The notes below the pieces were generated by a model. The model saw only the letters and a program-made list of their open reading frames with translations, made no database searches and had not been told where the DNA came from. A DNA stretch of 64,000 nucleotides, taken from the NCBI GenBank assembly GCA_950295325.1, contig OX485805.1, positions 49,376,758 to 49,440,757 on the forward strand, in the 5' to 3' direction. Source of the stretch: Polytrichum commune (taxonomy: Eukaryota; Streptophyta; Polytrichopsida; Polytrichales; Polytrichaceae). This document shows positions 1 to 64,000 of this stretch, piece by piece (the stretch's first letter is position 1; each line of letters starts with the position of its first letter). A program made the translations under genes and the position numbers.

Positions 1-1057
1 AGCACATTTGGTTTGAGATGTTGTCCAAACTACTAAAGATGGGTGATAATTGGGTGATAATTACAACATACAACTCCCAAGGGCAAGAAAACTTGCCTCC
101 TTTGTTAAACTCTCAACCTTTAATATCCCTAAGGTTTTGTGTATCTTCAAGATCGATTATACAATGATTTATATATATAATCATTTTATGGGCAAATCGA
201 GAATTTTTTTTCTCAATGAGACTGTTGTTTGGAGAAACACTATTTGAGGATTGGAAGCCAATAGTTTTCATGAATATAGCGATTATGTTGGGATAACTGG
301 TCACCGATTGGGAGGTTAGTCATGAGCTCAAAGAAGACACTCTACACATAGGATCATAATCTTTCATGCATTTTAGATAAGTCATTAGTCTTCATAAGAT
401 GAACATATCTATAAAATATATAGGCAAAGTAAATGTCATCTTCATCTTATGAAGATCTTTCTAAAGTTTTTGAGGAGGAGGCTTATATGCTTTTGTTGCT
501 TTTGAAAATGCTTACATGAAACTTATGACCTTGTATAGAAGGTAAAATTGTATGTATGTGGCCTTCAACTTTGTGTCAGCAATTTTGCTTCATGAATGTT
601 CATAAAGCAAGCTTGCAAATCTAATTTTGTAACTAATCAACATTCACACTTATGTGGCAACATTCATTCATGTTTTTGACCTACCAATTCATAACTTCCA
701 TAGGGGAGAACAAGCTAACATGTAGGGTTTCCATTGGATATGGAGAAGAGATCTTGTACATTCTTGCCTACTTCCAAGATCTCATGCCTTCCAATACATG
801 TCTAAGGTGCCCTAGGCTAGACACCCACCTCTTTGAACACATGGCCTTGGTAAACTAATTTAGGGCTTTTAATGCTAATGACGGGGTCACATATTCTAAA
901 AAGAAAAATTAGGCTTTAATATAAGTGATTGTGTTTTTAGCTTGGGTGATGTTGGTGGGAAGGCTAGGTCAAGAAGGTGGGCATCTAGCCCTAGCCATCT
1001 AGGTTCCTTTTGTATAATAAGCCAATATATAGTTTGCAAAGAAGAACCATGAAATCT

Positions 1058-1228
1058 CATAACATTATTCAAATCCATAACAATGTTATGTGGGAATGAC
1101 AATATTCTATAGAATATTCCCAGGTATGTGGTATATATTCTCATATTGAATGTGGGAAATACATGGGAATATTCCGTGGAATATTTTCATTCCCATATAA
1201 CATTGTTATGAATCTGAATAATATTATG
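1058..1228. mobile_element. Foldback/MITE-like element with ~70-bp inverted arms
   Basis: The left arm (1058-1128) and the right arm (1157-1228) are imperfect reverse complements over about 70 bp, leaving a short centre. Both outer ends read CATAA(C/T)ATTATTCA toward the middle. No coding capacity. A fragment of the same family lies near 25964-26003. The target-site duplication is unclear, so the superfamily is not assigned. Confidence 0.6.
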
Positions 1229-1378
1229 CTCATACATGGATTCTTCTTGTATATTGTTTAATGCCATCACAACTGAGATGACTCGTTGACTTTAAACAAA
1301 TGATGAGCCTAGTATTCCAATAATGAAAATGATTCTAGGTAGATGACAAGGAGGAACCTGATATATATACATATATCT

Positions 1379-1379
<1 letters not shown>

Positions 1380-1424
<45 letters not shown>

Positions 1425-1426
1425 GG
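1380..1426. repeat. (AC)n-(AT)n microsatellite
   Basis: An uninterrupted AC dinucleotide run passes directly into AT repeats. Nothing else is supported here. Confidence 0.9.
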
Positions 1427-1439
1427 TAGAACCCTCTCC

Positions 1440-2429
1440 TGCTTGCCCGCAACCTAGTAACTTACCTAAGTTACCTCAAGAAATAGGTTGCCCGTGACTT
1501 CAGTTTTAACTTATTTACACACCTGGTGCAATATGTAACTTACGACCCAAAGAATCCCCGGGTCGATGTGAACGTGCCCTAGGGTTAGTGGAACAGGAGA
1601 TCGCCCGAAGTTATGACGGGTGCACGGCGTAAACTACACGTCACCACTGTGTAATATTTGCCCGCGGGACCATTATGGGATTTCTTGGCTATGGCCTCCC
1701 CAGGGTTTCGTGCTCCCTGCGGCTATGGCGTGCTCAGCGTTGCTGTTTCGCTTAAATCAAATTCTTCTAAGTCAGCCTTCGTGGACTAGAGGCCGAAAAT
1801 TTGACATAACAGAAGCCGCAGTTTCGTGGATAATTTTTGAATAATTTTGGGAATTTTAATTACCGCAGAAATGGCAGTAAAAATGCTGGCTATGGTGGAC
1901 TCATGAGTCTGGTGTCCACTCTCTTGCAATTAAGTTAGCGATTTCTGTAGCCTCTGTGAAGCGGACGAGAGTTTGATTTGTAAAAGAGAAATCATGAATA
2001 TTTTCTGGTGTAATTTGCGGAAATGGCTGTGATTATTATGTTGGCTATGGTGGTCTTGGCCAGTGATTGCAATGGACAATTTCGCGATGAGAGAATCTGA
2101 TTATGTAGTAGAAGAAGAACTGTGAATTTTTTTGGAGTAAGTTAATTTCGTTGTCACAGCGCGGAAATGGTAGTGATGCTGCTGCTTTTGGTAGATTTTA
2201 ATTAGGTTATGGTCTACGTGGCGTTGTTGTTTATGTGCGACATTGGAGAGGAATAGGTCTTCAGAAACCCTTGCAAACCCTTGCATAAATCAAGAAGTGT
2301 TTCAAATTCTGGAAAGATCAAAACAGTTCTCGAGTTTTTTTAAAACTGGCTGATGGTCTGATGGACTCAGCGTTGAAGGGAGGGATCTTTTACTCGTATT
2401 TTTCTTTCGGCAGTTCTTCTGTGTGGCAG
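1440..2429. other. Gene-poor stretch upstream of the coilin-like gene
   Basis: No convincing coding exon is visible. The stretch is less AT-rich than its surroundings and includes CCTAGGGTTAG at about 1577-1587, resembling the plant telo-box (AAACCCTA type) found in promoters. It may hold the promoter and 5' untranslated region of the gene starting at 2668, but no TATA box can be assigned with confidence. Confidence 0.3.
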
Positions 2430-2520
2430 TACCGAGGAGGAGAAATCTGCCATAGATAATCTGGAAATTGTGGAAAGCAGGTTGGAGAAGCTAGTGGCGA
2501 TGGAGTTGAAGGAGGAGTAG
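2430..2520 (+). CDS. Possible terminal exon encoding a short coiled coil
   Basis: After a CAG acceptor at 2427-2429 a frame stays open for about 30 codons to a TAG at 2518-2520. The peptide is acidic and heptad-like (SAIDNLEIVESRLEKLV...), as in the last exon of a coiled-coil protein. No upstream exon was found and the family is not recognised. It could be a fragment, an upstream exon of the next transcript, or chance. Confidence 0.25.
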
Positions 2521-2667
2521 GAAGATGATCTTTAATTTTTCTATCCACATAAGGAAGGATTTCTTTTGGTCATGGCCTTTAGTAAGATATTATTGAGGCC
2601 TAACGAGATATAAGTTAGGATGAGGAGTTCAATGAATGCAGAGAAGCGTTATTATTCCGAATGATAA

Positions 2668-5600
2668 ATGGCGTCCAAGAAAGGAATTAGAATTCGGCTG
2701 TGCTTTGAGGAAGGCATGCTGAACGAGGCGCAGTTAGAGCAAGGGTTAAGCAAGTCGTGGTACCTTGTCAATGCTCAAATTCTCACTATCGGCCAGCTCT
2801 CATTCCGAATCACTGTCGACTTCCACCTCGCAAAGACTTGTCCCAATGGCGTCACCCTGGAGGTTAGAAAGCTTCTCACATTAGTTAGGTAGTCGAATTC
2901 CAGAAAACACATGTGAATGAAGTTAACAATGATCATTCAATCCTGAGTGAGGAGGGCTTGCTTTAGTTCCTGCAAATTGCTTTGGAAGTCGGGAAGTCAG
3001 CATTGCTGTTGTGATCATTATTACCTGGGGGACTGGAACATGAAGAATGGTTTAGGTCACGGTTAGGGTATCTCAATCTGAAGATGAGAGCTGCACTGAA
3101 GAGCTTAAAACAGTGACAACGAATTGCTGTTTACACTCTGTTTCGAGTTCAAAGACTGACTGAAATGGACGTGGTTTCAAGCAGTGTTGGACGGTATTGT
3201 CTTTTTTATATCACTACGGTAATTATAATGAGGATTTCACATGTTTTGATATCAGTGGGGTATGGGTATTTGAGGATATTTTTGTTTTCAATACCATTCA
3301 GATCTATATATACCATGCAAGAACCTTCATGCCGAGGCAAAATCGCCCTAGTATCAATATAATTTAGCATGGTATTCACCCAAATAATAACCTCGGTATA
3401 CAAAGATTTTCTCACCAAATATCAACATTTGACTGGTATCAAACTTTTGGTACCAGTCGGGTGTGTTCTTTGATACCATTATTGACGTTGATTATTGATA
3501 CCATGCATTCACCTAGATACCGGTCCAACATTGGTTTGAAGCTGCAAACTGCTACTCCGGTGTGCAATTTTATTACGCAGTAGAAAACATGCATTACATT
3601 TGACTGTTTATGAGAAGTCCAAGTATGATTCAGCAGAAATTTGGTGACAATGCAGATTGTGTTTTGAATTACTGTTGTTTTATTACATTTTCCCTTTAAC
3701 CTCATTCCTATAAGCCTTTGAATGAAAATTTTCAAGAGCTACTCTACCTAGAGTTAAACTAAGAGTTCTCTTTGATACCATGGCCCTGTATGTTCTGACC
3801 AATTTCCAAGGTCGTTGTGTAGAATTAGACATGCATGCAGCCTCTGTTGATGAGTACTGGTTGACATATTGTATTGATCTTTCAGATGTCTGGATTTGCT
3901 CTACCTCCAAGCCAACCTACCAGCCTCCTTCAAGATACTGAACTTGTCAGGTTTGTCTTATTCAATTTTTATTGCTTAATCATCACATTGCTTATGTGAT
4001 GGTTATGATTACAGGCGAATGTATGTAGATGTGGATGAATCACAGCTCAAAGATAAAGTTTCTTTGCTCCCTTTTGTTAATGTCCTCTTGACTAAGGCAC
4101 TCAGGGTTCTGTGACTTGGTCCTTTTTGTAGTGGTCTATGTTCTGCTTGAAATGATCTCAGTACCAGGCGAAGAATCATATGAGACCTTTCCTATGTGAT
4201 ACGTCATCCATCTGTGTCTCTTCATTGTTTGTCATATACTTAAACCCAGTTTTCCAATTCCTTAATGCAGTGTTAAGCGGAAAATACGGTTAACAGCAGA
4301 TGAAGTGACTGCTGTTTCTGCTGCTGGTACTATTGGGGCTACAAGTACGAAGAACACAGAATGTAGCGAAAAAGTCCTGGGTGCTCGCTATGGTGGGGAG
4401 GAGATCCGCCCAGTTGATGCATTTGAACTAGAGGCACAGGCTCGCCAAAGTGGAACTCTGGAGAAGGGAGCAGTTAGAAGTAGAGCAAAGGCCGTAGAAA
4501 TTGGACTTCAACTTTTGAGGACAAAAGAGACTGTGAGGAGGCGGAAGAGGACGTGCGATGGTGATGTTCCTATGTAAGTGCTGTGCACTTAGCACTTGTT
4601 TATAAATCTCTTGCATCCTGCATGAAGTCATCAGATTAAGATTCAAACTGAGTATTTCTGCTTGCTTTCTCCATGTTAAATGTGATCTAAATTACTCGAA
4701 CAACGCTGGTAGTAACAATGGCAGTAGCATTGCCGCAGACATGGTGAAGAGATTGCCACTGGGAAAGCAAATGACTTGGATACTGATGAGACGACAGATG
4801 CAGCTAAAGATGCAGCTGACAGAAGCGTTCATGGTGGTGATGTAAACAAGCTGGCTGATCTGTCTGAGAATCATGAAAAGGCAGTTCTAGTTGGTGAGGC
4901 TGAAAAGATTAGTACAGTGACAGGTGAGGAAGAGGAGGAAATAGAAAACTCAGACGATGACAAGGATGAACCAAGTGGTTTGGTGGAAAGTCCTGATGTT
5001 AACCAGTCCATTCTTTCTGTACCTCTGGCTTCGGAGGCCAAACCAGTTCAGGATCAGTAAGTCTTACTCTCCTACGTTTTGCAAATGCTTATTATGACTC
5101 ATTGGAGCTTGGTGATGTTCTATTTAAGCCCAGGACATTGTTGTGTTGTCGGTTTAGCAAAGCAACATGCCTCAGAACTGGTCATGCAATTTCTGCAGAG
5201 TACATCATAATTTTTCTGACTTAGTTTCTTGGGTGGTACTCAAATTTGCAGGTATTTGCATCAGCAGAACATTCTTGACAGCGAAAATGGAGAGAGTCCA
5301 GTTCGCAGGCAATTGAAGGAAAATCCTAGTGAGAGAAATGAAACTTGGTGTAAAAACCGTTTTGACCTATGGAGAAAGCAACAAGGTATAGATACAAGCA
5401 AAAGTCTTGAGGAGTTGCCCTATGAGGAGTTAGGCACCTTACTCAGCAAGTTCTTCCTCATGATATTCAAAGACAATGGTGAAAGATATCCTTCAGCCAG
5501 GTACTTTTTCTCTGGAACCTGATTTGTCTATAAGTTTTTGATGCTGCATCCTTGTAATATATGGAAAAGTATTTCAAGTTAATTTTGGCAGCAGCTTATA

Positions 5601-7237
5601 GTGCTTGATGCATCCATATTACAATAGAAATTATCGTCACAGAAAGTTGGGAAAGTGCTTCTGCAATATCCTTTCATTTATCCATCCTAATGCCTTGACA
5701 TTGCAATGACATTACAGCTTGATGAATTTGTATATGAGTTTCAACCGGATGATTGTTAAGGCCCAGCAAGAAAGAATCAAAAGGACAGGCATTGAGGAGG
5801 AATTATTCAAAATTCAAACACATCCATGTTTTCAGAAGGCTGGTCAATCTTGTCACAAGGCCATGGAATTGTCACGTTATTCTGGTGTTAACAAGAAACG
5901 CAAGAAGGCTGCTTGTATATCCTTGGAAGTGGAGAAACTTATTCTTTCGCACCCAGAGCATCAGGCTACCTTTCCCACCGGTGTGCAAAAGCGATTGGCC
6001 TACTACTTGTGGACTGTATTTCTCATTCGGGGAAATGAAGAGATGTGGAACTTGAAGTTTCATGACTTCAGTGTCCTTGTTGATGAAAAAGGATCCGAGT
6101 TTCTTCAGTAAGTCTTTCTTAGGTTCACTGTGTCTGCTCTTCATCTGTACAAAAGGCAACAATAAGGATCAACTGTGTTGTAGAGCAATGGCACTGATGA
6201 TTAACTAGGAGTATTTGTTTTCTCTGGAAGCGTTCTTTTCTGTTGACATCATAAGCGTGCATGTCCAGGTTGATACCCCTACTGTCCTTGATGATAATTC
6301 AACTTTGCCCTGCGGAAGGGATTTCGTAGTAAAAAGTTGAAAAATATTGATGGTCAACATGTGTGACATATAATTTTTTAAATCAAAGGCTTTTATTTCT
6401 CTCTGATAATTGTAATTACATCAACATCAAAATATTCTCATGTTTGTCCCTTTGTTGAGGACTCAAATCATGTTGTTCTTGAGGCTGGATGTCAATCTCT
6501 TTTACTCTTGCAGGAGAGGTCTTGTCTATCAATGTTCTCCTCTACTTAGGAGGGTTAGCGAGACTTGGAAAACTATGTTCCTGATGCTATTGCCATACTC
6601 TATGAGGGCAGGCTGGACATGCAAACCAGAGATGAATATTTTTACTCCTCATTTTGTAACTGCACATCTGGATGTTGAAAGATCTTCTAGAACAAAAGCA
6701 GCTACTTGTTATCTGACCTTATTTGGAAATGCATGTAGGTACAATCCAAGGGCCAAGAAAAGTTACAAGGTTATCATTACACAAGCCCAAGACAAAGTAT
6801 TGCAGCCACCTTCTGTATCATATGAAGCTGATGTTCTGCAGACATTCAAGGTTCTGTCACGGCATATGCCACCAAATTCTGGGGATGGTCACTTGTTCCT
6901 TTCGCCTATCAGGGATTCAAGGACTGTGGTAAGCTGTTTCTCATTGTTCTAGTGTATTTGGTAGTTGTAGAGGTCAAAATGTATGTTGCAGGCATTTTGT
7001 TGTCTTCCTCTGAGTCCATATAATAACATATATTTGATGGCAAGTGACTAGAAGGTGATCAAATTTCCTACTGGGAAATCAGCTGATGATGTCTATATTG
7101 ACCAGGTGTGGTTCAAACAAGGAATCAATGTTTCTAAAGGAATGATTCGTTTGTGGATGAACACCATGACTGAGGTGGTGGGTGCTGATGGGGAGTTCAC
7201 AAGCAAGAGTAGACGTGTTCTTGTCGCTGCCCAGTAG
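2668..7237 (+). CDS. Coilin N-terminal domain joined to a Crypton/DUF3504-like tyrosine-recombinase domain
   Basis: Eight exons give a 706-aa protein: 2668-2862, 3886-3950, 4271-4573, 4739-5056, 5252-5500, 5718-6107, 6514-6928 and 7052-7237; all junctions are GT-AG with matching phase. Residues 1-~100 look like the plant coilin self-association domain (IRIRLCFEE..., GLSKSW, CPNGV, GFALPP, DTELVSVKRK). Coilin scaffolds Cajal bodies in the nucleus. Residues ~100-290 are a basic patch (RRRKR) followed by an acidic, Glu/Asp-rich linker. From about residue 310 the sequence follows the Crypton-derived domain of ZMYM2/QRICH1: an N-terminal SAM-like part (WCKNRFDLW, ERYPSASLMNLY), a first-arginine motif (LIRGNEEM), a FLSP segment, VWFKQG, then FTSKSRR. 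The usual HxxR histidine appears to be Lys and the protein stops before a catalytic Tyr, so recombination activity is unlikely. Coilin's C-terminal Tudor-like domain is not seen. The start is the first ATG before the coilin motif. The main alternative is two genes mis-joined at 4573/4739. Confidence 0.65.
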
Positions 7238-9184
7238 CATCTTCATCACATCTGCAAAATTCACAGAAGCCCTGTCTAGGTAATTAGTACATGCATTTAA
7301 TTTGCAGGTTCAAGAGCCTGAACTTGAGAACCACTTCTGTCATAGTTGTAAATGTCGTCCCATGCTGCGACCACAATCAGCATGCAACTTGCTTCATCAT
7401 TGACCATTGCCAAATCATGTGTATAGAAACAGTTTTTGATGAACTGATCCTTGATGAATTTAAGTCATTGTTCATAGAAACATGTAGTTTTGATGTATCA
7501 TATAATGAGAACATATCTCTCTTTTTGAGTATTGGCCATCAGAAATTATGCAGAGTTGACTAACTATTATGAATGTTCTCAGCGTGTATAACTTTTCTCA
7601 ACCCTATTTGCAGGTAAGATTCTGTGATGAGTTTGCTAATTTTCTTGCAGTAACGTCTCTTGGTGGGATTTTTTGAGTCTCCATTGCTTGAGTGGAGAAA
7701 GGAAAGCCCCATTAGGGCTCCTGAAGTCACAATGACCTCTTCTGATCCAACTCTGGTTTTTACAATGCAGTTATGTTATCAAAGCTCATCAGTAATATTG
7801 TAATGCTTGGGGATTGGACGATAGTACTTAAGGCTGTGACATACGAATTTATACATTTTCAGGATAACAGTAACCAGTCGTAGATGTAAATTCAGGACTT
7901 TGAGTTTTTTGAGCCTTGAGACTATTCCTGGTGATAATTTGCTGGATGAGTCTTAAGTTGAACTTCTAGAGTTGAGAGAACATCTAATTAGAGGCTTAAT
8001 GTTTCTAGGGTGCAATACATCAAGTTAATTCTTGACTCATATTTTGATTCAAAATTCATTTCATGCTGAGTAGTATTTTGCGTTGGAGGAAAGATTCAAT
8101 TGGGGAGAGAGAGTGGGACATGTAGGGGATCAAAAGGTCCTTTAACCCTTAAATTCCTACTATATTCTCTACCTGGTTTTGGCTGATTTCCCACATTATC
8201 AGATGCAACAATTTGTGACCCTCGATCTAGGAATCACAGAGTACATACAATCGTATAGTTGTGTTGTTCATAAAGTCTAGACTTCACAAATAAACAAATT
8301 GGATTGTTGATGTGGAGGTGACATGTACATTATAGTGGAAAAGTGAATGAAGTGAAGACATGTTATTTTTTTTGAGAAGTCCGATAGGAGATGAGTTCCA
8401 GATGACATAAGAGTAGGCTCAATGGATAGAGGGCTCAAAAACCTAACACATACACTCTATAGGACTCACAAGTGACATGAGCTTTGTTTGTTGGGGGAGA
8501 TTGTATAATGCCACATACAAAAGAGAGAGGTCTTCAAGGGCTCCCTGTTTTCCTTAGTATTTCTGTGATGTTGAAATGGAGATCCCACTGGTAGATATTG
8601 GGATAATATTCTATCAATGATGCATGCCATTTTCCAGACTGTTCAATGCTCATCCAAGTGAGGTATGTCCAGATTTCTAAACTTGCTTCATGGAGAACGA
8701 TGGGATCCTTGCAATGGAAAACAATGACAATCCCCGTTTCAAAACACATGTTCTTGAAGTTTCAAATTGCACTGAATTCTAAAGCTGTTTTGTTGTATAA
8801 ATGCACCAATGAGATCACCGCATCCTATTCAAGTTGCATAAGATTTTAAAATGTTTTGTAATGCTTCTCACAGCGGGATGAACCAAGGAGTTTGGTCCAT
8901 CTTTGAGAGAATTTTCAGAGCCTAATGTTGATACCTACATTCAAATGAGATGAACAGTCTCAGATGTACGATGGTGCTACACAACAATCCATGACCATCT
9001 ATGCAACTGAGCATGAAAATCCAATGTTTATCATGGGTTTGTCATTGAGTTCACGATTAACCCTGTAACAATGGAAGAGCACACAGAGTTCAACTGACAT
9101 AAAGCACTGAATTATGTGCCAAATTCATGACCATCTGAATAGCTTCAACCAAAAATTGTTTGCTGGTCATGCAAAATCAACTAC
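7238..9184. other. Intergenic, nothing recognised
   Basis: AT-rich sequence without a convincing exon, RNA gene or bounded repeat. Short open frames are scattered and lack family signatures or codon structure. The first few hundred bases may be the 3' untranslated region of the preceding gene. Confidence 0.5.
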
Positions 9185-9400
9185 ACTAAACATGCTATTT
9201 AGTGTCACCAATTCTAATTGTCTTGCTCAATACTAACTGTAAACTGCGGTATAGTGTCACCAACACTAAATGTTATCCCAACATTATTTGTCATTCCTTT
9301 TAAATTTTTTGGGGGATTATAGATTTACAGTGTTGCGATTACTGTCATTTACCAAGTGATTTTTCATCCAAAGTTTAATCATCCATGTCAATATTTCATC
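9185..9400 (-). repeat. Dispersed repeat, inverted partner at 14745-14975
   Basis: The reverse complement aligns with 14745-14975 over about 200 bp, including shared stretches around GGAATGACAAATAATG and CATTTAGTGTTGGT. It is non-coding. Element ends are not defined. Confidence 0.6.
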
Positions 9401-9764
9401 GCAAGATGCTGACAAGAGAAGGTAGGCTTTTGGCCAATGGCTGAACTCATCCATCATCCATGACAATATTTGTAAACTATTCATAAGAAGTATCATCCCA
9501 AAAATTACCATAGTGACATCAAGTACCATATGAAACAAAAAAAACATTAATGAGGATCACAATAGAATGCCGTGTCCCATGTTTTTAACTCTTGATTAAA
9601 CCCTCACCATTAAGGGTTTTTTCCATCAAAGTAAAGGGCAACATAAAATGAAGGTTGCAAGATTCATTGTGGAATGTCCAGAAACAAAACTGTAAACACA
9701 AAGCCATAATAGCACCTCCATATAGTTGATTTTTTAAATTTAGGGACATGAGCTCCATGTCAAG

Positions 9765-10640
9765 TTAAAGTCATGATGTCATCTCCACAGCATCACATGA
9801 ACCACACATTTGACCTCAATAAACTTCATTAGCAATGTGGATATAGCCATTCAAATGAAATAAAATAAAAAATAGCACATATGTGGGTCACCACTACAGT
9901 TATAGTAGAAGCCTATGGATTTACATTAATTTGAATACATTTAAACAGCATTTGTGTGGGTTTGTAAAATGTAGGGTTTTAATATTACCTAAAATTTCAC
10001 ATTAATGTGACTTCCACTTTGAGGAATAATACACATTTAAGGTTTGTGGCTTTATTGTGGGCACTTTCAACTCTACATGACAATTCTACATATGATTTTC
10101 CATGGGAAATTTTCAAGGAATTTGTTTCATTTGATTAACAGTGAAGAATAACGTAAAATTGGCAGTTCAGATCTCAAAAATTGGAGTTGAGATGCAAAAG
10201 TTATAAGTTGTCAATTTGGCGATTTTCTTTCTCTTTGAGTCATTGATAACATAGGCCCTCCGAATTGTGTTAACTATTGAGCCTAGAATGGTGTCCATGA
10301 TTTGAACACACAACCCAAGCTCACCGTGACACGTGTCCTTTTGATAATGTTCTTAACTGCAACTCTTGCTATATACCACTCAAATATAGGTTTCTTAGTA
10401 CAAGTGACCACATAAGGCTCACATACCTTATTTGGACTCTACAAATTTTTTAAAATTTTTAAAATTTTTTTTGTAGTATTTGGGTTCTACTCTGTACTCA
10501 TAAAGTGACTTAAACGCTTAGTAATGTTGAGAGATTCATTTCTCCAAGCATCCGAATGTTAGCCGACTGAACAACCACTAAATGTCGAGTACTATTATGC
10601 TCGCATGTCATATGTGGGCTTTTTACATTATTTGGGCTCT
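9765..10640 (+). repeat. Dispersed ~0.85-kb repeat (copy 1)
   Basis: Colinear with 24505-25180 and, for its first part, with 36105-36240. Shared landmarks are CATCACATGAACCACACATT, TTCATTAGCAATGTGG and a 3' part rich in TTTGGGCTCTAC. No open frame is shared between copies, so this is a non-coding or non-autonomous element. Confidence 0.65.
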
Positions 10641-10647
10641 ACTCTAC

Positions 10648-10855
10648 CAATGAATGAAGGAAACCGACCACTGGTTACAAATGAACCGGTTGAAGTTCAA
10701 GACTCCAGGAAAGTTACCCATCATTTTAAAGGGGATTCAGGTAATATACCGCGAACTAATAAAAAAATACCGAAAGATGTCCACATGGATTTAGTTGGAC
10801 TTGTAAAAACACTAGGATCTTGACCAATTGTGCCCAAAAACCTCCCTAAACAATC
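10648..10855. mobile_element. hAT-type MITE with perfect 8-bp target duplication
   Basis: A 208-bp element flanked by the identical octamer TACTCTAC at 10640-10647 and 10856-10863. The ends resemble the family consensus CAGTGATCGGGGAGA, although this copy is diverged at both termini. The interior carries the family marker AACCGGTT-rich segments. An 8-bp target duplication with CA(G/A)TG termini fits the hAT superfamily. Non-coding. Confidence 0.7.
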
Positions 10856-11809
10856 TACTCTACACTATTTGGGCTCTGACATGAGTACGAGTGCCCGGGA
10901 CAACCCTATCTCAGTTAACACTTTTGGTGGTAAAACAAGTTTGGAGGGGATGGCAACTAAAGGTGAGATTCCATGTAGGCTGCTCGTCGACTAGATATTA
11001 AAAACTAGTGGGTCGGAGGTGTTCGCATGTAGTTAAGCACAAGCGATCATCCAACCACATTATGACGGTTCCCTAAAAGCTGGAAGATCTCTAACACAGC
11101 TCTCTAGACTTTCATGTGTCTGCAAAAAAATCTTCAACCTACAAGTGCCGGTCATGGAAGTATTGAAGACCGGTTTAGAAGGTAACCATTGACACTTGAG
11201 TGCGCTTGTGGCATCAAGTTCTGCCTTTTACCTTGAGTTATGTTTGTGATCTTCTGTTTGTGCATGCTCAAAGATCACGTGTCTTGTGTGCGAGAATGTT
11301 TGTGTAGGTTGCCAACAAGCATTGCTGTTCAAATGATTGCTTCTTTTTCCCCTCACCATGGTTCCAGATCTGGATCTGAATAGTTTGGAGGAGATAGATT
11401 TATCCAATCTTCACACAATCAGGGTTTATGCACAAACCAATTGGAGTCTTCACAAGTGCATCATTTTGCAAGATGCCAAGCGTCGAGATCATGACCACCG
11501 AGCTAATGGCGGGGCTTATGAGGCAATGCGGAAGGGAGTAGATAGATGGACCCTCATTGAAGACATGCTTTGGGAGGAAGGTGTGCACAGGAGCGCACAA
11601 TAATGCAAGGTTGAGTGGGAGAAACTGACTGCAGAATTCGATAAAGTCTTCGATTTTGAGACGAACGTACCATCGGGGCGATACACATACTGGCAGATGC
11701 CAAATACTGGACGAAGAGATGCCAAGATGCCTCCCAATTTCCACAGATCGCTCTATGATGCTCTCATGCAATGGTATGGTAGAATGCGAGCAGTGAATCC
11801 AGGGAATTG

Positions 11810-12128
11810 GATATTGGATTCCGGAATTCCAGAGTCTTATTCACCTGGTTTGTTTCTAGAACCCACTTCAATGTGGTTGCGTCTCTGTTTGAACACTTGT
11901 TGTTGCAATGTGCGGGGAGAACCGACCGCTAGTTACAGATGAACCGGTTGAGTTTGAGAAATAACCGGTTGAAGTTCAAGACTGCAGGAACATTAGCGAT
12001 CATTTTAGAGGAATCTATGGAATATGTTGATATTGGATTTCGGAATTCCAGAGTCTTCTTCACCTGGTTTGTTTCTAAAACCCACTTCAATTTGGTTGCG
12101 TTTCTATCTGAACACTTGTTGTTGCAAT
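11810..12128. repeat. 219-bp-period tandem duplication
   Basis: The block beginning GATATTGGATTCCGG at 11810 recurs at 12029 (GATATTGGATTTCGG) with about 90% identity. The repeated unit holds the end of the trihelix exon and the left half of a hAT MITE, so MITE insertion preceded the duplication. Confidence 0.75.
11906..12020. mobile_element. Truncated hAT-type MITE (left half)
   Basis: Starts CAATGTGCGGGGAGAACC and carries the AACCGGTT-rich interior, but stops where the 219-bp tandem duplication begins its second unit. Same family as 10648-10855. Confidence 0.6.
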
Positions 12129-12356
12129 GAACGGGCCGGGGAGAACCGACCTCTGGTTACAGATGAACCGGTTGAGGGTGAGAAATAACCGGTTGACGTT
12201 CAAGGTTGCAGGAATATTACCAATCATTTTAGAGGAACATATGGATTATACCTCAAATTAAGAAAGAAAACGCGAAAGATCACAACCTGTAACCGGTTGG
12301 ACTTGGAAACACTAGGATTTTCACCGATTCTGTTCAAAAAAACTCCCCAGACACTG
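12125..12356. mobile_element. hAT-type MITE, full length
   Basis: Left end CAATGAACGGGCCGGGGAGA, right end CTCCCCAGACACTG. The interior matches the 35770-36000 copy in the opposite orientation. The flanking octamers do not match, probably because the locus was rearranged by the tandem duplication. It sits in the intron of the trihelix pseudogene. Confidence 0.6.
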
Positions 12357-12978
12357 TTGTAGAAATAGCTGTGAAATTGATTACTTAATGCATATAGAGT
12401 CTTTATGTTGGATGGATGCTTGTATACGATAATTCCCTCCCCCCTAAAGTTGATTGTTTGTAATCAAGATTCTGAAACCCTGATTGTAAATTTGATTAAC
12501 AGGTGGATCGTCCTTTTCTCCTTCTACAGACACTGACGAACTTGATGAAAGTACTCCCTCGCCACAAACATCAAACACAATGAAGAAAAGGAAGCGTCTA
12601 CCCCGTCCAGTTGATAGCCTTGTTACTATCCTTGAGCGTGATTACGATGCGAACCGGCAAGTTATGCTCGAGTGTGAAGAACGTCGTGATGTACGTCACA
12701 GGGAGGTTCTGCAAGCGAACCGTGAAGCATTAGACCGGCAGCTAGAGTCACAGGAACGAATTGCAACTGGGTATGCTACCGTCTTCCTTGGAATTGTTGA
12801 TGCTCTACGAGGAGTAGCACGTACATCCAATTAGTAGTTGTAATGCACACCTTGGGCTTCATTTCTGCTGCAGTAGCAACGTTCACAACATGTTGTTTCA
12901 ATGTAAATGTGGAATGTGATCTTTGTTTCTTTAGAATAAAAGCATTGCATGATTCCTGAAGAAGCTGTGTAACATAGC

Positions 12979-13704
12979 ATGAGCCTTCCTCAACAGAAAC
13001 CCTCGTCAGTCCAAACCAGAGACAAGATTTGGGCAAATCCGGAAGATAAACTCCTGATACAAGCCCATGGCGCCCCTTACCGCAGGAAAAAGGAGAGTTG
13101 GACGGATATTGCATCGAACATTCCCGGGAGAACCGGAGATCAACGTCGATTGCGGTGGGATGCACTCCTTAGAAATTACAGAAAAGAGCAGCTCAACCAT
13201 GGGAGAAGCGAAGAAGAGTACTTTGAGGATTTGTTGTCTGGTAGAATTTCTTGCGGCCAAGCAGAATCGAGCCAAAGGGATCACCTCCAAGGACGAGAGG
13301 GGTAGAGCTGGAAGAAGAGGAAAACCCTCTAGAGCGATGTGGCTCAGGACTCTGATTGCAAACGAGAGAGATTATTTGAAGTCCATGAAACAACTTCAAT
13401 CTTCCAATTTGCACAGCGCACCTTCAAAATGCAGGAGAGAAATTTGGAGCTGAAGGAGCTAAAGTACACTCTCATGGCTACCACACCAGATCCCTCAAAA
13501 CTATTACACAGGCGAGGAGCGGGGAAGCGAATGATATCCCAGGTTCTTCTACATGTTGGAGAAGAAGCGCCCAAACCAGATCCCTTAAAACTATTACACA
13601 GGCGAGGAGCGGGGAAGCGAATGATATCCCTGGTTCTTCTACATGCTGGAGAAGAAGCGCCCAAACCCTCTCACGATGAGTTAAGGTTTGCGAGGTTGAT
13701 CTAG
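12979..13704 (+). pseudogene. Myb/SANT-like gene copy A, broken
   Basis: Matches the main exon of the gene at 18653-20794: a Myb/SANT-like helix segment (WANPEDKLLIQAHG, SWTDIASNIPGRTGDQ, LRWDALLRNY), then a basic and glutamine-rich tail. Its first three exons are absent. A TAG at 13303-13305 interrupts the frame where the intact relative has GAG, and another in-frame TAG follows near 13330. Beyond these the same frame stays open to 13704 with recognisable similarity (RERLFEVHET). The end is unusual: a 90-bp direct duplication encodes the same 30-residue block twice. A truncated, decayed duplicate lying 145 bp after the trihelix pseudogene. Confidence 0.65.
13487..13666. repeat. 90-bp direct duplication, two copies
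   Basis: Two near-identical 90-bp units (PDP(S/L)KLLHRRGAGKRM... in translation). The period is a multiple of three, so the frame is kept. Confidence 0.8.
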
Positions 13705-13989
13705 TGCTACCAAACCCTACTGGCGCGCCAGTCCGAAGAAGCTCTCTCTGTTGGGACTTGGGACTGTGACCCAGCCCTCAGGAGGAGGAAGACCGAGGAC
13801 TCCGAGAAGGCCGAGGGTCCGAGGAGCGAGGATCGAGAAACTGATATAACTCATCCACATGGCTCGAAAAAAATGAGTAATGTTCCTTGTTTTCTTCCGG
13901 GCGAGGTGGGGGGATCCGTGTCACTTTGGCTCTTTCCACTCCACATGCCTCGAAGTTTAGCACACGTCTCGAAGTTGAGCACATGCCTT

Positions 13990-14142
13990 GAGCAGAGGCT
14001 TTCGAACATCTGATTGTTATATTCCAAGTGAACGGTGGGTCCACATGCCTCAAAGTTGAGCACATGCCTGAGCACATGCCTCGAAGTTGAGCAGAGGCTT
14101 TCGAACATCTGATTGTTATATTCCAAGTGAACGGTGGGTGCC
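13990..14142. repeat. ~99-bp tandem duplication
   Basis: GAGCAGAGGCTTTCGAAC and the following ~50 bp recur about 99 bp apart. Shorter CACATGCCTCGAAGTTGAG units lie between and upstream. Non-coding. Confidence 0.7.
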
Positions 14143-14439
14143 GAGTAATGTTATGGATGAAATTTGTTGAAAAGTCTCATGGGTTGTGTAGTAGTGTCAA
14201 ACGTACAACTGAGTCTTGTGTTACCTCTTCATAAAGGTGGACTTATCGATTTGGAGAACGTGGATCCTTCAATTTGGAAGATGTGGACCATTTTCTAGAT
14301 TTCAAAGGTGTGCCCAGTCAATTTTTGATGGCATTTAGAAATTCTAATCTTGTGGACAGATTGTTTTGTTCATACATGTCAAGGAACTGAAGATACGAGG
14401 ACTGATTGGTTTGCATATCCCAAGTAATTGACAATATGG

Positions 14440-14680
14440 TTGTAATTGCCCCAAATACTAATGTGCTTGCACTGTTCATGTTTTTGCACTTCTTATAGTA
14501 AGTTTACGAATAGTAATATCCACAAATATCAATGTGCATGCACAGTTTGTGTTTTTGCATAGTCAAGTCCCACAAATACTAATGTGCTTGCACAATTTAC
14601 GTTTTTGCACTTCTTGTTACAAATAGTAATGTCCACAAATACCAATGTGCTTACATGGTTTGCACTTCTTATTAGTAAGT
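14440..14680. repeat. Irregular ~65-bp minisatellite
   Basis: Four degenerate units containing CACAAATA(C/T)(T/C)AATGTGC and TTTTTGCA. No coding potential. Confidence 0.55.
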
Positions 14681-14744
14681 TTATGAGAACCATCATCCCA
14701 ACTTATTTTTCATTCGACCACATGCCAAAGTTTGAAATATTTTA

Positions 14745-14975
14745 CATCCTAACAATTCTGTAATGGATGATTGAAATTTGGATGTAAAATTACGTAGTAC
14801 TAAGTGACAATAATCGCAAAACTGTAAATTCAATAATGCCCAAATGTTTTTACAAGGAATGACAAATAATGGTAGATTTACATTTAGTGTTGGTAACACT
14901 ACATGTGTGGTTTACAATTATTATTTAGCAAGACAAAAAGAAATGGTGACACCAATACGATGTTTACTGTACGTA
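14745..14975 (+). repeat. Dispersed repeat, inverted partner at 9185-9400
   Basis: Opposite-orientation copy of the block at 9185-9400. The two copies are 5.3 kb apart and frame the MITE/trihelix cluster, but no shared terminal duplication shows they once formed a single element. Confidence 0.6.
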
Positions 14976-16000
14976 TGCCACAGTTATCCGTAGTCCTTAT
15001 TACAAGTGCCGTTGTGAGTATTTGTAAGAATGACGAATTTTGTTGGCAAAATTGATTCAGTAATTGTGAGAGTCCATCCACCTATACATGGGTAGTAGTT
15101 CGGATTGTCTCTCTTCCATAATTTCCCAGCGATCAAATTTGAGCAGTTGTTTTTGGTGTTGTGGCCTACAACCCCCATATTAAACTGCATGACCTTTCAA
15201 GCATTTCAATTTGAAACTCTGTTATCGGCTGACAATCATGGAGAACCTTCAAGTAATCGAAGCATTGCAGTAAACAGCCGATTGATAACAATACAAGTTA
15301 AGATAGCAGCCAACTAAATACTCTAGAACAAGTTATTGAATAGAGCAACTCCATGTTGTTCTTTCACCATCTCCTACACCGACACACAACTAGAGGATAC
15401 CACTTCTTCAGTCCAGCAAAGAGAGCTCAATCATTCGAAGCTTCACGTCAACTTGTACCATCTTGTCCCTCTCGAATTGAATTAAAAGTGGAATGTATCC
15501 GTGCCGTTTGAGTGTAAACTCCACCCTATTCATCTTTTCTAACCTCCTCACTTGTTTAAAAATTGCAGTACTGACTGGGCTCTGAGAATACTCCTACACT
15601 ACAGAATCTTGAATGACAGACCTAAAAGGTAAGGAATGGATTCTACATGGATTGCAGTCAAATACGTTCAGTGCTGCGGTTAGACTACAATCTTACCAAG
15701 GTATCTAGAACCGATTGATTCTGTTCACTACTTTGGGACGCATCCATGAGAGCTGATCCGAAAACAACACCTGTTGCCTCTTTAAACTACAGTTGTCTCC
15801 GGAAACCACGGAGGCCCTTGAATGGGCCTTGGTGGCTCGACGGCCCGGATACCCGGATGCACCATGCTCGCGTCGTTCCATTACATCATCACGCGCGCGA
15901 CCACGAAAGCAGTGGCTCCCCTGACGCAGATCCCAACCCTATAATGCTTGGATGTGGTGGTTTTAGATTCATAAGCATTGTGCTGGGTTTTGCTATCAGT
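14976..16000. other. Intergenic, nothing recognised
   Basis: The end of this stretch is more GC-rich and leads into the tandem array. Open frames here lack family signatures. Confidence 0.4.
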
Positions 16001-16004
16001 GTAC

Positions 16005-17890
16005 AGTGCGATCAGTATTCAGTTGCTGCTCCGCCTCTCACTCCATCGTTCACCTGTGATGACTTCTTCTACGGAGTCCATCCCTGCCCTGTGTTACTCC
16101 TTGCTTACATCTGTAGGTTACAGTTCAGTTTGCCTGCATGGTGATGGTTTGCTTGACAAACTCTGTTAGAGGCCATCAATTGTACATGTGTTAGAGGAGG
16201 AGCAGCGTTAACGTTTTGCAAATTCGGTTCGTCGTGTTTATGAATTTATGAAGTCGATCTATATAGTGCGATCAGCATTCAGTTGCTGCTCCGCCTCTCA
16301 CTCCATCGTTCACCTGTTGTGGCTTGTTCTTCTACGGAGTCCATCCCTGCCCTGTGTTACTCCTTGCTTACATCTGTAGGTTACAGTTCAGTTTGCCTGC
16401 ATGGTAATGGTTTGCTTGACAAAGTCTGTTAGAGGCCATCAATTGTACATGTGTTAGAGGAGGAGCAGCGTTAACGTTTTGCAAATTCGGTTCGTCGTGT
16501 TTATGCAAAACTTGTTGGTGAAGCCAAACCTCGATTTCTCTGGATGGCTATGGCATGCTCGCCTTGGTAGTGCCAGTTTGACGACGGTTCTTGTCAATAG
16601 AAAGCTTGTATGCCGGATTTATGAAGTGAATATGTTTAGTGTGATCAGCATTCAGTTGCTGCTCCGCCTCTCGCTCCATCGTTCACCTGTTGTGGCTTGT
16701 TCTTCTACGGAGTCCATCCCTGCCATGTGTTACTCCTTGCTTACATCTGTAGGTTACAGTTCAGTTTGCCTGAATGGTGATGGTTTGCTTGACAAACTCT
16801 GTTAGAGGCCATCAATTGTACATGTGTTAGAGGAGGAGCAGCGTTAACGTTTTGCAAATTCGGTTCGTCGTGTTTATGAATTTATGAAGTCGATCTATAT
16901 AGTGCGATCAGCATTCAGTTGCTGCTCCGCCTCTCCCTCCATCGTTCACCTGTTGTGGCTTGTTCTTCTACGGAGTCCATCCCTGCCCTGTGTTACTCCT
17001 TGCTTACATCTGTAGGTTACAGTTCAGTTTGCCTGCATGGTAATGGTTTGCTTGACAAAGTCTGTTAGAGGCCATCAATTGTACATGTGTTAGAGGAGGA
17101 GCAGCGTTAACGTTTTGCAAATTCGGTTCGTCGTGTTTATGCAAAACTTGTTGGTGAAGCCAAACCTCGATTTCTCTGGATGGCTATGGCATGCTCGCCT
17201 TGGTAGTGCCAGTTTGACGACGGTTCTTGTCAATAGAAAGCTTGTATGCCGGATTTATGAAGTGAATATGTTTAGTGTGATCAGCATTCAGTTGCTGCTC
17301 CGCCTCTCGCTCCATCGTTCACCTGTTGTGGCTTGTTCTTCTACGGAGTCCATCCCTGCCATGTGTTACTCCTTGCTTACATCTGTAGGTTACAGTTCAG
17401 TTTGCCTGCATGGTGATGGTTTGCTTGACAAACTCTGTTAGAGGCCATCAATTGTACATGTGTTAGAGGAGGAGCAGCGTTAACGTTTTGCAAATTCGGT
17501 TCGTCGTGTTTATGAATTTATGAAGTCGATCTATATAGTGCGATCAGCATTCAGTTGCTGCTCCGCCTCTCGCTCCATCGTTCACCTGTTGTGGCTTGTT
17601 CTTCTACGGAGTCCATCCCTGCCATGTGTTACTCCTTGCTTACATCTGTAGGTTACAGTTCAGTTTGCCTGAATGATGATGGTTTGCTTGAGAAACTCTG
17701 TTAGAGGCCATCAATTGTGCATGTGTTAGAGGAGGAGCAGCGTTAACGTTTTGCAAATTCGGTTCGTCGTGTTTATGCAAAATTTGTTGGTGAAGCCAAA
17801 CCTCGATTTCTCTGGATGGCTATGGCATGCTCGCCTTGGTAGTGCCAGTTTGACGACGGTTCTTGTTAATAGAAAGCTTGGAAGCCGGAT
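16005..17890 (+). repeat. Higher-order tandem array, 636-bp period
   Basis: Short (~266 bp) and long (~370 bp) units alternate, giving a 636-bp higher-order period; the same landmark occurs at 16479, 17115 and 17751. All units share GATCAGCATTCAGTTGCTGC, TCTACGGAGTCCATCCCTGC and CAGCGTTAACGTTTTGCAAA. The long unit adds ~104 bp whose + frame gives LWHARLGSASL, reminiscent of the copia GAG-pre-integrase motif. Two successive long units encode 108-residue open frames that differ at one residue. Either a captured transposon piece amplified in tandem or a local satellite. I do not call a gene. Confidence 0.85.
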
Positions 17891-18344
17891 TTGTGCCTCC
17901 CCCCCGAAGAGACTACATAGCTGGTTTACATTTTTCACTTCTACGAAACAATTGGCCAAAAGTGTGGACACTGGACCTACAATCTCAATCCGACTCCGGA
18001 GGTAAACCGTTAGTTTGCACTTTGTGAGGAGTACCTCATCAAGGTCCACTGTCCACACTTTAGGTTGAAGAACCTCAATGCCCCTGATTTGGATGACATT
18101 TCCTTTTGAGCATATGGTGTATCATTTACCTTTTCTTTATATTCTGTGTGCATTCGGAGCTTCGGTACATAGCTAAACCTAACTTCTCTATTAATCGTGC
18201 GGTATACAAAATTGATGATGCATTTGTCGTGTTGTACAGAGTCTTCCACACTTCTTACTCGTCGACGAAGCATAAATCGGCTCGAGAACGTCAATCACGC
18301 ACGTTGCCTTGGCATCATTTGTTTGCAAAGACTTTCCGCGACCT

Positions 18345-21300
18345 AGAAACTAGCAGTAGAAACTAGAACTGATCGGCCGTGCTTCGACTCGTCAACTCAA
18401 GATGTCACGTCACTCGCACCGTCCCGCTGCCGACAACTTCGACGTGGCAGGATTGGGCCCCACCTCGAGGTTTCATCCATTTTCCAAATGCTCCAAGAGT
18501 TATCCTAAGCATTAAGAACCTCTAATTCCATCCTTGTTCATCCTTCACCATTGCTCAATCGGGTCTGACATTATAGCCTGCTCAATTTCGATTTCCTATG
18601 GTCTGAATTTATCGGCCATAATCTCTCATGCAGAAGTAGGGCAAATCAGCGGATGGGACAACGACAGGGCCCAGGGCGGCCTCCAACAATGCAGGTCCGA
18701 CCGCATCATCCGATATGCATGTGAGTTTTCGGATTTCCACTATGGTGAGCAGGAATGATCTAGAATTGAGAAGAGCAGAATCTGTTGGCCTGTGTTCTGG
18801 AAGTGGAAATTAATTTGAGTCGTCGTCAAAAATTATCAATCAGCTAGAGGCTTTCAGAACTTTGTTGGCAGAGTAGTATGGGAAACCCGAAAGATGTGTA
18901 TTAGGTTTTACTAGAACACAAGAGAGAAAGAGTTGTACAGAGGTACCGTCCACATGTATGTCAATCACGACGGTGTGCATATTGCCATGTCTTGAGGTAT
19001 ACGTGGATGCTGCTTTTTGCTAACGACCTATAACTTACAATTGATTTTGATTAGGAGGAGATACTTGGGCCGTTGAGTCGTTTGTGTCCTCAGCCTATGA
19101 AAGTTTGTGATCGAATTTCTAACTATATCTCTGTTTATTTAGTACTCGAACAGGGGAAAATTCAGAGCAGAGGCAAGAGCAGCGCTGGCTGCTGATGGAG
19201 ATGGGACTTAATTCCTTGGAGGTTCCTGGTGCAGAGGATGTTCCTTTGAATAAGTTGAGCAAACAAGACCGTGGTGAAGGTATCGCCATGATTTATACCA
19301 CTCTCTTGTATTTCGTGGGTGCAAACTGCTTCTATTCATTCCAAATCATTTTGTTGCGGCCATAAATACTCCAGGCTGTGATTGTTTGCTGCGATGTAGT
19401 ATTTCACAATAACTTTAAAAGCACCATGACATGAACAATGTCTTCTGGCATCTCAATATTCTGTGGTTAACTTGACTTCCCACAGATCACAGACGGATTG
19501 GAGATTTTTTACCTGATATTTTTAACCCGTCTTAACTGTTTCTACTTGTGAGATTATCACACCTTGGCATTTCTGTGCTTGGCAGGTGAACGGTCTGAGC
19601 AGAGAGATCAGACGGAATTGTCAATTCCAACTTCAAAGAATACCAGCAGGCGAGCTCAGGCATCTCCATCCTACCATCAACTACGTCGTGGTGAAACGGA
19701 CATTTCAAGTGATGAGGTAGGGATGACAACCTCGCTTGCTCTAAATCTTGTTGTTGGTATGTGTTGGTACGTGTTGGTTTGTGTGTGGAATTTGATACTT
19801 CTTTCAAGTTTTTCTCCTAATCTAGGGAACCCTTAATTATGATCAATGTTAGGTAGACATAATGATTGATACTGATTCATGGGTGAATGTTATATTAATG
19901 TGAAGGCTGATGCGGAAATGTGCACTGGAATAATATTTGCTCCACCGACTCATGAGCATGGGAGGAATGCGAGTAGCATGAGCCTTCCTCCACAGAACCC
20001 CTCATCAGTCCAAAGCAGAGGCAAGAATTGGACCAATCCGGAAGATATACTACTGATACAAGCCCATGGCGGCCCTTACCCCATGAAAAAGAAGAGTTGG
20101 ACGGATATTGCATCGAACATTCCCTGGAGAACCGGAGATCAATGTCGATTGCGGTGGGACACACTTCTTAGAAATTACAGAAAAGTTCACTTCAATCAAG
20201 GAAGAACCAAGGAAGAGTACTTTGAGGATTTGTTGTCTGGAAGAATTTCTTGTGGCCAAGGAAAATTGAGCCAAAGGGATCACCTCCAAGAACGAGCGGG
20301 GGAGAGCCGGAAGAAGAGGAAAACCGTAGAGAGCGATGTGGCTCAGGACTGTCATTGCAAACGAGAGAGATTATTTGAAGTCCATGAAACAAATTCAATC
20401 TTACAATTAGCACAGCGCTTCCTCAAAATACAGGAGAGAAATTTGCAGCTGAAGGAGTTAAAGTATGAAAGGAAAACTTCTGGGGCTGAGCCAGCAACAA
20501 GTCAAGGTAATCTCCCTCATCCACAATGGCCAATATACGCTTAATATACCAGAAGCACATTTCACACTTTGGACGAGTCTCTATTGTTGAGTTGCACCAT
20601 CTGATTGGACTATTTATGCTTTTGTTGTCTCAGATGATGGGTTAAGAGCTGCAGAGGTTGGCACTGCACATTGGTCAAGTGGACAAACGAATTCTGGGGT
20701 GCCTTTTCATCAGGAACCTGTTAGCCAACTAATTGGAGATTTCCGTTATCTGGGTTGTGAAGGTGTACCTCAGTCGAATTTCAATGGCATTTAAAAATTC
20801 TAATTTTGTTAAGTAGTTTTGTTTGTACATATTAAGGAACAGAAGGTATAAGGCAGTGCATAACCAGCTCTGCTTGCACAGTTTATGTTTTTGCACAGTT
20901 CAATGTCCCACTGAGCAGGAAAACCACATTTAGGTGGTTGAGAATCATTAGATTAGTTGGGGCACCCCATGCCACCGTATTCCCATCCTTTGTGGATCAG
21001 GAAGGGCTTTCCTTCTCGATTTTCTGTGGCATTGGGGTAGTGTACAGCTTGTTGGAATTCACAGCGCTTTAAAGCTGCATCAGGAGTAGAGGATGTAGCA
21101 AGCAGTCTGTGGACTTAGCTTTCTTTCAGCTTAGGAAGCCTGAGAAGGCTCACATGAATGGAACATATTATATCTGGTTGACAGCAGAGTACAATGAAAT
21201 TTAACATTCTTTCAAGCGTGGATTGTAGTATCTACTTTCGTTTAGCAAGTGATGTATCAAAATGGTGACTCTTTTGGTGCTTGTAAAGTTTCAATCGTCA

Positions 21301-21409
21301 AATCAATTTCATGCTCAGATCGGATGGGTGTCAGTTCCTATGTAGTGACCTTTTGCAGATTGTGTGAACAATAGAATAAAGATTTCCCCACAATGGACCC
21401 CAGGTTCCT
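18345..21409 (+). repeat. 3-kb segmental duplication, copy 1
   Basis: Colinear with 28045-31142. The shared part starts near CTAGCAGTAGAAACTAGAAC and ends at CACAATGGACCCCAGGTTCC. It covers a complete Myb/SANT-like gene with upstream and downstream DNA. Introns have diverged more than exons. Confidence 0.85.
18653..20794 (+). CDS. Myb/SANT-like DNA-binding protein (copy B, apparently intact)
   Basis: Five exons, 18653-18720, 19143-19279, 19586-19716, 19906-20506 and 20634-20794, join with matching phases into 365 aa. The N-terminus is low-complexity (Gln/Arg/Pro, then Glu/Gln-rich). The Myb/SANT-like helix-turn-helix region in exon 4 reads NWTNPEDILLIQAHG, SWTDIASNIPWRTGDQ, LRWDTLLRNYRK. A basic KKRK stretch and a Gln/Leu-rich tail follow. 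Such proteins are nuclear DNA-binding factors, and relatives accompany PIF/Harbinger transposons in plants; no Harbinger transposase is visible here. The ATG at 18653 was chosen because its exon phase fits the next exon; the copy at 28 kb lacks this ATG. Targets are unknown. Confidence 0.7.
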
Positions 21410-22110
21410 CTTGATGCTAAACATCATGCATCCTTGTTGTCTAGTTTCTTATTTAAGAACTCTTTACATCTGGGTGTTAAATGAAATGATTAGTTTTCAA
21501 AAGTTAGTAGGAAATTTAGATAAGATGACAGTTGATAACTTGGGTAGGCAACACCAAAGATCTTTGAACTCCTATTTCAAGAGTTCTTGAGAATATTTGT
21601 ATTTGTTTGGAGACCTAAGCTATTATTTCATACCATCTACATTGCTGAAGCTCGTTGTATATATGTTTAAGCTCGTATTACTTATGTTCTCATATTCCCT
21701 CGATAATACGACAACTTTACGCAATTTGGCATATCAATGAGAAGATGACACCTCGATGATACGGCTTTCTTGTGTGTTTCCCAAACGTGTCATACTAAAG
21801 AGTAACATAATGGACAACAGCAACATAAACGACTGAATCCTGTGCAGAATTCCCAATCATATGGATGGATACTAAAGAGTAACATAATGGACAACAGTAA
21901 CATAAACGACTGAATCCTGTGCAGAATTCCCAACCATATGGATGGATAGCTTTGACCAAATATTCGGCCTCAACCAAAAATCGTTTGCCGGTCATGTTAA
22001 AACACGTACTTGTGGCTGTCGATGAAAGTGGCGGCACTGACGGTGGCACCACCAGTTTTTCGCAATTCATAGGTTTATAATAATACTCAGTTTATGATAA
22101 ACAACCAGAA
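21408..22110 (+). repeat. Dispersed repeat, copy 1 (partner 34942-35565)
   Basis: Starts exactly at CTTGATGCTAAACATCATGC, where similarity to the 28-31 kb duplication ends, and is colinear with 34942-35565. It includes a local duplication of GAATCCTGTGCAGAATTCCC at 21836 and 21912, and a CTCGATAATACGACA motif like pogo-type MITE ends. Non-coding. Confidence 0.7.
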
Positions 22111-22821
22111 ATGCAGTTAAGTAATGCAACCAGAAATACAGACATAGTCAGAATACAAAGTATATACAGATTGCAGTTAGTACTGTATCAAGAAATACAT
22201 ACAAATATATGTATGTATGTAGACATGGTAGTGTATATATTTAGACCTTATATATATATAGAAGTACAGACAGATATTGAAGGAAAATACACAGTATATC
22301 TGTTAGTATAGACAGAATATAGATCAGAAACAGAAAATGCACATAGAAATGACAGGGTCAGTATATATATATACAGCAAGTGTATATATATATATCAGGA
22401 AGATATACTGAATTTATACAGTATATTCAGTATCAACAGTTAGTTAATCAAACTTCAAGCAATCAAAATAGGAATTAGAAAGTTATACAGAAGGTAGGAA
22501 AAAAACTGACCTGGATTAAGCAAACTCAAAAGAGTTTAAGCAAAACAGGGCATGGTTAGTAAGAAAGAAACAGAACAGATTAAGCAAAGTAATGTTGTTC
22601 TTAAGTGAAATTGGTTAAGGTAAGTAGAACAGACCTTAATTATAAGCAGAGAGGGTTAGTAAAGCAAAACATATTAACATAACCTGGGTTAGGCCAAAAA
22701 ACAGGAGATTAGTATAAGAGTTTTTATATATTTAAACTATATATATATAAAGAGTCAAAGTAATACAAATCAGAAACACATGCATATTAATGCAATCTCT
22801 TGCAAAGCTCCACAGCCAAGC

Positions 22822-22912
22822 CAGTGATCGGGGAGATTTTTGGGCATGCATATATAATTGGTTGAGATCATCCGAATGTTTATATATGCATGCCGGTTCT
22901 CCCCGATCATTG
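22822..22912. mobile_element. Short hAT-type MITE (91 bp)
   Basis: Ends CAGTGATCGGGGAGA and TCTCCCCGATCATTG. Flanked by AGCCAAGC (22814-22821) and AACCAAGC (22913-22920), a 7/8 match to an 8-bp target duplication. The centre is an AT-rich near-palindrome around TGCATGC/GCATGC. An internally deleted form of the 231-bp copy at 35770-36000. Confidence 0.75.
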
Positions 22913-22926
22913 AACCAAGCCATATA

Positions 22927-24357
22927 CACCCTAACCTTGATAATGTCACACCCTCCGTTTCACCAAAAAGTGTGATATAAACAAGGTGTGACATACTTGA
23001 TAATGTCATATTTTGTGCATAATGTGATATTATCAAAAAATATGTAGAAAATCAAATTATAATTATAATTTTTTTTTAAATAACAAATACGAGACTTCAA
23101 TGTTTTTGAATGTAAAATCTAATTCAAAATTGTGAATAACAACAAGAGCACATCATAATGTGTCATTAAGATCAGGTAAAGACCTCTCACTAGAGACAAA
23201 GAAGCTTCTAATGTCACATTGTTTTGTTAATGTTAAATGTGCAACACCAATTCTAATGAGTTTGTCATGGATTTTTTCCATTTCTAACAACTCATGAGTG
23301 CTGAAAATCTGAGAACCTTGGCTAGCCATAAAATTCAAAACATCTTTAGCATATTTTTGTGCATCGCTTAGCTTCACTACTTTAGACTCATCATCACTGC
23401 TATCAACAATCAATGGGTCCACTTCCATGGAATCAAGAACCTGTTCGCCATCTTGCACTAATTGCACAAGCTCCTCAGTAGAAAATTCCACCTCAAAATC
23501 ATCTTCACCTTCCATGTTTATGTAACTCCAAAGGACAAAGCTTTTCTACAGGCTTGCCTTCAACATCCAAACCCAAATTTAATGCGGCGACGAGTCTACC
23601 CAATTCCAAAGTTGCTTCCTCCATTTTGGACTTCATACGTTCATCAAGATTGTTTATATCTGCATTCCACTCTGCATGCAATATGGCGGACTTTCTCCAA
23701 CAATTTCTAATGGTTTGATCATCTAATTCATGCCATGCCGCCACACACCATAGCATAGCTTGAAATACATCAACATTCAATTTCCCCAAATCTTCATTTG
23801 AGTTGTTATCAATTTGTTGCAAAGTCCAGGCAACAAGCTTGCGCTTATAACACATTTTGAATGTTGCAATCACTCCTTGATCCAAAGGCTGAACAACTGA
23901 AGTCACATTTGGTGGAAGGAACAAGATAGTGATATGGGAGAGTACAAAAGCATTAAATCCATCTATAACTTTCTTGACCTCACCATGAATATCATGGCTT
24001 CCTGCATTATCCATAATAATGCAAATCATTCTGTAATTACATAATCCATAATTACACAAGGCATCCCACTATGCCGAAAGCATTGCATGAGAGCTCATTC
24101 AATGACCCCCAATATGCTTTGCTTTAGCCCATGCTCACCCATGAACAATAATATCGAACCCATGCCCACCCATACAATCCATCCATACTTGATATTATCA
24201 CATTTACACTACGGATTTTGAAAAAAAATAGTGGCATTATCAAGGGTGATAGGGATAATAACGAGGGAGTTTTACACTATGAAAATCGGTTTCAAACTTT
24301 TAGGTGACAATATCAAGGTGTTCTATTAACAAGGGTGACATTATCAAGGTTAGGCTG
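22927..24357 (-). mobile_element. Pogo/Tigger-like DNA transposon remnant with both ends
   Basis: Terminal inverted repeats of about 27 bp share CCTAACCTTGATAATGTCAC, and a TA dinucleotide flanks each side (22925-22926, 24358-24359), as expected for Tc1/mariner-pogo elements. TTGATAATGTCA-type repeats recur subterminally. The interior carries only the C-terminal part of a DDE transposase, so it is 1431 bp and non-autonomous. It lies 14 bp from a hAT MITE. Confidence 0.8.
23153..24059 (-). pseudogene. Pogo/Tigger (CENP-B-like) DDE transposase fragment
   Basis: Read leftward, the first part (24059-23505) carries the DDE_1 signature MDNAGSH ... ITILFLPPNVTSVVQPLDQG followed by FK.CYKRKL, which holds the second catalytic Asp and the typical pogo C-terminal region. 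The second part (23515-23153), overlapping in a different frame, encodes an acidic tail (VEFSTEELVQLV...). The N-terminal DNA-binding domains and first catalytic Asp are missing, and a frameshift separates the two parts. Not functional. Confidence 0.8.
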
Positions 24358-24504
24358 TAGTCCATCACGCATCACGAGGTTTGCTTACTCATCACGAGGC
24401 CCTGACAACAGTGACACCTCCCCAGACGCCGCGAAAGTGGACAACTAATGATCAGTGCGCGCGCAAACTGAATATTATCATACACTCAGTTTATAATCAT
24501 GTCC

Positions 24505-25180
24505 ATGACATCACATGAACCACACATTCGATTTCAATAACTTCATTAGCAATGTGGTTAAAGCTGTTCAAATGAAAAAAAAAAACAGCATATACATGTA
24601 TGTGGGCCATTGTATGCTACATTTATTCTTAAAGCCTACGAAGTTACATTAATGTGAGTACATTTATACAGTAATTATGTGGATTTGTAAAATGTAGGGT
24701 TTTAAAATTAATACGCATTTAAGGTTTGTGGCCTTATTGTGAGCACTTTCAACTCCGCAAGACAATTTTGCACATGATTTTCCATGGAAAAGTTTCAAGG
24801 AATTTACCTCATCCGATTAGCAATTGCTAATCAAGTAAACTGACATTTCAAATTTCGGAATTGGAGTTGAGTTACAAAATTAAGTTTTAAAAAACCAAAG
24901 TGACGATTACCTTTCTCTTTGAGCCTCTAATAAGTAGGCCTTCCCGATCGTGTTAATTGTTGAACCCATAATGGTTTCTACATTTTGAACATACAATCCA
25001 ATTTCATTGTGACACGTGTCCTTTTGGTATATGATCTTTACTGCAACTCTTGCCATGTACCACTCAAATACATGTGTATGATTACGAGGAGTGACCACAT
25101 AAGTTTCACATACCTTATTTGCGCTCTACTTTATAACTTGTATTTGGCTTTTTACATTATTTGGGCTCTACTCTACAATA
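24505..25180 (+). repeat. Dispersed ~0.85-kb repeat (copy 2)
   Basis: Colinear with 9765-10640; shared landmarks include CCACACATTCGATTTCAATA, GTGGTTAAAGCTGTTCAAAT and TGTGACACGTGTCCTTTTG. Non-coding. Confidence 0.65.
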
Positions 25181-25204
25181 TGTGGGCTCTACAAGTGTTG
25201 GGTT

Positions 25205-25330
25205 GTGCATTGTTTGGGCTCTATAGTGGGCTTCCCAATGTTCGTGCTTTGCAATATTTGGGCTCTATAGTGGGCTTCCCAATGTTTGTGCTTTGCAATA
25301 TTTGGGCTCTACAATATTTGGGTTGTACCG
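25205..25330. repeat. 44-bp tandem duplication in TTTGGGCTCTA-rich DNA
   Basis: Two copies of a unit with TTTGGGCTCTATAGTGGGC and CCCAATGTT(C/T)GTGCTTTGC, flanked by further single TTTGGGCTCTAC motifs. Confidence 0.75.
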
Positions 25331-26165
25331 ACATGATGCAAACGGTTTTGGATTCATGGCATCTACATAAACTCGTCCACTGTGGATGAAGGGGCTCCAA
25401 TAAATTATTTTTAAGAAAAGAAAAAAATCCCCCTCTAAGATTGAGGGCCAATTTATTTCAATTCAACTGCACTAGACTAGTTTGGGATCTTTGACTCTCT
25501 ATTCATGGCGTTTAATCTTCTTAAAAAAATAATTTATAAGTTAAAACATATTTCACTGCATTTTCACCTTCGCAATGGATGAGTTTACAAAGACACCACA
25601 AATCCCTAGCCAATGCAAACATGAAAGGGCTCTACAGTATTTGGATTGTACCAACATGATGCAAATATGAAAGGTATCACTACACTGGACCCTTCAAGTC
25701 CTCAGGAGAAACCCAAGGTTATGAGGTTCCAAGTTAACAATTTTGGTGGTAGAGTAAGTTCATGTGGCAAATGCATTGAAGCATAGGCTATTAGGCTCGC
25801 CATTGAAGCTGGCAAATGGTCGACCATCCCAATTCCTAGAGATAAGAGTTAAAGTGCCACTTTTACTCTTATAATGTAGTTGAAAATGAGGCGCATTTTT
25901 ATGATGGAGTGTGCTCTCTATAACTCTATTAACAATAGGTTTCCTTCCATGGAAAATTGTCAGTCCCATAAAACATTGTTATGGATTTGAATAATGTTAT
26001 GATGCATTTTGATACTCTAGAGAAGTAATCCCTTTGTCACAACCCTTCATGTACTTTTAGTCCCATAAGCCTTTTCACTTCCCAAACTTTAAAATCAATT
26101 TCAATTCAAAGTGGACTTCCTTTTTGAGACGTTTGCCCTTGACAAAAGTTGGAAGTTCGAACTTA

Positions 26166-26169
<4 letters not shown>

Positions 26170-26210
<41 letters not shown>
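26170..26210. repeat. (CT)n microsatellite
   Basis: Uninterrupted CT dinucleotide run of about 40 bp. Confidence 0.9.
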
Positions 26211-26213
<3 letters not shown>

Positions 26214-26460
26214 TTTGTTTTTACTATGCCTTAAATAAATCGCACAAAAGGTAAAATATAACCCCAAAGGATTAATTGCCTTAGGGTTAGGTAATTTTTA
26301 CCTAACAAATGTCCACCCTAGATCCGATACTATGCATCTACGGAAAAGGATAGTTACCTAATCATATATATTAAGTGAAAGGAAACATGGGAACATCCTT
26401 TAAAAGTTTAAGCCACATGAGCAGTTTACCCTTGGTAACTTCTAGGATTAGAATAAATTG

Positions 26461-27262
26461 TGCGGACGTGTGGAAGGCGTAGGCTAAGTGCTTCATTCTT
26501 TGATCACACAAAAGGGCTAAAGAACAAGTAGAATGCTCAAGGATAGTTTGAGTATGTTTTGATACAAAATGTATGATTTTGCCTTGTATGATTGTGTGAC
26601 ATAGATAACAATTGGGTTTTGTTGTTATTCACCTCGTGTATGTTCCTAACCCTCTCTTTGGATTCGGTTGGTGGCATGGGCACATGTGAGGCAGACCCTT
26701 CACAACCTTGACGGCATCATTAGGTTTTGTATTTCATCTTATTACAAAAGTAATGTGTGGACAATGTTTAGGTATTATGCAATGATAAAGAATACATAGC
26801 ATGAAATGATATGAGAGGGAACCATTGGAGTATATGTTAGACTTAGTCCTTATACCTTCTTTTGAAATTTGACTATGAAAGCCTTGGATATGAAATATCA
26901 ACATCTAATAAAACCTTAGACATGTGAATGCTCAAAGGTTGTATTCTTTAACTTATTAGACATACTCCAAGATAAAATAATTCCAAGGATATGATGATAG
27001 ATATTTAATGATGTAACCTTGAGGGATGGTCCCACCCACCCAAGTCTTGCAAAGAAACATGGATATGTAGAAGAATGGTTTGGCCTCTAAATAAGAGGAT
27101 GTATTTTGAAAGGTTTATCCTTGGAAATAATCTCTCTCTCTCCCCCTCCGTCCCCCAAAAACATCAATGACACATGCACTTTCTCTCTCTCTCGTCGAGA
27201 AGAAGTCTATGGGCGATGAAAGCAACTTCTAGCTTCCGGTGAGGCCACGTTGCCTGTGCTTT
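26461..27262 (+). repeat. Dispersed ~0.8-kb repeat (partner 36373-37276)
   Basis: Begins GCGGACGTGTGGAAGGCGTA and ends around GAGGCCACGTTGCCTGTGC in both copies, colinear throughout. The second copy has a longer CT run and an extra ~70 bp near 37120-37190. No shared open frame. Confidence 0.75.
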
Positions 27263-28040
27263 CTCGACCGTCGGATTTGATTGATGTAATCCTAATTAAT
27301 CCTATTCAAGCCCAATTAAATCAAAAAATATGCTTACCAAATTAATTAAGCCTAATTAATCATAAAATGTACTTACTGGAATTAGTCATGATTTAAATGG
27401 AATTAATTAGGATTAATCAGAAATTATTAGACTAAGTTGGATTCAATCTTACTTAACTAGTTTAAATGCGTATGAAAACTTTGTGATAGTAGAAGGTATT
27501 AACTATATTATAAATTATATAAAAATATAAAAATAAATCATAAATTTTAGTTTTATTTTAGAATGACAAAGTCCCTTCAATTGTAAGTGACAAAAATTAT
27601 AACCTCAGCGGTAATGAGGATTTTGTAATATTTTTTACTTCCAAGTTAATTACATGCTTTATTGACGGTTTCACTTTGAAAATAAAATCTAGTCAATTGC
27701 TTATTCAGTCAATGGAAGTGAACATATATATTGGATTTGAGACCTTGAAAATGAAGTGCACTCAATATGGGATTTGTGGACAAGTAGCCTTCAAAAATGC
27801 AAGTACACTAGTTTTATCGAAATCGGGCGGGCGGGCAGCAGTTTTCGGGCGGGTGCAGAAAGAATGTCGGTGGCTGCCCCCTGACAGAATATCCCATCGT
27901 CTGCCAACATGATGATCCAGAGGGAGAAGTTGCATTCAAAATGAGCGTGTACCATGGGCGTACCACAGTTTTGTGAGTTTGCGCTTAAATTGTTCGTAGT
28001 CAGATTGATTGGGGTTAGGGACACACCGATACCAGACTAT
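27263..28040. other. Intergenic, AT-rich, nothing recognised
   Basis: TTAATTA-rich sequence, then a short GC-rich patch (GGGCGGGCGGGCAGC near 27826). No gene signature. Confidence 0.45.
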
Positions 28041-28044
28041 TCAA

Positions 28045-31000
28045 GGAGCTAGAATCTAGCAGTAGAAACTAGAACAGATCGCCCGTCCTTTGTCTATCCA
28101 ACTCAAGATGTCATGTCCCTTGCGCCCTTCCGCTGCGGACGACTTCGACAGAGCAGCAGGACTGACCTCCACCTCGAGGTTTCATCCATTCCTTATATAC
28201 TCCAAAGATTTCGAGATTAATTTCCTTTAATTCATCCTTGTTAGTTCATCCTTTACCATTACTCAAGGTGGAGTTTGTTATAGCCTGTCTTAATTTCCAT
28301 CTTCTCTGCTCTGAAATTATTGGCAATAATCTTTCATGCAGAAAAGGGACATCTCAGCTGAGTAGGCAACGTCGGGGCCGGGGGGATCGTCCAACACGCA
28401 GGTGAGTTTTCAGATCTCCACTGTAATGAACAGGAATGACGTAAAATTGAGGATAACAGAATCATGAATATGTGTCAGCAGACAGACGATCAACATTTGC
28501 TGCGAATTAGAAGTTTCAGTGGTCGTCAAGAATTATGAATGTAAGAGGCCTTCGGAATCTTGCTGTCAAAAAAGTATAGAGAACTCTAATGAATCATGTA
28601 TATTTGGTTTGCTATAACACAAGAGTTAGAGTGTCTACGGTGGTACCTTCCTCATGAATGTCGGTCACGACAGTGTGCATATTTCCAGGTCTTGCAGCAT
28701 ATGTGGCTGCTGCTAACACGCTATAATTTATTGTGGATGACATACTTGGGCGGTTAGGTCGCTTGTCTCCTCAGCATATGAAAGATTGTATTCAAAACTC
28801 TAACTGATTCTCTGTTTCTTTTTAACTAGATCAAGAGCAAATACAGAAAGTTCAGAGCGGGGGCAAGAGCAGGGTCGGCTAATGATGGAATTTCTGGAGA
28901 GATTTAAATTATTGCAGGTTCCTGGCGCTCTAGGTGCTCCTTCGAATAGATCGAGTAATCAAGACCATCTTGAAGGTATTGTCATAATTTACTCCACTTC
29001 CTCGTTTTCAACGGTGCAAAATCTTCCGTTTCATTACAAATCAAATTCTTGCGGCTATAGAAACCCCCAGGCTTTGAATATTTCCTGAGATGTAGGATTT
29101 CACAATAAATTGAAAAAAACCTTGTGATCAATGTCTTTTGGCATCTAATACTCCGTGGTTAAGTTGACTTTCGAAAACTCACAGACGAATCGAGATGTTT
29201 ACCAGTTCTCTTGTGGTTACTATGTCCACCATTTCAATATGGTGGTTGTTTCCGCGTGTGACTTGGAAGATTGACGAGATACAATTATTGAGATTCTCAC
29301 ACCTTGGCATTTCTGCGCTTGGCAGGTGAACGGGCTGAGGATAGAGATCAGACGGAATTGGCAATTCTAACGCAAAAGAATACCGGCAGGCGAGCTCAGG
29401 CATCTCCATCCTACCATCGACTACGTCGTGGTGAAAAGGACATTTCAAGTGATGAGGTAGGGATGACAACCTCGCTTGCTCTAAATTTTGTTGTCGGTAT
29501 GTGTTGGTTTGGGTGTGTGAAATCTGATACTTCTTTCAAGTTTTTCTCCTAATCTAGGGAACCCTTAATTATGGTCAATGTTAGGTAGACAAAATATTTG
29601 CTTACCGATTTACAGGTGAATGATATATTAATGTGAAGGACGATGCGGAAATGTGCACTGGAAGGATATTTGCTCCACCGACTCATGAGCATGGGAGGAA
29701 TGAGAGTAGCATGAACCGTCCTCCACAGAACCCCTCATCAGTCCAAAGCAGAGGCAAGAATTGGACCAATCCGGAAGATAAACTCCTGATACAAGCCCAT
29801 GGCGCCCCATACCGCAGGAAAAAGAAGAGTTGGACGGATATTGCATCGAGCATTCCCGGGAGAACCGGAGATCAATGTCGGTTGCGGTGGGACACACTTC
29901 TTAGAATTTACAGAAAAGAGCACCTCAATCAACGGAGAAGCGAAGAAGAGTACTTTCAGGATTTGCTGTCTGGAAGAATTTCTTGTGGCCAAGGAGAATC
30001 GAGCCAAAGGGATCACCTCCAAGAACGAGCGGGGGAGAGCTGCAAGAAGAGGAAAACCCTAGAGAGTGATGTGGCTCAGGACTGTCATTGCAAACGAGAG
30101 AGATTGATTGAAGTCCATGAAATAACTTCAATCTTACAATCAGTACAGCGCTTCCTCGAAATACAGGAGAGAATTTTGAAGCTTAAGAGCTAAAGTATGA
30201 AAGGAAAACCTCTGGGGCTGAGCAGGCAACAAGTCAAGGTAATTTCCCTCATCCATAATGGCCAATAACGGCTTAATATACCAGAAGCACATTTCACACT
30301 TTGGGTGAGTCTCTATTGTTGAGTTGCACTATCTGATTGGACTATTTATGCTTTTGTTGTCTCAGGTGATGGGTTAAGAGCTGCAGGGGTTGGCACTACA
30401 CATTGTTTAAGTGGACAAACGAATTTTGTGGTGCCTCTTCATCAGGACCCTGTTGGGCAACTATTTCCAGTTTTCCCCTTTGTGGGTTGTGAAGGTGTAC
30501 CCCAGTCAAATTTCGATGGCATTTAAAAATTCTAATTTTGTTGAAAAATAGTTTTGTTTGTACATGTCAAGGAACAGAAGGTATAAGACAGTGCATAACC
30601 AGCTTTGCTTGCACAGTTTATGTTTTTGCACAGTTCAATGTCCCACTGAGCAGAAAAACCACATTTAGGTGGTTGAGAATCATTAGATTAGTTGGGGCAC
30701 CCCATTCCACCGTATTACCATCCTTTGTGGATCAGGAAGGGCTTCCTTGCTCGATTTTCTCTGGCATTGGGGTAGTGTACAGCTTGTTGGAATTCACAAC
30801 GCTTGAAAGCTGCATCAGGAGTAGAGGATGTAGCAAGCAGTCTGTGGACTTAGCTTTCTTTCAGCTTAGGAAGCCTGAGAAGGCTCACATGAATGTAACA
30901 TATTATAGCTGGTTGACAGCAGAGTACAATGAAATTTAACATTCTTCAAGCGTGGATTGTAGTATCTACTTTCTTTTAGTAGGTGATGTATCAAAATGGT

Positions 31001-31142
31001 GACTCTTTTGGTGCTTGTAAAGTTTCAATCGTCAAATCAATTTCATGCTCAGATCGGATGGGTGTCAGTTCCTATGTAGTGACCTTTTGCAGATTGTGTG
31101 AACAATAGAATAAAGATTTCCCCACAATGGACCCCAGGTTCC
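28045..31142 (+). repeat. 3-kb segmental duplication, copy 2
   Basis: Colinear with 18345-21409. The copy ends at CACAATGGACCCCAGGTTCC; 118 bp further on is the 3' end of the D27-like fragment. Confidence 0.85.
28367..30526 (+). pseudogene. Myb/SANT-like gene copy C, frameshifted
   Basis: Same five-exon layout as copy B: exon 1 ends at 28401, exon 2 is 28830-28975, exon 3 is 29326-29456, exon 4 is 29639-30238, exon 5 is 30366-30526. The Myb/SANT-like core is intact (NWTNPEDKLLIQAHG, SWTDIASSIPGRTGDQ, LRWDTLLRIYRK). Two defects: the ATG used by copy B is not preserved in exon 1 (CTGAGT instead), and a 1-bp deletion near 30187 turns the LKEL stretch into a stop, removing the last exon and the Gln/Leu tail. 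It may still make a shortened protein; more likely it is decaying. Confidence 0.65.
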
Positions 31143-31259
31143 TCTATTGAGATCCTACGAGATAAAAGTACATGATATAAACATGAAAGTAATCTCTCCT
31201 CTACACTGATGAAGGGATTTCTAAATGCAGGTAGCATACATTGGCGAGCGAGGAATCTG

Positions 31260-31738
31260 TCATCTAAGCTTTGGACACACTTCCGCAGATAGGCTGGTGG
31301 TTGGGCATGTACTGAAACAAGGTTGCTTAAAAGCCTGGTCATCCTCAGGCTCAGGCGGTCTTTGTCCAAATATCATCCGGCAACTCAAATCTTCAAAGTT
31401 GGGCTCCATTGTCAAAGGCATTCTGTCAACAATATTCAGACATTATTTGTCACATCCTCATGTGCAGCAAACCTGCAAATCATATTGGCCATATAACATT
31501 TGGAGCTACACATCTTACAGGTTGCAGGATGGTCTTCAAAGAAATGCAATGTCCTCCACAGAAATATATACTGCAAAAGTGGAAGGTCATACCCTAACTC
31601 AGTTGTGAAGAAGTATTGTGTGGGCATCTTGCATGAGTTTACACAGAGTCCTGTGCAACCACTTGTTTCGAGATAGCGACATTTCTCTATTTGAACACCA
31701 CTCCTCAGTTTCTTGCCTCCTACGTCCACCTCCACTAC
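31260..31738 (-). pseudogene. D27-like (DUF4033) gene, last two exons only
   Basis: Two minus-strand exons, 31738-31593 and 31422-31260, join in phase after clean splice sites. They encode the diagnostic C-terminal part of the D27 family: VHIEKCRYLE-type motif (QIEKCRYLETSGCTGLCVN), SCKMPTQ, then [25 protein letters not shown] and a Cys-rich tail ending CPKLR. D27 is a plastid carotenoid isomerase acting first in strigolactone synthesis; D27-like paralogues have related roles. No exon for the N-terminal two thirds is recognisable upstream within several kb, so this is probably truncated or the missing exons are too diverged for me to see. It is adjacent to the 3-kb segmental duplication. Confidence 0.75.
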
Positions 31739-31739
31739 C

Positions 31740-32696
31740 TGCATAGACACCACAGAACCTGGTTCCTAATGAGCCAGTATGAAGACTGATAGAAGTTTCA
31801 TGTCCACTTACAAATGAGCCAATTGAGGGGCTTAAGATATCCTGCCCAACAAACTGAACTTCTCTGAGGTGCTTCGTAGATGTCCAGAAGTATGCATTAG
31901 GCAATCACAAGGAGAGCGTCACCTACAGACATTCTTTCAAGGTCGCTCCCAAGATTGCTGCCAAGGTGTTCCTCAGCAAAGGAGAAATTGCTTTGAGGCA
32001 AGAGATGGATACAGTACCTCACAAGGACCTACAAGCCATGAGAAGAAGAGAGGGGTGATGCTGGCGTTCAGCTCAGCTCCCCAGTCTGAATACGGAAACA
32101 GCTTCCGAAACCAGTCCGGCACTTTTGGAAAACCCTTTACACAAAAATCAACATCTTTGTCAACTCCAACATGTGAGTAAAGCTTCCCCCTGCTTCAGAT
32201 TTCATATATAGATGAGCACACTCTTTCTTGGATCACGGTAACAAAAACATAACAAATGAAATGCACCATAGCTGAGGTCACTGGAAGGTCATAACTATTA
32301 GCAACACTTGACAGCTGCATCGACATGACTAGAAACCGATTCACCATAAAGACCAACTTCCAAAAACATAGAATGCAAGAACAGAGAATGTAAGAAATGG
32401 AGAGTGTAAGCAGGAGTAGATAGTGTCCTCCTATGAATCCCTATCTGAATTTCAAGATAATCGAAATTCCTTGTAGCAAATAAATTGAAGGTGTGTTTGG
32501 GTTTAAATAAATTGTTTAAATCCATGGAGTTTAGAAGTGGCCTCTTTGTAGCCTCCTCTAGGACTAATTGTAATTTTGAGTTGTATGCAACATTTTATTT
32601 TATTTTCTTATATTCTAAATTCAAGTGACTTTTGAGTTCATGTCTTCTTTAGAAGTTTCCCTATTTTCTAAACTTAGTACTATTTAAAGTTTCCCT
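31740..32696. other. Non-coding or diverged sequence upstream of the D27-like exons
   Basis: The missing 5' exons of the D27-like gene would be expected here on the minus strand, but no motif of that family is readable. Open frames on both strands near 31870-32180 lack known signatures. Confidence 0.35.
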
Positions 32697-32866
32697 AGCT
32701 TTTAATTTCCAAGTATCTTGTGAAGTCAAGTGACCTTTCAAGTTTCCTTAGCTTCTAAATTTCCAAGTATCTTTCGAAGTCAAATGACCTTTCAAGTTTC
32801 CTTAGCTTCTAAATTTCCAAGTATCTTTCAAAGTCAAGTAACCTTTCAAGTTTCCCTAACTTCTAC
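32697..32866. repeat. 54-bp minisatellite, about three copies
   Basis: Units contain ACCTTTCAAGTTTCC and AAATTTCCAAGTATCTT. The 54-bp period keeps one + frame open by chance (MTFQVSLASKFPSIF repeated). Confidence 0.8.
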
Positions 32867-33704
32867 TTTTGGAGTTTTGAGTAACCTTTCCATAGAGACT
32901 AATATAAAACCTCTCAACCATCCAAACTTATTCATCCTTTGTTTCATTCCCCATAGTCAGTGGTGATTTTTCACAAGGTCCCTAACATATCCAGGGACAT
33001 GTTCATAAAAAAAAAACATTTCCAGTGGATGGGTTCTTAGAAAATGAACCGGTTTTTGGACGTGTCAAATTCACTTTGGATGGGTTCTAAAAATAACAAT
33101 TCTTTTGATATTTTTTTCCAAAACAAAAAATGGTACAAATATCAGTTATATTCTGTCATATATGACATGTGAATATAAGCATAATGCAATCAAACCACTA
33201 GTACCCAATCAAAATATCAATCTTGAAGTGCTTGATTCACCTGCATGCATTAATTCATCAACCACAAAATATAGAATGGGGTGTATTGGAAAGATGAGAA
33301 TCGACAACAAAAGACAGATAACTGACAGACATTGAAGGCATAATTTGTCAAGATCCTATTTTTTCCAAGTGACATTGTCGACATCATTCGGTTTTTTTTT
33401 TTTTTTCCTATTTTTCTACCAACATTGTAAGAGACTTATTTATACCTCTTGCGGGACAGGTATTTTCATTTTCAACCGGTTTTGGGGCGGGTTGTTTTTT
33501 CTTTAACCTTTCCATGGATAGGTTGGTTTAGAAATTTCCGGGTTTGGGACGGGTTGCAATTTTTTTGCCTTTCAATTCAAGGTTTTTGGACGTGGACGGG
33601 CAAAAACTTTGTGAAAAGTCAGCCCTGCCCATAGTCCTTGTTCCTACAGCTCCCATGCCCGTTTTCTGGGCGTTGTCTCGTCCCGGGCTCTTCTGTTGCA
33701 TTCC

Positions 33705-33985
33705 CAAGCTCCCATGATGTGTTCCCAAGCTCTCATGATATGTTCCCGAGCTCCCATGATGTGTTCCCGAGCGAGCTCCCATGATATGTTCCCGAGCTCC
33801 TATTATGTGTTCCCGAGCTCTCATGATGTGTTCCCAAGCTTCCCAAGCTCCCATGATGTGTTCCCCAGCTCCCATGATGTCTTCCCGAGCTCCCATGATA
33901 TGTTCCCAAGCTCTCATGATGTGTTCCCTAGCTCCCATGATGTCTTCCCAAGCTCTCATGATGTGTTCCCAAGCTCCCATGCCCA
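33705..33985. repeat. 21-bp minisatellite
   Basis: About 13 copies of a unit close to TCCCATGATGTGTTCCCAAGC, with two irregular junctions. Because 21 is a multiple of three, long open frames appear on both strands (SSHDVFP on +, GAREHIM on -). These are by-products of the repeat, not a gene. Confidence 0.85.
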
Positions 33986-34224
33986 TTCTTTGGGTGACAC
34001 CTTGTTCGCGGGGCCTCATGCTACATCCTCAAGCTTTCCGTATGCTTCCTCGTTCCTCGGCTCCTCTCACATATTCAGAGTCCTAGCTCATTTTGTGGTT
34101 GTGCACCTTCCATAGATACTACTAAACACACTCTTGGAAGCCATGGGAGAAAGGGTGGGTCTCCTTCTACCTTGTCTTGTTTGGTCAAGAAAGCAAAAAA
34201 AAAAAACTTTCAAAGGGTTCTTGA

Positions 34225-34590
34225 GGAGATTGAGGGAAGCTAAGACATGAGCGATGAGCAGTGAGCAATGAACAATGAGCGGTAACAAGTGAACAGTGTA
34301 CATAGTACTTACCAAATTTAGTAAATAATCATGATTTAAAGATATATATATATTCTAAAATTGGTACTTGTGTTTTTTTTTGTTCAATTATTAAGTACTT
34401 GCATTTTGATAGAACAAGAGTAATGGAAGCCTATTCCTTGGATACTTTCAAGGACTATCATTATATTGCTTATTTTTATTATAACAATCCACACCAATAC
34501 ATGTCACTTATTGAAATTTTCAAACTTGTGGATGAACACAACACTTGGGCTATTAGTCACACTCTATTACACCTTTAAGTTCAAGTAGTT
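34225..34590 (-). mobile_element. Remnant of a MULE 3' end
   Basis: Begins GAGGGAAGCTA followed by irregular GAGC(A/G)(A/G)TGA units, and then matches 55141-55500 and 55880-56050: TTTTTATTATAACAATCCA, CCAATACATGTCA and TTCAAGTAG, the last lying in the coding tail of the MULE transposase. The coding part is degenerate. Confidence 0.6.
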
Positions 34591-34591
34591 A

Positions 34592-34740
34592 CTACGACAC
34601 TCGTTTATACGACACCCTCGATATTATGACACAGTTTTGCATGACCAAACCTTTTAGACCAAAACTTCCTCTTTTATATGACTATGACACTCGATAAAGC
34701 GACATTTAGAATCTTCGTTTTGTCATATTAAAGAGGTAGC
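34592..34740. mobile_element. Possible pogo-type MITE
   Basis: Flanked by TA on both sides (34590-34591, 34741-34742). Imperfect ends CTACGACACTC... and ...AGAGGTAGC, with internal CTCGATA(T/A) and ACGACA motifs in both orientations. Related sequences occur at 21690-21800 and 35225-35275. Confidence 0.4.
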
Positions 34741-34941
34741 TAATGCTCAAATTCCTTTCAACTATGTTATATACATCTAAAATACATCCATTTTCACTTG
34801 GGAACTACTTGGGAACTTCACTTATCATTGGGAACCTAAGGAGAATTAGGGTTACTAGTGCAAAATGGACACAGTTAGGGTTAGAGTGACCTCATGCCTA
34901 GTATGTTGCCTTGTACATGAATGATATAATATCGCGAGTAT

Positions 34942-35565
34942 CTTGATGCTAAACATCATGCATCCTTGTTGTCTAGTTTCTTATTACATAACTCTTTACA
35001 TCTGGTTGTTAATTGAATGGATTAGTTTTCAAAAGTTAATAGGAAATTTATATAAGATGGCAGTTGATAACTTGGGTAGGCAACACCAAAGATCTTTGAA
35101 CTCCTATTTCAAGAGTTCTTGAGAATATTTGTATTTGTTTGGAGACATAAGCTATTATTTCATACCATCTACATTGCTGAAGCTCGTTGTATACATGTTT
35201 AAGCTCGTATTACTTATGTTCTTATATTCCCTCAATAATACGACAACTTTACGCCAGTTGGCATACTAAAGAGTCACACAATGGACAACAGTAACATGAA
35301 ACGACTGGATCCTGTGCAGAATTCACGCCCATATGGATGGATAGCTTTGACCAAATATTCGGCCTCAACCAAAAATTGTTTGAAAGCGGTGGCACTGGCG
35401 GAATGGCACCACCAGTGTTTCGCAATTCATGGGTTAATAATAGTACTCATTTTATATTAAACAACCAGAAATGCAATTAAGTTATGCAACCAGAAGTACA
35501 GACAGAGTCAGAATACAAAGTATATATAGATTGCAGTTAGTACTGTATCAAGAAATACATACAAT
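34942..35565 (+). repeat. Dispersed repeat, copy 2 (partner 21408-22110)
   Basis: Starts at the same CTTGATGCTAAACATCATGC as copy 1, preceded by unrelated sequence, so this is probably a true element end. It lacks the internal duplication found in copy 1. Confidence 0.7.
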
Positions 35566-35570
35566 TTGAC

Positions 35571-35650
35571 TGATCTCAACCGATTATGCATGCCCAAAAA
35601 TCTCCCGGATCACTGGCTTGGCTGTGGAGCTTTGCAAGAGATTGCATTAA
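35571..35650 (-). mobile_element. Inverted fragment of the 22.8-kb MITE plus its flank
   Basis: Reverse complement of 22790-22866: MITE end to 35615, then GCTTGGCT (the 22.8-kb target octamer reversed) and the same unique flank. An inverted, broken duplicate of that insertion site. Confidence 0.7.
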
Positions 35651-35769
35651 ATTGTCTAAATTAATGAGGCCCACAGTACAATGCATCCGATGCCTTAACC
35701 CCTTACCATCCGAGCGCTTTTTTTCCCATCAATATAAAACGAAATTTGCAAGCTTCATTGTGCCAGGAG

Positions 35770-36000
35770 CAGTGATTGGGGAGATTTTTGGGCTTCATCG
35801 GTTGAGATCCTAGTGTTTGCAAGTCCACCGGTTACATGTTGACATCCTCCGGTTTTCCTTTATGAAATTGGGGTATATTCGTCTATAAACTCCTCTAAAG
35901 TGATCAGTAATTCTCCTGCAGTCTTGAACTTCTTCAACCGGTTATTTCTCAAACTCAACCGGTTCATCTGTAACTAACTGCCGGTTCTCCCCGATCATTG
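35770..36000. mobile_element. hAT-type MITE, full length (231 bp)
   Basis: Ends CAGTGATTGGGGAGA and TCTCCCCGATCATTG; flanks GCCAGGAG (35762-35769) and GCCAGGAA (36001-36008) make a 7/8 octamer duplication. The best-preserved long copy of the family in this window. Non-coding, so transposase must come from elsewhere. Confidence 0.8.
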
Positions 36001-36104
36001 GCCAGGAATGTCCATGAAACACAACTGTCAACACAGAGCCGTAATGACACGTCCATACAGTTGAATTTTCATACATGTCAACATTTTCATAGTTAAAAAC
36101 AGGA

Positions 36105-36240
36105 TGTCGTGTCCATGACATCACATGAACCACACATTCGAGTTCAATAACTTCATTAGCAATGTGGTTAAAGCTGTTCAAATGAAAAAAAAACAGCATA
36201 TACATGTATGTGGGCCATTGCTACATTTATTCTTAAAGCT
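36105..36240 (+). repeat. Dispersed repeat fragment (copy 3 of the 9.8/24.5-kb family)
   Basis: Nearly identical to 24505-24640, then ends abruptly in AT-rich sequence with repeated GACATGTC(A/C) motifs. Confidence 0.65.
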
Positions 36241-36372
36241 ATTATGACATGTCATAATAGCTTGACATGTCCAGGTTGATAATAACATAAATTATATAAC
36301 ATAATATTGATAATATTGATAATATTATAATCTAGTATGACATGTCCAAGTTGATAATAACATAAATTATGC

Positions 36373-37029
36373 GGACGTGTGGAAGGCGTAGGCTAAGTGC
36401 CTCATTCTTCGAACACACAACATGGCTAAAGAACATGTAGAATACTCCAGGATAGTTTGAGTATGTTTTGATACAAAATGTCTGATTTTGCCTTGTATGA
36501 TTGTGTGGCATGGATAACAATTGGGTTATGTTATTATTCACCTCGTGTATGTTACTAACCCTCTCTTTGGATTTGGTTGGTGGCATGGGCACATGTGAGG
36601 TAGACCTTTCACAACCTTGACGACATCAATAGGTTTTGTATTTCATCTTATTACAAAAGTAATGTGTGGACAATGTTTAGGTATTGATAAAAAAATACAT
36701 AGCATGAATTGATATGAGAGGGAACCTTTGGAGTATATGTTAGACTTAGTCCTTACACCTTTTTTTGAAATTTGACTATGAAAGCCTTGGATATGAAATA
36801 TCAACATCTAGTAAAACCTTAGACATGTGAATGCTCAAAGGTTGTATTCTTTAACTTATTAGACATACTCCAAGATAAAATCATTTCAAGGATATGATGA
36901 TAGGTATTTAATGATGTAACCTTGAGAGATGGTCCCACCCACCCAAGTCTTGCAAAGAAACATGGATATGTAGAAGAATGGTTTGGCCTCTAAATAAGAG
37001 GATGTATTTTGAAAGGTTTATCCTTGGAA

Positions 37030-37067
<38 letters not shown>

Positions 37068-37276
37068 CCTCCGTCCCCCAAAAAATCAATGACACATGCA
37101 CTTTCTCTCTCTCGTTCATTGACCTGCACAAACCCGCAAAAATTTGTCTCTCTGCCTCCCAGCTCCGTGAGTCCATGCCCCAAAATCTATCTTTCTCTCT
37201 CTCGTCGAGAAGAAGTATATGGGCGATGAAAGCAACTTTTGGCTTCTAGTGAGGCCACGTTGCCTGTGCTTTCTCG
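36373..37276 (+). repeat. Dispersed ~0.9-kb repeat (partner 26461-27262)
   Basis: Second copy, with a longer CT microsatellite at about 37033-37065 and a second CT/GA-rich patch near 37190. Ends at the same GAGGCCACGTTGCC block. Confidence 0.75.
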
Positions 37277-38215
37277 ACCGTTGGATTTGACTGATGTAAC
37301 CCTCCTCCCCTGATCTCCTCCGTCCACTGTTCATTGACCTGCACAAACCCCCCCCCCCCCAAAAAAAGAATAAAATCAAAATCAATGAGGCATGCGCTTG
37401 AAGCTTACCTTATACATGGACATTGTAGAACTAAGGCAAGTTAGTATATGGGCCTTAAATGGACATTTAAAGCTCTATACCCACTTCTTGTGGGATAGGA
37501 AGCACGTAATGTATAATGCAAGATGATTGCCAAATTCATATTGTGTCAATAGCCATTTTTCCTTGTAAAATTTGAGTTCATATTAGCATGTTAATATTCA
37601 TTGTCAAAGTTAAGATTCTCTTTCTTATTAAATGATGATGTAGCTCTAAGGCCTTACACGTTTAAAAAAAATAACGGGTTTCGGAATGGAATTTGGTGGG
37701 CCAAGGTAAGTGAATTTTGGCCTTGACATGGGAGGAGGAGATGTGCCTAACCTCACTACAAGGAGGTGGGGGTACTTTGACTTGTCCCCGTGACATAAAA
37801 AAAACTTTTGTGTGGACGCCAACAAGGATGAATGATGTTCAGTGATTTTTCTTCCATATATGGGAATTGTGTAGCTTCTTTGTCATGCCAAAGGTTTGTG
37901 AATATTTTCTTATATTTTTGGTTACTTAGTAGATCTAGACATTATGTTTACTTATTAGATATAGATTTCATGTATATTATTGAGTGCATGTGAAGGAACG
38001 TTCTCTCTTAGTTTAGTTTGGAGATCTTCTTATAATGATGTATTTCCCCCTCTTCTAAATTGTTGTATTTTTGGCTACTCATTTAAGCTTACCACTAGAT
38101 TCCATTTTTATTATTGAATGTCCATGCATGAATGTTTTATCTTTGTTTAGTTTTAGAGATCTTCTAGATGTAGATGTGAGTCACCTTCCCAAGTAATTAT
38201 TAAGGTGGGAGAGAG
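37277..38215. other. Intergenic flank of the CACTA element
   Basis: No gene recognised. Contains a C-run followed by an A-run at about 37350-37367. Confidence 0.45.
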
Positions 38216-39110
38216 CACTACAAGAAAACCAGCCCAATGTGACCGGATGTGACTAAGGGCATATGACTATGTAGTCACCTCAGTCATTGGTTTAGTCTAA
38301 AATCAGTCCTAAGAGGGTCCAGTCATGGTCTAGTCATATACGTAGTCATATTTTTGAGGACCTGGGTGGGAACGTCTACGGGAACGGGACATATGTTCTC
38401 CTGCCCGGTTCCCAGAGTCATGCTATGAGTGCTCACTATGTGTAGTCATGCTAATGTGCTCACTATGTGTAGTCATGCTAATGTGCTCACTATGTGTAGT
38501 CATGCTAATGCTAATGCGTTATGTATGTCTTAGTGTAGTAAGATAGTTGGTTTGGGTGACTAGATGACTTCATGTAGTAAATAACCTGACTAATAGTAGT
38601 CATATATTTCTATCAGATGATTTTGAAGTCCTCTAGTCGTTGGCTCCATAGGTGAGTGTTGTGATATAGAAGTAGGTCTATAATCTTCACTTACATAATA
38701 GCTCGTCTATTCAACACTACCATGTCTGCGCGCAAACATGATCACGTGTCATTTTAGAGGCGCCCCATCATAGAAACAGGAACTAAACACACCTTCAAAA
38801 ATTAGTAAGTAATTGGCTTGGGCGTCCAGAAATCATGATTCCACTTGGAATATCTTCCCACTTTCTTTTCAGATGCACGACATTGCCGTGTATGCTTAAC
38901 CAGGCTACAGAATTCCCATGCTCACAACAAAGCCGTTATTGATCACCTTCCCATACTTTTTTGAGATGCCAAAGTGTTTGCAAAATAACGTAGTCATGTG
39001 GACAGTTTTCTTTACTGGATTCAGTCATGACTGCGATATAACATAGTCACAGACACAATTTCCTTTACTTATATTGGTAATGAACCCCCTTTGTCCATAC
39101 AACTTTAATT
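38216..39110. repeat. Left subterminal repeat region of the CACTA element
   Basis: Many TAGTCAT/ATGACTA copies in both orientations, plus a 29-bp unit (GCTCACTATGTGTAGTCATG) tandemly repeated three times at about 38419-38505. Confidence 0.75.
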
Positions 39111-39186
39111 TGTTAACTGTGCAATCTCTGTGACTACTCCTTTGCTGTACCAAAATTTAACAAATAGTGGTTGGGCTCCTACAGTC

Positions 39187-42100
39187 CTACTGTGGTGATT
39201 CATCATTGTAGTCTGCCTCTGTATCCTCCATTTGCATAGCAAGCTGCACCTCGTTGCTAGAAAGCTCCCTGGAACTTGATAAAACAAGTGGCATTGCTAC
39301 GGTATCATCAGCGACATGATGTGCCATCAATCCCTGAGTTACAACATCGTCGCATAAGCTTAGGCAGTGTAGATCTGGTCTTCCTTCAGCCATGGAAGTC
39401 ACTCTCACACTTCGTGCCTCTTTGCGTAGAACTACCTTCCATCCAGGATGTGCCACATCGTCAACAAAGAAAACCTGTTGAGCATGAAGAGGAAACGCAA
39501 ACGAATCTGATGAGTATGGAATGGTGCGGTCAATGTTCACGAGAGTGAAACCGTACTCATCTCTTTTCATAGTTGCCCGTGGCCCAATCCACGTGGCGCG
39601 GACCCACTTACAATACAGTAGGAGTATTTCAAACTTCCCATAGTCAGCCCCAATAATCTCTTCGACCCACCCCACGTACTCCACGTTCGCAAGCCTATGA
39701 TTCTTATCCTTTCTGCTGGAACGGCAAGATTGTGAGAATGTTGCAGCTACTCCGCTGTCGCACGTTGTCAAGTGGCCCTCTGCTCCTCGCACATGTATAT
39801 GGTTCCCGTATGCATACATGCTGCGATACGATTTTGCCTCGCATGAAGGTGGTAGGACAAGGCCAAGAATATCTTCATGGACCTCTGTGCCTGCTGCCAC
39901 ATCCCGTTGCACCGCGATAGGAAACCACTCAGAAAACTGCTCATTCCTTGCGATTGCTGGATACTCTGCTCTTCTGCCCCGTGATCGACGACGTATCTCT
40001 GCACGCATTCTGTGCCGCGTTTCCATCTCCAAGTAGTGACGTCTGATTGAAAGCCACAGTGGATGGAAATTAGTTACATAACAAAAACAGCCGGCAGATA
40101 AATGTAATCGTCATCAACATCTAATTCCCTAGTCATGTGTTGCAATATGATGACTGAAATTAGTACGCAGTAGACCTTTGTTGACTATAGAGTCACATTG
40201 TCCCTTCTAGACAGAGTGCATGACTAAAACATGTGATGCTTATTCTCTGTTAGTCATGTGTTGCAATATGATGACTAGAATTAGTACGCAATAGACCTTT
40301 GTTGACTATAGAGTCACATTGTCCCTTCTAGACAGAGTGCATGACTAAAACATGTGATGCTTACTCTCTGTATGACTGTAGAGGCTCAGCATTCGTGAGA
40401 ACAAACTCGTGAATCCGTGCCCTCAGCTCTGATGTCAAGAGTCGATATCGACCTGTACCCTCCGCGACCTCACTCTTGGCCCCTACTTCCTCCTCATCGT
40501 CCCAAGTCCTCCTGCGTGTTAGCTCACAGTCTTGCATGTACTCTGTGCAAAATCCTAACGCCTCCTCTATTGTGTACCCCCTCGCCATGGATCCCTCAGG
40601 TTTTGCTCGTTGCCTAACATAGCCCTTCAGTCTCTTCAGGTACCGCTCAATAGGATACATCCATCGGGTGTGTACGGGACCACATATATCCAACTGCTGC
40701 ACCAGGTGAATGGGGAGGTGCGACATGACATCAAAGAATGAAGGTGGAAAAACCATCTCTAGCATGCATAGAGTCTCAGCTGTGTACTCCAATAACTGTT
40801 CTATGGACGAGGGATCTACGGATTTTGCGCACAATCGTACAAACACCCGGCTAAGCCGCATTATTGCCACCCGCGTATCCCTGTCTAAGAGAGTGCGCAA
40901 ACACAAGGGGAGCAATTGTTGCATCAAGACATGGTAGTCATGAGATTTCAGCCCCTTCAAGTCCCCATCCGACGCAATGCATTTTGCAAGTTGGCTAGCG
41001 TAGTTCGTAGGAGTCTTCAAATTGCGGATAATGTCTATGAATTTTGCCTTCTCTTCTTTCGATAGTACATATGGAGCTGTTGGAAGTACGACAGACCCAG
41101 GTTTCCTTCCTCGAAGAGGGTGCAGATATTGTCGAATGTTGGCCTCTTTTAAGTCTAGCCGGGCCTTCAAAGTGTCACAGACTCCCCAAATTGTTTTCAT
41201 CACGTTCTCGCAGATGTTTTTTTCGCAGTGCATGGGATCCAAAAGATGTCTAATGAGGAGGTCCTGCCAGAAATCCCAGCAAAGCATTCCAGCGTCAGAT
41301 TTACTCACTTTCGACAAAGACTCTTAAGCATTCATTGAAAAGATATAGGTCCATATTTTGGATCATCCACACTGGCAGTCATGGATTTATGAAATTGCAC
41401 TATTCACAGTCACTCTTCTTACCAACCAGGTTACTAGAGTCAGTCAACAATTATAACTGAACGTACTGGAACCAGTGATTGATTTCAGAAATTGCACTAT
41501 TCACATTCAACCTGCTAACCGTGTTTGTTACTAGAGTCAGTCAACAATTCTAACTGTCAGTTACTGGAACCAGTGATTGATTCCTGAAATTGCACTATGA
41601 ACATTCAACCAAATAAGCGTGTTTGTGTCTAGATTCAGTCAACAATTCTAAATGTCAGTTACTGGAACCAGTGATTGATTTCAGAAATTGCACTATTCAC
41701 ATTCAACCAGATAAGCGTGTTTGTTACTAGATTCAGTCAACAATTCTAAATGTCAGTTACTGGAACCTGTGAATGCGCTAAGTACCTGCCAATACAGAAG
41801 CTTATAAAGAGCTGAGAGCTGCTTCACTCCGGTGCGCTGAATGGGGTCGCCTTCTCCTCCACCTCTTCTTCCCTGTGACTCTTGCAGGAAGGACAATCTT
41901 TCTTGTGCATAGCCCTTGATGTCGCATCCTGTTAGAATTGGAGGGGGAGGTCGGTACTCCTGTTGACCATCAAATGAATGCTTGAGCCTACGATATGGAT
42001 GCCATCTACTGAGATACCGGCGGTGACCTAAATATACATTCTTTCCGAGAGCCTTTGACCGCCGAGTTGTAACATCTGGCCCACACTCGGTACACGCTCT

Positions 42101-43985
42101 ATACCCTTTTGTGACTTGCCCAGATGTGAGTCCGTACGCAGGGAAGTCGTGAATGCACCAAAGAAGTAGAGCCCGTAGTTTAAAATGCTGTCTTGGGGGC
42201 TCTTCAGACACATCTATGGCTGGTACCCCTTTCCAAAGTTCCAAGAGCTCTTCAATCAGTGGAGTAAGGTACACATCGATGTTCTCCGAGGTCACGCTCT
42301 CGCGACCTGGAATAAGCAATGCAAACTTGATGAGAAATGGCTTTGTCACTAGTCATGCAGGCGAATTATAGTCCACCTTCTTACCATGCTCGTTACTAGA
42401 TGTAGTCAGCAATTCTGAGTGTAGATACTGGAACCAGTGACTGGTTTCAGAAATTGCACTATTCACAGTCAACCCGATTACCATGCTGGCTACTAGATGC
42501 AGTCAACAATTCTGAGTGTATATACTGGAACCAGTGACTGGTTTCAGAAATTGCATTATTCACAGTCAACCTTCTTACCATGTTGGTTACTAGATGCAGT
42601 CATCAGTTCTAAGTGTAAGCATTACCTGGAATAAGCAATGCAAGCATGATGAAGAATGGCTTTGTCACTAGCCATGCAGGCAAATTATAGTTCACCAGAA
42701 GGACCGGCCATGTCGAGTGACTGAGCGACTGGTTTCCGAACGGATTCACACCGTCCAATGCCATCCCCAAGCGTATGTTCCTATGCTCATCTGTAAAGTT
42801 GGCATCCAACGACTCAATATGCTTCCAGGCCTTCGAGTCGGGGACGCATTCCACGTTAATACCCTCCTTCTTCTGATTGGCGTGCCATTTGTTAAGTGAC
42901 GCCAATCTTTTGCACCGGTACATGCGCTTCAGACGGGGAATCAACGGAAAATGGCGTAGGATTTTGGATGGGATTCTGCTGGACTCCGACTTGTATCTCG
43001 GGGCGTTGCACTTTGGACAGGACTTCGCATCCTGCAACTCCTTCCTGAACGGGCAACATCCATTGCGGCATGCATGAATGTTATTATAGGACAGTCCCAG
43101 CTTCACCACATACTTCCGGGCTTCATAGTGGGAACGGGGTAGGTAATTGTCGCTTGGAAGGATAAGGTGCAGTAGTTGAAGTAGTTCGTCAGCAAATGCA
43201 TTCGATACTCCAAACACCGCAAAGCAATTGAGGAGCAGTAGAGTTGAGACCAAGTGACTTGTTGTGGCACCTGCAAAGAGGGGAGTTCGGGCATGCGCAA
43301 GTAATTCCTCCATTAAATATGCCGTGCACTCCCCTTCCTCCCCGGGGATTGCGTCATCCTCCTCCACATCGTTTGTTCTTCTACAATCCTCACGGTCTTC
43401 GTCCTCGAGGTTATCGTATCTAGAGAGGCACTCCATGATCATTCTTATGGCGTCCATGCCTCCATTGTTGTCTTCAAGCTGGTGAGGGTTTTCCCTGACT
43501 TCCTCTTCAACAATGTCTGTCTCCGCATCCACGAGACCCGCCTGAGCATCCCACACTCTTGGGATTAATAATTGCAAGTATTTTAGCACTGGCCATCAAA
43601 TGACTTGCTTATTACATCACGTACTGTCACTATCAAAATTTGTGACTAGTTTTAGTGTCATGTTACTTGTTTTAGTCGATCATATAAAAATTAGTCATAT
43701 GTGACTAGACTTAGTCACAAATTCTAATAAGATCTAGTCATATCAGACAGGTCATATTGAAATGGTCAGTCATATTTCAGCAGTTTCCCTAGTATTATAG
43801 ACATACCAAAATAGGCACAGTGAATTGAGGGTCTCTTCCGATGGTCCTCAGATGCTTGCGAATGGTTGCCCTACTGATGCAACGACCTCCCATACAATTC
43901 CTGCATGGGCACCGGTAACTTGTTAGCCCCAGCCTATCTGCTTCTCTCTCCTCCAATTCCCAGAGGTGGAGGTCGCTTGGCTATG
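39187..43985 (-). CDS. CACTA TNP2-type transposase
   Basis: Five exons on the minus strand: about 43985-43807 (start uncertain), 43588-42626 (exact 5' edge uncertain), 42306-41786, 41320-40365 and 40042-39187; the last three junctions are phase-perfect. Exon 1 carries the transposase-associated Cys motif (CPCRNC...RATIRKHL). Exons 2-4 hold the TNP2 transposase domain (CRNGCCPFRKE, CPKCNAPRY, LDPMHCEKNICENV), then DUF4218 (SHDYHVLMQQLLP, RWMYPIERYLKRLKGYV, SMARGYTIEEAL). Exon 5 is DUF4216 (KFEILLLYCKWV, YGFTLVNIDRT, QVFFVDDV). It cuts and pastes the element in the nucleus. All exons are open, so it may be active. Introns are filled with minisatellites rich in TGACT/AGTCA. It is transcribed away from the TNP1-like gene, an arrangement unlike the co-oriented genes of En/Spm. 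Confidence 0.85.
40131..40374. repeat. 121-bp tandem duplication at an exon-intron border
   Basis: Two copies (about 40131-40250 and 40252-40374) sharing TTAGTCATGTGTTGCAATATG and GACAGAGTGCATGACT. The second copy includes the end of the DUF4218 exon and its splice donor; in the first copy the donor base is changed (GAATAAGC for GAGTAAGC). Confidence 0.75.
41340..41760. repeat. ~110-bp minisatellite filling a transposase intron
   Basis: Four units with CAGTCAACAATTCTAA, TACTGGAACCAGTGATTGAT and GAAATTGCACTATTCACA. The same family fills the next intron at 42320-42620. Confidence 0.8.
42307..42625 (-). other. Intron bounded by a 70-bp direct duplication of exon sequence
   Basis: About 70 bp at the end of the upstream exon (42696-42626, ending ATTCCAG then GTAATG) is repeated at the intron's 3' end (42376-42307, ending ATTCCAG then GTCGCG). 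The first copy supplies the splice donor and the second the acceptor; both coincide with the same AGGT. Between them are three ~110-bp minisatellite units. The exon before and after reads through without loss, consistent with intron birth by tandem duplication. Confidence 0.7.
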
Positions 43986-46900
43986 TCGCTCCACACCTAG
44001 CCATTTGTCAATGTAAAGCGGTCAATGGCACTTGCTCCTGTTCAAAAAACCACACTCCCATCCACCTGGAGGAATTTATTGGATACATTTCAATTTAGAA
44101 AACAATCTCAACAATGTCACAACAGTTTGTGGTTGCTCACTGCCTGCAAAGGGCTGCCACCAGTATAAAGAATCACAACTTCGTAAACAACTCTAGTGAC
44201 TGCTCATTGCCATCAACCGCTACCAGGGCGTGATATCTTGCACGACCACTCTACAGCCACAAAGTCTTGTGATAAGAAGCCCATGATTAGGTGCACTGAT
44301 GACATGCAAGACCAAAACTACTCTTAGACAAATTTTCCACTAGATTGCATAAAGTATACCCGTGCACTCCACAGATTGCACCCATAGGAGAAAAATCAAT
44401 GATGTCAAATGCTCTTTTCAATTAAAAGCACTAGTGGTGTGCAAACAGGTAAAAAAAATATTAAGATTAAACAAATTAAATAGAGCTGGGTGTGAGGTCC
44501 ATACTACTACTAGCAGGATCCGTCTTTACTAGCAGGATCTTCAATCTCAAGGTCCAGTTTGTAGTATGCAGTGATGCAAGAAAGGTGTCAACAGATTGTA
44601 ACTTTTGAGATGTGAGTGTAAATATCCAAGGGATGCAGAAAGTGAGGTGGATGCACTACAAAGAAAAAAAATCTGCACTACTAAAAATCTGTGCTCGTCA
44701 GCATGCGGTACAAGTACTGACAGTAAACTTGTAAATGAGCGCATACACCACACCACAGTCAAACCTCCCAAAAGATATTTAAATATCCCCCTGCAAAGAA
44801 AGACAGTTTCAATTTAGGAGCAGAAGAAAAAGGAATAATTCAAACCATACTGACACATCTCAAGTTTCCTGGTTTCAGACACTCAAGTCAAACTTCACTT
44901 AGATACATTGATTACTGTTGTCCATATAGAACTTTTATTGATTAGTATAGTGTAATAGAAACGATGACTTGACAAAAATTCCAGGAGTCAAATCTGATTT
45001 ATTTCATTTACAGTATAATTCAATGTGACAGAGCACCTTCAAGTAAGCGTTCGAAAGGGACCTGCACAGTATCCATTCACAGTAAGCGTTCGAAAGACTG
45101 GCACCTGCACAGTATCCATTCACAGAGTTTGTGTCTGACTCCAAGGTGAAGGAGGAATAAAACGCACCTACTATTTGAATGCATCTCGGACACGAGGAAG
45201 CCCCATTGGCGAAGTACTCATTCCAATTTCTGTTCCCAGGAACGCTGCAGATTGTAGAGTAGATTTTGTTGTTCTGCACTGCTTTTGGTTGACTTCAATG
45301 AGCTTGTCATCTATTTGGTCAGAGAAGCGAAGCTCAATTCAAATAACATTATGTACTCTGTCCTATCCATGTTATTCACACTGTTATGAAAACTGATTGA
45401 GTCGCTTTTCAAGTTGTAACAAAAGTTGAAACTGAAATAGAATGTTTCTAGTTCAAACACCCACACTTCCTCCAAGCTGCCACCAAAAACTTGAAGCAAA
45501 CATGAAGGTGTTCTATGCAATACAACCAAACCCGGACCCAAAGTCTAATCTGAGTTAACAGGATGACTCTGGTATGCTCTTACATACAAATCGATGGAAA
45601 AGAGGGTGAAACTACCAGTGCTAATCACATCCTATGGTCTAATATATGTCAAATGTAACTCCACTACATGTGAACAAGACCGCTAATTGGATGTTGTTAC
45701 ACAATGTCACCAATGAATAGGCTAGATACATAGAATTAGGGAAGCTCATGAATTAGTGACATAAATAATGTAGTTCTTACTTAACATGAGCTGACATCAG
45801 TCAGTGTAAATTCATGACAATTTGAATACATGCAAGGGTTACTTCTGAGTGCTAAGCAATGGATCGATGTAGGAATTGGCACTTTAGGCAGTCATAGAAC
45901 TGGCTTAAAATTAAGAGAAAGTGTACAACTCTCTTAATAGAGACAGTTTCCACTCCCTTAGGACACCTGGAGATTTCCTGCCAATGGTGAAGCTAACATC
46001 GGTATCACATTGAGTATATAATTCATTTATGCTTGGAATGAGATAATGTATTAAACAAAGTCTTGAACGAACAACTTATTGGAAAATAATTCTAAGACTT
46101 GGTGCTCGTCAGTACATCTAAGCATCCTTAGTACTCCCAACGTGCACACAACTGTGATTCAAAATACCTACGAACAAAACATTCAGAATATTAACAGAAA
46201 AAGTTGACCATCTGGAGGCACTCACTTTGAAGCCTGTATCACCAGGATTGAAGTAGAATTTTTCTTGATAACCTGCAGGACACGATCACAACCATTAATC
46301 AGTATCGCTACAAGCAAGCAATGATTGGTCCAGAAAGTTGTTCAGTGTGACAATTCCATCTCAAGATCAGTATCCAAAACATACCTGGAATGAATTTATG
46401 CCAGCATGATTAAGCAGATATTCCGTGCCTTAGGATAAGCATTTCATAAACCCCTGCCTCTTTTAGAACATCTTGGCTACTGTGAATAGATATAACGCTC
46501 TCAATTTGCAATTCTGATCTTTAGAAACAAGGATTGATTTACCCACAACAAAGCAATCGAAAAAGAAGAAGCAAAAAAGCAATGAAACGGTCGAAGGCTG
46601 CTGCTGAGCATCCACTCCGCGTCCAATCTGCATCCAATCTGCACAAAATCCTGCATATTCCAAGGTTTCAACTTTGTGAACAGATTCTTGTAAAGAGCAC
46701 ATTTGCAATCAAGCTAAAAGACGTCCTACTTCAGGTTTCTGGTTTAGGCTAAGCATATCCAACAGTGAAGTTGGTTGAGGTGGTTAGAATTGGTCACTAA
46801 TGAAATATGCTGGAGGAATCTATACCTTGAACAAGCTAGAGATGAAACAGATCTGGATCAAAGTGTTGCAGCAACTGAAGGCTTGTCTTCATTGTGCAAT

Positions 46901-47664
46901 CCCAATTCTCTCCTGCACAGATTGGGGAAAACCAGTTGCTCAAATAAATTACATAGTCTTCTAGTCTGGATTTTGAATTTTGTGACCTAACTTTGATTTT
47001 GAACTTTCTCTTCTAAGGGGACTCAAGTCTCTTACAAACATGATCAAACATCAAATTCAAAAAGTGGAATGGACAAAGAAGATATTGGAGGTGGCAACAA
47101 TGATAAAAGACTGTTAACTGGAGTAGATTATGCATTCCCTGGTGTTGTCGCAACTAACCTCGTACATGGGAACTCTGGTGTGACTTGATCTAAACCTCCC
47201 CGAGTTGGAGAACGTCATTAGGTCAAATTTTCCTGAGCAGACATAACGGTCCAAAAGTGACTTCAAAGTTACAGTCGTTGATTGGGACTAAGTCCAATTT
47301 CTTCTAACTGAAACAAGTACAAAGTATGGTGACTTTGTACAGACCCAAAAACCAAGATGATGACTGATGCAGGTCATAAAATCCTTCACCAAGCTCTGCA
47401 AATCCCTTGAACAACTTGAATCATCGAAGAATGGATGACAGTTGCGACCTAACGACGGTCGTTACAGGTCCCTTAGATGAACGCAGATACAAGGATCGGC
47501 GGCGTATCCCTTTTCCAACACACATTTACTCCCTGACCCAACAAACGTTAAGATTTTCTTGGCGATTGTTGGTGGCAGCGGATTGTACCTGTGAGTACTC
47601 AAAATGGCAATGGCAAGGCCTGAAGATTGCCTCCCATGCCTCACTGCCACTGATTCTCCGAGCC
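43986..47664. other. Region between the divergent CACTA genes
   Basis: No convincing exon. Presumably contains both promoters. A short direct duplication (GTAAGCGTTCGAAAG) lies at about 45043-45125. A lone AGTCATAG is at about 45893. Confidence 0.4.
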
Positions 47665-50600
47665 ATGGGGACGATCACGCACGCGGCTGAAGCGCCTTCA
47701 GCGACTGAGGACGAAACCGACACCTCCTCCGGACAGCGGGGATCCGAGCAATCTGATCAGGGCTTGGAGGAAGGATTTGGGAGGGACGAGGAACTCGAGG
47801 TTCCAGAGTACGAGAGGCTGCGGCAGTTGAATCTAGTCAAAAACTCCCTCAAGCTACAGGAGCTCGGAATCCCGGCGCTGGCAGTCTCCTTGAACCCCTC
47901 AGCGGTGGGAGGAGAGGGCAATCGCGGCAACTCTCATCACACACGCGGCGGCGGTGCCATCAGCCTCTCGAGCCAAGAAAACGCCCTAGGGTACCGAAAC
48001 CCTAAACCCTAGCTCCAACTTGTAACTCCTCCCAGCCTCCTCGACTTGCTGTCAGATGCCAAAACCCTAACTCCAGTTTCGTGATCTTCAAGTCCTGTCT
48101 CATTATAGCAGCAAGTCGCAAATGTTGTCAGCAATTTAATAATATTTGTGCGAGGCATGGTGTTCAGGAAGTATCTTTAGGGTTTGATTTGAGTACAAGA
48201 GTTAACTACGTTAATACCTGCGGGGTCCATACCAGCTAGTGAGGTCGATCCTGAGCTGCGAAATCGCGCTCCCATCTCCTAACCTGATAGTAAGCACCCG
48301 TTTCTGCATGGTTTCGACAACAGAGGAGCTGGTGCTGAGTTCGTGCGTCGGAGTAAGCGACTCCGCAAACCACCACCTGAAGCTCGAAGAACGTTGCGCT
48401 CTGCAAGGAACGCACAGCAGGATCAGATATGCCCAGTTTCTCGTGAATGCGCGGAGAGCTTGAACAGCAGCTCCGAGGAGTGGCACAGCGAAGAGTCGAA
48501 ACCGGACAGCGCAACTGACGTCGACAATGATGCCGAGCGTGGCAATTGCAATGACGAGCTCTACACAGTAGGAGTGGGGAAGCCCCCTCGAGGACCGCAC
48601 AAACCGTCGGTGAGTGTACTAACTCAATATACAGATTTCTTAGCCGCCTGATGAGTGAGTGGTAGTGATTGCGAGGTTATCAATCTACGTGGATGATGAG
48701 GGAATTTACATAGTCATCAAACACCTCGATTCGGTGTTTGCTTTCCTCGAAGCACGCAGTCATGTTTTCCAATCTCTGTGACTCATCATAGTCACATGAA
48801 CGAGATTTCTGACTAACAAACTAGCATCATCCTCAACATGTATGACTGTATTTGGACTTTGCTTGTTGGCCTTGTTGGCCCTTCTTGGTATGTTTGCTTG
48901 TTGGCCTTGTATTGCATACGAGACCCACTCAATGAACCGACTGCTAAGTAACAGATGAACCAGGATGAGTAACAGATTTACCCATTGTGCCCAAAATTGT
49001 CCGCAGACACAAGACTCATTTAAGTTCCTACGTAGTAGAAGTTGTAGTTGTTCTACATGATGATTATAAAGAACAAAAGATGAACCAGGAGGAGGATGTC
49101 TCAAACTCACCTTGTTTGCAATTAGTGTCCGGAGGGCTTTGTGGGCATAATCGGTTGAGATCCCCACTGTTGTTTCCAAGTCCAACCGCTTACATACATG
49201 TTGACAACTTTCTCTGTTTCTTTATTAATTTGACTCACGAGGAGGTATATTTTCTAGATCCCTCTATTATGATCGATTTTATTTCCTGGAGTCTTGAACT
49301 TCAAACCGTATTTTCTAAAACTCCACCGGTTCATCGGTGATTATCCGTCAATTTGTTCTGCTCATTCATTCTTTGCAACCTGCATCCTAAAGGCCCCAAG
49401 CAAGTGAAAAGATGGGTTCTTGCACCTTCTGCACAGTGATGAATCATATATGAATGATAAGTTGCTCTGACCTTACGAACCTCTTTCAGACTTTATTGTT
49501 GCTGCATTAATTGCTGCTCTGTCAAGGTATCTTCAATGTTTACCATGTCAAAATCTTTATGGCTTCATACCTCGTGTCTGATTGTGCACTGCACCCTGCA
49601 CTAGTGGGTAGTTTTTTTTTTGGTCTCAGCAGAGGTTCGAAATTTTGGTGTTCAAGGTCTCCCTCTGGACTTTCAGAATGTGATTAGGATAGAGGCGCTT
49701 GAAATTTCAAAGAACAAGTAATTTTGTATTTATTATGTGCACTCATCTAGTGTTAACAAAATTGAAGGTTCCTGACCCTCTGCACATTGATGACATATGT
49801 GATTGATATGGGTCCCAATGTGAGATGAGTTTTTATTAAACCGGGCTCTGGAAGCATAGAAAAGAACGATCTCCTATTCGGTAAAAAACTATATTTTGCA
49901 TTCTCTGTGGAATTAGGTTCTCTTCACAAGACAAATAATTCCCAATAATTACTCCACCTAAATAGATGTCATGTTTCCCAACTCTGTGACTGCTCATAGT
50001 CACATGAACGAGAATTATGACTTAACAAACTAGCATCATCCTCAAGATGTATGATTGTATGCGGTCTTTGCCTGTTGGCTGCTCAACAAGACTTTTTTTC
50101 TGTAGCATCGTGATTGTTTGCTTGACTGTCTGTTGCAATATGAAAATTCTTTTTGTATCATAGTCTTTTCGAAGCATAGGCTATGGTTGTTTCAAGCATA
50201 GAGAGGGATCTCTTAGGCAACTAAATGAATGGTAGTGCCATTAAGCTTGTCAGAACGTGCGATTTACAATGTTAATGACATTGATTGAAGTAATGCCTTT
50301 CTGTTAGGTAGGTTCACATAGCTTCTATATGGAATACAATACATGGCATGTTCATAGCCAGAATACCATTATTCTCTTTTTGAGTGTTTCAGTATGAGAA
50401 GTATCCTTCAATAAGGACTCCGGTTTCTCCAGAAGTTTCCTTCAAAGCTTTTTGATCTATGTATTATCTGTTTCTGGAAGTAGAGTCCATGCGACAGATT
50501 TGGCTGCTTCAAATGAGGTTTTGGGAGGTACTATATGCTCAAACAAGTCGGGTCGAATCAATTATAGTATGCTAGCTTCGAAAAAATATCTATGTCCAGC

Positions 50601-53600
50601 AATGCTTGGGAAGTTTTTGGGCATGGTGGTCACGAACACGTTGATTCTCAACCCAACCGGCTACATGTTGACACAGCTCTCTAGTTTTGTTGGCTACTCT
50701 TGAGGTTTTCTCTATAGAGTCCTCTGCAATGATGGGTAATTATGTTGTAGTCTCGAACTTCTACATTTCCAACATATATTTTGCTGCAGACTCTTATTGA
50801 TATAGAAGTAAGTTGTAATGCTAAAATCCATGGTTGATCATGTGTACATGAAAATCAGTGAAGTCCAGCTTGTCTGCAATGTGCAGTATTAACTAAGTTG
50901 GAAGGAACTATAAGACTGTTTAGAGAGGCGCAACCCTAGGTGGGTGTTTCCATGCTTTCCAGACTTTGTCACAGTGCGATCAAGCCTACAGTACTTTTGA
51001 GGACGTGCCTTTTTTAAATATGATGAAATTATATTGGGGAGCAGGTGAAGGTATCAAACTACGTATATGCACTGGAAACTTGACTGTTCCTAGTCACATG
51101 ATCTGGGATAATGACTAACATCGGACATTGAGAATGATTACCCTTGTATGAAATGAGCAAGCCAGCGCACAGACAACTGAGCCATCTGTGTGGGAGGTGC
51201 GCAAGCGAGGCCCTGGAGGTTGTGGAATTCCCAAACCCAGGTCAACGAGCCTACGTCCAGCGCAAACAACCCCGCCCGAGCAAAGAAAACGTCCGAAGAT
51301 GTCGGATGATTCACTGTCAGGGGAGCCCTTCGATTACTGCAACGATGTTGTACCTGAGGTTCCTCCTAACCATACAGCCCACCCATTGATTCCCCGGCAT
51401 GGGGCCATTAGTAGCTTGGACCTTGAAATTGCAGAAAAACAGCTCCAACTACTGCAATGGAGGCGTGCGATTGAGATGCAGGAGCCTGGGGTGAACTCAT
51501 CCACATATTCTGCATCAGAGATGACTGAGAGCTTTGGTCAGCCCTCATATTCCAGAGACCAGAAGTCGAGGCGATGGGTCACGTTGAAGCAACATCATGC
51601 TCAGGAGGCGACCATTCGAGACGCACGAAGAGCAAGAAAACACCTTGTGGAGGTCGATCTGAGAGGACATCCACAAGGACAGAATCGCCCATTGTGGCTA
51701 ACATGTCTTCGAGGTCATGCGCAGGATATAGATTTCAGCGAAGACAACTACAAGAATCTCAACACTTCTATGTTGCTAGCTGTCAAGGAACGAGTGGACA
51801 ACACTTTTGAGTACCATGGGGGCCTCGGCAAGGTGACAGAAGAGGCTTTCCACTCCATTTTGAAGGGCCAGTTGAAGGTGAAGAGATATCAGTTGAAGAA
51901 AAGAATGCAAGAAGGGAAGGACAAGCCAAAGCACATTCGGCACGACCACTGGGTAAAGTTGTCTAAACTCATCTCCGAAGAAAAAAAACAGCATGAAGCA
52001 GAGAAGCTGCGCTACAGCCGAGCGCAAGTGAGGAGGCCGTCCGTTGCGGGGCGCAACGAAGAATATGTTCGAGCTAATTTGGTAAGTGTTCAGTCTTTAA
52101 GGTGGAGTAATTTGCGTGTTATCCTTCTTAAGTTCGCAAGAAGACCATTACACGCTCTATGTCAAAGGTTGCACAACTGATCCATAGCGCAAACCGGGTA
52201 TTCCTGTGACTAGGTCCAGTCAACAAAATAGAGGTTATGACTATTCCCAGTCAGCACATTCAAGTTTATGACCATTTTTAGTCACAGAGATAAATGACCC
52301 AGGTAAACCCATTCATGCCACTTGACGGCAGCAACTCATTTGTATAGGCAATTTCTGTGTACAATGGGTAGGCAACACTCTTCAATTGTCACTAATCATG
52401 CATCACTAACTCTGCAATCTTATTATCTCTATGCAGGCCATTGAGCTGGAGAGAAGCCCAACTAGGGTTGAAATTGAAAGAGAGCTTGCACGTGTCAAAA
52501 ACGCCCCTCGAAGACTGATTCCAAGAAAGGAAACCTCCCCGAGTAGCCGAGTGTTTGAAGCCCACCCAGACCTCGACGGTGATTGGCGGAGATCCATAGA
52601 GAAGAACATTGAACGAATCATGCAGCACCTGCAGATTCCCGTTGACGTCCCCTTGAAGGCGCCGAGCGCAAAGGTCATCTCCAGCTCAGAGTCCACCGGC
52701 TCTGACACTTCACGATTGCCTGATCCGCTTCAAGAAAGTCTCATGACTCTGCAGGTACAAGTATCATCTTGATGTGTGTTGTCCAACAAGGTGTGCCTTA
52801 GTTCTAGAATCATTGGTTATGTCAAGCAAACGACTGTTTGACTCTTCAGGCTTGACTAGCTGCAGTCATGAAGTTGAATTTCGTGGCAGTTAATAGTAAT
52901 GAAGTCAGAATATGTGATTTTTCAGAGTCATCATTTTAGAATGTGTTACTATCCACAGTCATAGAATTTGAGAAAGTGACTGGAATGGTCACATGATGTC
53001 CCATTGTTGAACACATTTATAAACATTGCACTTGATAGTAAGCACCATGAGTGAGAGGATCCTTATTGATGTGCTGCCTTTGTACTCAGCAGGAATTGCA
53101 TCAAGCAGAGGAGGCTGAATCGCAGCCCCGTCATTTGGATAAGGCAGCGGACGTTCCTGCAGCAGGCGATGTGAAGGAATCACATCCGTCGCAAATGTGA
53201 GCAACCCTGGAGGAGGCACTGTGGAATGTGGTACAGTGACCGTCGACGACTCAGGTGGCATTGCCACGGTGGTGTATTCAACTCGCAATTTGAGGGCTTC
53301 CAAGTCTGCAAAAGAGGACACTCGCACCCAGAAGAAAATGCGTTTGACAGAGGTTGAGAAGCTGAAGAAAGACCACGATGACACAAAGTCGCAAAGGGCA
53401 CTCAGGGGAGGCAAAGAGAAAGCCGAAAAAAACAAGGAACCCAACACTAACAGTCAGACGTACGCGAAAGGGAAGAGGAAGAGAAACATGAACGCACCGG
53501 TAAGTGAATCCATAAGGGTCACCTATTTTTGTATTTCTGAACATAACAATTCGGTGATTTAGAACCAACTGATAAGACTCAATTGTGTGTGTGTGTGTTC

Positions 53601-54257
53601 TTTTTAAGGTTGTACAAGAAACCGAGGACTCTGAGATAAAGAAGGGTGACCCTGTGGGACTCAAGAAAAATGAGCATGTAAGTGCCATGAGCCACTTACT
53701 CGAATGTCTCACATTAGTTCTTTAAGCATCACGTATGCCAAGTTCGTGATTGTTTGACTAGGTTCAGTCATGAAGTTTGAATACGTGATCAATATTAGTA
53801 ATGACGCTATAATATGTGACTTCAGACAGTCATAGAGTTTGAATTAGTGCCATGAGCCTTGGAGAACCACATATTTGTATCATCTTGCAACTTAGTCCCA
53901 ATTGATCCTTGTTTTGTGCTTTTATTATGATTGTAGGTGGTACAAGAAGGTGAGGACCTGGAGTTCAAGAAAGGTGACGCTGTGAGACTCAAGGGACTTG
54001 AAGAAGGGGAAGAGGATAAAGTTGTGGCACTCGGGAAAGTGCAGAATGTAGCCGGGGCTTCTTTACATGGGAGAACCATAATTGCAGGGACCGTGTCTGT
54101 AGAAGTGGTGAAAAGCCTAGATGACGACTACAGTTTGTTTGCACCTGTAGGTCTAGATGATCCACCCGTGACCTTGGTAGGAAAAGCAGTAGGGCAATTT
54201 GTACTGTGGCCCATAGAGTTCATGGACATTGATCTGTCCGTCTCCGCCGTAGTTTAG
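47665..54257 (+). CDS. CACTA TNP1-like protein (PF03004-like core, DUF8039-like C-terminus)
   Basis: Exons: 47665-47990, 48324-48609, 51197-52081, 52437-52754, a 53090-53499 region whose inner junction I could not resolve, 53609-53677 and 53937-54257. All phases outside the unresolved part match. Features in order: an acidic N-terminus with YERLRQLNLVKNSLKLQELG; a basic segment (RRSKRLRKPPPEARR); a plant En/Spm (Ptta) transposase-like core (KPKHIRHDHWVKLSKLI, SEEKKQHEAEKLRYSRAQ); a charged linker; and a C-terminal domain ending VGKAVGQFVLWPIEFMD, like the DUF8039 domain of plant transposon proteins. TNP1/TNPA-type proteins bind subterminal repeats and assist TNP2. Introns carry the same TAGTCA motifs as the element ends, tying the gene to this CACTA. 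The 53609 and 53937 exons begin with the same VVQE motif. Confidence 0.65.
49125..49370 (-). mobile_element. Diverged hAT-type MITE in an intron
   Basis: Matches the 35770-36000 copy: ATCGGTTGAGATCC, TACATGTTGACA, TCTTGAACTTC and CCGGTTCATC in order. Ends are eroded. A similar but weaker match lies at about 50600-50800. Confidence 0.5.
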
Positions 54258-54259
54258 AC

Positions 54260-55140
54260 TGATTGAGTTAGAATGCCACCAGCATCCTGTTTCAGAACTC
54301 TTAATGTTCTTGTTCAATGAAATGTGTGAAAAACATTTGCATGACCTGACGCAGTGCTCACAACCGCACGGATGCCCTGTAATAGTCAACACATCTCACT
54401 ATCACCCTAATCTGAAACTAAAATATATGACTACACACCATAAGAATGGCATAATCGACTGCATTTCATACGTTTGCTCTGGACTACGAACAGTCAATCC
54501 CTATTCAAATGCTCCCGATTTAATATTGAATTTGACTCCCAGTAGTGAAAGGAACGAATATAGAAGGACTCCATGCAGTCATCAGTTGGTATGTGTGACT
54601 GTGTGTAGTGAAGCATATTGACTTCATACCGTGTTATCTCACGTGTGTGTATGATGCAACACAGTCACAATCAGATCACTATACATAGTGTTCAAACCAT
54701 TGCTATATTCTCTAAATTCTCACTATAAGTAGTCATGCCCATCTCATGATTTCACCAGTGGAGACTAATATGAAACTACAATTAGTCATAGCATTACTAA
54801 GATATCTCAATATTCGTGACTATGGGTAGTACAATAGATGTGACTTCAAACAGTCCTAACACACCAACTCAATGTATGACTCATTTCAGTCATCATCTCA
54901 TTACTAATCGTAGTGATAAAACCATCCATGTATTGACTGATACCTCACTTTAATTCGTCATATCACTCAGAAGCTATCTCCTGATTTGTGACTATGGGAT
55001 GTCAAATAGAGGTGACTCCAAAGAGTCATATGCTCCCAGCTCAATGTGTGACTACACACAGTCACCATGTCACTACTATGCGTAGTGATAGAACTAGTCA
55101 TGTATTGAACCATACCTCACTAAGCATAGTCATGCCAGAC
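54260..55140. repeat. Right subterminal repeat region of the CACTA element
   Basis: Dense TAGTCA/TGACTA and GTAGTGA motifs with spacing comparable to the left end. They stop abruptly at about 55140, where GGAGGGAAGCTATC and GAGCAATGA-type units begin. Confidence 0.7.
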
Positions 55141-55260
55141 GGAGGGAAGCTATCTTATGAGCGATGAGCAGTGAGCGGTGAGCGGTGAGCAGTAACACAT
55201 GAGCAATGAGCAGTAACATATGAGCAATGATTCCAAACTTAGTAAAGACACACGGGTTTA
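55141..55260. repeat. GAGC(A/G)(A/G)TGA micro-repeat at a MULE border
   Basis: Irregular units GAGCGATGAGCAGTGAGC... matching 34231-34310. The shared start GAGGGAAGCTA suggests an element border rather than a random simple repeat. Confidence 0.5.
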
Positions 55261-55479
55261 GGGTATACAACCAAAATTTTGACAAATTAATTGCATATTT
55301 TCAATTGTAAATTGCCAATATTTTAAATGAAGCACAAGTGAAAGGGCCCTATTTCCATGGATCATTTAAAACACTTTCAATTCATTGTTGATTTTTATTA
55401 TAATAATCCAAACCAATACATGTCATTTATTGACATCCTTATACATGTAGTTACAACCAACACTTGCACAACTACTCAC

Positions 55480-55547
55480 ATTCCACAACACCAGCAAGTT
55501 CAAGTAGGTGCATAACCTCATTATACGTACATGTAGGTGCCATAATT
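55480..55547 (-). pseudogene. Duplicated C-terminus of the MULE transposase
   Basis: Minus-strand translation matches the last ~20 residues of the intact transposase ending at 56027 (TYNEVMHLLELAGVVECE, then stop, against TYNEVMRLLELAGIVECE). Only this tail and the 3' flank are duplicated; the block is separated from the intact gene by a SINE-like insertion. Confidence 0.75.
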
Positions 55548-55647
55548 GTGAGCCACTCAAACTGCTCACGGGTTGAATTAAGGCCCAGAATCTACAAATG
55601 AAAGGAAATTAGATATTAGAAATAGTCAATATGTAGGTAACTACTAG

Positions 55648-55852
55648 GTTTTGAGACATCCGCCTGTGGATGCGAGTTGTGTAAGAGACTGGTATTAGGT
55701 CTGTATCAACCCGGGTTCGAATCCGGTTGGTTACATTGACTGGTGCTATCCCAAATTGAGCTAGTGATAAAGTAGGAATAATCTATAGGCGGATACCAAG
55801 AAGACGTTACTACGCGGATGTACGTAGAATCTTCTCAATTATTTTTTATTTT
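55648..55852 (+). mobile_element. Candidate tRNA-derived SINE
   Basis: A tRNA-like head has a perfect B box (GGTTCGAATCC, 55714-55724) and an A-box-like TGGATGCGAGTT about 45 bp upstream, the spacing of an internal RNA polymerase III promoter. It is followed by an unrelated body and a T/A-rich end. The head does not fold as an intact tRNA, so it is not called a tRNA gene. No clear target duplication was found. Confidence 0.6.
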
Positions 55853-56026
55853 TAGAAACTTGTTATTATTTATCCATGTCAATCAATCAAACCGCTCACG
55901 GTTGGGTCGTACTGAATCATTTGAAATACTTCCAGCCCATTGCTGATTTTTATTATAAAAATCCAAACCAAAACATGTCATATTTTGACATTCAAATATA
56001 TGGTACTTAATAGACCATTTGCAATA

Positions 56027-59000
56027 CTATTCACACTCTACGATACCAGCAAGTTCAAGTAGTCGCATGACCTCGTTATAGGTATATGTAGGTGCATGAA
56101 TGAACTTGTCACTCTCGTAATCCACCTTGCACAAAAATCTAAACACATAATAAAGATGTTTACAATACACCCATTTTCCTTTCTTTCCCAATGCATGAGA
56201 GGACATTTTCGTGAAATCCGGGCATGTGCAATGCGGGATGTCGCCAATTGTGACATGGTAGGTGATATCCTGCTTGGAGACAATGTTGATTATCACTCCA
56301 AAGCCCGGATATGGAATGGCAGTGACCCCAACCACATAGTAACCCTCCATGAGTCCGGCGCTCTCCCATTTGTTTTTGTGATCCGCTAGCGGTGCTGTTG
56401 GATTACGACGCACTGTCTTCCCAAACCTGAATGTAGGGTGGGCGTCTGGGTTTGGTGGCATAGAAAAATGCGAGCGAGGGATGGGAAGAGTTGCGATTGT
56501 TGAAAGCCTACGACGAGGGGACAATGCCTCCCTCTGCTGTAGTTGAAATCCAGCATCTTCAAGTGCCAAAACCTCCTCTCGCGATAGATTGGTACCTATC
56601 TTCACCGGCCACGTGTTGGGTACTATAGGCCAGTCCAACACATATTTCTTCTTACTGCCACTCACACAACGTTTGATGTCGTCATGGCAAAACCAAAATT
56701 CATACTCTACATTGTTGGGAGAGCGAAATTCCTTCCTGAGCCCTTTGTATGTTGGAGCAGGTGTGCCATGTTTCCCAGTCCCGACTTTGGCATTGCACAT
56801 AGTCCCTGTGATGGCCTGCAGTGCCCAACATCGTTTGGCTGAATTGGGTGGTAATCTTGCAATGTGCCAGTTGGAAGCAAGACAATCAGTCTCTAACACG
56901 GATGTAGTATGAGCCACACCATGAATTGCAGAACTTAACGATTCCTCTATGCGTTGACGAGTTGCTCGGTTGTTCGGACGGGGAATGGAATAGTTCACTT
57001 TGTCGGGTCGATGAGAGTCACAATCAGCACCCGGTGGTAGGTTGAGTTTGCGTTTGGTGGAACCAAAGAGCTCTGACCCTTCCAATGCACAATCTCTAGT
57101 GTTGACGTCTTCTGCCCCTGGATAAGACTTCATGGCATCGGCCAACATTTTTGGATCTCCACACCTTGCAGCCGCTTTGAGTTTCAAGGATGCCGAATCA
57201 GGACCTTTACCATCAGACCCCCCTTTCAACCATGTCCGGTAATTTACAATTTGCATGAAAGCACGGATCATGTCGTCCACTGTAGCTTCATATAAACAAG
57301 TCATCTTGTTGCCGGACTGTTGGAGCCATTTGTTGTGTACAGTCTCTGCAAGGTTGCATGTTGGCATTTCCGCACGCTCTTCTATTGTCATATCCTATGA
57401 ACAACACACAAATACAAGGATAAGACAAACATAAGATAGATTATATATTTAGGTTTGGGTCGTTCAACCCAAAATGGCTGCCACGTTTGGGTCGTTCGAC
57501 CCAAACTGCATACAAGGTTTGGGTCGAACGACCCAAACTATTTGTTGTTTGTTGTGTACAGTCTCTGCAAGATTGCATGTTGGCATTCCCGTACGCTCTT
57601 CTATTGTCATATCCTATGAACAATACAGAAAGACAAAGATAAGAAAAACATAAGATATATTACATTGAATAATGAAGTTTGATATGTACTTACAAGTAGC
57701 ATATGGCCACCCCATTGTCTGTAACGAAAGTGCCAAAATCCCAACCACTCTGAAAGGCCAAGGATGCCTTCCTCGGAGGCAGCTCCAGATGACAACCACC
57801 AAGAACGAATCACATGGTACTTGGTCTCAGCGTCGTCCATTGTTTTCGCGTCTTTGTAATCCTTGCATATTTGTTTGTGTTGAAATTGCAAGGATGGTTT
57901 GATATACTTTTGGGTCACCTTATCCAAGCTTGCGGACCAATGGAAAAGACATGTACGCTCACGTGCAACCATGGGTAGACTTGGATCACCATCCCCGTAA
58001 ATCGCCCTCACCGCATTCCAATTAGCTTGAGCACTATCAGCCATAAACCCTTTGAAGTTTACGTATGGTACACCATTTTCTGCCATGACAGCATTCAAAT
58101 TTTCCCAAAAGAGAATTTGTGCTGCACCATCTTCAGATTGCATGTCACAACACGCAATAGTCAACATTTTACAATATCGACTGTCGTACACATGGCAAGC
58201 CATGGTCGTCCAGTCCTTCAAACGTTTGACATGGTCAAACATAATCCATGAATTCTCCATATCCCCACTGACTTGCATCCTCTTCACAAGCTCCACACCA
58301 CTACCTGGAAGGTCTACAGACATCTTGAAAACAAACACTTTGTCCTTTGACTGCCCTGGGAACCGACTACCACGGACGAATTTGAAAGCAGAGTGGTCTT
58401 TGAGCGCCATAATACTATCCATAGTTCCCATTCCACTACGCAAAAAACGCTTTGATCCAGATACAAAGTTACGACAATTTGGAGACGCAAGAGTGCTGAA
58501 TTTGTCCATAACGACCTCTAGGGATGAACCAACCAAGTGATGGCCTTCGACATTTGCGGGAGATTTGAGAAGGTAATCGGCCAAGAATTGTTTGCTCGCC
58601 GCCATAACTATGGCTGAATTTTTTGCTGTGGGTGTTTTCAATATTTTATTTGCAACGCATTGGTATGCCATGTCCAATGATTCACGGCATATGCCATTGG
58701 CCACAGGGTGATCATGTACACCAAGATGAATGCAAGCCCTGGACATTCCAACGGATGTGGAGTGAATGTATATGATTCGAGCATTACACAAAGCAATGCA
58801 CACAGGTGTGGACCGACATACCTTACACTCGACAGTGGACTTAGTAGGGGGAACAACACCCACAGTAAATGGGATAGGAGTTGAACCGGCCCATTCAGTG
58901 TTGTTCCGGAGGCCCCCATTGCGATTCATGTAATCACAGTAGTCATTATGACATTGGAGATGACCAGCACAAGTAGAGCGCCGAAAGGACAGTCCAAAGT

Positions 59001-59829
59001 CATTTTGGATATTTGTGGTTTTGGTGGTGCACCAAGGATGACCGTCGCACATCTTGTCCATGCCGTCCATTGAGCGACCATACGTACTTGGAGCTTTGAA
59101 TGCCACAGGAGGCAAGAGAAACAAAACATCACCATTAAAAGAAAATGGTAAGTACTTGACTTCACGAACATCTATACTGTCAAAATCAATGGATGCAAGA
59201 TCGGACTTTGATCTTTTTCTTGACTTTGTTAGCTTCAAGGCATCAACCATAGTCAACCCTGTAGATGAAGGTGAAGGGTGTAGTGGAGGACGTTGAGAAG
59301 GTGAGATTTGGGGAACCACCTTGTTGTACATAAGACCGCAAGGGGATTTGGCTACATGTATAGGAAGTTGGGAAGGAGTAGAATGAACACTTCTAAATGG
59401 AAATGGCGATGTGTTTGAAAGATCAACAGATGCACAAATGTCATCTTCTGAATCTGATAGCACAAATACACTATCATCAAGGGTTTCCACCTTAACATGT
59501 GCGATAGAGGGAATTTGAACTGTGGATGTACCGGATTCGTTTGTCAAAATGACAGTTGAAGCTTGCATCTGAGACTCAGAAAGTCCTATCACCCTAAATG
59601 AACCAGGTCCTAAGATCCACATAAAACCAACATCAGTTCTATTTTGTGGAACCAAAATCGTTTCATACACCTCTCCATCTGCAGAGTACATCTCATGCTC
59701 TAAATACATGGTTCCTATCTGGAGGTTGAATCTCAAACTAAGTAAATCCTCTGAAACACTCACATGACCATCATCTTGGAGTGGCAAGATGAAGGGAACA
59801 AAAGATCCATGAGCTCTAATGGTAGCCAT
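56027..59829 (-). CDS. MULE transposase with SWIM zinc finger
   Basis: Two exons, 59829-57694 and 57394-56027, join in phase (intron 57693-57395) into 1167 aa. Residues ~250-370 contain a Cys/His-rich DNA-binding segment (CAGHLQCHNDYCDY ... CKVCRS ... MSRACIHLGVHDHPV). The MULE DDE region follows: CCDMQSED (first Asp), GFMADSAQANW (second Asp), then the C/H motif RTCLFHW and WWLSSGAASEEG. The C-terminal exon ends in a SWIM finger: CTCPDF...WVYCKH. Such proteins move Mutator-like elements by cut-and-paste and act in the nucleus. The start is the first ATG of a long open exon. The frame is intact, so it could be functional. The intron carries three palindromic repeats and a second, unused copy of the downstream exon start. 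Confidence 0.85.
57452..57539. repeat. Three TTTGGGTCGNNCGACCCAAA palindromes in the MULE intron
   Basis: Spacer dinucleotides are TT, TT and AA; the first has one mismatch in the right half. The same motif forms the array at 62012-62420. Confidence 0.85.
57541..57610 (-). repeat. Duplicate of the MULE second-exon start inside the intron
   Basis: About 70 bp matching 57333-57402, including the splice acceptor and the start of exon 2 (DMTIEER). Splicing to this copy would read into the palindromes and hit a stop, so the downstream copy is the usable one. Confidence 0.75.
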
Positions 59830-60351
59830 AGAAAATCAAAAGAACATATGAACAACACATCACAAAAATATGGGGTGAATGTTGGTTTTGTATAGAGTTG
59901 TATGAGGAAATGAATGGAAATGAAAACGTGTGATACAATAATGGATGGAGATGAAAGCGTGTGATACATAGCATCTAATAATACAGAAGTGGACATAACA
60001 CAATAATAGTCATAGAATATTTACGAGCAAAATATACAGAAAATGGCGTCAAATACTAAAAGTATTGGTAGAAAACAAAAATATATATGTGTGGACTAAC
60101 GTAGATGTAGAAAGAATTAAAATTGGTTGGAAAAATAAATTATTGCTCATTATGAATAGAACAAAGTAGGTGTCAGAAAATTTTGGTGGATATAACAAAA
60201 ATAAACACATAATGACAAACGCGTCGAAATATCTCGCTCATTGAACGCCAATTACAACATGTGATCGTAATATACGCCGGATTTTGTGAGATAGATACAT
60301 TGGAAGAATAAATGATAGTACCTGATAGAAAACATATCATAGACACCAACG

Positions 60352-60633
60352 ATGGTGGACGATGTAGAGAGAACACCTGTGAGGCCGAAGAGAAGACGTA
60401 GGAAAGCTTTGTATTTCACTTCCGAGAAAAAGAGGTTCAGACTGAGTGTGGGAAAGAAGAATGCAAATAAGAAAGGGAAAAGAAACTTGTTGAGTACGGT
60501 AGAAGAAACTGTGAAGACACTGAATTTTGATGCGATGGAGGATGATGAAGGTGCAAAGAGCAAAGAAGATATAGATGATCGTATATCAGAGTCCGAATTG
60601 AAAACGGGTTCAAAGAAGACGACAAACAAAAAG
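60352..60633 (+). CDS. Small Lys/Arg-rich exon, possibly the start of the DGNHR gene
   Basis: From ATG 60352 a frame runs 94 codons to a good donor (AAAAAG then GTAAGT); without splicing it stops at 60663. The product is very basic (RPKRRRRK, KKNANKKGKR), then acidic (MEDDEGAKSKEDIDDR), like a nuclear-localised N-terminus. It ends in phase 0, and an acceptor (TTTTAG) precedes the DGNHR gene at 62697 in the same phase, so the two could be one transcript with a 2.06-kb intron holding the palindromic arrays. Otherwise it is a separate small gene. Family not recognised. Confidence 0.45.
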
Positions 60634-60669
60634 GTAAGTCAGTTCAACGTTCACATAATTTGATAGTGC

Positions 60670-61260
60670 ATAAGTTGTAAGTTAGGACGGAGAACCTTGT
60701 ACGTTCACTCACATATCATGTAGTAGCAATTTATAGAGGTTATAAATTGGAGAGGAAAAAACCTATACGTTAATGCACATGGTATATAACAAAAATTTAG
60801 GAAGGCTAGAAGTCAGGAGGAGAACGTTCAGGGTTTATAAGAGCAACTTAGGAGGCGAGAAGTTTGGAGGTAAAACCCTATACGTTAACGCACAAGGTTT
60901 ATAAGAGCAATTTAGGGAGGCCAAAAGTTGGGAGCTAAAACCCTGTGCGTTAACGCAGAGGATTTGTAATAGCAACTTAGGAAGGCCAAAAGTTGGGAGG
61001 AGAAACCCTGTGCGTTAACGCACAGGGTTTGTAAGAGCAACCTAGGAGGCAAAAAGTTGGGAGGAGAAACCCTGTGCGTTAACGTACAGGGTTTGCAAGA
61101 GCAACTTAGGAGGCAAAAAGTTGGGAGGAGAAACCCTGTGCGTTAACGCACAGGGTTTGCAAGAGCAACTTAGGAGGCAAAAAGTTGGGAGAAGAAACCT
61201 TGTGCGTTAACGCACAGGGTTTGTAAGAGCAACTTAGGAAGGCCAAAAGTTGGGAGGTAA
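60670..61260. repeat. ~64-bp tandem array built on a TGCGTTAACGCA palindrome
   Basis: About nine units; the left ones are degenerate, the central ones nearly identical. Each has the self-complementary core TGTGCGTTAACGCACA and a spacer like AGAGCAACTTAGGAGGC. Successive cores lie 62-64 bp apart. Confidence 0.85.
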
Positions 61261-61737
61261 AACGACTAGGAGAGCCTAAAAGTAAACAAATATCTATTGT
61301 ATGAATTTAAATCGATCTTCAAAGCGTAGGAACAAAAAAACCATTCAAAACGGGGTTAGAATGCAAGAAATGAGAAATATGTCTACTCAAGTATTCATGC
61401 AATATGTTATAGGAGCTAGAAAATGACACAAAATAGCATTATTTTTTTTTTGCCCCGAAACCCAAAATCTACGAGGTGGCCCAAAACAAGAAAATAGATA
61501 GAAGAATGAGAAAAGAAAATGATTTCAAACCAAAACAAAATATAAAAAGATTTTGTAGCTACGGAGATTTAGATAATATAGCATTTTTTATTTTATTTTT
61601 TTGGACCCCATTAGCATTTTTTCCAGATTTTACAAGTTTTGGCAAATCTACCAATTCCAGACAAGTTTTTAGCAAATTCATGTCTTGGCCCTGTGCGATT
61701 AACGCACAGGTCTTATGCGCTAACGCACAGTGGCCTC

Positions 61738-61793
61738 AAAGTTGCCAGCGCAGACCCTGTGCGTTAACGCACAGGGTCTGCGCTGGCAACTTT
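61738..61793. repeat. 56-bp perfect palindrome
   Basis: Two 28-bp arms with no spacer and no mismatch, centred between 61765 and 61766. The core is the same TGTGCGTTAACGCACA as the 60.7-61.3 kb array, extended by AAAGTTGCCAGCGCAGACC on the outside. Imperfect half-copies lie just upstream at 61690-61732. Confidence 0.95.
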
Positions 61794-61850
61794 CTAGCGG
61801 CTATGCGGGGCACGAAGAGCCACGCTAAATATGGCCGCAGGGACGAGTAG

Positions 61851-61857
61851 TATAAAT
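61851..61857 (+). promoter_or_regulatory. Candidate TATA box for the DGNHR gene
   Basis: TATAAAT, 58 bp after the 56-bp palindrome, followed by a pyrimidine-rich CTTTTTTCTCTCATC leader typical of plant 5' untranslated regions. Confidence 0.45.
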
Positions 61858-62011
61858 TGCCACACCTTCAAAGCATTCAGTCTTTTTTCTCTCATCTATC
61901 GAACCGGAGCTCGTCGCTGCAAGCTCTCTCATCTACAGGTGCAGTACAAGGTTTGTTTGTACTTTCGTGATGACTGGGTAATTGCGCATAATTAGGCGTA
62001 AATTGCGGGCA

Positions 62012-62420
62012 GTTTGGGTCGGTCGACCCAAACTGTCTGCTTGGTTTGGGTCGGTCGATCCAAACTGTCTGCCTGGTTTGGGTCGACCGACCCAAACTGT
62101 GGACCTAGTTTGGGTCGAGCGACCCAAACTGTCCGCCTAGTTTGGGTCGACCGACCCAAACTGTCGACCTAGTTTGGGTTGACCGACCCAAACTGTCACC
62201 CTAGTTTGGGTCGCTCGACCCAAACTGTCCGTCTAGTTTGGGTCGGTCGATCCAAACTGTCCGTCTAGTTTGGGTCGCTCGACCCAAACTGTCCGTCTAG
62301 TTTGGGTCGCTCGACCCAAACTGTCCGTCTAGTTTGGGTCGCTCGACCCAAACTGGCTGTAGGTGGTTTGGGTCGCTCGATCGAAACCGCGTGGACAGTT
62401 TGGGTCGTTCGACCCAAACC
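62012..62420. repeat. Array of 13 TTTGGGTCGNNCGACCCAAA palindromes
   Basis: Eleven units repeat every ~31 bp and two more follow at wider spacing. The arms are nearly invariant; the two central bases vary (GT, AC, AG, CT, TT). Links between units are CTGTC(C/T)G(C/T)CTAG-like. It lies between the candidate TATA box and the first DGNHR coding exon. Confidence 0.9.
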
Positions 62421-62456
62421 TCGCGCCCAACTTTTGTAGACCTGTAGTTGGACACA

Positions 62457-62486
62457 CAGACCCTGTGCGTTAACGCACAGGGTCTG
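62457..62486. repeat. 30-bp perfect palindrome with the TGCGTTAACGCA core
   Basis: Two 15-bp arms, no mismatch, centred at 62471/62472. Shares ACCCTGTGCGTT with the 56-bp palindrome. Lies directly after the TTTGGGTCG array. Confidence 0.9.
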
Positions 62487-62705
62487 CCCTTGTAGTTTTG
62501 GGGTGAGCGGCCACCCTTATCGTACAATATTTAAAGGTGCAAATGGTAGTGTCTAGAATAATTTTTGTTATTCTTCCCTGTGTTCGTGGTATTCTGTTGT
62601 TATGGTTTTTGCTATTGCTGTTGTTTTTGTAATGTTATTGCTAATGTGTTTCTACTGGTTTTGAAATATTTATGAAACTTATTTCATTTGTTTTAGGACC
62701 AATCA

Positions 62706-64000
62706 ATGGATTTGGAGAGAACGACTGTTATTTCTACTGGTGATGATTCTACAATGCATTCAACTCAAGATCGTCCATTTCAACAAGTTCATGTTCATCA
62801 GGATATATCGTCAAATCTTCATAATAAGAAAAAGAAAAAAATAAATGAATCTCTCGATGATTTTGACTCGGATGAAGATAATGATGGTGACAATAAAACC
62901 TATCAACAGAAAGTTTGGGAGCTTACGGACAAGCGAAAGGTTAATTCCACTTCAACAATTTCCTCAATCCGTGCTGGACCGAAATCTCGTTTACGTGTAC
63001 CCTTATGTCGCATGGTTCCAATGCCTATTGTGCGTCCTGCTTTGAAAGGCGACATCACTACATTGGAGGCTGATTTTTTCAATGGTTATCGTGATGGTGA
63101 CCGTGTGTTTTATCTATCGGCTACCGACTTTAAGGGAAATTTTCAATTTGTGGATGATGAGGTTCGTGCATCTTGGAGCCCAAATTGGGCTCAAGCTAAT
63201 GCGGTGTTTGAACCTGAATTAGATGCCGATCCTTCATTTACATCATACAAGAACAAGATGTTATTCATATGGGATGGTAATCACAGATTTTTTTCTTGGA
63301 AAAGTTATATTGACCGCTTGCATACCGAAGATTACGAGCGTCATGTCTTTGTGGATTCCATCATTTTGGCGCCCGAGCTTGATGACATTCCAAGTTTGTT
63401 GACTGCTATGCACGACATCAACAAGTAATGTTTTTACTTCTTTATTTTCATTTATTTCTGGTTTGTATTTTGTTATTTGAATTATATCATCCTAAATCCA
63501 TGAATTCAATATTTTTTCAGGTCAACAGAAAACTCTCACGTTTCTACCAATTTGGTGCATACTTTGTATCGGATGCAAAGTATTGGCACCATGCCTTTGA
63601 CTTCTTTTAAAAAACAACTGGATCCTAGAAGTTATAAGCGATGTGAGGAGAAGTCCGTTGAAACTTGGTATTCTTTGACGCGGCCAATTTTTCTTGATTA
63701 TATGTACAGTGTAAGTTTTTCTAGCATTTCCTACTATGTTTTTAATGTTTATTTATCTTTCATTTACATCACATCTATATGTACTTATTAATTTTGGATT
63801 TTGTTTGATTTTTCAGCAAGAACTTGCCGAGGCTAGCGATATTGCTCTCAACCTTTACAATGAAACCCATCCTCTTGAACGAACTTCAGAAGGAGTTTCT
63901 AAAGCAATGTCCGCAGCTGTCAACAAAAAACGTGCAATGTTGTCTTCTAGTTTTACAAAACAACTAGCAATTGCTGACATCAACCTTACCCCTGCTTTTC
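62706..64000 (+). CDS. DGNHR-motif protein (ParB/Srx-like fold suspected), 3' end outside window
   Basis: Three exons are visible: 62706-63424, 63521-63710 and 63817 to the window end, all in phase. Residues 1-~100 are low-complexity and charged. From ~100 a conserved block (MPIVRPALKGD, DPSFTSYKNKMLFIWDGNHRFFSW) holds DGNHR, like the nucleotide-binding loop of ParB/sulfiredoxin-type and DGQHR-type domains. It continues VDSIILAPELDDIPSLLTAMHDINKST, similar to a helix following that loop in ParB-like proteins. Uncharacterised relatives occur in seed-free plants as I recall; the reaction is unknown. ATG 62706 follows an acceptor at 62696, so the true start may be upstream (60352) or in a 5' untranslated exon near 61900. 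It is divergent from the MULE transposase and close to palindromic arrays. Confidence 0.6.

Follow-up and report, generated by a model that had tools for sequence, protein, structure and literature searches.

The stretch of Polytrichum commune DNA analysed here (the window, 64,000 bp) appears to hold a host-transposase fusion gene, in which the N-terminal domain of coilin is joined to a catalytically dead tyrosine recombinase (YR) and through which coilin-type assemblies would be tethered to particular DNA. A second gene of this kind in the same genome, L022, is probably an independent fusion. From the sequence comparisons set out below, the probability of this reading as a whole is put at about 0.6.

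Structure of the proposed fusion gene

The gene, as modelled, consists of eight GT-AG exons with consistent phases (Table 1), as had been proposed in a preliminary description of this DNA, and these form a single open frame from the ATG at 2668 to the TAG at 7237, with an in-frame TAA immediately 5' of the ATG. The acidic linker of that description is recovered as exon 4. Its exon 7, which began at 6514, has been rejected, as residues 507–579 of that model are unmatched in any relative; the homologous stretch is an intron with an identical junction in three relatives, which places the start at 6739 and gives a protein of 613 aa. The surroundings of the gene are rich in transposons.

Table 1. 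Exons of the coilin–recombinase gene and the intron at the fusion point (window positions)
Feature	Position	Strand	Description
Exon 1	2668..2862	+	Coilin N-terminal domain, ATG start; 49–57% identity to the two other coilin-N loci, varying with the stretch aligned
Exon 2	3886..3950	+	Coilin N-terminal domain with MSGFALPP...; same length (65 nt) as exon 2 of intact coilin
Exon 3	4271..4573	+	End of coilin N-terminal domain and coilin-type linker; Met codons: 0
Intron 3	4574..4738	+	Fusion point (coilin side/recombinase side); GT-AG
Exon 4	4739..5056	+	Acidic linker, D+E = 28%; Met codons: 0
Exon 5	5252..5500	+	Recombinase domain, core-binding part
Exon 6	5718..6107	+	Rest of core-binding part, followed by the first half of the catalytic domain, including its first Arg (LIRGNEEM)
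Exon 7 (corrected)	6739..6928	+	Homologous phase-2 intron in L025, L022, and L041
Exon 8	7106..7237	+	Region of the second Arg (SKSRR) followed by the stop codon; lacks the His (GH) and Tyr (RY) motifs seen in relatives

The coilin part and the intact coilin gene

The coilin N-terminal domain recognised in the preliminary description is matched by Coilin_N (PF15862) with an E of 3.7e-7 and 30.6 bits, slightly under the Pfam cut-off of 32.9. The same domain scores above the cut-off in L022 (E 1.9e-11, 44.5 bits) and in an intact coilin (E 4.2e-10, 40.1 bits), both of which are on contig C1. These are the three coilin-N loci found in the genome, where the searches with PF15862 and PF12012 work exon by exon. 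A further locus, L001, was considered as a second coilin and rejected, its E being 0.34 with no coilin-like frame seen.

The intact gene carries both Coilin_N and Tudor_Coilin; when two of its exons were joined into one peptide, the latter gave an E of 1e-23. The Tudor-like domain (PF23086) was matched in the genome, at E ≤1, only by two exon pieces of this gene (C1:13249071-13249503), and it was not found in the window protein by Pfam scan. That the intact coilin persists on C1 makes the window gene a paralog. The earlier proposal that a recombinase has replaced the C-terminus of coilin thus stands as regards the in-frame joining of the two domains, but not as a simple replacement. The green-plant nature of the genome is borne out by 58 matching pieces of the chlorophyll a/b-binding family.

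Plant coilin has been described as an N-terminal domain, a disordered middle, and a Tudor-like C-terminal domain (PMC3539977). The window gene is like coilin in its N-terminal domain and in exons 2 and 3, which equal those of the intact gene of this genome in length and phase (303 nt with a phase-2 end in the case of exon 3), and its intron 3 has the same position and phase as intron 3 of that gene. It differs in having a recombinase-derived domain in place of the Tudor-like domain, the intact coilin being a separate gene. The coilin part is 57% identical to each of the two other coilin-N loci. In 2000 shuffles, the similarity of exon 3 to coilin exon 3 was equalled in a proportion of 0.005 for the window gene and 0.17 for L022, where it is not detectable.

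The recombinase part

Exons 5–8 (5252–7237) encode a YR domain that falls broadly within the Crypton/DUF3504 type and ends before the catalytic His and Tyr. The protein terminates in SKSRRVLVAAQ, with the catalytic R...(H/K)xxR...H...Y set incomplete, and with these two residues lost the recombinase is predicted to be unable to cut DNA. Exons for the lost C-terminal part were also sought downstream and rejected, there being no credible remnant within 6901–12000 (next best E 0.85).

The domain had been called DUF3504/Crypton-like in the preliminary description. Its identity as a recombinase is upheld because relatives in the same genome retain the catalytic motifs, while the Pfam label itself is reached at sub-threshold scores only. 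Among 18 further recombinase regions retrieved, 14 keep the KxxR...H...Y stretch, 13 of these with GH, and the window recombinase is 51–52% identical to the elements L025 and L029 over its first half and 42–49% over its second. In every protein scanned, DUF3504 and QRICH1 (PF12012/PF25561) fall under the cut-off: L041 has DUF3504 at 0.017 and QRICH1 at 0.05, and L036 has DUF3504 at 0.025, but in the window protein Pfam gives no DUF3504 even at E 5, and QRICH1 alone at 0.11. Phage_integrase, found among the relatives at 0.0033, is also under its cut-off, and the single match of PF12012 across the genome (E 0.95) is not at the window gene. A five-row recombinase profile aligns with the integrase 3nkh over the KxxR...H...Y stretch (E 0.024). 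When the window recombinase part alone was searched against the PDB, the best match was a designed protein (E 0.17), and the scan of the recombinase alignment against viral contigs gave 35 pattern matches with 0 confirmed.

The window gene is under protein-level constraint, as judged by the pattern of changes specific to it at first, second, and third codon positions, which is 43/174, 41/191, and 62/110 in the YR part (Fisher 1.5e-10) and 9/59, 8/74, and 11/33 in the coilin part (p 0.009). As in domesticated genes of the DUF3504 kind, the sequence is YR-derived, its catalytic residues are lost, it has no near-identical copies, and the protein is constrained.

Resident Crypton-like elements

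Copies of the related elements at unrelated sites are 97–99% identical to one another and have complete YR motifs, and the genome offers near-identical Crypton-like elements of a plant for study. GTACTAG and TTTAACG occur as element ends. A Pfam scan of the proteins joined from exons for L025 and L036 showed no reverse transcriptase domain. In lineage A there is a sharp end at the left only; a sharp right end and a length of 3.6 kb, considered for this lineage, were withdrawn, as pairs of A copies share more. In lineage B, visual comparison of the outermost 40 bases on both sides of a single copy showed no terminal inverted repeats. Of four B copies inspected by eye for target-site repeats, L038 is flanked by the 6-base ATCAAC and none is evident in L036, L039, and L040, so that an absence of target-site duplication, with one of the four having a repeat, is no longer claimed. 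Nor are these claimed to be the first land-plant Cryptons, as was considered, since the table of a 2015 survey lists Crypton among the superfamilies present in all groups studied, including land plants (PMC4438587).

A second probable fusion gene and the number of captures

L022 has the same domain order as the window gene. Its recombinase has lost the same catalytic end, and the two proteins stop at nearly the same place. Such a fusion has seemingly been made twice within one genome, and two separate captures of a recombinase by coilin copies are the likeliest origin, given that the YR parts belong to different lineages and that the fusion introns differ in phase, exon 3 ending in phase 2 in the window gene and the intact coilin and in phase 1 in L022. 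In the YR tree, a single clade of the window gene and L022 is rejected (p-AU 5.6e-9), as is a clade of these with L041 (p-AU 1.1e-7). The elements without the window gene are retained as a clade at a p-AU of 0.074, so that the window YR may lie either beside or among the A elements, and L022 with B at 0.136, so that L022 may be nearer either to L041 or to B. This tree has nine rows, leaving aside L028 (partial), L031 (broken), the fragments L033, L034, L035, and L037, and the near-copies L024, L027, L032, L039, and L040. L022 forms a long branch in it.

The sequence of events would then be that an extra copy of coilin exons 1–3 was joined, inside coilin intron 3, to a captured recombinase gene related to resident lineage A, and that L022 probably arose when another coilin copy was fused, in a separate event, to a recombinase from a different lineage, one that groups with L041 and element lineage B. 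It is possible, though unlikely, that there was instead one ancestral fusion, which was duplicated and in which the recombinase part then diverged or was swapped. The window gene, L022, and L041 all have an intron after the YP motif, identical in position and phase, that is in no element copy read through there, which is easier to explain by a shared history than by two captures from present elements; the nearly equal ends of the two proteins and the equal distance of the window coilin part from the other two would also suit a single fusion, but the rejected clades and the differing ends of exon 3 argue against it. The linkers of the window gene, L022, L041, and L029 show no similarity beyond shuffles, with L022–L041 at 0.055.

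Possible role

The coilin domain would bring the window protein to coilin assemblies (Cajal bodies), and the core-binding and half-catalytic region would bind DNA or multimerise. The protein may in this way tether coilin-type assemblies to particular DNA, perhaps the ends of resident YR elements, and its likely role would be that of a coilin paralog that binds DNA without cutting it and couples a coilin-type assembly to DNA. The truncated recombinase domain may have lost its fold or its DNA binding.

There is a small chance that the fusion protein acts without DNA binding, the coilin domain modulating or competing with intact coilin and the recombinase remnant being a folded tail. It has been reported that N-terminal domain constructs enter Cajal bodies and that single mutants of this domain disperse them (PMC9556525), and the Tudor domain and the catalytic end are absent from both fusions. 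An inert tail is, however, hardly expected where the recombinase part is constrained, with 62/110 third-position changes compared with 84/365 at first and second positions.

An extension of the tethering role, which is quite doubtful, would be that coilin paralogs made two independent captures of dead recombinases from two living Crypton-like lineages, and that each fusion binds elements of its own lineage at their DNA ends and draws them into coilin assemblies, as a lineage-matched, Cajal-body-tethered transposon repressor. The RNA-directed DNA methylation factors of plants concentrate in coilin assemblies. AGO4-mediated methylation of viral DNA has been reported to require Cajal bodies (PMC7567605). 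The fusion provides a natural construct for studying whether DNA can be made a target of coilin assembly, and what lies behind the link between Cajal bodies and DNA silencing in plants.

Integrity of the gene

Little credence can be given to the misjoining of two neighbouring genes, of which one would encode a short coilin-N protein with its end near 4577 and the other, a recombinase gene, would have its start before 5252. Read-through from exon 3 does meet a stop immediately (ATG TAA at the donor), and a separate start is conceivable in L022, where the frame of exon 4 extends upstream through the intron to an ATG. In the window gene, however, the next Met codon after codon 66 is codon 364, which means that translation of the recombinase part alone could not begin in frame until late in exon 5. 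Exon 4 stays open although it lacks a start, and when stretches were randomised with the dinucleotide frequencies of the region only 1/2000 were open in its frame, as for exon 6 (1/2000); the proportion was 0.32 for exon 2, which is short, and 0.07 for exon 8. The domain order is, in addition, repeated in L022, the spliced model of which is Met-free between codons 73 and 306. A decaying pseudogene from transposon insertion into a coilin duplicate is very improbable, since the absent C-terminus relative to the elements and the transposon-rich surroundings are set against 613 codons with no stop or frameshift at ~50% identity to the nearest element, and against the codon-position constraint.

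Comparison with known genes

No description of a coilin–recombinase architecture was found in the literature searched, in keeping with the preliminary description, and as far as that literature shows the joining of a nuclear-body scaffold domain to a transposon-derived, probably DNA-binding domain is undescribed. The animal DUF3504 genes ZMYM2/3/4, QRICH1, KCTD1, and KIAA1958 are described as domesticated Crypton recombinases (PMC3212892). They share with the window gene a captured recombinase that has lost its catalytic residues and is fused to other host sequence, whereas the window gene is from a plant, has coilin as its partner, derives from another recombinase lineage, and has sub-threshold Pfam scores for DUF3504 and QRICH1.

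KRABINER has been named as a host-transposase fusion gene (PMC12062965). The window gene resembles fusions of this type in combining a host domain with a transposon-derived, probably DNA-binding domain, and differs in that the host domain is from a nuclear-body scaffold, not KRAB or F-box. The transposase of the KRABINER-type fusions is of the DDE type, rather than a tyrosine recombinase as in the window gene. A land-plant protein is also known whose source, like that of the window gene, is the core-binding portion of a tyrosine recombinase. The window gene differs from it in having no ALOG domain among its Pfam hits, and in keeping the core-binding part together with half of the catalytic domain, fused to coilin.

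Structure of the predicted fused gene

When rebuilt, the window gene is a predicted single fused reading frame of eight exons, all with GT-AG introns and together 613 stop-free codons, with a GC content of 41–51% in the exons and 35–40% in the introns. The eight exons in consistent phases of the preliminary description hold overall, except for the start of exon 7. When this is placed at 6514, residues 507–579 are added that are unlike anything in the relatives, where an intron with a phase-2 junction replaces them, as in the lineage A element copy L025 (TTGAA/GTAGGT ... CAG/GTACGATGAG) and, in the same phase, in the second coilin-recombinase gene (L022) and the intron-rich recombinase gene L041.

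Coordinates of the window gene, its neighbours and two related genes
Feature	Location	Strand	Remarks
Exon 1, window gene	2668-2862	+	
Exon 2, window gene	3886-3950	+	
Exon 3, window gene	4271-4573	+	303 nt
Exon 4, window gene	4739-5056	+	
Exon 5, window gene	5252-5500	+	
Exon 6, window gene	5718-6107	+	
Exon 7, window gene (corrected)	6739-6928	+	acceptor ATGTAG/GTACAA, matching relatives' junction
Exon 8, window gene	7106-7237	+	
Myb/SANT-like ORF	19876-20541		Pfam scan of long frames
DDE_1 piece	23508-24068		Pfam
Myb/SANT-like ORF	29624-30190		Pfam scan of long frames
CACTA-type element pieces	39190-43595	-	Pfam; Transposase_21, DUF4218, DUF4216
L022, second fusion	C1:35972600-35982500	-	six exons, 649 aa
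L041, intron-rich recombinase gene	C7:14415500-14425400	-	504 aa modelled

The frames of exons 4 and 6 were each open by chance in 1 of 2000 randomised stretches of the region; exons 2, 7, and 8 are short, and with chance fractions of 0.32, 0.03, and 0.07 their openness says little. There are no methionine codons in exons 3 and 4, and codon 66 is followed by none until codon 364, which would leave a separate recombinase gene without an in-frame start until late in exon 5.

The coilin N-terminal domain first proposed from motifs is supported by Pfam Coilin_N (E 3.7e-7), although at 30.6 bits this is below the cut-off of 32.9, which is exceeded by L022 (E 1.9e-11, 44.5 bits) and by intact coilin (E 4.2e-10, 40.1 bits). 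These same three loci came up in protein searches of the whole genome whether the query was the window fusion, the L022 fusion, or exons 1–3 of intact coilin; among the best candidates scored there was no fourth, the other coilin-part match being at chance level (E 2.8), as was the one genomic match to the PF15862 profile. A separate full-length coilin, which had been raised as something to look for, is present on contig C1, where coilin-N exons (C1:13242.4 kb) are followed downstream by the only Tudor_Coilin match in the genome, at C1:13249071-13249503, split between two exons (E 6.5e-8 and 8.8e-6; 1e-23 when joined into one peptide). In length and end phase, exon 3 of the window gene matches that of intact coilin, and the two are similar (equalled by a fraction of 0.005 of 2000 shuffles), which places the fusion point within coilin intron 3.

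The recombinase part

Used as a query, the window fusion matches 60 pieces of the genome at E up to 10, a count that takes in its own exons. The 20 regions examined are L022, intact coilin, and 18 with recombinase-like copies, among them L041. Lineage A contains L024-L027 and L032, with fragments L033 and L034, as well as L028/L029/L035 and L030/L037; lineage B contains L036, L038, L039, and L040; one further copy, L031, is broken. The main A copies are 97–99% identical, those of B 98–99%, and the fragments 95–98%. In 14 of the 18 the frame continues beyond the stop point of the window gene, reading NKSGR...TGHRDEKTLERY-like in A and NKTAR...TGHNSREGYIRY-like in B, which we take to be the Lys-x-x-Arg, His, and Tyr motifs of tyrosine recombinases. 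One of the 14, L028, has RH in place of GH, and several recombinase copies carry stops or shifts.

The window protein retains the core-binding part and the first Arg (LIRGNEEM) and ends in SKSRRVLVAAQ, with no credible match to the lost remainder between 6901 and 12000. From its sequence, it should be catalytically dead.

A five-row recombinase profile had as its best PDB match the integrase 3nkh (E 0.024), aligned over the Lys-x-x-Arg/His/Tyr stretch, the remaining two (E 0.09 and 0.55) being unrelated proteins. The original DUF3504/Crypton-like label is borne out in part, by DUF3504 matches in L036 (E 0.025) and L041 (E 0.017, with QRICH1 at 0.05), but these, like Phage_integrase in L025 (0.0033), are all below the Pfam cut-offs.

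In both the window gene and L022 there is most change per site at third codon positions, as in protein-coding genes under selection. Where L025 and L029 have the same base, the window recombinase differs at 43/174, 41/191, and 62/110 of first, second, and third positions (Fisher p 1.5e-10). Its coilin part gives 9/59, 8/74, and 11/33 (p 0.009), and the first half of the L022 recombinase 30/99, 22/102, and 37/63 (p 3e-6). Exon 4 has no relative and lies outside this comparison.

One capture or two

L022 has the same order of coilin domain, acidic linker, and recombinase, and ends (...GTTKFDYSVDTTRLDFS) a few residues from the end point of the window protein. Its spliced model is methionine-free between codons 73 and 306, although the open frame of its exon 4 extends upstream into the intron as far as an ATG. 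Two captures would best fit the evidence, because in a recombinase tree of nine rows and 307 columns the window gene joins lineage A (100/100) and L022 groups with L041 (87/90) and with B (100/100), the tree rejecting the window gene and L022 forced together, either alone (p-AU 5.6e-9) or with L041 (p-AU 1.1e-7); because exon 3 ends in phase 2 in the window gene and intact coilin and in phase 1 in L022; and because no similarity was detectable between exon 3 of L022 and that of coilin (equalled by 0.17 of shuffles). L022 itself sits on a long branch, beside either L041 or B. Speaking against two captures is an intron three residues past the YP motif, identical in position and phase in the window gene, L022, and L041, and missing from those element copies that were read through at that spot. 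Two captures may be reconciled with this intron if the ancestral recombinase was intron-rich and introns were later lost in the elements; a clade of A elements excluding the window gene is allowed (p 0.074), so that one loss in A is possible.

L041 has GP where the GH motif is expected, and no coilin domain was detected in it. BTB/POZ and BACK reading frames about 430 bases downstream (BTB E 5.7e-10) are either part of an L041 fusion or a neighbouring gene; a recombinase-BTB fusion, if real, would parallel vertebrate KCTD1.

Crypton-like elements

All four lineage B copies run from GTACTAG to TTTAACG over about 2.9–3.2 kb, and the flanking sequence, taken as 60 bases beyond each end, shows no relationship from copy to copy (10–24 of 60 identical). 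The two B ends, when compared, are not inverted repeats of each other; L038 is flanked by a 6-base direct repeat, ATCAAC, with none seen by eye in the other three. Lineage A copies also start with GTACTAG, with a sharp boundary at the left end only. As the recombinase is the sole mobile-element domain in the two element proteins scanned, the elements look like Cryptons. With KxxR...GH...Y, 97–99% identity, and unrelated sites, the B copies together with L024-L027 and L032 have apparently been mobile recently. L026 and L027 (C7:30494500 and C7:30526700) are two stretches of 9.9 kb at a distance of about 32 kb that share 99.96% identity, a lineage A element within them included, which is a recent segmental duplication.

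Land-plant Cryptons are not claimed here as new, since a 2015 survey lists Crypton among superfamilies in all groups studied, land plants included (PMC4438587). The accessible passages of a land-plant review report DIRS from green algae only and do not use the word Crypton (PMC9033089), and those of three plant papers name it only as an order in general classification (PMC11630846, PMC5846285, PMC10794571).

Possible role

The coilin N-terminal domain is described as self-associating and entering Cajal bodies, which its single mutants can disperse (PMC9556525), and as taking part in RNA-induced multimerisation in Arabidopsis (PMC3539977). The tyrosine recombinase N-terminal domain is DNA-binding and was reused earlier in plants in ALOG proteins (PMC3537659). 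The window protein may thus be a non-cutting link between coilin-type assembly and DNA. Viral DNA methylation associated with AGO4 in Nicotiana needs Cajal bodies (PMC7567605), which makes transposon silencing one possible use of the fusion.

The architecture had been thought undescribed, and indeed no coilin-recombinase fusion was found among the open-licence PubMed Central matches listed on coilin, Crypton, DUF3504, and host-transposase fusions; the words coilin, Crypton, and DUF3504 are absent from the main text of PMC12062965, on transposable element domains joined to host domains.

Genomic surroundings

The genome searched has 408 Mb in 64 contigs, the window lying at C3:49376758-49440757. 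Six big contigs total about 353 Mb and C5 has at least 52.7 Mb, so seven chromosome-sized contigs hold nearly all the sequence, a number that would suit hair-cap mosses. A Pfam scan of ten long frames showed a transposon-rich neighbourhood around the window gene. Two long open frames at 56030-59835 on the minus strand (742 and 455 codons) have no Pfam matches at E up to 0.01. There is a tandem triplication at 16458-18002, period about 636 bases, with one frame repeated at 16458, 17094, and 17730, and a frame at 62697-63425 is weakly like the splicing-complex-related protein NTR2 (E 0.0037, under the cut-off). The chlorophyll a/b-binding family has 58 matching pieces in the genome (E up to 0.001), which marks it as that of a green plant, and at C5:1751760-1846160 there are 14 such frames with equal Pfam scores, on both strands, within 95 kb.
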